Part shown: positions 1 to 34,363 of the stretch, piece by piece
Position numbering within the stretch: the first letter of the stretch is position 1
How the letters are laid out: every line of letters begins with the position of its first letter
DNA from: a virus
Direction: 5' to 3' (one strand)
DNA: 34,363 nt
IMG/VR virus record: IMGVR_UViG_3300025138_000161
Location: 1 to 34,363 of that record
The notes under the pieces: model-generated
The model's input: only the letters and a program-made list of their open reading frames with translations
Database searches by the model: none
What the model was told of the DNA's origin: nothing
Made by a program: the position numbers and the translations under genes

Positions 1-2
1 CG

Positions 3-1391
3 CCTACTGGTAGCGCGGTAGAGGTTATGACGTTTACTCAGACAGAGATCAACGTGCCAATTGATGGGACTATTACGTCTGCTAAGTTGTCTGGTGCTTT
101 GACTACCCCCAGTGACTTGACGGTTACAGGTGGGATTACAGCTACCACAGCAGATAATACTGACACCCTTTCACTTATCTCTACAGATGCAGATGCAAGT
201 GCTGGCCCAAACCTTAGAATGTATAGAAATTCTGCAAGCCCAGCAGATGCAGATGTTTTAGGAGTTTTAGAATTTGAAGGACGCAATGATAATTCTCAGG
301 ATGTGGTCTACGCAGCTATTAAGGCAAAAGCTGCCGATGTAAGCGATGGAAGTGAAGATTCTTCTATCTTTATCAACTCTATGGTGGCAGGGACACTACA
401 AAACAGAATTACAATTCTTCCAACTGAGGCAGTCATCAATGAAGGTAGTCAAGACCTAGACTTCCGCGTTGAGTCTGATAACAGCACACACGCTTTGTTT
501 GTGCAGGGTTCTGATGGCAACGTGGGTATTGGGGAAAGCGACCCTGATAGCTCTCTAACTGTAAAAGGAGCATCACATACAAACTTCCAAGTGAAATCAA
601 ACAGTGAAAGCACAAAAGCCTTTATTCAAACAGTGCAAGATAGTGATATTCGTATTGGGTCTAGTACTAATCATCCTGTTTCGTTTTACCAGAATGGAAC
701 ACAACGTATGCGCTTGTCGGGGGGCAACCTATTAGTAAATACCAGTTCTTTTAGCGCGTTAGGTACGCTAGTCATTAAGCAATTATCTGACACACAAGGA
801 CTTGCGCTAATAGACGATAGCTCAACAAATACGTTCTTCATGCAAAATTTAGGTTCTGAGGCAAGAATTTCTCATAATGATACCTCTCCTATGACTTTTC
901 TCACGAACAGCACAGAACGCATGCGAATTTCCGCAGAGGGCTATGTCACAACCCCTTATCAGCCTGCGTTCAAAGCAGGGCGCACTACTAACTACACTCC
1001 AAGCCATAACACTGCAATTGTTTTCAATGATGTTTCAAATGTTCACCATTTCAACATCGGAGGGCATTACAGCACTTCTAGCGGACGTTTTACTTGCCCA
1101 GTTGCGGGTCGTTATTTCTTCCACACTGTTGTTATCTATGGTCCAAGTCTTTCTGAAGGGCAAAACATGGCTGATGCTTTTAGAATTCTAAAAAACGGGG
1201 CGCTAACCTCTTACTCGCATCGTCGGGCAGAGTATGTAAATGGGACAACTGGTAACGCCGGTTATTTTGTAGATCATGCGACTGTCGTGCTTAATTGCGC
1301 TGCAAATCAATATGTCGAAGTTAACTCCCAAGCATTTCCTATCCACGGAAACACACACTACACATATTTCACTGGTTATTTAATCGGATAA
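3..1391 (+). CDS. Tail fibre protein 1, C1q-like C-terminus (5' partial)
   Basis: Host-recognition fibre. The first ATG is at 27, but the frame stays open to the window edge and reads P-T-G-S-A-V-E-V before it, typical of fibre N-terminal regions; GAGG is only 2 nt before that ATG. The gene therefore probably starts upstream of the window. The middle holds the Ser/Asn/Gly-rich repeats common in marine phage fibres, including two copies of an 'ERMRxS/QRMRLSGGNLLV' motif. From about residue 310 of the visible part the sequence resembles a C1q/TNF-like jelly-roll: G-R-F-T-C-P-V-A-G-R-Y-F-F, then an 'FxGYLIG' ending. I infer a trimeric receptor-binding tip. The next gene begins 11 nt later. Confidence 0.8.
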   Translation, partial: PTGSAVEVMTFTQTEINVPIDGTITSAKLSGALTTPSDLTVTGGITATTADNTDTLSLISTDADASAGPNLRMYRNSASPADADVLGVLEFEGRNDNSQDVVYAAIKAKAADVSDGSEDSSIFINSMVAGTLQNRITILPTEAVINEGSQDLDFRVESDNSTHALFVQGSDGNVGIGESDPDSSLTVKGASHTNFQVKSNSESTKAFIQTVQDSDIRIGSSTNHPVSFYQNGTQRMRLSGGNLLVNTSSFSALGTLVIKQLSDTQGLALIDDSSTNTFFMQNLGSEARISHNDTSPMTFLTNSTERMRISAEGYVTTPYQPAFKAGRTTNYTPSHNTAIVFNDVSNVHHFNIGGHYSTSSGRFTCPVAGRYFFHTVVIYGPSLSEGQNMADAFRILKNGALTSYSHRRAEYVNGTTGNAGYFVDHATVVLNCAANQYVEVNSQAFPIHGNTHYTYFTGYLIG

Positions 1392-1402
1392 AAGGAACAG
1401 AA

Positions 1403-1675
1403 ATGCCAACAATTACTGTAGAACTTACAGACCACCAATTGAAAGGGTTAGAGTATTCTTGCAATACGCCTCAAGATTTCGCGGACAACGCATTACACAA
1501 TGAAGCTCGTATTTCAAATGATGAAATCGTCCAGATGTACACAACCCGTGCGTTAGATGAAGGCGTTGCTATTCCGGCAACCCGTGAACTAATCGTAGCT
1601 GATGCTTTTACTAGAGGCTGGGCAAAGTCAGCCGCAGAGCGTAACGCCGAAGCTGAAGCAGCACTACCGGAGTAA
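1403..1675 (+). CDS. Small fibre-partner protein A (90 aa)
   Basis: Conserved phage hypothetical; I do not know its biochemical role. It begins M-P-T-I-T-V-E-L-T-D-H-Q and is predicted helical and acidic, with an Ala/Glu-rich tail ending in A-L-P-E. It lies 11 nt after fibre 1 and 4 nt before fibre 2. Its last codons, CCG GAG TAA, contain the GGAG that serves as ribosome-binding site for fibre 2, so the two genes are probably translationally coupled. Its place between fibres suggests an assembly helper for one of them, but no chaperone motif is recognised. A GGAAC upstream of 1403 fits the start. Confidence 0.75.
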   Translation: MPTITVELTDHQLKGLEYSCNTPQDFADNALHNEARISNDEIVQMYTTRALDEGVAIPATRELIVADAFTRGWAKSAAERNAEAEAALPE

Positions 1676-1679
1676 TTAG

Positions 1680-2798
1680 ATGGCACTAACAAAAGTCTCC
1701 AGAGGTTTGCTGTCCACTGGCATTGTTGACAACTCAAACGCTACTGCGATCACCCTCAACGCTGACGAGTCGGCTACTTTTGCTGGCGCGATTGCAGTTA
1801 CTGGCACAGCTACTGCTTCAGAAATGACAGTAGCAGACACAGATGACATAAGGCTTCGCTTTTTAAACGGAACTACATTCAAGGCTGGTCTTCAGGTAGT
1901 AACATCCACGGGTGACATGATTGCTGGGTCTGCGGTAGATGACTTAGCAATACGCGCTCAAACAAATATGCTATTTGCTACTGGTGGCAACACAGAACGC
2001 ATGCGCTTGTCAGGCGGCAACCTGTTGGTGGGTACTACGTCTAACAGCGTATACAACGATGCGTCTGGTACAGGCATAGCCTTAAATGCAGGGCAGATTC
2101 AAATAGCAGGAACAGGAACACCGCTATATGCTAATCGTCAGGGTTCTGATGGTGACATAATAGACTTCCGCAAAGATGGCTCAACCGTAGGTAGAATTGG
2201 TGTTGACTACGGCACTGAGTTTTATATGGGCGGTGGAGGCGGTGGTTTCTATATAAACTCTGCCAAAATTAGACCAACAACAGGCGGTGATGCTGGTACA
2301 TTAGTTGATAACACACTCGACTTCGGCTCATCTGCTCATCGCTTCAAAGACCTCTACCTATCAGGCGGCGTATACCTTGGCGGGACAGGTGCGGCTAACA
2401 AATTGAGTGACGTAGAAACTGGCAATTGGACTCCAACGGTGAGTGTTGGGACGGCAACACTGTATCTAAATCAGTGGTATGTGAAAGTTGGAAGTTTAGT
2501 CACTTGTTATTTCTATATATATAATCTTACTCAAAGTACAGGTACTGCTTCGGTTGTTATTAATGGTTTACCTTTTCCAAAGGCGGTAAATCACGAAAGT
2601 TATTTTTCTGTCTCTTACGGCGGTACTCCGTCTCTCCCATCAAACGTAACCGGAGTATTTGGTAGGGTAGGACAAAATGGCACGAATAGCATAGGTCTGG
2701 AAATCCATAGAAATGCAGCAACAAGTACTGTTATGACCTACGCGCAGAGTAGCGGTAGTCATTTTGCAGCAACTTTCAGCTACCGAACGTCAGCTTAA
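1680..2798 (+). CDS. Tail fibre protein 2
   Basis: A 372-residue fibre or spike subunit. The N-terminus (M-A-L-T then S-I/G-I-V-D-N, T-A-I-T, D-E-S-A-T-F-A-G) is closely related to fibre 3, giving a shared N-terminal module of about 40 residues. The middle carries the T-E-R-M-R-L-S-G-G-N-L-L-V-G motif also found in fibre 1, then Gly-rich segments. From about residue 240, 'DVETGNWTPTV' opens a C-terminal domain of the type often found at the ends of phage fibres and tailspikes. The C-terminus differs completely from fibres 1 and 3, as expected if each binds a different receptor. The ribosome-binding site GGAG lies inside the stop region of the preceding gene. Confidence 0.82.
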   Translation: MALTKVSRGLLSTGIVDNSNATAITLNADESATFAGAIAVTGTATASEMTVADTDDIRLRFLNGTTFKAGLQVVTSTGDMIAGSAVDDLAIRAQTNMLFATGGNTERMRLSGGNLLVGTTSNSVYNDASGTGIALNAGQIQIAGTGTPLYANRQGSDGDIIDFRKDGSTVGRIGVDYGTEFYMGGGGGGFYINSAKIRPTTGGDAGTLVDNTLDFGSSAHRFKDLYLSGGVYLGGTGAANKLSDVETGNWTPTVSVGTATLYLNQWYVKVGSLVTCYFYIYNLTQSTGTASVVINGLPFPKAVNHESYFSVSYGGTPSLPSNVTGVFGRVGQNGTNSIGLEIHRNAATSTVMTYAQSSGSHFAATFSYRTSA

Positions 2799-2853
2799 CA
2801 ACATTACGTCTAGTGGAATCTAGGCTGGAAAACCCAACTAAAGGAAAATTAAA

Positions 2854-3117
2854 ATGGCTCTTTCAGAAACAACAGTAGAAGACAAAATTGAAGTAGTAGA
2901 TATGGGCGGCTGGAAAGCCATCCAAGTGCGAACTGCTACGGTAATTAGCAAAGATGACGTAGAACTCAGCAGATCTTTCCATCGCCATGTCGTGATACCA
3001 AACGACGATTGGGCTGGTGAATCCACAGAGGTTCAGGCTATGTGCAACACATTCCACACCACAGAAGCTATTGCTGCATACAATGCTGCACAAGCGGCTA
3101 ATGCTTTACCGGAGTAA
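2854..3117 (+). CDS. Small fibre-partner protein B (87 aa)
   Basis: Conserved phage hypothetical without known function. It starts M-A-L-S-E-T-T-V and contains an 'IQVRTATVISKDDVELSRSF' stretch followed by H-R-H-V-V-I-P, a pattern I associate with proteins beside fibre genes in marine phages. It ends A-N-A-L-P-E like partner A. An AAAGGAAAA site precedes the ATG. Its stop codon is 3 nt before fibre 3, and the GGAG in its last codons is the likely ribosome-binding site for that gene. It is unrelated in sequence to partner A outside the C-terminal tag, so the partner seems to change with its fibre. Confidence 0.75.
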   Translation: MALSETTVEDKIEVVDMGGWKAIQVRTATVISKDDVELSRSFHRHVVIPNDDWAGESTEVQAMCNTFHTTEAIAAYNAAQAANALPE

Positions 3118-3120
3118 AAT

Positions 3121-4467
3121 ATGGCACTAACAGAAATACCCAGCGAGCTGTCAAGTACTCCAAGCATTGTCGATAACGGCAACGCTACGGCGATCACTAT
3201 CGGTTCAGACGAGTCGGCTACGTTTGCTGGTAATATTTTACATGCAGGCGATCTAACACTAGACGCTGCTGGCGATATTACTCTTGATGCTGATGGGCAA
3301 GATATAAGATTAAAAGATGCAGGCACCGAATGGGGTAGATTCACCCACACTGGTCATTTTGGAATACAAAATCCAGTCAGTGATGCAGACATACAGTTCA
3401 TTGGAAACGATGGCGGCTCAACAATCACAGCCTTAACCCTTGATATGTCAGCGGCGGGTGCGGCTACTTTTAATTCTAGTGTTACAGCAACGGCTTTGAA
3501 TCTTAATACCAGTGGAACCTCATCTTTCTCAATTATTAACGGGGGAACAAACGCAATAGCAATCAAAGCTGCTGCGGGTGATGAACTTTACATAGGCGCT
3601 AACAACACTTATGCGTTAAGGCTGCTGAATGACGGCACGAACAATGTCGTAATGGACAACGGTGGCGGCTTTCTCGCCGGTGAACTTTTTATACATTCTA
3701 ATAGAATATCTTCGGGGTATAACGCTGACTCAGAAGATGCAGACATTTGGATAAACTATCAGGGGTATAACGCAGGCGCTACACGCTTTCGTGATTTCCG
3801 CGTGGGCAACGGCAAGCAAGAACAGGCACTCATGGTTGATGGTTCGTCGAGAAACATGGGTATCGGAAGAAATGCAGCCGCAAACGCGAGGCTCTCGATT
3901 TCTGGTGTAGATAGCGGTACCAATAATTATGCTCTAGAGGTTTGCAACAACGCCTTAAATACTAAATTTATAGTTCGTAATGATGGTGAATCCAGCTTTT
4001 ATAGCTCAAGCAACGCACTGTCTTTTAGGCTAACAGAGGCTGGACGTAAATATACCCAGATGTATAACAGTACCGTATCGGAGTACTTTAACTCCAGTGG
4101 GTATTCCACTATGTTCACGACAAGATTCTCTATGGTTATGTATGGAAATCAAGCATATGTGCTCACTTTTGGTGGTATGAGCAACGGGGCGGGTCATATA
4201 AAAGCATTTGGGTCGCACTGGACAAGTAGCTATGCAGTTGCCAGAGAGAGTTATGTTTACACAGATGCGTACACAGGTATTAGTGAAGCTAATCAATATA
4301 ATCTCACTAGTACTAATTCGGGTTCCTTCACTTTTACACGCGCAAGTAGTCCGGCAAACAACTCACCCCTTGTTATTACTAAGACTCAGGGCAGCTACGT
4401 TGGTGGATTTGTAGCTATTATTGAGATAACAAGCCATTGGCCATTAGAACTAACAAGTGTAGCGTAA
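3121..4467 (+). CDS. Tail fibre protein 3
   Basis: A 448-residue fibre subunit. The N-terminal 40 residues match fibre 2 in protein and largely in DNA (M-A-L-T, S-I-V-D-N, N-A-T-A-I-T, D-E-S-A-T-F-A-G). The middle has Asp/Ala/Gly-rich short repeats such as L-D-A-A-G-D-I-T-L-D-A-D-G. The last ~160 residues, rich in Tyr, Ser and Phe, form a C-terminal domain I do not recognise, presumably receptor- or glycan-binding. It is preceded by partner B and followed by a Phage_tail_APC-like chaperone. Confidence 0.82.
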   Translation: MALTEIPSELSSTPSIVDNGNATAITIGSDESATFAGNILHAGDLTLDAAGDITLDADGQDIRLKDAGTEWGRFTHTGHFGIQNPVSDADIQFIGNDGGSTITALTLDMSAAGAATFNSSVTATALNLNTSGTSSFSIINGGTNAIAIKAAAGDELYIGANNTYALRLLNDGTNNVVMDNGGGFLAGELFIHSNRISSGYNADSEDADIWINYQGYNAGATRFRDFRVGNGKQEQALMVDGSSRNMGIGRNAAANARLSISGVDSGTNNYALEVCNNALNTKFIVRNDGESSFYSSSNALSFRLTEAGRKYTQMYNSTVSEYFNSSGYSTMFTTRFSMVMYGNQAYVLTFGGMSNGAGHIKAFGSHWTSSYAVARESYVYTDAYTGISEANQYNLTSTNSGSFTFTRASSPANNSPLVITKTQGSYVGGFVAIIEITSHWPLELTSVA

Positions 4468-4480
4468 TAGGAATAAATTA

Positions 4481-4858
4481 ATGAGATATATAGTATTTGA
4501 AAACAACTCTCTAAAATTTTTTACTTCAGTAGATCCTACCAGTTCTGATTCGGCAATTATTTTAGGAGAAAATTCTGTTGTTAAAGAAGTTGAAGATGAC
4601 TTCACAATAGAATCAAAAATCGTAACACTTGTGAATGATCAAGTAGTATCAGTAGATGAAGATCTAAATGCTCTGAGGTCAGCCAATGCTTTGCCCATGT
4701 TAAGAGCTGAAAGAGATAATCGACTCAAAGAAACCGACATTTGGGGGTTACAGGATTTTCCTACAACCTCTGAACAGGTGGCATACAGACAGGCTCTAAG
4801 AGATATAACAGTCACATACTCGTCTTTAGATGATGTTGTTTGGCCCACGAAACCGTAG
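4481..4858 (+). CDS. Tail fibre assembly chaperone (Phage_tail_APC-like)
   Basis: 125 residues. The C-terminal half carries the family signature: L-R-A-E-R-D-N-R-L-K-E-T-D-I-W, then P-T-T-S-E-Q-V-A-Y-R-Q-A-L-R-D-I-T, ending W-P-T-K-P. This is the pattern of the small tail assembly chaperone family (Pfam Phage_tail_APC) often encoded just after a fibre gene. The N-terminal half is acidic and variable, presumably the part specific to the fibre. It starts 13 nt after fibre 3 with GGAA upstream. A second member with a better-conserved signature lies at 8880, so each receptor-binding protein appears to have its own helper. Confidence 0.8.
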   Translation: MRYIVFENNSLKFFTSVDPTSSDSAIILGENSVVKEVEDDFTIESKIVTLVNDQVVSVDEDLNALRSANALPMLRAERDNRLKETDIWGLQDFPTTSEQVAYRQALRDITVTYSSLDDVVWPTKP

Positions 4859-4863
4859 CAGCA

Positions 4864-4915
4864 CCGGAGTAATTAGATGGCACTAACAGATGCTTTGCCG
4901 GTTGGATCTGAGTAG
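4864..4915 (+). pseudogene. Fossil of a fibre/partner cassette junction
   Basis: These bases repeat, without their genes, the sequence that joins partner A to fibre 2. The 25 nt at 4864-4888 (CCGGAG, TAATTAG, ATGGCACTAACA) are identical to 1667-1691. It reads as the end of a partner gene (..PE-stop), then a fibre start (M-A-L-T), which runs straight into D-A-L-P-V-G-S-E-stop, again the end of a partner-type gene. A complete fibre plus partner appears to have been deleted by recombination, leaving only the ends. The 12-codon ORF at 4877-4915 keeps a good ribosome-binding site, so it could still be translated and coupled to the holin 2 nt downstream. Confidence 0.75.
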
Positions 4916-4917
4916 CT

Positions 4918-5295
4918 ATGTCCATAGTCAGTCAGCTAATCGGTCCAGTTTCCGGTCTCTTAGATAAGTTCATCCCTGACGCTGATCAGAAGGCTGCGCT
5001 TGCCCATGAAATCTCGACTATGTCCGAAAAACATTTTCAGGAAATTCAGTTGCAGCAGATCGAAGTGTTGAAGCTTGATGCTAAGGGTAATTGGTTCCAA
5101 TCGTCGTGGAGACCTTTAGCAGGTTATTGCTGCGTGATGGGGTTATTCGTGAATTTCTTAGTCTCGCCCATCGCTGCCGGTTTCGGCGTTGAGATTCCTC
5201 AAGCGGATGCTGGGGTAATGATGCCTCTACTATTGGGCATGCTCGGATTATCTGGTGGCAGGACTTACGAAAGATCTAAAGGAGTTAGCAAGTGA
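4918..5295 (+). CDS. Holin, 3TM / gene-transfer-agent type
   Basis: 125-residue inner-membrane protein, probably forming the lysis pore. An N-terminal amphipathic, charged helical region (residues 1-60) is followed by 'WFQSSWRPLAGY', the W-R-P motif typical of 3TM holins (GTA_holin_3TM family). Hydrophobic segments lie at about 67-90 and 98-112, with a basic C-terminal tail (R-T-Y-E-R-S-K). Length and order fit the family. Its TGA overlaps the GTG start of the next gene by 4 nt. No endolysin is recognised nearby, so the lysis enzyme is either outside the window or of an unrecognised type. Confidence 0.75.
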   Translation: MSIVSQLIGPVSGLLDKFIPDADQKAALAHEISTMSEKHFQEIQLQQIEVLKLDAKGNWFQSSWRPLAGYCCVMGLFVNFLVSPIAAGFGVEIPQADAGVMMPLLLGMLGLSGGRTYERSKGVSK

Positions 5296-6938
5296 CTGGG
5301 TTTAAGATTCAAACTTTTGGTGGCAAAGCGCCAAAAATATATTCGCGATTACTGCCTAACGAAATGAGCACGGTAGCCACGAATACCAGATTAGATTCTG
5401 GTCGGTTAGAACCTTGGAAAGGAAATGCTTCTGCGTCCATAAGCCCAGTTGCATCTTATTCAATCTCTGCCGCAACAAAAACATTATTTAGGTATAGCTC
5501 CAGTATTTGGATTGGAAGCAATGAAGACATAAATATTGTTCGATCACCTATAGCCGAAGATGTTCACGAAAGGCTGTATGTCTCGGGGATAGGCGGTGCA
5601 TCAGGCTTTCCAAGAATGACTACTGCTGCCGTGGTTGGAAACGGAACATACTACAAGCTAGGGCTTCCTAAGCCTGAAGCTTTCGATGCGGTAACTTTAG
5701 GATCTACGTCTGTCTCTGCCACAGAATCTCCCGTTGCTAGAGCGTATATTTTTACATATGTTTCTTATTATGGTGAGGAGGGTCAGCCAAATAACGCTGT
5801 TGTATCTCAAATCGTAAATGTCCATTCTGATCAGCCGGTAACTATTAATTTCCCAGTGAACCCAACTGGCGCTTACAACCTTTTAAAGAAGCGTTTATAC
5901 AGAAGTGATAGTAGCGGCGTCTTTAGATTCGTCGCAGATGTAAGTATTAATACCGATACAGTTGTCGATAGCACAGCGGAAGCAAACCTTGGTGAAGAAA
6001 TTCCAACTTCAACTTTTGCCGCACCACCTGATGACGTTTCAGCCGATCACCCTGACGGTCCATTGCAAGGGTTGGTATCCATGCCAAATGGAATTTTGGC
6101 AGGGTTTTCAGGGCAGACCGTTGCATTCTCAGAGGCTTTTCAACCTCACGCTTTTCCGACAGAGCACCGCTTAACAATGAAGAGCGATGTTGTTGCTTTG
6201 GCTCCGCTCAATACCGGGCTGCTAGTTTTGACAAAAGAAAAGCCAGCCATGATTCAAGGCTTAGACCCTAGAGCCATGTCAATGATAGAAGTTGATTCTA
6301 CTCTTTCGTGTGTTTCTAAAAGGTCAGTGGTCGATATGGGTGAGAGCGTACTGTACTCAAGCCCGGACGGTTTAGTAATGGCTACTGATAACGGTATGAA
6401 ACTTATAACTGAAAGTGTCCTGAGTCGCGACCAGTGGCAAGCATTGAACCCTGAAACCATTTTAGGCTTTCAATATGAGGGGCATTACATTGGGTTTTAT
6501 AATGACGGTTCGGAAAGTAAGGGGTTTATCTTTGATCCGCGAGGCGGCAAAAACAGTTACACAAAGCTAGACTTCTATGCAACCGCAGGGTTCAACGACC
6601 TTGAAAATGATGAGTTGTACTTGGTTGTCGGGGGTGCAGTAGTAAAGTTTGCTCAGGGAAGTAGTCTTAACTACACATGGCGTACTAAAGAGTTCTATAC
6701 GCAAAGACCCGTAAACCCCGGAGTGGCAAAAGTCAATTGCGACTCTTATTCTCCAAATCCAACGATGAAGTTGTTCGCGGACGGTGTGTTAAAGCACACA
6801 CAAACTGTGACAAGCGGTGCGATCTTTAGATTGCCTAGTGGCTACAAAGCTAACGAGTTTGAAATAGAACTTAGCGGCTCAGTGCCTATCAATGAAATAT
6901 GCTTATACGAAGAAGCGGGAGAGATTGGTGGGCAGTAA
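5292..6938 (+). CDS. Large virion structural protein
   Basis: 548 residues starting at a GTG that overlaps the holin stop (GTGA) and is preceded by AAAGGAG 7 nt upstream. It opens with F-G-G-K-A-P-K, L-L-P-N-E-M-S, A-T-N-T-R-L-D-S-G-R-L-E-P, the start of a phage virion protein family common in marine and soil podoviruses and siphoviruses. The central part (about 260-400) is beta-rich with 'GQTVAFSE', 'HAFPTEHRL' and 'SPDGLV', suggesting a beta-propeller-like or tail-tube-associated fold. It probably belongs to the tail or head-tail interface, but the exact role is unknown. It lies between the holin and the tail-tip gene in one tight operon. Confidence 0.65.
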   Translation: MTGFKIQTFGGKAPKIYSRLLPNEMSTVATNTRLDSGRLEPWKGNASASISPVASYSISAATKTLFRYSSSIWIGSNEDINIVRSPIAEDVHERLYVSGIGGASGFPRMTTAAVVGNGTYYKLGLPKPEAFDAVTLGSTSVSATESPVARAYIFTYVSYYGEEGQPNNAVVSQIVNVHSDQPVTINFPVNPTGAYNLLKKRLYRSDSSGVFRFVADVSINTDTVVDSTAEANLGEEIPTSTFAAPPDDVSADHPDGPLQGLVSMPNGILAGFSGQTVAFSEAFQPHAFPTEHRLTMKSDVVALAPLNTGLLVLTKEKPAMIQGLDPRAMSMIEVDSTLSCVSKRSVVDMGESVLYSSPDGLVMATDNGMKLITESVLSRDQWQALNPETILGFQYEGHYIGFYNDGSESKGFIFDPRGGKNSYTKLDFYATAGFNDLENDELYLVVGGAVVKFAQGSSLNYTWRTKEFYTQRPVNPGVAKVNCDSYSPNPTMKLFADGVLKHTQTVTSGAIFRLPSGYKANEFEIELSGSVPINEICLYEEAGEIGGQ

Positions 6939-8883
6939 CAATACCAATTTAAGTGTTCCTGTTGGTTGGTCAAATCAAGACCGCAGATTTGGCGAGTCTA
7001 TAAAGCAGAACTTGGATGTATTGCAGGGTCAGCGCGGAGACAAGTTAGATCGTGCTGTCACCTTTAGAGATTTATTAGATGCAGGAATTGTTCAGCTTGC
7101 GTCAGGGATTACGAACTTTGACGGACTGTCTTCCAGCATAGCTATCGTTAACGACTTCGCTGATTTAGCAATTCCGCCAGCGCCTACAAACCTTCAGGCA
7201 GACGGTGCCTTCCGAAATATAATCTTAACTTGGGATTTACGGTTATATAAAGGACACAGCGCAGTTCAGGTGTGGCGGCACACATCAGACGTAATATCGT
7301 CAGCAACGATGGTCGCCCAAGTCTCAGGCTTTACCGGCGTATACGCCGACCCTGTAGGCTCTGGGAAAACCTTTTACTACTGGGTTAGGGCAGTCAACAA
7401 CAACGACGTTACTGGTCCATATAACAGCAGCACAGGCGTACAAGGCGTTACTGCGCCAGATGTAAATTTTTTATTAGCAACTCTTACCAACGCGGTTACA
7501 TCGAGTGAGCTTGCTAGTTCTTTGTCTACTCCGATTGCTCTGATTCCTTCACACACTTCAGGGATCGCGGCTCTAGATGCCTTTACCGGATACAGCAGTT
7601 CGTATACCGGCGACAGTCTTGTTACTCGATTAGGCGCTGTGGAGAACAGTGCGGCTAATGGCGTTAGTTCAGCCCAGTTCAATTCTGAAGTCACGACAAG
7701 AGCGAATGCTGATTCAGCTTTGTCGCAGTCTATTACTACACTCACCTCGACTGTAGCTGGAAACACAGCGGGAATCTCAAGCGAAGCTACTACTCGCGCT
7801 AATGCTGATTCAGCTTTATCTTCATCTATTACTACCCTGTCATCTACAGTTAACAGCAACACAAGTGCAATCTCGACAGAGCAAACTACAAGAGCTAACG
7901 AAGACAGTGCGCTTAGTTCGGCGATCAGCACGGTAAGCTCTACCGTTGCAGGTAATACCAGTTCAATTAGCACTCAAGCAACTTCCATTAACGGGTTGTC
8001 TGGTCAATACACAGTAAAGATTGATCTTAACGGCGCTGTTGCAGGATACGGCTTGGCTAGTACTACGACATCCGCAGGTAACATTGTTAGCGAGTTTGTG
8101 GTCAATGCTGATCGCTTTGCAATTATGCGAGGTGGATCTAACACCACAGCCGCTTCTGTACCGTTTATAGTCCAGGCTTCAGCAACCACAATTGGTGGGG
8201 TAGCAGTTCCTGCTGGCGTCTACATGACCGATGCATTTATTCGTAATGGGTCAATCATAAACGCGAAGATTGCTAACGCTTCGATTGACGATGCAAAAAT
8301 CGCAAATCTTAATGCTGGCAAAATCAATGCGGGAACGATTAACACAAGCCGATTAAATATTGACGGATCGACTTTAACCTCTGTTGGTGGGGTGTTACAG
8401 ATTGCAAACTTAGCTGTGACTAATGCAAAGATTGGAAACCTTGCAGTAGATAACGCAAAGATTGCAAACCTTTCAGTCTCAACATTGAAGATTCAAAACC
8501 AAGCGGTCACGTTTCCGTCTGCCGTCGTTACGAACTCAACTTTGACAGGGACTCACAATAATAGTTTTTCTACCTACGTGACTGTTCAGACTTTGACCGC
8601 CACGTTCAGTGGTGCGCCTGTCATGATTTCGGGTTCTTTTTCTGTCAGATCATATAACGATCAAGCACTAATGAGATACCGTTTGCGGAGAGGCAGTACT
8701 GTTCTGTTCACTTCGCAAACGAAAGCGGTCAGACCTTCGCCTGACAACTTTGTCATCCCATTTCATTTTTTAGATACCAACACATCGGTCGGCAGTAGAA
8801 CCTATACGCTTCAAGTAAACGTCGGAGATGAATACGCTTATTACTCAGATCGCACAATTCAGACACTGGAGTGTAAAAAGTGA
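6928..8883 (+). CDS. Tail tip / host-specificity protein J-like
   Basis: I choose GTG 6928 (GGGAGAG 4 nt upstream), overlapping the preceding gene by 11 nt; an ATG at 6892 would overlap by 47 nt. The 651-residue product has, in order, an N-terminal helical part (Q-D-R-R-F-G-E-S), a fibronectin-III-like domain (P-P-A-P-T-N-L-Q to about residue 175), three tandem ~34-residue repeats of T-T-R-A-N-A-D-S-A-L-S (about 250-350; likely trimeric coiled coil), a DUF1983-like segment (Y-T-V-K-I-D-L-N-G-A-V-A-G-Y-G-L), A-K-I-A-N/I-G-N-L pentapeptide-type repeats (about 430-530), and a C-terminal beta domain. This matches the C-terminal half of lambda gpJ-like attachment proteins. A cognate chaperone follows at once. 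Confidence 0.78.
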   Translation: MGSNNTNLSVPVGWSNQDRRFGESIKQNLDVLQGQRGDKLDRAVTFRDLLDAGIVQLASGITNFDGLSSSIAIVNDFADLAIPPAPTNLQADGAFRNIILTWDLRLYKGHSAVQVWRHTSDVISSATMVAQVSGFTGVYADPVGSGKTFYYWVRAVNNNDVTGPYNSSTGVQGVTAPDVNFLLATLTNAVTSSELASSLSTPIALIPSHTSGIAALDAFTGYSSSYTGDSLVTRLGAVENSAANGVSSAQFNSEVTTRANADSALSQSITTLTSTVAGNTAGISSEATTRANADSALSSSITTLSSTVNSNTSAISTEQTTRANEDSALSSAISTVSSTVAGNTSSISTQATSINGLSGQYTVKIDLNGAVAGYGLASTTTSAGNIVSEFVVNADRFAIMRGGSNTTAASVPFIVQASATTIGGVAVPAGVYMTDAFIRNGSIINAKIANASIDDAKIANLNAGKINAGTINTSRLNIDGSTLTSVGGVLQIANLAVTNAKIGNLAVDNAKIANLSVSTLKIQNQAVTFPSAVVTNSTLTGTHNNSFSTYVTVQTLTATFSGAPVMISGSFSVRSYNDQALMRYRLRRGSTVLFTSQTKAVRPSPDNFVIPFHFLDTNTSVGSRTYTLQVNVGDEYAYYSDRTIQTLECKK

Positions 8884-9272
8884 AAGAGCGCGTAATTGTT
8901 GAGACAGACACAGGCAAAATTATGTCAACAGGTGTTTGTTTGAGCGAAGACTTTAACGTCGTACCTGACGGCTGCACTGCGTATGAAAATACTGGCGACT
9001 GGGGTGACTCTACGCATCAATTAGTAGACGGTGAGTTTGTCGAGATCACACAGACGGACGCAGAAGCTTTAGCTGAGATGTGGATGGTAGTTCGTATGCG
9101 TCGAGACTATCTATTAATGAGAAGCGACTGGACACAAACTACGGACTCACCATTAACTGGAGACCAAAGAACGGCTTGGCAGTTGTACCGGCAGGATTTA
9201 CGGGACATAACTGAAAACTTTGCCCACATAATAACATTACAGGATGTAACCTTTCCGACTGCACCAAGTTAA
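8880..9272 (+). CDS. Tail assembly chaperone (Phage_tail_APC-like), second copy
   Basis: 130 residues; GTG start overlaps the tip gene's TGA (GTGA), so the two are co-translated. The C-terminal signature is strong: R-R-D-Y-L-L-M-R-S-D-W-T-Q, then L-T-G-D-Q-R-T-A-W-Q-L-Y-R-Q-D-L-R-D-I-T and an F-P-T-A-P-S ending. The N-terminal half is an acidic beta-rich domain of the kind seen before this signature in tail-fibre assembly proteins. It shares the C-terminal pattern with the protein at 4481 but not its N-terminus. The likely client is the J-like protein. Confidence 0.8.
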   Translation: MKERVIVETDTGKIMSTGVCLSEDFNVVPDGCTAYENTGDWGDSTHQLVDGEFVEITQTDAEALAEMWMVVRMRRDYLLMRSDWTQTTDSPLTGDQRTAWQLYRQDLRDITENFAHIITLQDVTFPTAPS

Positions 9273-9274
9273 AA

Positions 9275-9718
9275 ATGATATTTGAAGCAGTGGCAGCCGT
9301 AAGTGCAGCGTGCAAAGCCTTGGAAATGGCTGCGGGTGCCTGTAACCATATCGAACAACTGGGCGGGTATATTGGAAAGCTTGGTGCTGCTGAATTTGAC
9401 TTACAACGAGCAAAGAACAGCAAGACTTTAACCGAAGCCGAGGCTATGAAAGTCGTTATGGCAGAGGAGACGCTGCGTCAATCAAGAGAAAATATCAAGG
9501 AAGTGTTCTTGATGACCAATAGGATGGATCTCTGGGCTGATATGATGCAGAAGATGGCGGAGGCTAGGAAAAACAGACAAGCGTTTATCAAGGCGGAGGC
9601 TATTAGGAAGAAGAAGTTTAAGAAGGAAATGACACAGTACGCTTTGGTTTTTATGGTGGTGATCGTTTTAGTTCCTGCCGCGATTGGTGGGTTGCTGGTT
9701 TGGCTCACGAACAGATAA
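9275..9718 (+). CDS. Membrane-anchored helical protein, function unknown
   Basis: 147 residues starting 2 nt after the preceding stop. The first ~40 residues are Ala-rich and mildly hydrophobic. Residues 50-115 are charged and predicted coiled coil, ending in a Lys-rich patch (R-K-K-K-F-K-K-E). A single transmembrane helix follows at about 121-144 (L-V-F-M-V-V-I-V-L-V-P-A-A-I-G-G-L-L-V-W-L). No family is recognised. The C-terminal anchor and position at the end of the tail/lysis block are compatible with a spanin-like or virion-membrane role, but nothing proves it. Confidence 0.65.
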   Translation: MIFEAVAAVSAACKALEMAAGACNHIEQLGGYIGKLGAAEFDLQRAKNSKTLTEAEAMKVVMAEETLRQSRENIKEVFLMTNRMDLWADMMQKMAEARKNRQAFIKAEAIRKKKFKKEMTQYALVFMVVIVLVPAAIGGLLVWLTNR

Positions 9719-9905
9719 TCAATGCATAAAAAGTTATGAAATACAATGGTAACCAAGTAAAATATTATAAGATTTGTAGAGATTGAAGAGTCATCACGGC
9801 TTTTTTAGATAGGACAATCTCGCCCCCCTTTTTAACGCACGGATGCCCTCTTTCAGAGCGGACGAACCGTGCGTATTCCCCTCTGAAAAAACACAAGGAG
9901 ACGAA
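9719..9905 (+). other. Intergenic region between tail and ejection blocks
   Basis: 187 bases without a convincing gene. The first half is AT-rich. C- and T-runs (C6 then T5) at about 9823-9833 precede a perfect 8-bp inverted repeat. The ribosome-binding site AAGGAG (9895-9900) for the GTG start at 9906 lies at the right end. An ATG at 9843 is in frame with the GNAT gene but sits inside the hairpin and has no ribosome-binding site, so I do not use it. Confidence 0.5.
9835..9874. repeat. Inverted repeat / hairpin before the GNAT gene
   Basis: ACGCACGG (9835-9842) pairs perfectly with CCGTGCGT (9867-9874). Inside the 24-nt loop, CTCT and AGAG can form a second short stem. Such a structure in the leader could act as a terminator-antiterminator, RNA-processing or protein-binding site. 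There is no T-run directly after it, so it is not a classical + strand terminator. Confidence 0.55.
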
Positions 9906-10370
9906 GTGGCTTATACCATTCGGCGTCCGCGCATAAGTGATTTTGACCAGATCAATACGTTAGGGAAATGGTTTCAGGAAAATAGTCTTTACGCCCATTG
10001 CGGGTGGTCTGACGGCAAGTGTTTTGCTTGGCTTGTGTCAGGGACAGATCCAGAGTCCAGCACCTTTATCAGGGTTGTGGATAAAGACGGTGAAGTAATT
10101 GGGTTTTTCTTAGGGACTATAACTGAGTACTTCTTCTCACATGAAAAGATTGCTCAAGATCTTGTGATGGTTTTTGACCCTGAACAACGGGGTGGAATTA
10201 TTAAGCCAATAATCACATTGGTTCGCGAGTTTACAGCGTGGGCGGAAAGTAAAAACGCAAACGAAGTATGTATAGGAATAACCAGCGGAATCGCCGGGAA
10301 AGGATACGAGTCACTAATTTTAAGATCCGGTTTTAAGCAGGTCGGAAACATAATGAAAAGGAAGGTTTGA
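9906..10370 (+). CDS. GNAT-family N-acetyltransferase
   Basis: 154 residues from GTG 9906, chosen because AAGGAG lies 5 nt upstream. The order of elements fits GNAT: N-terminal 'YTIRRPRISDFDQI' (beta1-alpha1), central 'GEVIGFFLGTITEYFF' (beta3-beta4), then 'VFDPEQRGGIIKPIITLVREFTAWA', where Q-R-G-G replaces the usual acetyl-CoA loop Q/RxxGxG/A, and a C-terminal 'GFKQVGNIMKRKV'. The acceptor substrate is unknown. GNATs are common beside virion genes in marine phages and may modify a virion or host protein. It is the first gene after the hairpin region and is followed 1 nt later by the ejection-protein block. Confidence 0.78.
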   Translation: MAYTIRRPRISDFDQINTLGKWFQENSLYAHCGWSDGKCFAWLVSGTDPESSTFIRVVDKDGEVIGFFLGTITEYFFSHEKIAQDLVMVFDPEQRGGIIKPIITLVREFTAWAESKNANEVCIGITSGIAGKGYESLILRSGFKQVGNIMKRKV

Positions 10371-10371
10371 T

Positions 10372-10953
10372 ATGTGCGGAGGCGGAGGTAGGTTACCAGA
10401 AGAGCGCGAGTCTCAACGAGCTTTAGCAGAGGCTGCAAGATTTAGCCTGCAACGCTATGGAGAGACTTTCGTTCCTATAGAAAACATGATGATTGGCGAA
10501 GCAACTAATTATTTTAATGAAGATAGCTTTGCCCGAAATTATGGAAACCCTATGGGTAGAGCGACAACGCAAACCGCTGCTCTTTACGAGCAGGGCTTAA
10601 ACGATATGCAGCAGGCTGGTTTCCGGCGTGGCTACGATCCCTCATCTGGAGCTTTTCAAAGTGAGTCCGATTCTTTAAGAGCGGCGCAAGCCAGAGGCAT
10701 GGGACTGGCAGGAGCCAGTGCTGGCGTTGCAAGTACTGACAGAGGCTACGACCAACTAAGTAATGTCGTGGCAATGGGTCAAGGTCTGGCAAGCCAAGCG
10801 GTACAAGGTCAAGTGGATTCAGCGCAAATGGGGGTTGACCGAGCGTCAGCCCAAGCCGGTCAGGATTTCATGAGATCAAGTAGTTTGCAAAACCTTGCTG
10901 GAACAGCGACAGGTATGGCGGCTGGATACGGGCTTAACCAGAGGACTGCGTAA
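10372..10953 (+). CDS. Putative internal virion protein, paralogue 1
   Basis: 193 residues starting M-C-G-G-G-G, an N-terminus seen in small ejection/internal core proteins of podoviruses. Residues 30-45 contain 'QRYGETFVPIENMMIGEA', closely echoed in the next protein. The C-terminal two thirds are Ala/Gly/Ser/Gln-rich and predicted helical. Position before a coiled-coil protein and a giant protein, and size near T7 gp14 (about 196 aa), suggest a gp14-like role in forming the ejection channel. This is an inference from order; no sequence identity with T7 is claimed. Confidence 0.65.
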   Translation: MCGGGGRLPEERESQRALAEAARFSLQRYGETFVPIENMMIGEATNYFNEDSFARNYGNPMGRATTQTAALYEQGLNDMQQAGFRRGYDPSSGAFQSESDSLRAAQARGMGLAGASAGVASTDRGYDQLSNVVAMGQGLASQAVQGQVDSAQMGVDRASAQAGQDFMRSSSLQNLAGTATGMAAGYGLNQRTA

Positions 10954-11456
10954 TGAGTCAATTTGAAGATTACCTAGAAAGGCTAAGTCCAGAGACTAGA
11001 AGCCAAGTCAGCGATTTCTACGGATATAACGGAAGCCAAGGTAATCCCTACGCCGCGTTAGCCTATAAAAGGTATACCCCTGACCCGCGTGGCTTTCCGG
11101 GAGATGAAATGTTTGCTGATATTACTCGCGCACAAACAGCGGATTACAGGAATAGATTTGTTCCCGTCGAGAATTTTTTAGCTGGGCAAATAACCGCAAC
11201 CGGCACGCAATCTCTACAAGGAGATTTGGACCGTACTCGCTCATCGATCATCGGCGCAGGAGCCAATGTATCAGGGCAGCAGGGTCGATCTATGGAGCGT
11301 TTTGGGGTAGCTAACAATATGGGCGCTGCCAATCAGAACTCTACAGTTTCGGCTTTAGTAGGCGGCTTAAACGACACAAGAATGCGTGACCAAGATCGTC
11401 GCTCTCAAATTATGAGCGGTACTGGCGGATCACTTGCACAAAAGGCTAGAGGTTAA
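10953..11456 (+). CDS. Putative internal virion protein, paralogue 2
   Basis: 167 residues; its ATG overlaps the previous TAA by 1 nt (TAATG). It shares the 'YRNRFVPVENFLAGQITA' motif (about residues 66-83) with the preceding protein's 'QRYGETFVPIENMMIGEA', and both continue with Ala/Gly/Gln/Ser-rich helices with Asn-Gln repeats. The pair probably arose by tandem duplication followed by strong divergence. The N-terminal 60 residues ('YLERLSPETRSQVSDF', 'RYTPDPRGFPGDEM') are specific to this copy. Likely a structural or ejection component. Confidence 0.65.
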   Translation: MSQFEDYLERLSPETRSQVSDFYGYNGSQGNPYAALAYKRYTPDPRGFPGDEMFADITRAQTADYRNRFVPVENFLAGQITATGTQSLQGDLDRTRSSIIGAGANVSGQQGRSMERFGVANNMGAANQNSTVSALVGGLNDTRMRDQDRRSQIMSGTGGSLAQKARG

Positions 11457-11458
11457 AC

Positions 11459-12124
11459 ATGACATTAATCGCAGCAGGACAAGGGCTTAACAGAAGAGCT
11501 ATTGCTGGCTTTAGAGCTAACGCCAATTTAGAGGCTCAGAGGGTTCAGGCGGGAGAAGCAATCAGCGCACAGAAAGATGCTCAAGCCATGAACACAATGG
11601 GTACTGGCGCAGGTATAGGGGCTATGTACGGCATGAAGGGAATGGGTGGAACCGCTGCCGCCAGCGCACCTGTCAGCAGTAGCTCCGCAGGCTTTGTCAG
11701 CCGTCAAGGCGTTAGCCCTATAACTAACGGGGTCCGCACTCAGGGCATTCCGTTGATGAGTCCTGCATCCGGGAGTCCACAACTCGGGTCTGCCGCTCAG
11801 TTACAAGGTATGAATACTCAGGCAGCAAACGCCTTGGGAGTTAGTACAACAGCCCCGCTTCAATCAAATGTTGTTGGCACTGGCAAGGCTGTATCCGCTT
11901 TAGCAACAGATGGCGCTTTGGCTACGACTGGAACGGCAGCATCTAGTGGAGCAGCCGCTGGTGGAGCAGGCGCAGGCGCAAGCGCAGGAGCAGGGGCTGG
12001 CGCAGGCGCGGGAGCAGGAGCAGGAGCAGGAGCGGGTGGAGCATTGGCTAATATTGCAGCACTAGCTGGTCCGTTAGCAATTGGGTTGGGCGCGGCATTC
12101 TTAATTACAAAATTATTCGATTAG
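11459..12124 (+). CDS. Ala/Gly-rich putative ejection protein with C-terminal membrane segment
   Basis: 221 residues beginning 2 nt after the previous stop. Residues 1-40 are helical and Arg/Glu-rich ('RRAIAGFRANANLEAQRVQ'). A long low-complexity middle follows. A pure (Ala-Gly)n tract at about 165-195 leads into a hydrophobic helix (about 199-218, A-L-A-G-P-L-A-I-G-L-G-A-A-F-L-I-T). The (AG)n-plus-membrane design suits a protein that inserts into or crosses the host envelope during DNA ejection. No known family is recognised. Confidence 0.62.
   Translation: MTLIAAGQGLNRRAIAGFRANANLEAQRVQAGEAISAQKDAQAMNTMGTGAGIGAMYGMKGMGGTAAASAPVSSSSAGFVSRQGVSPITNGVRTQGIPLMSPASGSPQLGSAAQLQGMNTQAANALGVSTTAPLQSNVVGTGKAVSALATDGALATTGTAASSGAAAGGAGAGASAGAGAGAGAGAGAGAGAGGALANIAALAGPLAIGLGAAFLITKLFD
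11963..12040 (+). repeat. GGAGCAGGCGCA-type microsatellite coding for (Gly-Ala)n
   Basis: A run of 6-bp units of the form GGAGCA/GGCGCA repeated about a dozen times. Units differ at the third codon position, so the DNA repeat is imperfect while the protein repeat is near perfect. It is a likely site of length change by slippage that keeps the reading frame. Confidence 0.75.
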
Positions 12125-12131
12125 GTGATAT

Positions 12132-13619
12132 ATGGCTCGTAACGTAGCTGGATTTGGTGAAGGTCTTGCCCAAGGTTTTGGGTTGGTAAATAAGTTCTAT
12201 GACAGTCAAAGAAGTAATGAGCTAGATCAAGAGCAAATCGATATCGCCCGAGACTACCGAGAGGGGCAGGTAAGAAATACTGCGGCAAAATTAGAATTTG
12301 ATCAGGAAAACACAAGCAGAGCTTTAGGAATTGAAGAAACCAAAGCCAAAGCCGCGAGCGCAAAAGAAGACCGTGAAAGGGTTCAAGCAGAAACCAATTT
12401 GATAAGAGAGCAGCAGCGGCAGCAAAACTTTGAAACAACAAACAGAAGGGTTAACGAACAATTAGACGCACAAAAAGCGGATAGAGACGAACGTATAGCC
12501 GCCGGTACTAGGCGTGAACAGACAACAAACAATTATCTAGCGGCTCAACGCGCTTTAGATTACTGGAGGAATGGTCGTACTAATCCGATGGAATATGACG
12601 ATAAAGTGTTTGGTGAAATGATTAAAGGTGTTGGGGGTCTTGCTGGTTTTGATCAATATATCAATCCAATAAATGTTAGGACTATGGAATCTTTTGAAGA
12701 GCAAATGCAGATAATGGCGTCTGGAGGTCAAGCCGACGAAAGAACAATTCTAGACATGGGTGCGTTAGCGCTTAGAGATAGAGATCTTGCAGGTTTGGGG
12801 ACTATCGTTACTGAAGATCAAAATCCCAGTGCTCCAGATTATGTTAGGGGCTGGGAAATCGTATCCAAGCAGCCGGTCAGTATGTCCTCAAGCACAGAAA
12901 CGAACGAGGACGGCACTCAGTCTACAGCCTATTCATTTGAAGTCGATGTGACGGTAAGAGATCCTGATACCGGGAGGACGCACATTTACACCGCAGGAAT
13001 GACTGAAGGTGGGGACGGCGAGGGAATATCTCCTCAAGTAAAAGTCAGCGCTGAAGATCTTATGAAGGTTGCTGGAGCGTATTTAACCTACGCAAGTGTT
13101 GCCAAGCCTATGGCTGGTCAAATTCAAAAAGGAAGAATACAAACGGATACTGAGTTTGAAACTAAAGGCAGATACGACGATTCTAAATATAACCTTTGGA
13201 TGAGTAAGTCAAAAAAATCTTTCAAGCAAAGTGTAAAAAACCGCATGCAACAGGAATCAGATATTCCGGGAAAAACAAACCAAGACTTAATTGACGATGA
13301 GCGGTTACTGGAAAGCCATTTACTTTCTGAGAGATACGATCCTTTGTCGAACCAGAGACAGATAAGAAAAAGCAACGGCAACCTGATGATAGACAAGATT
13401 AATACTGTTAAGGAGGTTCAAGCTTTATCAGCGCAGCTTGAGCAGCAAGGAGAGAGACCCTTGTCTAGAGCGAACCTATTAAGAATGCAGGAGTTCGTTA
13501 CCCGCGATGCAACAAACAATTTTATTTTAGACCCGAAATATAAAAAGCAATTTCAAGAATTTAGGCGAGATGTTTTAGGGCTTAAATCTAATAACCCATA
13601 TCGCGCACCTGGAAGATAG
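12132..13619 (+). CDS. Coiled-coil internal virion protein (gp15-like by position)
   Basis: 495 residues. After a Gly-rich start ('ARNVAGFGEGLAQGFGLVNKF') residues 25-140 are almost continuous charged heptads rich in Gln, Glu, Arg and Lys, a long coiled coil. Residues 150-320 look globular ('GVGGLAGFDQYINP', 'GTIVTEDQNPSAPDYVRGWEI'), and the C-terminus is helical and basic. It lies directly before the giant polyvalent protein, with 3 nt between stop and start, in the place of T7 gp15. I infer a scaffold of the periplasmic ejection channel. Sequence similarity to T7 gp15 is not evident by eye. Confidence 0.62.
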   Translation: MARNVAGFGEGLAQGFGLVNKFYDSQRSNELDQEQIDIARDYREGQVRNTAAKLEFDQENTSRALGIEETKAKAASAKEDRERVQAETNLIREQQRQQNFETTNRRVNEQLDAQKADRDERIAAGTRREQTTNNYLAAQRALDYWRNGRTNPMEYDDKVFGEMIKGVGGLAGFDQYINPINVRTMESFEEQMQIMASGGQADERTILDMGALALRDRDLAGLGTIVTEDQNPSAPDYVRGWEIVSKQPVSMSSSTETNEDGTQSTAYSFEVDVTVRDPDTGRTHIYTAGMTEGGDGEGISPQVKVSAEDLMKVAGAYLTYASVAKPMAGQIQKGRIQTDTEFETKGRYDDSKYNLWMSKSKKSFKQSVKNRMQQESDIPGKTNQDLIDDERLLESHLLSERYDPLSNQRQIRKSNGNLMIDKINTVKEVQALSAQLEQQGERPLSRANLLRMQEFVTRDATNNFILDPKYKKQFQEFRRDVLGLKSNNPYRAPGR

Positions 13620-13622
13620 ATA

Positions 13623-16600
13623 ATGCCACTATACGTTGAAGACTTGTATGACAAGGAAGATCTGGGATCTTTGTCCGATGATAATTTATTTGCTGGACAA
13701 GATGATAGGTCTCAATTTACAAAAGGTTTTTCGGCGGGAATAGATCAAACGCAAGCGCTTGGTGGCGGTCTGTTAGCGCTGGTTGGATCAGCGGTTAATA
13801 ATGATGACTTAATGTTTAGCGGGTTAGATTATTACAACGAACAAATGGCGGAAGCTGCCGAAAGTCAGGGTGATATCGGAAGGATTGAGGACATTGATGG
13901 GTTCGATGATTTCTTGTCTTGGGTTTCTTATACAGCGGGGAATTCAATCCCCTCATTAGCAACCGCAGTTGCTGGCGGTGGTATTGGCGGCGTTGTGGCT
14001 AAAAGTGTTGCTAAATCAGCGATACAAAAAAAAGCACTAACTTACGCTAAAGATCGTTTAACAGATAAAGCCGCAAGCTCTTTTAAAAAGAGAGTGGCAG
14101 ATGACTACACTGCTGCTGCACTTAGCAAGGCTGCAAGAGTAGGTGGTGGTGTTGGTGCGTATCTAACTAGTACAGGAATGGGTGGCGGCGAAGCTTTCAC
14201 AAGAATATTAAATGAGGAAGGGGAAGAAGCTCCCGGAGTAGCCTTAATTACCGGCATGGCAAGTGGGGCGCTTGATGCCATCGCGCCTATGCGTGCGCTT
14301 AAAAGAATATTTCCCGGAAGAGAATACGAATCAGTAATTAGGGAAATGGCTAACGGCGTTTCTAACAAGAGTTCCTTCTACACTAGAGCGCTAAAAGAAT
14401 CTGGCAAGCAAGCTGGTATCGAAGGGCTTACAGAAGGCATGCAAGAGATTGTTCAAAATGTCGCGCTTGAATACGTTCAAACGAACTATACGGATTTAGG
14501 AGAGGCTTTTACTCAAGCTTTAGTTGATGAGTCTAAGTATTCAGCATACGTTAATGCAGCAGCGGCAGGCGTGGTCGGCGGTGGGGTATTCGGCGGGGTA
14601 AGCGGTGCAGTTACCAACGACCCTGTCACCCAAACATCTAGAGTTTTAACAGATGAAATTGAAACTGCTAACTTCGATGCTGAGGTAGCTGGTGCTGTTG
14701 ATAGAGCAAAGGCGGAACCTTTACCTGAAAGTGAATACGACCAAGACGGGAACCTATTACCTGTAGAGGATGATCAAAGCCTAGAAGATGGAAGAAAAGA
14801 AAAACAATCTGAGGCGCAAAGAAAAATTGACGCTCAAAACCGTTATGGACCTCTATTTGACCAGATTGAAGCTAGGAAAAAAGCACAGAAAGTAATTGCT
14901 GACCTTGAGCAAGAGGAAGCTGCTGTCCAACCGCCACAAGGCGATGCTGAAGCGGACCAAAATCTATCAGCTATGGATGAAGCTGTATCAGCAGCTATGG
15001 ACCCAGAAGACTCTCGCCTTAATCAAGGTCTTGAAAACCTCGTTGGGAATAATGTTTCTTTCCGGGGGGCTGTTGGCGTTTTAGTAAAGCGAGAGGATGG
15101 GTACTTCGTTGTTGCAGATAACGAAGACATTTTTATAGAGTCTGGTGAGAGCCGAACAGCTAGAGACCTTGGCGTTGAGTTGACGGCAACGTCAAGAATC
15201 AACACCCCTACAGGCACCCGAGTAACCAGCGGCGATTTAGAGTTCGATGCGGACGTAACCTATAACCCCAGAACCTCCGAATTAAGTCTAAGAGGGAAAA
15301 AATACACATACCTAAGAACTAATAGTGACGATGATGGGAACACTGTTTCGATACAGGTTATTGATGATGAAGGAAATTCAAGGACTATAAGAGAAGCGTC
15401 AGTGGTTTCAAGAGTCGAGCGCATGAAGCTCGAAGCTGAGGGTGGAGTTCTGCCTGCTGGAGGAGCAATAGATCCAAACCCTGTTACTTCTGATCAAGAA
15501 GCTACACCGGCTACCCCGACTACACCGGCTACCCCGCATAAAGACACCATGTCCTTTGACGACCTTCCTGTAACGGTACAAGAAGACATTGTTGCCGACG
15601 CCGAGACTGAGAACGTACCGATACCTGATGAAATCACAATAGAGTCTGCGCTTGATAAGGCGAAGAAGTTAACAGGTTATGAACGAGAAGTTGCTTTGGC
15701 GGCAATAGATGAGGCGATTTTAAAAGCTATAGATTTAAGAAAAGGCGCTACTGAGATACAAAAGCCTACGGCTGAACCCGGAAGATATAGGAAATACGTT
15801 AACCCTTCTATTAACCGGGCTAGGGATCGAGAAGATTCATATCAAGAAGATGTGCGAAATTATGTAAGTCCTAAAGACGCGGTAAGCGCAGCGGTTCAAG
15901 ACAACAATGCAGTCACTGAGACCGTATATGACGGGACAGAAGACTCATTCACAAAAGATCAAATCTCTGAGGAAGAGTTAAACCTTCCCACAAGGAGAAT
16001 AAGGACCGGACCTTACAGAACAAACAACATACAACCGGACGAAACAGCGGGGAAAATTCTTGCCTTGGCGGTTGTAGATTTAATTTCTATGGGGCTTCCA
16101 AAATCTTGGCTTAAAGCAGTAGATGGCGGCTTTTCTGTATTTGTCCCAATGTCGACAAGAGGCGCGGCATTTTTTGCCCCGGCAGATAACTTTGACCCTT
16201 CAAGCGAAGGTTTTATAGGAGTCTCAAGTAAGTATCTATCTAGTAGTAATGCACTTTCCGGTCAGTTTCGTTTTGTATTAGCTCATGAAATAGCTCACGC
16301 CGCAGACCATAAGTTTGAGATCACGGCAAGAATGCCCGGATTTAATCTTGAGCTAATAACAGATGATGGAACTGGAGATCTTACGTTTTCCGCCGGGGAA
16401 GTCATTTCGGAACTATACGACTTATATACCAGTGGAACCGAATTCGGAATGGAATTCGCCTATCCGTTTGCACATGTATCACCTGATCATTTAAGAAAGT
16501 ATAAAGACGATGTTGAGAGCGTTACCGAATTTTTAAGGGCTGAAGCATTCGCTCAAGCTTTCGCTACATTCATTAGTAGCCCTGCATTGTTAAAAAAGGA

Positions 16601-19600
16601 AGCTCCTGTAACATATGGTGTAATTAAGACTATGTTGCAAGACCCTCAACTATCAGCGTTTAACGCACTGAACACCGAGACACAAAATGAAAATACAGTT
16701 CAACAAGACCTCAGCCAAGGGGATACTGGAGCAGTACTACAAGAAATTCGATCACCCACCCAGCCCAGAGGCAATGAGGGACGTGGGTCTTCTGGAGGTA
16801 GAGCGTCTGGCATCAGTAGCCCTGAAGAGGGACAAGCCGGTGAAGTCGTGGGAGGAGCGCAGTCGCTTACAGACCGGGACGAAAATGGACCTTCTTTACG
16901 GGAAGAAGCCGACAGGCGTGACGTTGATTTAACCGAGCCTCAAACTTTATCTTCAAACTTGATGCAAATCGTAGACTTGTCGGATCTAAGACCCGAGTCT
17001 CAAAGTGTTACCGCTTCGCAGATTCTTTATGGCGATGAAGAAAAACTAGATGTTGGTGATAGACCTACAGTAGTTAGTGTTGCAACGGCGTTAGACAGGC
17101 GCGTTGCTGAAGCTTACCCAGATCGAAACCTTCTAGCGCAAAATCCAGAAAACGCAGAAATTATATCTGACATGATTGCTCATGAGGCTTTAGCCGCCCT
17201 AGACGAGGAAGGTAATGCTGGTGAGTGGTATCAGGAAAAAGTATCTAACGCTATGAGCCTTGCGGCTCAAAAATTCCCTGAACTCGCTAGTGATGTAAAT
17301 GCAAAGTTTGCCTTTACGTCTATCATGGCTATTACAAGTAACGGAGCATCAGTTCCTGAAAATTCAGTAAACACGTTTAAACTTTATGAAGAATACAGAG
17401 AGACTAAAAAGTTTTCTTTGTTTGGTGTAGGCAAAGAATCTAAAGCAATGAAGAGTTCTTTTGCGCTGCTAAATGAACTGATCAACGAGCACGGTATAGA
17501 TTCTGTTCTAAAGTTTATGGACAAAAATGTAACTGTTAAAGAGCTAAAGGATAACTTTAACCTAAGTGTCTCCGGCGAGTTAATGGGAACCCAATTGAAA
17601 GGGTCAGCTATATTGGGTCCAAAGATCGGTGGAGGGTTCTACCAAAACCTAAATGGAAACTTTAACCCGCTGACGATGGACAGATGGTTCATGAGAACTT
17701 ATGGGCGGTTAACAGGCTCGTTGATGAGTGAAGCAACTAGAAAGCTTCCAGCACAAATTGACAAGTTTAGAGGCGTCGCCCTGAGTGATGAGTACAAAAA
17801 GAAGTTAAAGGATGATGGCATTAGTCGTGTTCAGCTTCGCAAAGACGATGATTATCTTCTTAGTTATGCGACTAGGGTTCAATCTGCTTACGCCAAAAAC
17901 GGGTTTAAAGAAAAGAACGAAATCAACAAAGCTTCTAACACACTAAAGAATTCTCAAGGCGAAAAGCAAGCGCCTCAAAATGGAACAGAGAGAGAGTATA
18001 TTCGGCAAGTGATGCAGCTTGCATTGGACAAGGTTAATAAATACAACGGAAACCGCCCTGTGAACATGGGGGCTTTACAGGCTATAATCTGGTATCCAGA
18101 GAAAGAGCTATACAAGCTGCACGGAGTCGGTAACGCAAAATCAGAGCCTACAGATTATGAAACAGAATTCAGAAAAATCCTCGAAGGTGAGGAACCAAGA
18201 CAAGAATTATCTGGACCAATCCGACTTGCACGAGAATCAGGACCAGACATTATTCAACGAACAGTTGGAGAAGATGACTCCAACCAAAATCAAGTTGATG
18301 GTGCAGAAGTCCAAGAACCTGTTCAAGTAGACCAGCCTCAGTTAATCCAAGAGGCTGAATCTCAGCCTACTCAACAGCCCGACCCGGAAGGAGTTTCTCT
18401 GACTGAGGATCTTAACGCGCAGATCCGAGAAGAGAATAAGCCAATATTTGAGCGGGTAAAGAAGACATTCCGACGTTACTTAGCTCCTGAAGGCTTGCTG
18501 CCCAAGTCAATTTTTGATGAAAAGATCAAGCGAGACTCTGAGCTTGGCGCTGTTGAGATAGACATCCGTCAGCTAGTCGCTCAGTACGATGAAGCCGTGA
18601 AGACTGTATACAACCGTGATCTAAGTGATGCGGAGCAGAAATCTTTGCAAGAGGCGTTGACCACCGAATTTTCAAACATTGACTCTCTGGGTTTAGACCC
18701 TGAGATAAAGAACGCAATTATTGGAATGCGTCGTTACCTCGACAATATGTCAATTGATTACGCTCAGATTCTGCTTAGTGAAGCTCAGGCTTTATCAACT
18801 CAGGGCAGAGACGATAAAGCGTCTGCCAAGATCGACCTACTCAATACGATAGCGTCCAATGTAGGCAGTTATGCTAATCGATCATACCGCGCTTTCGATG
18901 ATCCTAAGTGGGCGAATAACGTACCGGATAACGTACTGGACGATGCTCGCGCATACCTCCAAGAACGTGGTGTCACTAACGTAGAGAACGTGCTGAATAA
19001 TATTCTCAAAGAGGGTACGGCGTTTGACTCTATGGAGGCTTTTGTTCGTGAGTCAAAATTAGGCGCGAAAGATTTAACGATTCTTAAACAACGAAAAGAC
19101 ATTGCCCCACAGATCAGAGCGTTGCTCGGAGAGTACATTGACCCGCGAGTAAACTTTGGCAAGTCAGCGACTAAGATGTCCCGCCTTCTGTTTAATGACC
19201 GCTTCCTGAAGAAAGTTAAAGATATTGGCATGGACACGTTTTTCTTTGACCCAGAAACTGCGCCGCCAGAAGCGTATGTTACTTTTGCTGCCGAGTCCTC
19301 AGATGTAATGGCACCTCTTAATGGTTTAAAGACTACCCCTGAAATTGCTCAGGCATTTCAAGATGCTCTAGGTAAAGAGCAAATGGAAGACTGGTATCGA
19401 TATATCGTTCAAGCCAATGGAATGGTGAAGTATGGCAAGACCGTAATAGCACCTACCACTCTGGCAAGAAACTACTTATCAGCCTATATGTTCACGCTGG
19501 CGAATGGTCACTTCAACGCAGGAAAGCTTGGAGAGTCGTTTGATAGCATGGGCGCGTATTTTAAAGGTACCGGCAACAAGATTGAATACCTGAGACGGCT

Positions 19601-21032
19601 GAAAGAACTGGGCGTTGTCTATGACACCCCATATGCCGGTGAAATGCTGGCTCTACTTGATGACGCGAAGCAGGACTTTTTCGGAAACGATAAGAATAAG
19701 TTTTACCGTTTTTCAAAGACCATCGCTGGGAACGCTACCAAGCTTTACCAGTTTGGTGACGATATGTGGAAAATTGTTGGCTTTGAGAACGAGATAGATA
19801 TCTTGATGAATGCTAAAGGGATCACCCGCGCAGAGGCGGAACCGATAGCAGCGAAGCGTATCAGAGACACCTACCCTACCTATTCGCTGGTTGGCAGGGG
19901 TGTACAGAAGCTCCGTAGATTTCCACTGGCTGGTACGTTTGTATCTTTCCCAGCAGAAGTCATCCGAACCTCTTTCAATATGATTAAGTACCTGCGTGAG
20001 GATATGAAAGACCCAGACATGAGGGGAACTGTACCTCGCCGCGTTGCTGGTCTTGGCATGGTATCGGCTGGTGTATACGCATTGCAGCAAGCTTTAATCA
20101 ATATGATCGATGTTGATGAAGAAGAGGAAGAAGCGGTACGAATTCTTGGTCCGGCGTGGAGCCAGAACTCCAATCTCGGGTTCATTGGTCGAGAAAAAGG
20201 CAGGCTACAGTATGTAGATATGTCGGCGTTTGACCCATATAACTACTTCAAGCGTCCGATCAATGCTTTGCTAAGGGATCAGCCTATCGATGATGCAATG
20301 ATGCAGTCCGCCGCAGAAGCGATGAAGCCATTTTTTGGTGCTGATATATCGTTCTCTAATCTTATGGAGATCTACAAGAACGAGAAGGCTAGTGGTGGTA
20401 GCGTTTATAACGAAACTGACACAACCGCAGAGCAGTTAAGCTCTATTAGCTATCATCTTATAAAGGGTGTGGGACCGTCTGTGATCAGTAATGTTGAGCG
20501 CATGGTTAAGGCGATTGATGGTGACCGTAACGCTAGTGGTCGAGTGTATAAGTTCGAGGATGAAATGGCAGCTTTAGCTGGATTCCGGGTTAGCACTTTT
20601 GATCCAAAGATATCACTGCACTTCCGAGCTTTTGACTTTAACCAAAACAAGAGAGACTCAACTAGAATTCTTACCTCCACTTTCCGTGACGTTAATGACG
20701 TTTCTGACCGTGAGTTAAGGGATGCATTCCAAAGATCGGCTTCAGCAAGAAAAGAAGCTTTTGACGAAATGAGCAAGATCGTCTCAGCGGCTCGAAGCTC
20801 AGGTCTAAACCAATTGCAGATCATAAAAGTACTCAGGAGTAACGGCATCACAAAGAAAGATGCTTTAGCTTTGGAGAGCGGAGATCCAGCAAAATGGGAG
20901 ATGTCCGACTCAATATTAAAAAACAGCGTAACAAAAGCGGATTTATTATTTGGAGACTCTACGGGTCAAGAGTACGAACGGCGATGGAAAATTATCCAAG
21001 CTCTACTAAATGACGAAGACGATGGGCAATAA
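13623..21032 (+). CDS. Giant polyvalent virion protein with zincin metalloprotease domain
   Basis: 2469 residues, by far the largest gene. Residues 35-340 contain Gly/Ala-rich hydrophobic segments ('SLATAVAGGGIGGVVA', 'GVALITGMASGALDAI') as in injected phage proteins. After disordered acidic linkers (including T-P-A-T-P repeats near 630) comes a zincin domain: H888-E-I-A-H892 with a likely third ligand E974 in 'RAEAFAQAFATF'. Another disordered linker (about 1020-1110) leads to a domain around 1150-1530 with 'FNPLTMDRWFMRTYGRLTG', which I associate with large polyvalent proteins. The C-terminal 900 residues include 'RNYLSAYMFTLANGHF' and 'FVSFPAEVIRTSFNMIKYL', resembling the LPD38 domain. It is probably packaged and ejected with the DNA, like T7 gp16, with the protease acting in the host. 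Confidence 0.78.
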   Translation: MPLYVEDLYDKEDLGSLSDDNLFAGQDDRSQFTKGFSAGIDQTQALGGGLLALVGSAVNNDDLMFSGLDYYNEQMAEAAESQGDIGRIEDIDGFDDFLSWVSYTAGNSIPSLATAVAGGGIGGVVAKSVAKSAIQKKALTYAKDRLTDKAASSFKKRVADDYTAAALSKAARVGGGVGAYLTSTGMGGGEAFTRILNEEGEEAPGVALITGMASGALDAIAPMRALKRIFPGREYESVIREMANGVSNKSSFYTRALKESGKQAGIEGLTEGMQEIVQNVALEYVQTNYTDLGEAFTQALVDESKYSAYVNAAAAGVVGGGVFGGVSGAVTNDPVTQTSRVLTDEIETANFDAEVAGAVDRAKAEPLPESEYDQDGNLLPVEDDQSLEDGRKEKQSEAQRKIDAQNRYGPLFDQIEARKKAQKVIADLEQEEAAVQPPQGDAEADQNLSAMDEAVSAAMDPEDSRLNQGLENLVGNNVSFRGAVGVLVKREDGYFVVADNEDIFIESGESRTARDLGVELTATSRINTPTGTRVTSGDLEFDADVTYNPRTSELSLRGKKYTYLRTNSDDDGNTVSIQVIDDEGNSRTIREASVVSRVERMKLEAEGGVLPAGGAIDPNPVTSDQEATPATPTTPATPHKDTMSFDDLPVTVQEDIVADAETENVPIPDEITIESALDKAKKLTGYEREVALAAIDEAILKAIDLRKGATEIQKPTAEPGRYRKYVNPSINRARDREDSYQEDVRNYVSPKDAVSAAVQDNNAVTETVYDGTEDSFTKDQISEEELNLPTRRIRTGPYRTNNIQPDETAGKILALAVVDLISMGLPKSWLKAVDGGFSVFVPMSTRGAAFFAPADNFDPSSEGFIGVSSKYLSSSNALSGQFRFVLAHEIAHAADHKFEITARMPGFNLELITDDGTGDLTFSAGEVISELYDLYTSGTEFGMEFAYPFAHVSPDHLRKYKDDVESVTEFLRAEAFAQAFATFISSPALLKKEAPVTYGVIKTMLQDPQLSAFNALNTETQNENTVQQDLSQGDTGAVLQEIRSPTQPRGNEGRGSSGGRASGISSPEEGQAGEVVGGAQSLTDRDENGPSLREEADRRDVDLTEPQTLSSNLMQIVDLSDLRPESQSVTASQILYGDEEKLDVGDRPTVVSVATALDRRVAEAYPDRNLLAQNPENAEIISDMIAHEALAALDEEGNAGEWYQEKVSNAMSLAAQKFPELASDVNAKFAFTSIMAITSNGASVPENSVNTFKLYEEYRETKKFSLFGVGKESKAMKSSFALLNELINEHGIDSVLKFMDKNVTVKELKDNFNLSVSGELMGTQLKGSAILGPKIGGGFYQNLNGNFNPLTMDRWFMRTYGRLTGSLMSEATRKLPAQIDKFRGVALSDEYKKKLKDDGISRVQLRKDDDYLLSYATRVQSAYAKNGFKEKNEINKASNTLKNSQGEKQAPQNGTEREYIRQVMQLALDKVNKYNGNRPVNMGALQAIIWYPEKELYKLHGVGNAKSEPTDYETEFRKILEGEEPRQELSGPIRLARESGPDIIQRTVGEDDSNQNQVDGAEVQEPVQVDQPQLIQEAESQPTQQPDPEGVSLTEDLNAQIREENKPIFERVKKTFRRYLAPEGLLPKSIFDEKIKRDSELGAVEIDIRQLVAQYDEAVKTVYNRDLSDAEQKSLQEALTTEFSNIDSLGLDPEIKNAIIGMRRYLDNMSIDYAQILLSEAQALSTQGRDDKASAKIDLLNTIASNVGSYANRSYRAFDDPKWANNVPDNVLDDARAYLQERGVTNVENVLNNILKEGTAFDSMEAFVRESKLGAKDLTILKQRKDIAPQIRALLGEYIDPRVNFGKSATKMSRLLFNDRFLKKVKDIGMDTFFFDPETAPPEAYVTFAAESSDVMAPLNGLKTTPEIAQAFQDALGKEQMEDWYRYIVQANGMVKYGKTVIAPTTLARNYLSAYMFTLANGHFNAGKLGESFDSMGAYFKGTGNKIEYLRRLKELGVVYDTPYAGEMLALLDDAKQDFFGNDKNKFYRFSKTIAGNATKLYQFGDDMWKIVGFENEIDILMNAKGITRAEAEPIAAKRIRDTYPTYSLVGRGVQKLRRFPLAGTFVSFPAEVIRTSFNMIKYLREDMKDPDMRGTVPRRVAGLGMVSAGVYALQQALINMIDVDEEEEEAVRILGPAWSQNSNLGFIGREKGRLQYVDMSAFDPYNYFKRPINALLRDQPIDDAMMQSAAEAMKPFFGADISFSNLMEIYKNEKASGGSVYNETDTTAEQLSSISYHLIKGVGPSVISNVERMVKAIDGDRNASGRVYKFEDEMAALAGFRVSTFDPKISLHFRAFDFNQNKRDSTRILTSTFRDVNDVSDRELRDAFQRSASARKEAFDEMSKIVSAARSSGLNQLQIIKVLRSNGITKKDALALESGDPAKWEMSDSILKNSVTKADLLFGDSTGQEYERRWKIIQALLNDEDDGQ

Positions 21033-21342
21033 AAGACTGCAACCAAAGAGTATTTATGAGCAAGCTGATCTGGATGGCGATGGCATTGTTAGTGATGCTG
21101 AGATTGACGCAGGACGCAAGCTTATGGATATGGAGATCGCTGAAGAAAAAGCTGATAGCCAGCGCAGTATGGCTTGGTCGGCTCTTATATCGATTATGGT
21201 CTTTACTGCGCTCTTGGTTTCGCCAACAGTCTCAGAGTCTAGAGTGAATGCCCTGTCAGATTTGGCAGGTCTTTTTTATATTTCAATGGCTGGAATAGTG
21301 GGAGCGCACATGGGCGTAGCAGCGTGGATGAATAGAAAATGA
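21010..21342 (+). CDS. EF-hand protein with two membrane helices
   Basis: 110 residues from ATG 21010 (ATG 21022 is an equally possible start), overlapping the end of the giant gene. A canonical calcium-binding EF-hand loop lies at D20-L-D-G-D-G-I-V-S-D-A-E31. A charged helix follows, then hydrophobic helices at about 53-71 and 83-105 and a basic C-terminus. This architecture recurs in marine phage genomes near structural genes, but its role is unknown. A calcium-sensing membrane protein in lysis or superinfection control would fit. It begins a short three-gene tail to the late operon with overlapping stops and starts. Confidence 0.75.
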   Translation: MTKTMGNKRLQPKSIYEQADLDGDGIVSDAEIDAGRKLMDMEIAEEKADSQRSMAWSALISIMVFTALLVSPTVSESRVNALSDLAGLFYISMAGIVGAHMGVAAWMNRK

Positions 21343-21581
21343 ACTTAAACGGTGACGTAGAAAGCTTGGGCGATGACCCGTGTACGGGGTGGTGTACCGC
21401 CAGACTTTGGGGTGACGTTAGATGTAAAGGTTGTGGCAGATATGAAAATGAAATTACTGGTTGGAGTGAACTGCCTAATGTCTACCGAAAGCTTAGAGTT
21501 TTAGATAAAACCCAAGACGGTTATCCGAGCAGGCATATAAAAACCCAAGGATGGGAGCCTAAAAAACTGTCAGAGATGTAA
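21339..21581 (+). CDS. DUF1289-like cysteine protein
   Basis: 80 residues; ATG overlaps the previous TGA (ATGA). The core 'DPCTGWCTARLWGDVRCKGC' followed by G-R-Y-E-N-E-I-T-G-W matches the DUF1289 pattern of bacterial small proteins (P-C-x3-C then C-x2-C-x-R and E-I-x-x-W). The four cysteines probably bind a metal or an Fe-S cluster. Function is unknown. A phage copy of a usually chromosomal family suggests acquisition from a host. Confidence 0.7.
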   Translation: MNLNGDVESLGDDPCTGWCTARLWGDVRCKGCGRYENEITGWSELPNVYRKLRVLDKTQDGYPSRHIKTQGWEPKKLSEM

Positions 21582-21588
21582 GTTGATT

Positions 21589-21768
21589 ATGGCGTTTGTC
21601 CTTCTGATAATTGTCGAAGGCGCGGAACTGCAATCACCTCAACCCTTCTTGTTTCGAGATATTAATCGGTGCCGATATTTTGAGCATAAGATTGAGTATA
21701 GGCAGAAAGGTATTACTGCTTACTGCGTCCCGCGATGGGTGAGTGAGGGAAGCACTTTCAACGATTAA
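21589..21768 (+). CDS. Small exported or membrane protein
   Basis: 59 residues from ATG 21589 (a TTG at 21583 is also in frame). The N-terminus is a short hydrophobic stretch (A-F-V-L-L-I-I-V-E-G-A) followed by 'FLFRDINRCRYFEHKI' and 'AYCVPRWV', with two cysteines that could form a disulphide in the periplasm. Similar tiny proteins with F-R-x-I-x-x-C-x-Y-F and A-Y-C-V-P patterns occur near the late genes of marine phages; function unknown. Its stop overlaps the stop of the opposing gene by 4 nt at TTAA. Confidence 0.62.
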   Translation: MAFVLLIIVEGAELQSPQPFLFRDINRCRYFEHKIEYRQKGITAYCVPRWVSEGSTFND

Positions 21769-22004
21769 TGCTTATCAGTCCGCCGTCTTAGGTAGTTGTA
21801 AATCTGATGCGGGGGCATGTTTAATTCGCTCGCGATATACCAAGGTTTCCTCCCTCCCCTAAACATCTCCGCAGCCAGTCTCTTTTGGTCTTCGGTTAAT
21901 GCGGTTTCATTGTCGAAAGCGTTGTGACCCTCGAAGTATAAGTGCAACTTTCCTGGCACTTGGACAGCCTTGTAAAAAAGGTCCGGCTTAAAGCGACTTC
22001 GCAT
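21765..22004 (-). CDS. Helix-turn-helix DNA-binding protein
   Basis: 79 residues from ATG 22004, chosen because a perfect AAGGAGG lies 6 nt upstream; an in-frame start at 22028 would place this site inside the gene. It contains a C-terminal helix-turn-helix: 'LTEDQKRLAAEMFRGGRKPW' then 'YIASELNMPPHQIYNYLRRR'. The first part is basic. The HTH resembles those of transposase-type and Trp-repressor-like regulators. It is the last gene of the leftward operon, overlapping the MazG gene by 17 nt, and probably regulates phage transcription. Confidence 0.68.
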   Translation of the reverse strand: MRSRFKPDLFYKAVQVPGKLHLYFEGHNAFDNETALTEDQKRLAAEMFRGGRKPWYIASELNMPPHQIYNYLRRRTDKH

Positions 22005-22311
22005 GGTCTGCCTCCTTAACAAAGACACCCTCGACCATCTTGCCTTTGCGATCTTTTATGTCCGACCACGCGCAATCTAGGCACTCTGAGAGCGATAGAT
22101 TATTCCTCTCGCAGATATTTATGAGGACTACTATGATGTCCCCGATATCGTCCTTAATGTCTTCACCTTTACAGATCGAGTCTGATAACTCTCCGCACTC
22201 TTGGATCAACTTACAGAACTGATCTTTATCAGTTGACCCTTTAATTAAGTTCCTATCGTGATGCCAACTTCTAATAATGTACTCGAATGTTCCAAGCTGA
22301 AGATTATCCAT
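21988..22311 (-). CDS. MazG-like nucleotide pyrophosphohydrolase
   Basis: 107 residues from ATG 22311, which overlaps the stop of the preceding gene (TAATG); a longer frame starts at 22350 inside that gene. The metal-binding motifs are visible: 'KLIQECGELSDSICKGE' (E-x-x-E) followed by 'DIKDDIGDIIVVLINI' (D-x-x-D), the MazG all-alpha NTP pyrophosphatase pattern. The C-terminal 'DIKDRKGKMVEGVFVKEAD' is also typical of phage MazG. It would hydrolyse NTPs or dNTPs, or lower the alarmone level, in the cytoplasm. Marine phages often carry this gene. Confidence 0.82.
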   Translation of the reverse strand: MDNLQLGTFEYIIRSWHHDRNLIKGSTDKDQFCKLIQECGELSDSICKGEDIKDDIGDIIVVLINICERNNLSLSECLDCAWSDIKDRKGKMVEGVFVKEADHAKSL

Positions 22312-22556
22312 TACAAGTTCCCCGCGTAGAAGTCTGTGCTTTCTTGCCACGTCAGATATTCAGATAACTCAGGCATCCAGAACTTAGCTTTATATATCGG
22401 ATGTTCTAAATGGTGGTTGTCTTCGTTGGGACAGAACATACTTTTCTCTAGCTCTGTATCGCAAACATTGCAGAATTCAGCGTCTGGCAAATTGAAGGGT
22501 GCGGAAGGGTCAAAACATGCGCTGGCAGGGTAGCCAGCGTCTCCAGAAATACTCAT
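22311..22556 (-). CDS. Small Cys/His-rich protein
   Basis: 81 residues from ATG 22556 with GAGG 7 nt upstream. Residues about 29-50 contain C-N-V-C-D-T-E-L-E-K-S-M-F-C-P-N and nearby His-His, a likely zinc-binding knuckle. The C-terminal half is aromatic ('KFWMPELSEYLTWQES'). Not recognised as a known family. It is the first gene of the three-gene leftward group whose promoter must lie in the adjacent attP region. Confidence 0.65.
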   Translation of the reverse strand: MSISGDAGYPASACFDPSAPFNLPDAEFCNVCDTELEKSMFCPNEDNHHLEHPIYKAKFWMPELSEYLTWQESTDFYAGNL

Positions 22557-22580
22557 TATTTACCTCTAAAACCAAAGTTA

Positions 22581-22608
22581 AGGTTCTGGTCGCTATGACC
22601 GAGAACCT
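22581..22608. repeat. Imperfect inverted repeat on the left arm of attP
   Basis: AGGTTCT-GGTC pairs with GACC-AGAACCT with one bulged base and a 5-nt loop (GCTAT). One half is also the AAGGTTCTGGT direct repeat found to the right of the core. It could be a pair of integrase or excisionase arm sites, or an operator for the leftward MazG group. Confidence 0.6.
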
Positions 22609-22664
22609 GAAATTTGCAAGCGTCGAGAGTCTTGCAAGTTATTGATTTTATTAGCTTTTTTTAT

Positions 22665-22725
<61 letters not shown>

Positions 22726-22836
22726 TTTTTACCTTATAAATCAAGCACTTAAAATCGTGTGTGTCACAACCGTACAAAGGTTCTGGTTGTTCCGGTTGTG
22801 GTCCAAACTCCAATAGGTTGTGTTCGCTCCGCGACT

Positions 22837-22857
22837 ACCACCGGGATTTCAGGTGGT
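22837..22857. terminator. Hairpin after the integrase gene
   Basis: ACCACC and GGTGGT pair around a 9-nt loop, 44 bases past the integrase stop codon on the minus strand. No T-run follows, so it may be a weak terminator, an RNA stabiliser, or part of the attP arm sites. Confidence 0.35.
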
Positions 22858-22900
22858 GTTCCGGTCAAGCTCCAACAACCCTCTAGTTTTGTAACTTTCG

Positions 22901-23833
22901 CTACTGTTCTTTTCCAATAATATTTTCTAAATTACCGGCAGCTTCAATAAGCTCTGGTGCCAAAATGTGCGAATATCTTTCTATGGATTTCGCTGAGTTC
23001 CAGCCAGCTAATTTTCTTACCTGTCTGTCATCAGTTCCTGCCCTTCGATGCCAAGTCGCAAAGGTATGCCTCAGTCCATGCACTCTCGTACCTTTGGGTA
23101 ACCCTGCTCGTTCAACAGCGTTCCTCCAAGTTCGGTTGCACACTTCTTTAAGAGGCTGACCGTTTAACTTCACGTCTCCAGACTTCTGCACAAAAACATA
23201 TTCTAACTTCTTATTGAGGTACGGATATCTTTCTAAAAGTGCTTTGTTAAACTTTCTTCGGTAGGAAATTATATCCCTACACTTGCTTATCAAAGGAACC
23301 TCTATAGGACTTCCATTCTTCATTTCATTTCCATCGATGCGGATAAATTCTCCACACTTAGAAACCTGACTCCACCTCAAGTTCGTTACATTACTTTTTC
23401 TCAACCCGGTGAGGACACAAATTGAAGCGATGTCTCTCCTTAAAGGGTCAAGCTCTTCCAGTAACCGCTCAAACTCTTCATATTCTAAAAAGTCTGTTTT
23501 CTCCTCTTCGGCAACACATGTTGCCTCCGGGAAATACTGGATCTGCTTTAACTCTTTTCGCGCATGATTCATCATGGCGTTGTAGTAAACAACATATGTA
23601 TTATAGGTTGCTCCAGAAATGACTCGGTCACTTCTTGGATCTACTCGCTTCTTTTGCCTCCTAAAGAAAAGCCTTACATCCTTATCCGATATATCGGTTA
23701 TCAGCTTATCTTCACCCCAAATCGCAACCATTTCACCTAGTCGCCTATGGGCTGTTTCGGATTTATCTTTGCCGGTTTTAGTCGGCTCATCCAAGTAGTC
23801 TTCTACTACTTCATTTAGTGTCATCGTCCTCAT
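22901..23833 (-). CDS. int: Tyrosine-family site-specific integrase
   Basis: 310 residues from ATG 23833, preferred over a TTG at 23875: AAGGAAG precedes it and it overlaps the stop of a coding micro-ORF (ATGA). The N-terminal core-binding domain (about 1-110) is followed by a catalytic domain with R145 in 'LTGLRKSN', the probable beta-hairpin Lys172, H252-x-x-R255 in 'HGLRHTFATWH', W278 in 'LAGWNSAKS' and the nucleophile Y287 in 'ERYSH'. It would catalyse integration at the tRNA-Gly site and, with an excisionase, excision. The gene points at attP, whose core lies about 175 bp from its stop. Confidence 0.93.
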   Translation of the reverse strand: MRTMTLNEVVEDYLDEPTKTGKDKSETAHRRLGEMVAIWGEDKLITDISDKDVRLFFRRQKKRVDPRSDRVISGATYNTYVVYYNAMMNHARKELKQIQYFPEATCVAEEEKTDFLEYEEFERLLEELDPLRRDIASICVLTGLRKSNVTNLRWSQVSKCGEFIRIDGNEMKNGSPIEVPLISKCRDIISYRRKFNKALLERYPYLNKKLEYVFVQKSGDVKLNGQPLKEVCNRTWRNAVERAGLPKGTRVHGLRHTFATWHRRAGTDDRQVRKLAGWNSAKSIERYSHILAPELIEAAGNLENIIGKEQ

Positions 23834-23973
23834 AATACTTCCTTGTATATGAGCAAGCGTCTCGACGCTGCCCAAAATGTATCAAAGTTGATCCGTTCTC
23901 GCCACCAGTGGATCAGGCTGGCTATGTTCGGCACGTACGTGAGGACGCGCCGGGGCTTCTCGGGGTGAGCCAA
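23830..23973 (-). CDS. 47-residue micro-ORF coupled to integrase (possible excisionase)
   Basis: An open frame from TTG 23973 to a TGA that overlaps the integrase ATG by 4 nt (ATGA). It fills the only gap between two genes and has protein-like composition: 'AHPEKPRRVLTYVPNIASLI' then H-W-W-R-E-R-I and F-W-A-A-S-R-R-L-L. It is basic and tryptophan-rich. Size, charge and coupling suit an excisionase or recombination-directionality factor, but no family is recognised and the start codon is weak (no clear ribosome-binding site), so the exact N-terminus is uncertain. Confidence 0.55.
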   Translation of the reverse strand: MAHPEKPRRVLTYVPNIASLIHWWRERINFDTFWAASRRLLIYKEVL

Positions 23974-23975
23974 GA

Positions 23976-24269
23976 TTAGTTGATTGCTGGGGCTTCCTCT
24001 TGCGCCGGTACTATCGCCTCCTCATTTTGAGACAAGGCTTCAGCCGTTTGGGCTGTAAAGTTCTCTAGACCCATAGCCGCAAGGGCGGATATGTTCTTGA
24101 TATTTGTGACCACAAGCACGGCGCTTGCAAGAGCACTGACCGCTTTTGACAGGTCGTTCACAGTGTTTAGCTGCTGTACCTGCTGCTCGGTTAGCGCGTC
24201 AACAAAAAAGTTATTGCCACCGATAGTGACAATCTGTCGTTCTTGGTTGGTTAGTTCTGTCTCGCTCAT
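23976..24269 (-). CDS. Hypothetical protein with short N-terminal beta motif (97 aa)
   Basis: 97 residues, overlapping the stop of the upstream gene by 4 nt. It has 'RQIVTIGGNNFFVDALTEQQ' followed by V-Q-Q-L-N, a pattern similar to small phage proteins of the DUF6447 kind (T-I-x-G-x-x-Y-x-x-D-x-L). An Ala-rich helix follows (about 42-70) and an acidic, Pro/Glu-rich tail. Function unknown. Ends 2 nt before the TTG of the integrase-coupled micro-ORF, so these genes share a transcript. Confidence 0.65.
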   Translation of the reverse strand: MSETELTNQERQIVTIGGNNFFVDALTEQQVQQLNTVNDLSKAVSALASAVLVVTNIKNISALAAMGLENFTAQTAEALSQNEEAIVPAQEEAPAIN

Positions 24270-24655
24270 TTCTTCCTCGCGTCGTGTCTTAAAATTAAAT
24301 AATCTCGGGGGGCTTCAATGCCAAATCTGGCTTGGGGGATTTCTCTTTTGGGAACTAGGTCACCCCTCATGCAGTAGTGGCAATAAGTGGGCTGATCAGC
24401 TACATGGCTCTGTACCCCGCTAAGGGTCAGAACCACCTTGTCATTCAGGCTGTGAGTCTCTCCGACTAATATGACCTTCTCGGTAATACCGTCTGAGTCC
24501 TCAATATTAACGACAACTCTTTGCTCGTTATCGAAGCCATCAATTACTTTTCTGACCCAGACCCGGTGATCAAAAGTTCCCTCAAGATTGGTAGGGTCCA
24601 AATCGAAACCGCCATAAAGGCGGGTATCGACGGCTCTTGTAATTTTCAATGCCAT
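24266..24655 (-). CDS. CsrA-like protein with a cysteine-bearing insertion
   Basis: 129 residues; AGGA lies upstream of ATG 24655. The C-terminal half looks like a CsrA/RsmA fold in two pieces: 'VILVGETHSLNDKVVLTLSG' corresponds to CsrA's VGETLMIGDEVTVTVLG, and 'ARFGIEAPRDYLILRHDA' to its VRIGVNAPKEVSVHREEI, including the RNA-contacting Arg (R44 in E. coli CsrA). Between them is an insertion with H-Y-C-x-Y/M-C. The N-terminal 55 residues are an extra domain. A CsrA-like protein would bind GGA motifs in mRNA leaders and repress translation. The match is by eye only. Confidence 0.5.
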   Translation of the reverse strand: MALKITRAVDTRLYGGFDLDPTNLEGTFDHRVWVRKVIDGFDNEQRVVVNIEDSDGITEKVILVGETHSLNDKVVLTLSGVQSHVADQPTYCHYCMRGDLVPKREIPQARFGIEAPRDYLILRHDARKK

Positions 24656-24664
24656 GCGGCTTTC

Positions 24665-24943
24665 CTAAAAAGGAGAATCATCTTCAAACACGTCAGCGAA
24701 CGCATCTTTGTTTCCGCCACCAGAATCGGACTGACCTTTCGGCTTCCAGTTATCCACTTCGCTGTACCACTTACCGGACTTAGCAACCTTCACGTCTAGA
24801 TTGATCCACTCTCCCTCTTTTTGCTGGAGCCACTTACCTAGCTCTACACGCTTTATGGAGATCTTTGCTTTCACAAAGTCAGGAGCGCCCTCCCTTGGAG
24901 CGTTTACAAATAAACCGTCTACAAATTCTTTTTCATCCGACAT
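24665..24943 (-). CDS. Putative ssDNA-binding protein with acidic C-terminal tip
   Basis: 92 residues, overlapping the exonuclease gene by 11 nt. The N-terminal 70 residues look beta-rich ('FVDGLFVNAPREGAPDFVKA', 'WINLDVKVAKSGKWYSEVDN'), consistent with an OB-like fold. A Gly/Ser/Lys linker leads to an acidic tail ending D-D-S-P-F, the same kind of tip that bacterial SSB (..DDDIPF) and T7 gp2.5-like proteins use to bind partner proteins. Encoded directly after an exonuclease and an annealing protein, it fits a recombination/replication SSB. No sequence family is recognised, so the role is inferred. Confidence 0.55.
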   Translation of the reverse strand: MSDEKEFVDGLFVNAPREGAPDFVKAKISIKRVELGKWLQQKEGEWINLDVKVAKSGKWYSEVDNWKPKGQSDSGGGNKDAFADVFEDDSPF

Positions 24944-25982
24944 TTTTCTTATCTTCCTTATGGGGTTTTACAGACACCTGAGTTGTGCCTGTTGTTTTTC
25001 TGAAGCTCTCCATATCGGAGCCGTTCTCCAAAACTTTCTCGACCCCACCCAAGAACTCAAAAGCTGCCTTGAAATCTAGAGGTGGTATTTTTTTAATTAC
25101 TTGCACCATTATTGATCCGTTAGTAACGGTTGTTCCGTGCCGAGCAGAGACACTTTTCTTTAGGGTTTCACTCTCGGCTTTCAATTCAGAAATGGCGTCG
25201 ATATCATCCGAGGATCTGTGTTCGAGGACGGCGATTCTTTTTGCGATCACGTCGAGTCGGTCTAATTCTTCATCGTCGTTGACGTAAATTGTTGCGTCTT
25301 TGAGAGGCTTTAAGTGATGCTCTCTTAAAACCGGGTCTTGAAATTCATTGTGTATTTGATTGTGCCAAGCCTGCCAAAGGTCTATGCGCCTCACCTTCCC
25401 TGCTCTTGGCTGCGGCAAAAACTGACCCGAAACCTTCTCCTCAAGGAAACCAGTTCTGCGCTCGACTCGCTCGATCTTAAACACGTTATCGTTTATGTAG
25501 CAGATGAAATCCATCCACTCGATGTCGCATACCTCCATCACGGCGTAGCACTGCCACAAATACATTTTCTTGTTTGCGTCGTAAACGCTGTAGGGAGTCT
25601 TGACGTAGAAAGGACATTTAGCTTCAGCGCCGCCGATCAGCCCGGTCAACCCATCAGGAGACCCGCGCAGCCAACTGTATTCTGGATGCTGAACACTCCC
25701 GGTAACGTAAAGCTGATAGCCCTTCTCTCGCTCAAGGCAAGCGAGCGCTGCTGCCTCATTGTCGTTGCCGTGTTGAATCGCTGGGACCATTACGAACTCG
25801 CTTGTAGCTTTAGCCAGCGCTCTGACTTGCTCGCGCACTATCTTTTCTGGAGACGTGTAAGGGTGCTCCCTTTCCCAAGCCAAGCAGGTTGAGCAATTAA
25901 TCGATTCTGCTCTGATAGCTGCCCAAAGCTCTCCGCCTTGAGGGGCTGGTATGTCTTCCATCTCAACCGCACGAACGCTCAC
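24933..25982 (-). CDS. YqaJ-type exonuclease (lambda exonuclease family)
   Basis: 349 residues; GTG start at 25982 overlaps the TGA of the upstream annealing protein gene (GTGA). The PD-(D/E)XK catalytic pattern of YqaJ/lambda-exo nucleases is clear: E76 in 'QHGNDNEAAAL', D110 in 'WLRGSPDGL', E120-A-K122 in 'GGAEAKCPF', then 'YLWQCYAVMEV' with the conserved Gln. Residues 250-275 form a coiled coil, unlike minimal family members. It degrades the 5' strand of double-stranded ends to give 3' overhangs for the annealing protein. It also contains C30-x2-C33 near the N-terminus. Confidence 0.88.
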   Translation of the reverse strand: MSVRAVEMEDIPAPQGGELWAAIRAESINCSTCLAWEREHPYTSPEKIVREQVRALAKATSEFVMVPAIQHGNDNEAAALACLEREKGYQLYVTGSVQHPEYSWLRGSPDGLTGLIGGAEAKCPFYVKTPYSVYDANKKMYLWQCYAVMEVCDIEWMDFICYINDNVFKIERVERRTGFLEEKVSGQFLPQPRAGKVRRIDLWQAWHNQIHNEFQDPVLREHHLKPLKDATIYVNDDEELDRLDVIAKRIAVLEHRSSDDIDAISELKAESETLKKSVSARHGTTVTNGSIMVQVIKKIPPLDFKAAFEFLGGVEKVLENGSDMESFRKTTGTTQVSVKPHKEDKKNVG

Positions 25983-26644
25983 GCTTGTGCCTTTTTAGCA
26001 GCCTGTGCCTTAGCTTTTAGCGCTTTAAGGTATTGATCTAAGCGGTTGTCGTTGCTGTCTTTAATGCCAAGGTTTTTTAAGGAGTTCTCAAACTTTCTGT
26101 AAAGCTTTTTGGCTTCCCCTCCATCAACAGCTTTCATCATCGTTGCCTGATTGTCGCTCCAAATATCGTCCGCTGTTTTAGTTGCAGCAGTTGGCGTTTG
26201 ATCATCAGTGGATGCTTGAGTAGCCACCGCTTCAGAGTCGGTCTCACCATCAAACTCCATTCCAGACCATAGATCTTGGAAGAGACCGAATTCAGCTAAT
26301 GCCTTGCAGCGGCAGCGTTGTTTCGCTGTGTTCACATCGTCCGCGTTAGGGTTTTGGATTGGTTTATTTCTGGAGCCATAAACGGGGAGGGTAGTAAGCG
26401 TTTCATGCTCACCAATTGTGATCTTACAGCGAACCTCTGCGGTGCTGTCTGGATAGTAGAAAGCGGGTCTATCGTCTGCGTTTAGTAAGAACTCCCAGCG
26501 ATACTCGGGGAATTTAGACATCATGACGGCGTGTGTCGACATCCAGTCGACGTAAGTAATTTCTCCAAACTTTTTAGTTGAGAAATCTTTACTGCTCACT
26601 TTAGATAGGGTTGCCCAGATTTGGGCGCGAGATAACTTTTCCAT
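25979..26644 (-). CDS. Sak3-like single-strand annealing protein (DUF1071)
   Basis: 221 residues; AAGGAG lies 8 nt upstream of ATG 26644. The first 125 residues match the DUF1071/Sak3 pattern: 'FGEITYVDWMSTHAVMMSKF', an aromatic W-E-F segment, 'TTLPVYGSRNKPIQNPNADD', and 'VNTAKQRCRCKALAEFGLF'. The C-terminal third is Lys/Ala-rich and variable. It would bind ssDNA made by the neighbouring exonuclease and anneal it, giving recombination-dependent replication and repair. It is the first gene of the leftward recombination operon. Confidence 0.8.
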   Translation of the reverse strand: MEKLSRAQIWATLSKVSSKDFSTKKFGEITYVDWMSTHAVMMSKFPEYRWEFLLNADDRPAFYYPDSTAEVRCKITIGEHETLTTLPVYGSRNKPIQNPNADDVNTAKQRCRCKALAEFGLFQDLWSGMEFDGETDSEAVATQASTDDQTPTAATKTADDIWSDNQATMMKAVDGGEAKKLYRKFENSLKNLGIKDSNDNRLDQYLKALKAKAQAAKKAQA

Positions 26645-26661
26645 GTAAATACTCCTTAGTA

Positions 26662-26697
26662 CAGATGAATTAAATCATCTGCTAATGAGTTTTACAA
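26662..26697 (-). promoter_or_regulatory. Promoter of the recombination operon with operator over the -10 box
   Basis: Reading leftward: -35 TTGTAA (26697-26692), 17-nt spacer, -10 TTTAAT (26674-26669). The -10 hexamer is exactly the 6-nt spacer of a perfect 7+7 inverted repeat, CAGATGA and TCATCTG (26662-26681). A dimeric regulator on this site would block RNA polymerase. The first gene (annealing protein) starts 18 nt downstream of the repeat. Confidence 0.65.
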
Positions 26698-26710
26698 CCT
26701 TAAAATGTGA

Positions 26711-26747
26711 TTTAGATCTAAAAGTTAAACTTCTTAACCTTTAGATC
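26711..26747. repeat. Cluster of short palindromes upstream of the recombination promoter
   Basis: TTTAGATCTAAA (26711-26722) is a perfect 12-bp palindrome. GTTAA-5-TTAAC (26724-26738) is an inverted repeat. TTTAGATC recurs at 26740-26747. Several overlapping sites within 40 bp suggest a second regulator binding upstream of the -35 box. Confidence 0.5.
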
Positions 26748-26753
26748 GCGCTT

Positions 26754-27203
26754 TCATACGTTGCACTTACATCGAGGAAGAAAGAACTGTCTTACCTGCT
26801 CAAGAAAAACAGTATCGTTCCAACCCTCCGCAAGGCACAAATAATATCTGTCTTGGTAGATGGATTTATAAACGACTGCCTCTGCCTTTCCGGTTTCCTT
26901 GATTTGCTGAATCTGTCGCAGATTTATCTCCACAGCTTCAGGCAGTAAATCCTTAAATATGCGGATATTTTTCCCAACCAAAGTCCACTTGTCATCGCGG
27001 TTGGTTTTTAACTCAGACGTGTGAGCTTCTAAGTTATCGCAGGCCCATAAAATTGCGCCCGTGTATGAAACCTGCGCCCTAGTCACGAATGAGGCGGAAG
27101 ACGTATGACGTGGCAGTTCAAGAGAGGGAACCTCTTGATTGACGATTGTCCCATTCTTGTTCGCCCAATCATTGTACGTTTCTATAAGTTCGACGTTATC
27201 CAT
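26754..27203 (-). CDS. Unknown protein co-transcribed with the repressor (149 aa)
   Basis: Begins immediately after the repressor stop (TGA-ATG, no gap), so it should be made in the lysogen. There are no membrane segments; mixed alpha/beta composition with 'KWTLVGKNIRIFKDLLPEAV' and a C-terminal F-F-L-P-R-C-K-C-N-V with two cysteines. Not recognised. Genes placed directly behind a prophage repressor often provide superinfection exclusion, immunity or host-fitness functions, or assist the repressor; nothing in the sequence singles one out. Confidence 0.68.
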   Translation of the reverse strand: MDNVELIETYNDWANKNGTIVNQEVPSLELPRHTSSASFVTRAQVSYTGAILWACDNLEAHTSELKTNRDDKWTLVGKNIRIFKDLLPEAVEINLRQIQQIKETGKAEAVVYKSIYQDRYYLCLAEGWNDTVFLEQVRQFFLPRCKCNV

Positions 27204-27629
27204 TCACTGTTCCCCTATTGACTGGTCGCGGTTATTCCCAATAACTTCCGCCAGTAATTTTTTATTATTTTTATAAATTTCAGAATCGTTCGCTATCAAC
27301 TCGATAATGAACATGAATTGCTTCGCAGATAGCGCCCCGTGATCGTCCTCGAACTGCTTGGCTTTTAGGACGTGCTCTTTCCAGCTATCGTCAGTTGCTG
27401 GTGGCTTCGACTCTAACGTGACCCACTCTTCGATAGTGAAGCCATATTCGTTGGCAAATCTAAGCGCGACTTCTAAGTCCTTACTTAGTGATCCGCCCAA
27501 CCATCCTTGGACAACTGCATTCGATACCGTTAATTTTTTAGCTATTGCGCTTGCTCTTCCGTAGTCTGCGACACCTTGTCGCGCTAGCACCAGGTTAAGC
27601 CATGCAGCTCTGCTGTCTCGGCTAACCAT
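27204..27629 (-). CDS. Phage repressor-like HTH regulator (CI-type by position)
   Basis: 141 residues; AAGGAG lies 6 nt before ATG 27629. Residues about 22-50 contain a helix-turn-helix: 'RASAIAKKLTVSNAVVQGWL', then an L-E-V-A-L-R-F-A-N-E-Y-G-F-T-I-E-E-W dimerisation-type stretch typical of XRE/CI-like regulators. There is no peptidase (S24) domain, so it would not self-cleave in a RecA-dependent way. Placed divergently from the replication operon, it is the best candidate for the lysogeny repressor. Confidence 0.78.
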   Translation of the reverse strand: MVSRDSRAAWLNLVLARQGVADYGRASAIAKKLTVSNAVVQGWLGGSLSKDLEVALRFANEYGFTIEEWVTLESKPPATDDSWKEHVLKAKQFEDDHGALSAKQFMFIIELIANDSEIYKNNKKLLAEVIGNNRDQSIGEQ

Positions 27630-27863
27630 TTAACACTCCTTGTAATGATTAAAGTTAAATTCCCTTCCCTGTTTCTCATTAACACACATTTAAATGACTT
27701 TTAGTAGCTGTGAATTCGTACAGCACATTTGAACATGCAAAACGCAGCCATTTTTCGAGCCAAAAAGTATAAAAAACATATCAAAGTAAATATATTCATC
27801 CATAGGTATTGAAAGATTGATCTTCATGTGTAGTATTAACTGACGCATGGAGGCGACGCATTA
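27630..27863. promoter_or_regulatory. Divergent control region between repressor and replication operons
   Basis: 234 bases without a gene. It holds a palindrome CATTTAAATG (27687-27696), an inverted repeat GCTGT-8-ACAGC (27707-27724), and AAAGTTAAA (27651-27659), also found at 26721-26729 beside the other leftward promoter. An AT-rich stretch (27750-27800) follows. This is where repressor operators are expected. The leftward promoter is not clear. Confidence 0.55.
27809..27836 (+). promoter_or_regulatory. Sigma70-like promoter of the replication operon
   Basis: TTGAAA (27809-27814), 16-nt spacer, TAGTAT (27831-27836), then a ~20-nt leader with GGAGG (27849-27853), 10 nt before the ATG of the replication initiator at 27864. 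Confidence 0.6.
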
Positions 27864-28559
27864 ATGATTTATCGACCTAACGCAAAACACGACAGATTCA
27901 CTGTCTTGCCAAATAAACTGCTTAGAGAAGAAGTGATCAAGCCTGAGAGCTTGGGGGTTCTTTGTTATCTCTTATCTCACCGAGACGATTGGACCGTAAC
28001 GAATAAGCAGATCTCGACCCACTTCAAAATTAGCACGTCGCGAGTGACCTCAATCACAAACGACTTGCGTCGAGCCGGTTACATCCAACGAATCAGACCT
28101 GTATTGCCCGACAAAACTCTAGGTTGGGACTGGCTGGTAAGTGACGTACGGGATGCCGAAATTCCAGATCTCGAAAATCAAGATCCCAAAATTCAAGATC
28201 TCGAAATTCAAGAACTAAGTAGTACTGTGCATAAAGAACTACTAAAGAAGAAAAGAAATACTGTGCATGAAGAAGCGTCTTTTCCTCCTCCGCCTTTACA
28301 TGTAACGGAATCTGCTTGGAAATTGTTTTGGCAATACAAGACAAAAATTAATAGCAACCGAAAGCCGTCAGAAAAAATGATCAAATTAGCAACGGCTGAT
28401 TTTGAAACCTTGGCGGCTGCTGGACATCGAGATTTTTCTGCGCTGGTTCAGAACTGCATCAACCGAGGGTGGAAATCAATCGGCAAGCCGGACTGGGCTG
28501 TAGTGGCAGCGTACAAGAGCGACAGTGACAGAGATGAATTTCTTGGGGCTGTCAGATGA
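27864..28559 (+). CDS. Replication initiator, winged-helix (lambda O-like role)
   Basis: 231 residues. The N-terminal ~90 residues are a winged helix: 'RFTVLPNKLLREEVIKPESL', 'VLCYLLSHRDDWTVTNKQIS', 'SRVTSITNDLRRAGYI', the pattern of phage replication-initiation proteins. The middle contains four five-residue repeats (E-I-P-D-L, E-N-Q-D-P, K-I-Q-D-L, E-I-Q-E-L) encoded by 15-bp DNA iterons. The C-terminal part ('AWKLFWQYKTKINSNRKPSE', then N-R-G-W-K-S-I) resembles DnaD/O-type ends that recruit the helicase. As in lambda O, the origin appears to lie inside the gene. Its stop overlaps the start of the primase-helicase (ATGA). Confidence 0.78.
   Translation: MIYRPNAKHDRFTVLPNKLLREEVIKPESLGVLCYLLSHRDDWTVTNKQISTHFKISTSRVTSITNDLRRAGYIQRIRPVLPDKTLGWDWLVSDVRDAEIPDLENQDPKIQDLEIQELSSTVHKELLKKKRNTVHEEASFPPPPLHVTESAWKLFWQYKTKINSNRKPSEKMIKLATADFETLAAAGHRDFSALVQNCINRGWKSIGKPDWAVVAAYKSDSDRDEFLGAVR
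28159..28274 (+). other. Probable origin of replication: iterons inside the initiator gene
   Basis: Four head-to-tail 15-bp repeats with consensus AAATTCAAGATCTCG lie at 28159-28173, 28174-28188, 28189-28203 and 28204-28218. They are followed by an A-rich region and two copies of a 16-mer, TACTGTGCAT(A/G)AAGAA, at 28223-28238 and 28259-28274 (one mismatch). Iterons beside an AT-rich stretch within an O-like gene match the lambdoid origin layout. Confidence 0.7.
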
Positions 28560-30403
28560 TTGAGATACGCGAACTAAAGCAATCGTTAGCGCCACATGCT
28601 CATATCTTATGCCAAGAGCTATATCCAGAAGGCAAGGTAGAGTCCGGGCATTTCAAGATCGGATCGACTAGGGGTGAAGACGGAAGGTCACTAAGTGTGG
28701 TCCTGCATGGAGATAAAGCCGGGAGATGGACGGACTTCGAGTCCGGGGATCATGGTGATTTGCTGGACTTAGTCATGGCGGCGCAAGGATTTTCGCTAAA
28801 GGAGGCTATGAGTTGGACCGCGAAAAAATTTGGCATTAGAGATAGGTCTCCATCGCAAAAAATAAAAGCCGCAGAAAAGAAAAGTTTCAACACCCCCAAA
28901 CCCCCGCAGTCGATCAACACTGAGACGCTTCACTTATTCTTGCAGAACCGAGGATTCAGGGACGTTGGTGAGCTTTGCTTTCGCCACAAGATATATGCGA
29001 CTTCTGAACTGAAAACTTCTGGCACTGATTTAGTTTTTCAATTTTTCAGCGCAGATAACAAGATCACCTTCTTAAAAAACAAGCCAATGGACTACGATGG
29101 TAGCCCCGGTCAGTGCAACCAGCCAGCATTGAAGCCCATATTGTATGGATGGCAAACCGTACCGGATCACGCACGCTCTGTATGGATAACCGAAGGCGAG
29201 CTAGACGCAATCGCTGCGCGGGAGCTTGGCTTTGCTGCGCTAAGTATTCCAAGCGGCGTGAACAACATGAACTGGATCGAGCATGAGTTCGACAACTTGG
29301 CTCGATTCGAGGACATAGCAATTGCGACTGACCACGACGAGCCGGGAGAGAAGTGTGCAAACCTTCTGATTAAACGACTTGGCGACAGATGCTTTCGTGT
29401 TCAGTTCCCCGCAAAAGATATCAACGATCTGTTACTGGAAAAAGGTTACGAGTCTGCCCGGAATATCCTTGGGCAGGCTTTTGACCAAGCCAAATGGCAA
29501 GATCCTGAACAGTTAAGGTCTGTCGTGGAATACGCAGATGTCATTAATGATTATTTTGATTTGTCTTTGAATGATTCTGGTGGCTTCCGCACTGGCTTTA
29601 ATAAGATTGATGAAAATGATTTCAAGCTAAGACCTCACGAATTAATCGGTTTGACTGGCATCAACGGTCACGGAAAGAGCATGTGGCTGAACATGCTGAT
29701 GCTGAACTTAGTTCAACAAGGTGCAAAGACGTGCATTGCCAGCATGGAGATGACGCCTAAGCATACGTTGGGCAGGCTGATGAAGCAGATTACTGCGGAA
29801 GCGAGACCAGATAAAGAATATAGGAAGAAGTCTCTAGATTGGGTGGCTCCGAATCTTTGGCTGTTCGTGGATAAGCTCACCCCCAAGCCCGACGATCTAA
29901 TGAAGTGCTTTGAATACGCCTATAAGCGTTACGGCATCACTGTGTTCGTGATCGACAGTCTCACTAACATGGTTCGGCAAGACGATTATCCAGAGCAGCA
30001 AAAGTTTGTAGAGCGGCTGGTCAATTTTAAGCAGTCGTTCCCGGTCACGATATTTTTGGTGACGCACGCCCGTAAGGGTGAAGACGAAGGCAAAGCGCCC
30101 AATAAATTTGACGTTAAAGGCTCTGGGTCGATCACCGATTTGGCTGATGCGTTCTTGAGCGTTTGGAAAAACAAACGAAAGGCAGATCACTTAGACGTTT
30201 GCGAAATATTGGGGCGTGAACCGGACCCTGAGATCGTGAAGGGTTGGGATATTTACCTGCACGTTTTAAAGAATCGTAACGGCGGATGGGAAGGGCAGGT
30301 TGGCTTCGACTTCGATGATCGTTCGTGCCAGTACGTCGAGACCCGTCGCGGTGCGCCCAAGCCGTTCGTTAAAAAACCCTTAGATAAGGATAGACCAATT
30401 TGA
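28556..30403 (+). CDS. Bifunctional primase-helicase (TOPRIM plus DnaB-like)
   Basis: 615 residues. An N-terminal domain (about 1-95) resembles phage CHC2-like primase starts but has no zinc-binding Cys cluster. A TOPRIM domain follows (W-I-T-E-G-E-L-D-A at about 210-218, T-D-H-D-E-P-G-E at about 258-265). The RecA-fold helicase has Walker A G-I-N-G-H-G-K-S (368-375), 'ASMEMTPKHT' (H1a), Walker B V-F-V-I-D-S-L (463-469) and V-T-H-A-R-K (502-507), ending in a basic tail. It is organised like T7 gp4 and would both unwind the fork and prime lagging strands. The start overlaps the initiator stop. Confidence 0.9.
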   Translation: MIEIRELKQSLAPHAHILCQELYPEGKVESGHFKIGSTRGEDGRSLSVVLHGDKAGRWTDFESGDHGDLLDLVMAAQGFSLKEAMSWTAKKFGIRDRSPSQKIKAAEKKSFNTPKPPQSINTETLHLFLQNRGFRDVGELCFRHKIYATSELKTSGTDLVFQFFSADNKITFLKNKPMDYDGSPGQCNQPALKPILYGWQTVPDHARSVWITEGELDAIAARELGFAALSIPSGVNNMNWIEHEFDNLARFEDIAIATDHDEPGEKCANLLIKRLGDRCFRVQFPAKDINDLLLEKGYESARNILGQAFDQAKWQDPEQLRSVVEYADVINDYFDLSLNDSGGFRTGFNKIDENDFKLRPHELIGLTGINGHGKSMWLNMLMLNLVQQGAKTCIASMEMTPKHTLGRLMKQITAEARPDKEYRKKSLDWVAPNLWLFVDKLTPKPDDLMKCFEYAYKRYGITVFVIDSLTNMVRQDDYPEQQKFVERLVNFKQSFPVTIFLVTHARKGEDEGKAPNKFDVKGSGSITDLADAFLSVWKNKRKADHLDVCEILGREPDPEIVKGWDIYLHVLKNRNGGWEGQVGFDFDDRSCQYVETRRGAPKPFVKKPLDKDRPI

Positions 30404-30738
30404 ATCAGCAAGAAAATTTTGCTCAAGCTTTGCGTGATTGTGGTGCTCAGGTCGGAAAGGCTGAAAGAGACCTAGCAAAAGCAGAAGCTCAAGAGAAACG
30501 AACCTACGCGAGTTTAATGATGACAGCGCAGGCCAACCATAATTGCAAAACGGCGGCAGCACAATCCACATGGGCAGACAACCAAGAGCAGATGGAACAG
30601 GCGAGACTAAACCGAGGACTCGCAAAAGGACTTCTAGCAGCAGCAAAAGCAAACCTTCTAGCAGCAGAAGTCGAATTCAAAACGTGGCAAACGCAGATGG
30701 CAACGACACGGTTCGAGAAGCGGATCTACGGAACCTGA
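30400..30738 (+). CDS. Coiled-coil protein, function unknown (112 aa)
   Basis: TTG start overlapping the TGA of the primase-helicase (TTGA), with AAGGA upstream. The product is almost all helix, rich in Ala, Gln, Glu and Lys ('GKAERDLAKAEAQEKRTYAS', 'ARLNRGLAKGLLAAAKANLL'), predicted coiled coil. No family recognised. Between replication genes it may be an accessory factor. Confidence 0.7.
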   Translation: MNQQENFAQALRDCGAQVGKAERDLAKAEAQEKRTYASLMMTAQANHNCKTAAAQSTWADNQEQMEQARLNRGLAKGLLAAAKANLLAAEVEFKTWQTQMATTRFEKRIYGT

Positions 30739-30740
30739 GC

Positions 30741-30884
30741 GTGCAGGTAACCTTTAAATGCCCGGACCTTGATCTTTCTATCGATTCGTTCGGGGACGGG
30801 TTAATCGACAGAATTAGCGAGGCTGGCGCTGAGTTTGGGTTGGTACTTGACCGGCTTAATATTTTTTTGGAGCGGGGAAAATAA
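30741..30884 (+). CDS. 47-residue protein in the replication operon
   Basis: Starts at GTG 30741, 2 nt after the preceding stop, and reads M-Q-V-T-F-K-C-P-D-L-D-L-S-I-D-S-F to L-N-I-F-L-E-R-G-K. A longer reading frame from 30543 only overprints the previous gene. Length and composition (acidic, with 'GLIDRISEAGAEFGLVLDRL' helix) look like a real small protein. Its TAA overlaps a possible ATA start of the Ref-like nuclease. Confidence 0.58.
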   Translation: MQVTFKCPDLDLSIDSFGDGLIDRISEAGAEFGLVLDRLNIFLERGK

Positions 30885-30919
30885 AATCTCACACCCCAAC
30901 CAAAGAGGAAAAGGCTTGG

Positions 30920-31177
30920 ATGTCTGCTTGCACGCAAATGGGCTGCATAGTTTGTTTGTTGGAGTGGGAGACTTTTACCGAGCCAGAAATTCATCATATG
31001 GACGGCAAAGTGAAACCGGGAAGCCATCTACTGACTATACCGCTTTGCTACCGGCACCACCGAGAAGGCAGTGACAATGAAATTTACACATCTAGACACC
31101 CACATAAGAAAAAGTTCGAGGCAAGATATGGAACAGAAGCCATCCTTCATAACGCAACAAGAGAACGACTTAGCTGA
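30920..31177 (+). CDS. Ref-like RecA-dependent nuclease
   Basis: 85 residues from ATG 30920. The HNH-type core is 'MGCIVCLLE', 'EPEIHHMDGKVKPGSHLLTI', P-L-C-Y-R-H-H-R-E-G-S-D-N, 'SRHPHKKKFEARYGTEAIL', matching the P1 Ref family (RecA_dep_nuc), which nicks or cuts DNA in a RecA-filament-dependent way. The 13 codons upstream of ATG continue in frame as I-K-S-H-T-P-T-K-E-E-K-A-W, which looks like the family's usual N-terminus; the only candidate start there is an ATA at 30881 with GGAG 8 nt upstream. The product may thus be 13 residues longer. Confidence 0.82.
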   Translation: MSACTQMGCIVCLLEWETFTEPEIHHMDGKVKPGSHLLTIPLCYRHHREGSDNEIYTSRHPHKKKFEARYGTEAILHNATRERLS

Positions 31178-31448
31178 TGACGCGATATCAGACGATCATC
31201 CGCGCTCTGGAATTGAAAATGATCCTGTAAATTCGCCAAATCATTACGCTGACAAAAGTTTCGTAGAATGCATCGACGCGATGGTGCATTGCTATGGAGT
31301 TGAAGAAGTTCAAATCTACGCGAAGATCGCAGCTTTCAAATATCAGTGGCGATCAAATCAAAAGCACACCACCCCTCATGAGGATCTGAAAAAGGCTGAA
31401 TGGTATTTGGCTTTTCATAACGGGAAAGACCCGAGGAAAAATAGATGA
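31128..31448 (+). CDS. DUF3310 protein (T7 gp1.7-like nucleotide kinase family)
   Basis: 106 residues from ATG 31128 (GAGG 6 nt upstream), which overlaps the end of the nuclease gene by 50 nt; a GTG at 31071 is open but would overlap more. The C-terminal ~65 residues carry the DUF3310 pattern: 'DPVNSPNHYADKSFVECIDA', 'VQIYAKIAAFKYQWRSNQKH', 'HEDLKKAEWYLAF'. T7 gp1.7 of this family phosphorylates dGMP and dTMP, so a role in nucleotide supply is plausible. Confidence 0.78.
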   Translation: MEQKPSFITQQENDLADDAISDDHPRSGIENDPVNSPNHYADKSFVECIDAMVHCYGVEEVQIYAKIAAFKYQWRSNQKHTTPHEDLKKAEWYLAFHNGKDPRKNR

Positions 31449-31837
31449 GCGCTTCAGCCCGAGTGAAAGGGCATAGCTTCGAGAGAACAATCACTCACAT
31501 GATCGATGACGATCTAGGGATAAGAACGAGCCGCATTTTAGACCAATACCGGGAAGGTAATTTAGGCGACATTGAGCTTGGTCCGTTCATAATTGAGTGC
31601 AAGCGGTATGCAAAAGGCGCGGAACCCCAAGCGGCTTGGTGGTCGCAAGCTTGGGCTGCTGGCGAACACATGAATCTCATACCGATCTTGGTTTTCAAAT
31701 TTGACTATCGTCAGATTCAGGCTGTGGTGCCGCTATATCTGATAGCCCCCAACTACCCCAAAGAAAAGCAATACACCGCGCAAGTTAGTTGGGAAACGTT
31801 GATGATGTTGATTCGAGAAGACCTGAATGGAGATTAG
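31445..31837 (+). CDS. PD-(D/E)XK nuclease, Holliday junction resolvase-like
   Basis: 130 residues; ATG overlaps the previous TAG (ATGAG at 31445). Motifs: 'KGHSFERTITHMIDDDLG' (catalytic Glu), 'REGNLGDIELGPFIIECKRY' (G-D-I and E-C-K). This is the PD-(D/E)XK nuclease layout of small phage resolvases. Likely resolves branched DNA during replication or packaging. A second, shorter-motif nuclease of the same superfamily is encoded two genes on. Confidence 0.75.
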   Translation: MSASARVKGHSFERTITHMIDDDLGIRTSRILDQYREGNLGDIELGPFIIECKRYAKGAEPQAAWWSQAWAAGEHMNLIPILVFKFDYRQIQAVVPLYLIAPNYPKEKQYTAQVSWETLMMLIREDLNGD

Positions 31838-32123
31838 AAACTTCACGCAAGTTCATAAGATATGTGAGGCTGCGGCAAAAAAAACACATTACCCAACAGT
31901 CATAGAGGAGCTTCGCCGCCAACTACCTAAAGAATGGTGGGCTTGCGCCGAGAGCACAGTCTGGTATTTCCTGCCCAGAGCGATTCTTAATTTGCCAACT
32001 AAGCTTGACCGCCAAGAGGCAATAGCCAGCATCCCCGACATCACAGAGCCACCAAACATGAAGGGCTTTGTGGAGAGCGGCGTCATCGCGATTTGGCATT
32101 CAGGTAAAAAAGATGTGGCTTGA
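31827..32123 (+). CDS. Hypothetical protein (98 aa)
   Basis: Starts at ATG 31827, overlapping the resolvase gene by 11 nt. Contains an H-x-I-C-x-A-A-K-K, W-W-A-C-A-E-S-T-V-W-Y-F region. No membrane segment, no known family. Its stop overlaps the next start by 11 nt, so it belongs to the replication/nuclease operon. Confidence 0.62.
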   Translation: MEIRNFTQVHKICEAAAKKTHYPTVIEELRRQLPKEWWACAESTVWYFLPRAILNLPTKLDRQEAIASIPDITEPPNMKGFVESGVIAIWHSGKKDVA

Positions 32124-32541
32124 TGATCTTGAGCGGGGCGAAGCTGTAGAGCGCGAATGGCTGAGTAAATTGCTACCCCTTTTCCACGACGCTTACATGA
32201 CGTTCGGAAAGGACAGTCGATTCGATATTGCCATTCCAGAAACGGACACCACCATAGAGGTAAAGTTTGATCCCCGTTCTTTAGAGACCGGCAATATCAT
32301 ATTGGAATATTTTCACAATAAGCCGTCTGGCATTTCGGTTAGCGAGGCAACTCACTGGCTGTTTGTCACCGGGGAAGAGAATATTTGGATTAGTTCTGAA
32401 AAGCTAAAGGCGTGCGTGTTGATCGAGCGGATCATGCCGACTCAAATCCAAGGTGGAGATGATCGGCATCCAAAAGCGGTCTTCCTTATCCCGTCTGAGA
32501 TTCTGAAATCCCATGCGAACGCAGTAGGAGTACCAGTTTAA
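32113..32541 (+). CDS. Second PD-(D/E)XK-type nuclease
   Basis: 142 residues from ATG 32113 (a more upstream ATG at 32068 overlaps the preceding gene by 56 nt). The core reads 'KDSRFDIAIPETDTTIEVKF', i.e. D...E-V-K, followed by 'GNIILEYFHNKPSGISVSEA' and 'HWLFVTGEENIWIS', a restriction-endonuclease-like fold seen in phage-encoded nucleases. The substrate is unknown. It ends the + strand operon; its last 56 nt overlap the opposite-strand HTH gene. Confidence 0.68.
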   Translation: MWLDDLERGEAVEREWLSKLLPLFHDAYMTFGKDSRFDIAIPETDTTIEVKFDPRSLETGNIILEYFHNKPSGISVSEATHWLFVTGEENIWISSEKLKACVLIERIMPTQIQGGDDRHPKAVFLIPSEILKSHANAVGVPV

Positions 32542-32704
32542 AGCACCGTAATGCGTAGGTTGGCATGTGGGCAGACCCGGCACTCCCCGGCGGCTTCACC
32601 CAAGACTTTACCGTGTTCAGATTTGCATCCATCATCGCGGCAGCTTCTTTAACTCCAAAGCCGCCAGCCCCCCGCAACTCATTAAATTCTGAGTTAGTGT
32701 TCAT
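32486..32704 (-). CDS. Small HTH protein
   Basis: 72 residues from ATG 32704, which overlaps the upstream TGA (ATGA). Residues about 15-40 read 'GFGVKEAAAMMDANLNTVKS', W-V-K, a helix-turn-helix. Function is presumably transcriptional control. It is the last gene of the right-hand minus-strand operon and its 3' end overlaps the nuclease gene on the opposite strand. Confidence 0.6.
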   Translation of the reverse strand: MNTNSEFNELRGAGGFGVKEAAAMMDANLNTVKSWVKPPGSAGSAHMPTYALRCFKLVLLLRSHGISESQTG

Positions 32705-32928
32705 TGAATTCTCCAAACCCAAAGACTCCCATCTACGGTGCGTTGAGCGCCCATGCGATCTATTCGTTCCAGCGCCCTTAGCAACCCGGTGGTTGTCTTT
32801 TTGTCTTTAGTGTTTATAAAGTCATTAACTTCCATCTTCAAAGCTGTACGGGCGTATTCTTCTTTCGCTATCGCTTGTCCCCGGCTGGGGACAGGCATGT
32901 TACCTGCGATCTTTAGAGCCATAATCAT
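32701..32928 (-). CDS. Hypothetical protein (75 aa)
   Basis: ATG 32928 overlaps the upstream TGA (ATGA). Basic, with 'ARTALKMEVNDFINTKDKKT' and 'GLLRALERIDRMGAQRTVDG', then W-V-W. The end ('GLLRALERI...GSLWVWR') resembles a winged-helix tail, so it may bind nucleic acid. Not recognised. Confidence 0.6.
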   Translation of the reverse strand: MIMALKIAGNMPVPSRGQAIAKEEYARTALKMEVNDFINTKDKKTTTGLLRALERIDRMGAQRTVDGSLWVWRIQ

Positions 32929-33635
32929 CCATTCTCCGTGATCACGTTGTGGGATTTTTTTTGTGGGGCGTATTTTTTACAAAGTTCAATGACCCTCAAA
33001 AATTTTGAGTGATCATCGTTTTTGTACATGAGGTTCACACCCCAAGAGTTGAGCTTTTCATCGAATTCTTTCTGATCGTCGCCCTCAGCATTATAACGGG
33101 CTTCCGTGATCCACTCAGCGTAGATGTTGTGGAATCCATATTCTTTGCAAAAGCGTTGCATTTCTTCCAGATAACTTTGCCTGCTCATTCGCTCGACACT
33201 CCTTTGAACTTTGTTGTGGTGGTGATTGTTCAGAATCTCCAAGAAAAAGCTCAACTCAGATTCATGCTCGGTTTCTGAATCAGTCAACCCTTTGTGTTGC
33301 TCATGTCGAAAGCATTCTGAAATTGATGCGTGGTCGGCGCATTTCTCAGGGATTTTTTTAGGGATTTTAATTTTCAAGACTTGGGCGACAAGCTCCCAGT
33401 GTCGCCGGGTTTCGCACGTCATTGGAAGATTTTCAAGCAGCCACAGCCTGTGGATCTTTTTGCGTTTGGCTACGGTTGCTTCGCGCAAGCACCACTTGAG
33501 GCTGCAAGATTTCCAAAAATAAGCTAGACCAAGATAGTCTTCGGTCCCTACGAAATTTTGGTCCAATGCAATCAAGTGTCGGGTCGCCTCCCAAGAAGCT
33601 GTGTTTAAATTTATTTTATAATTTTCGTCCGTCAT
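32925..33635 (-). CDS. Hypothetical protein (236 aa)
   Basis: I use ATG 33635 (AGGAGG 7 nt upstream; overlap TGATG with the preceding gene) rather than GTG 33638. Rich in His, Lys, Trp and Glu: 'SLKWCLREATVAKRKKIHRL', a His-rich 'NNHHHNKVQRSVERMS'. No transmembrane segment. No domain recognised; the charged and aromatic composition suggests a globular cytoplasmic protein. Confidence 0.65.
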   Translation of the reverse strand: MTDENYKINLNTASWEATRHLIALDQNFVGTEDYLGLAYFWKSCSLKWCLREATVAKRKKIHRLWLLENLPMTCETRRHWELVAQVLKIKIPKKIPEKCADHASISECFRHEQHKGLTDSETEHESELSFFLEILNNHHHNKVQRSVERMSRQSYLEEMQRFCKEYGFHNIYAEWITEARYNAEGDDQKEFDEKLNSWGVNLMYKNDDHSKFLRVIELCKKYAPQKKSHNVITENG

Positions 33636-33877
33636 CACTCTACCTCCTGATCGGGGTGAAACCGCTCTAGTAGCTGACGGTCATAACCTGAAAAATCTTC
33701 GTGCTCATCATCTTCGACATAACAGGTTTCTAGCAGTTGCTCATCGGTCAAGGAAGCGATCCGCGAAACGAGGGACTGCCTAAGCTGAACAGCATCTACA
33801 GAATCCCAAGGTTCCAAGGTCAGCACCTCGAAGTCAAAGCTGAAGCTTTGCGGGAAAAGTTGTTTTTTCTTACTCAT
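33635..33877 (-). CDS. Hypothetical acidic protein (80 aa)
   Basis: ATG 33877, 7 nt after GAGG and overlapping the upstream TGA (ATGA). A longer frame from 33943 would overlap the preceding gene by 70 nt. Starts M-S-K-K-K-Q-L-F-P-Q-S-F-S-F-D-F-E-V, then 'DEQLLETCYVEDDEHEDFSG', strongly acidic at the end. Unknown function. Confidence 0.62.
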   Translation of the reverse strand: MSKKKQLFPQSFSFDFEVLTLEPWDSVDAVQLRQSLVSRIASLTDEQLLETCYVEDDEHEDFSGYDRQLLERFHPDQEVE

Positions 33878-34077
33878 GCCTGCACCTCTTCGACCTGAAA
33901 GCCCAGCCCTTCGATTTGATCGAGGTAGCTGATCGGAACCCATCCGTCCACACTCAACATGTCCTCCGCAGGCATCCAGTGACCTATGAGGGAAACTAAT
34001 TTTTCAGACGTTTCACATCGCGGATAAACCCGCCCGTGGATTCCATCGTCAATAATCCTAACTTTGATTGACTTCAT
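33874..34077 (-). CDS. Hypothetical protein (67 aa)
   Basis: ATG 34077 overlaps the upstream TGA (ATGA). Begins M-K-S-I-K-V-R-I-I-D-D-G-I-H-G-R-V-Y and has beta-rich, W-containing segments ('GHWMPAEDMLSVDGWVPISY'). Not recognised. In the same co-translated chain as its neighbours. Confidence 0.62.
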   Translation of the reverse strand: MKSIKVRIIDDGIHGRVYPRCETSEKLVSLIGHWMPAEDMLSVDGWVPISYLDQIEGLGFQVEEVQA

Positions 34078-34361
34078 GCCTCTTGCCCCCTGTACGCCGA
34101 CAGAAAGGCGTTGTGACCCGTATCGACGCTCCCTTCATATTCTGAAAGAATTTTGTGGGCGCACGCTGATGCTTGGTCACTGATCGCGACTACCTCCGGC
34201 GCGTCGAAATCTATCAACTCAGAATCTGCATCCAATAAAATTTGATGATTAAGGCGCGTTGTTGATTCGTCCCATTCGCCAACCATTGTTTCAATTAAAT
34301 CCGCGCAGTGGTCAGCGTCTTCGTCGTTGTTCCAATCACTGGTGTCTATATGAAATTTTAG
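34074..34361 (-). CDS. Hypothetical acidic protein, 5' partial
   Basis: The first ATG is at 34286, but the frame is open to the window edge and reads L-K-F-H-I-D-T-S-D-W-N-N-D-E-D-A-D-H-C before it, with the same acidic composition as the rest. The gene therefore probably starts beyond the window. Visible body: 'HQILLDADSELIDFDAPEVV', C-A-H-K-I-L-S-E-Y-E-G. Not recognised. Stop overlaps the next ATG (ATGA). Confidence 0.6.
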   Translation of the reverse strand, partial: LKFHIDTSDWNNDEDADHCADLIETMVGEWDESTTRLNHQILLDADSELIDFDAPEVVAISDQASACAHKILSEYEGSVDTGHNAFLSAYRGQEA

Positions 34362-34363
34362 AT

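Follow-up and report, generated by a model that had tools for sequence, protein, structure and literature searches.

The window, that is the whole stretch of DNA analysed here, corresponds to the entirety of an IMG/VR virus record, linear and 34,363 bp long. The features on which the analysis bears are given below; the other loci with which the window was compared are designated L034, L084, etc.

3..1391, + strand: fibre 1, 3' part only, with a C-terminal C1q tip (Pfam C1q, 2.6e-11; frame open to base 3)
1403..1675, + strand: partner A, 90 aa, putative helper of the upstream C1q tip (homologue neighbours; predicted four-helix protein)
1667..1691, + strand: junction copy 1, made of the partner A end, a TTAG spacer and the fibre 2 start (exact repeat of 4864-4888)
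1680..2798, + strand: fibre 2, with the KVSRGLL start module (behind partner B in L034 and L084) and a T2 tip (T2 profile)
2808..2825, + strand: stem 1 of an intergenic RNA element (gtctag TGGAAT ctaggc), second helix not kept (covariation in relatives)
2854..3117, + strand: partner B, 87 aa, phrog_6228 (function unknown), putative helper of the upstream T2 tip (homologue neighbours)
3109..3132, + strand: junction copy 2, made of the partner B end, an AAT spacer and the fibre 3 start
3121..4467, + strand: fibre 3, with the EIPSELS start module (behind partner A in L034) and a tip without known relatives
4481..4858, + strand: tail assembly chaperone of fibre 3 (Phage_tail_APC, PF16778, 7.8e-13; phrog_4912)
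4857..4888, + strand: junction copy 3, made of a partner A-like end and ATGGCACTAACA (repeats 1660-1691 with 94% identity over 32 nt, 25 nt of which are exact)
4877..4915, + strand: 12-codon scar ORF, MALT/DALPVGSE (homology to L034 from 4891, to L203 from 4890)
4918..5295, + strand: holin, which closes the array (PF11351; phrog_3427)
24936..25982, - strand: RecE-like exonuclease (phrog_434, 2.3e-16)
25982..26644, - strand: Sak-like single-strand annealing protein (phrog_659, 1.2e-16)

The coordinates agree with the gene order given by the initial annotation: fibre 1, partner A, fibre 2, partner B, fibre 3 and the chaperone follow one another without interruption. Fibre 1 is the 3' part of a larger gene, whose homologue in L034 encodes 698 aa. 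Because it is truncated by the start of the contig and the record is linear, the array may reach further upstream. The product of 4481-4858 matches PF16778 at 48.5 bits, for a curated cut-off of 26.6. For partner A neither a Pfam match nor a credible PHROG match was obtained, while some members of the T2 tip class, represented here by fibre 2, match phrog_17970 (function unknown). Fibres 2 and 3 have a common N-terminal module, as had been described, with 67% identity over the first 41 columns; the C-termini of all three fibres differ, also in line with the description, and no relative of the fibre 3 tip was found in IMG/VR.

Positions 6892-9272 of the window carry a further fibre gene, of 663 aa, and behind it a further chaperone of APC type. 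In relatives fetched by their internal virion protein the fibre at this site ranges from ~590 to >1600 aa and the chaperone is retained. Positions 22904-31834 carry an integrase, a RecE-like exonuclease, a Sak-like annealing protein, a repressor-like gene, replication genes and a RusA resolvase. From this gene content the phage is probably temperate.

The partner-to-fibre junctions are indeed alike, CCGGAGTAA being closely followed by ATGGC at 1667, 3109 and 4864 of the 34 kb. This arrangement occurs three times in the window and in none of 100 shuffles, and the window has three CCGGAGTAA-ATGGCACTAACA junctions. The exact recurrence of the 25-mer 1667-1691 at 4864-4888 is likewise confirmed; it was not obtained in shuffles, and it extends to 32 nt at 94%. 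The junction copies are direct repeats, not inverted ones.

The last codons of the partners vary with the downstream gene. The tail is ALPE, with CCGGAGTAA, ahead of MALT fibres; ETP, with GGAGACACC, where it overlaps the next ATG; and ALP(V/A)GSE ahead of the holin. GGAG is retained in most of these tails although the flanking letters differ. Tails of A and B are more alike within a genome than between genomes (0.556 vs 0.474, p 0.025), a modest effect, while the 42 nt preceding the tails are not more alike within a genome than between genomes. It had been proposed that the end of the partner provides the ribosome site of the next fibre, and L034 bears this out: partner A' stops earlier in L034, yet CTACCGGAGTAA is kept, untranslated, past its stop, and thus acts as the leader of the next gene.

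Alignment of the locus across relatives, suggested at the outset as a check, revealed junction-bounded rearrangements in L034 and L084. Relatives of the window locus show REARRANGEMENT (L034 comparison); L033, which matches the window partially, does not reach the array. The order in L034 is a C1q fibre, A', a MALTEIPSELS fibre with a T2 tip, B', a MALTKVSRGLL fibre with an S74 tip, a scar and the holin. Compared with the window, both start modules have exchanged places and sit behind the opposite partners, the T2 tip being still with B. The KVSRGLL start module is behind partner B in L084 as well as in L034. Where the same start module lies behind different partners (window vs L034), identity amounts to 38-45% over the 40 nt to the left of CCGGAGTAA, as against 90-91% over the 100 nt that start at the fibre ATG. 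The pattern is reversed with the same partner (B) and different start modules, i.e. 97% on the left and 51% on the right. The break of homology between the window and L034 is located in the partner's last codons; homology between relatives begins or ends at a conserved short motif, as in motif-bounded exchange.

Inside the shaft of fibre 3, a segment of 210 nt (window 3457-3666) is 94% identical to L082:9539-9748, in an otherwise different phage. This suggests a recent exchange inside shafts too.

The repeat could alternatively be a duplicated ribosome-binding leader kept for translation, the rearrangements being illegitimate and filtered by selection and the junction having no role in recombination. 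The retention of GGAG within differing flanking letters and of the untranslated CTACCGGAGTAA of L034 would be expected in such a case, and the joint of the scar described below lacks long homology. However, the 25-mer covers the spacer and third-codon letters, which translation does not constrain, and for both start modules homology sets in at one and the same position, whichever of the two unrelated partners precedes them. We regard this explanation as possible but somewhat doubtful, and retain an exchange of units bounded by the junction.

Just upstream of the holin, the ORF of 12 codons (M-A-L-T-D-A-L-P-V-G-S-E) reported by the initial annotation is present at 4877-4915. It had been taken for the fossil of a lost cassette, and comparison with L203 strengthens this claim beyond its first form, the 3' half of the ORF being the tail of a lost partner B. 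In L203 a T2 fibre is followed by an intact partner B that ends in ANALPAGSE-stop, two bases before the holin. Since this intact tail adjoins the holin, MALT/DALPVGSE in the window joins the first four codons of a fibre to the end of a lost partner B. The homology of the window with L034 and L203 starts just past the repeat end at 4888. A complete unit, fibre plus partner B, is thus missing from the window before the holin. A chance ORF, also considered, is ruled out by the intact partner B of L203. Microhomology at the scar joint does not exceed 1-2 nt; the scar may stem from a deletion, perhaps an illegitimate one, or from the joining of an incoming array.

Other scars are found at the same place. 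In L034 and L084 the start of a DUF7936 gene is fused to ALPVGSE, and L204 has a shorter version, with the tail in another frame. The 5' end of the DUF7936 gene persists in the scars of L034, L084 and L204. This small gene (PF25590, function unknown) closes many arrays, after partner B or an S74 fibre (L042:6255-6545 and others).

In the window, L034 and L084 different starts are fused to one tail without a change of frame, and 2 nt separate the stop from the ATG of the holin, as would be the case if the 12-codon ORF were a maintained leader peptide coupling translation to the holin and not merely a fossil. We judge this unlikely in view of the other frame used in L204; moreover, the roles of scar and leader are compatible. 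The ORF is accordingly treated below as the trace of a lost unit.

The initial annotation had concluded that the locus gains and loses whole units through the junction repeat. Exchange bounded by the junction (L034, L084) and the fossil of a lost unit both support this conclusion, but the composition assigned to the unit, a partner plus the next fibre, is ruled out: partners track the upstream tip and precede many different genes. The pairing of each partner with the fibre past the junction must therefore be abandoned. The partner follows the tip upstream (C1q-A, T2-B) and only its last codons go with the next gene.

This association was surveyed by profile searches over about 190 loci. After dereplication by tip, C1q tips are followed by A in 54 cases and T2 tips by B in 46, without any A/B crossover, and none of the 42 S74 tips is followed by A or B. 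Considered from the partner side, the gene before partner A is a C1q fibre in 71 cases and an APC gene in 12, never T2 or S74. The gene before partner B has a T2 tip in 59 of the 64 cases with an upstream gene, and never a C1q or S74 tip; the five others are unclassified, some with T2-like ends. The T2 profile was seeded with tips upstream of B, and the independent tests are the loci fetched otherwise and the zero crossover: T2 is followed by B in 18/18 cases in loci not fetched with B, and C1q by A in 9/11 cases in loci not fetched with A. When the tips are clustered at 40% identity, 26 clusters are C1q-A, 37 are T2-B and none is mixed (p 3e-18). Among the C1q tips, counted after dereplication, about half are without A, mostly in multi-fibre loci of other phages. 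Five apparent exceptions, T2 tips followed by DUF7936, turned out to be artefacts of the ORF caller, partner B being present there.

The same association is observed in the cultured phages sampled, with B after a T2 tip in 14/15 cases and A after C1q in 3/3. The set with B comprises phages of Pelagibacter, Roseobacter, Prochlorococcus, Synechococcus and Methylophilales, and one spring genome; the exception is DSL-LC05, where B comes after a gene without T2 tip. In bacterial genomes, partner B was found in two MAG contigs only. The spacing between fibre and partner also depends on the pair, C1q-A gaps being mostly 9-25 nt and T2-B gaps mostly 46-70 nt. Two Roseobacter phages, CRP-804 (T2+B) and CRP-403 (C1q+A), have homologous flanking genes and a common fibre start of T7 type (68% over 173 aa); by these comparisons the pair represents a natural exchange of a tip together with its partner. 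Each partner, a small gene, comes immediately after its fibre, and this candidate helper tracks the C-terminal tip upon exchange, as in chaperone modules. The partner belongs to the tip of the upstream fibre, A with C1q and B with T2.

Partner A is predicted to fold into four helices (pLDDT 94.6) and partner B into three long strands and two helices (pLDDT 94.4). Compared with known fibre chaperones, they gave no Pfam match and no significant PDB fold or sequence match. A and B are best read as chaperones of fibre assembly, so far unrecognised and specific to a tip, with which they would move. They could instead be structural tip proteins, carried by the virion and binding the receptor as the gp38 adhesin does in some T-even phages. 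An adhesin borne by the tip would also lie directly downstream of the fibre and track the tip class, as A and B do, and some tail-fibre gp38 proteins are receptor-binding tips (PMC12892980). But the bodies of the partners are conserved, unlike receptor-binding parts (B is mostly 75-86% identical in many phages with different tips), and S74 tips, whose chaperone is in cis, have neither A nor B. A structural role thus appears rather improbable, and we keep to tip-specific chaperones.

The gap between the T2 fibre and partner B contains a covarying RNA pseudoknot in many loci (about 40, plus L048, L084 and L034; e.g. L048:5953-5984, L084:761-792 and, on the minus strand, L034:1679-1710). It has a 6-bp stem 1 and an NGGAYN loop that pairs with AGTCCA, and lies 16-23 nt ahead of the partner ATG. 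In an alignment of 18 sequences, each of the six pairs of stem 1 shows two-sided changes, 99% of cells are paired, and the covariation score is reached by 0/500 shuffles. The pairing of the loop with AGTCCA concerns 89% of cells, and this second helix rests mainly on conservation because the 18 sequences were picked by motif, with the loop, the AGTCC letters and a partial stem required. In the 5.4 Mb of strands that were scanned, 35 copies of the motif are present. Of these, 34 lie upstream of partner B (30 that were counted and 4 from duplicate loci). The remaining copy is in L043, after a T2 fibre without partner. In that locus the RNA element (7674-7705) is followed, with no partner B, by a terminator-like hairpin and a T run; L043 is possibly another case of lost partner.

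With a covariance model 44 copies are detected (E up to 0.05), almost all of which lie in the T2-B gap, and the intergenic RNA has no match in Rfam. The window retains stem 1 only, and a generic pseudoknot scan gave nothing in the window or in L203 because the second helix is missing. The element is absent from many T2-B gaps, including those of most cultured phages examined.

From all these data we think it quite probable that exchangeable fibre units are arrayed at this locus, bounded by leaders and with partners dictated by the tips, for which an agent of the RecE/Sak type is plausible. The carrier would be a marine phage with an integrase, in which the class of the C-terminal tip dictates the next small gene: A for C1q, B for T2, the APC chaperone for the tip of fibre 3, and neither A nor B for S74. 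Partners A and B would most likely help their own tip to fold and trimerise. The start modules common to the fibres would be interchangeable, each with its own leader ACCGGAGTAA, which would combine the ribosome site with the final codons and the stop of the partner located before it. As each start module brings its own leader, units could be swapped, reordered or lost from leader to leader without losing translation, and the remnant before the holin would be the scar of a lost unit, fibre plus partner B. The phage's own annealing recombination, of the RecE/Sak type, is a plausible agent of exchange; Rad52-like recombinases of temperate phages drive relaxed exchange (PMC3945230). The change of tips may also affect the host range, as the initial annotation had proposed.

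No invertase was found among the genes scanned, the integrase of the window being of the phrog_1/phrog_216 families, and no reverse transcriptase among the genes scanned, which are part of the ORFs of an incomplete contig. In phage Mu, the invertible fibre segment S-U / S'-U' is switched by a dedicated invertase acting on inverted repeats, and each alternative tip comes with a downstream assembly gene. The present array is similar in that each tip has its own putative assembly gene downstream, but its repeats are direct. In the adhesins of T-even type, short conserved motifs flank the exchanged receptor-binding part, within the adhesin. Short conserved motifs also serve as boundaries here; the boundary is, however, made of the helper end of one unit and the leader of the next fibre.

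Exchange of a fibre with its cognate chaperone is already known. The host-recognition module of Alteromonas phages V22, A5 and P24, a fibre and a DUF4376 chaperone, is common to unrelated phages (PMC10579305). As in this module, an adjacent fibre and its cognate chaperone, putative in the present case, travel jointly between phages of different morphology (PMC10579305). In contrast, neither A nor B has a match among the known chaperone families, the tips are C1q and T2, and several tandem units are present in one genome, with a common junction and scars at the boundaries. Fibre-assembly helpers of two other kinds are present in these same arrays, Phage_tail_APC (PF16778) downstream of the fibre and the S74 intramolecular chaperones (PF13884) inside the fibre; A and B resemble them as putative helpers but are unrelated to them by sequence. 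That C1q and fibre genes vary greatly among marine phages is also known (PMC3909814). The available parts of the reports on metaviromic islands of marine phages (PMC3909814) and on cryoconite phage pan-genomes (PMC7468147) place fibre and C1q genes among the most variable between co-existing phages, and contain no mention of helper genes, units or boundaries. A limited literature search returned no description of partners A/B, the tip code or the RNA element.

A broader proposal, which we advance tentatively and as little short of an even prospect, is that marine phages follow a fixed code between tip class and a dedicated, unrecognised folding helper (C1q-A, T2-B, S74 self-sufficient). No tip would cross the limits between podo-, sipho- and myophages unless accompanied by its helper; in the T2-B unit, the new pseudoknotted RNA would tune the expression of the helper.

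Anonymous small genes (A, without family, and B, phrog_6228) thus become testable as tip-specific helpers. The association provides a rule for the annotation of marine-phage fibres and indicates which small gene should be co-expressed with each tip; the natural limits of the units available for tip exchange are defined by it too. The RNA element constitutes a new family open to testing, and scars with known parents make the loss of units traceable between phages. The locus shows how phages of this kind can change their fibre tips while each tip keeps its probable folding partner.
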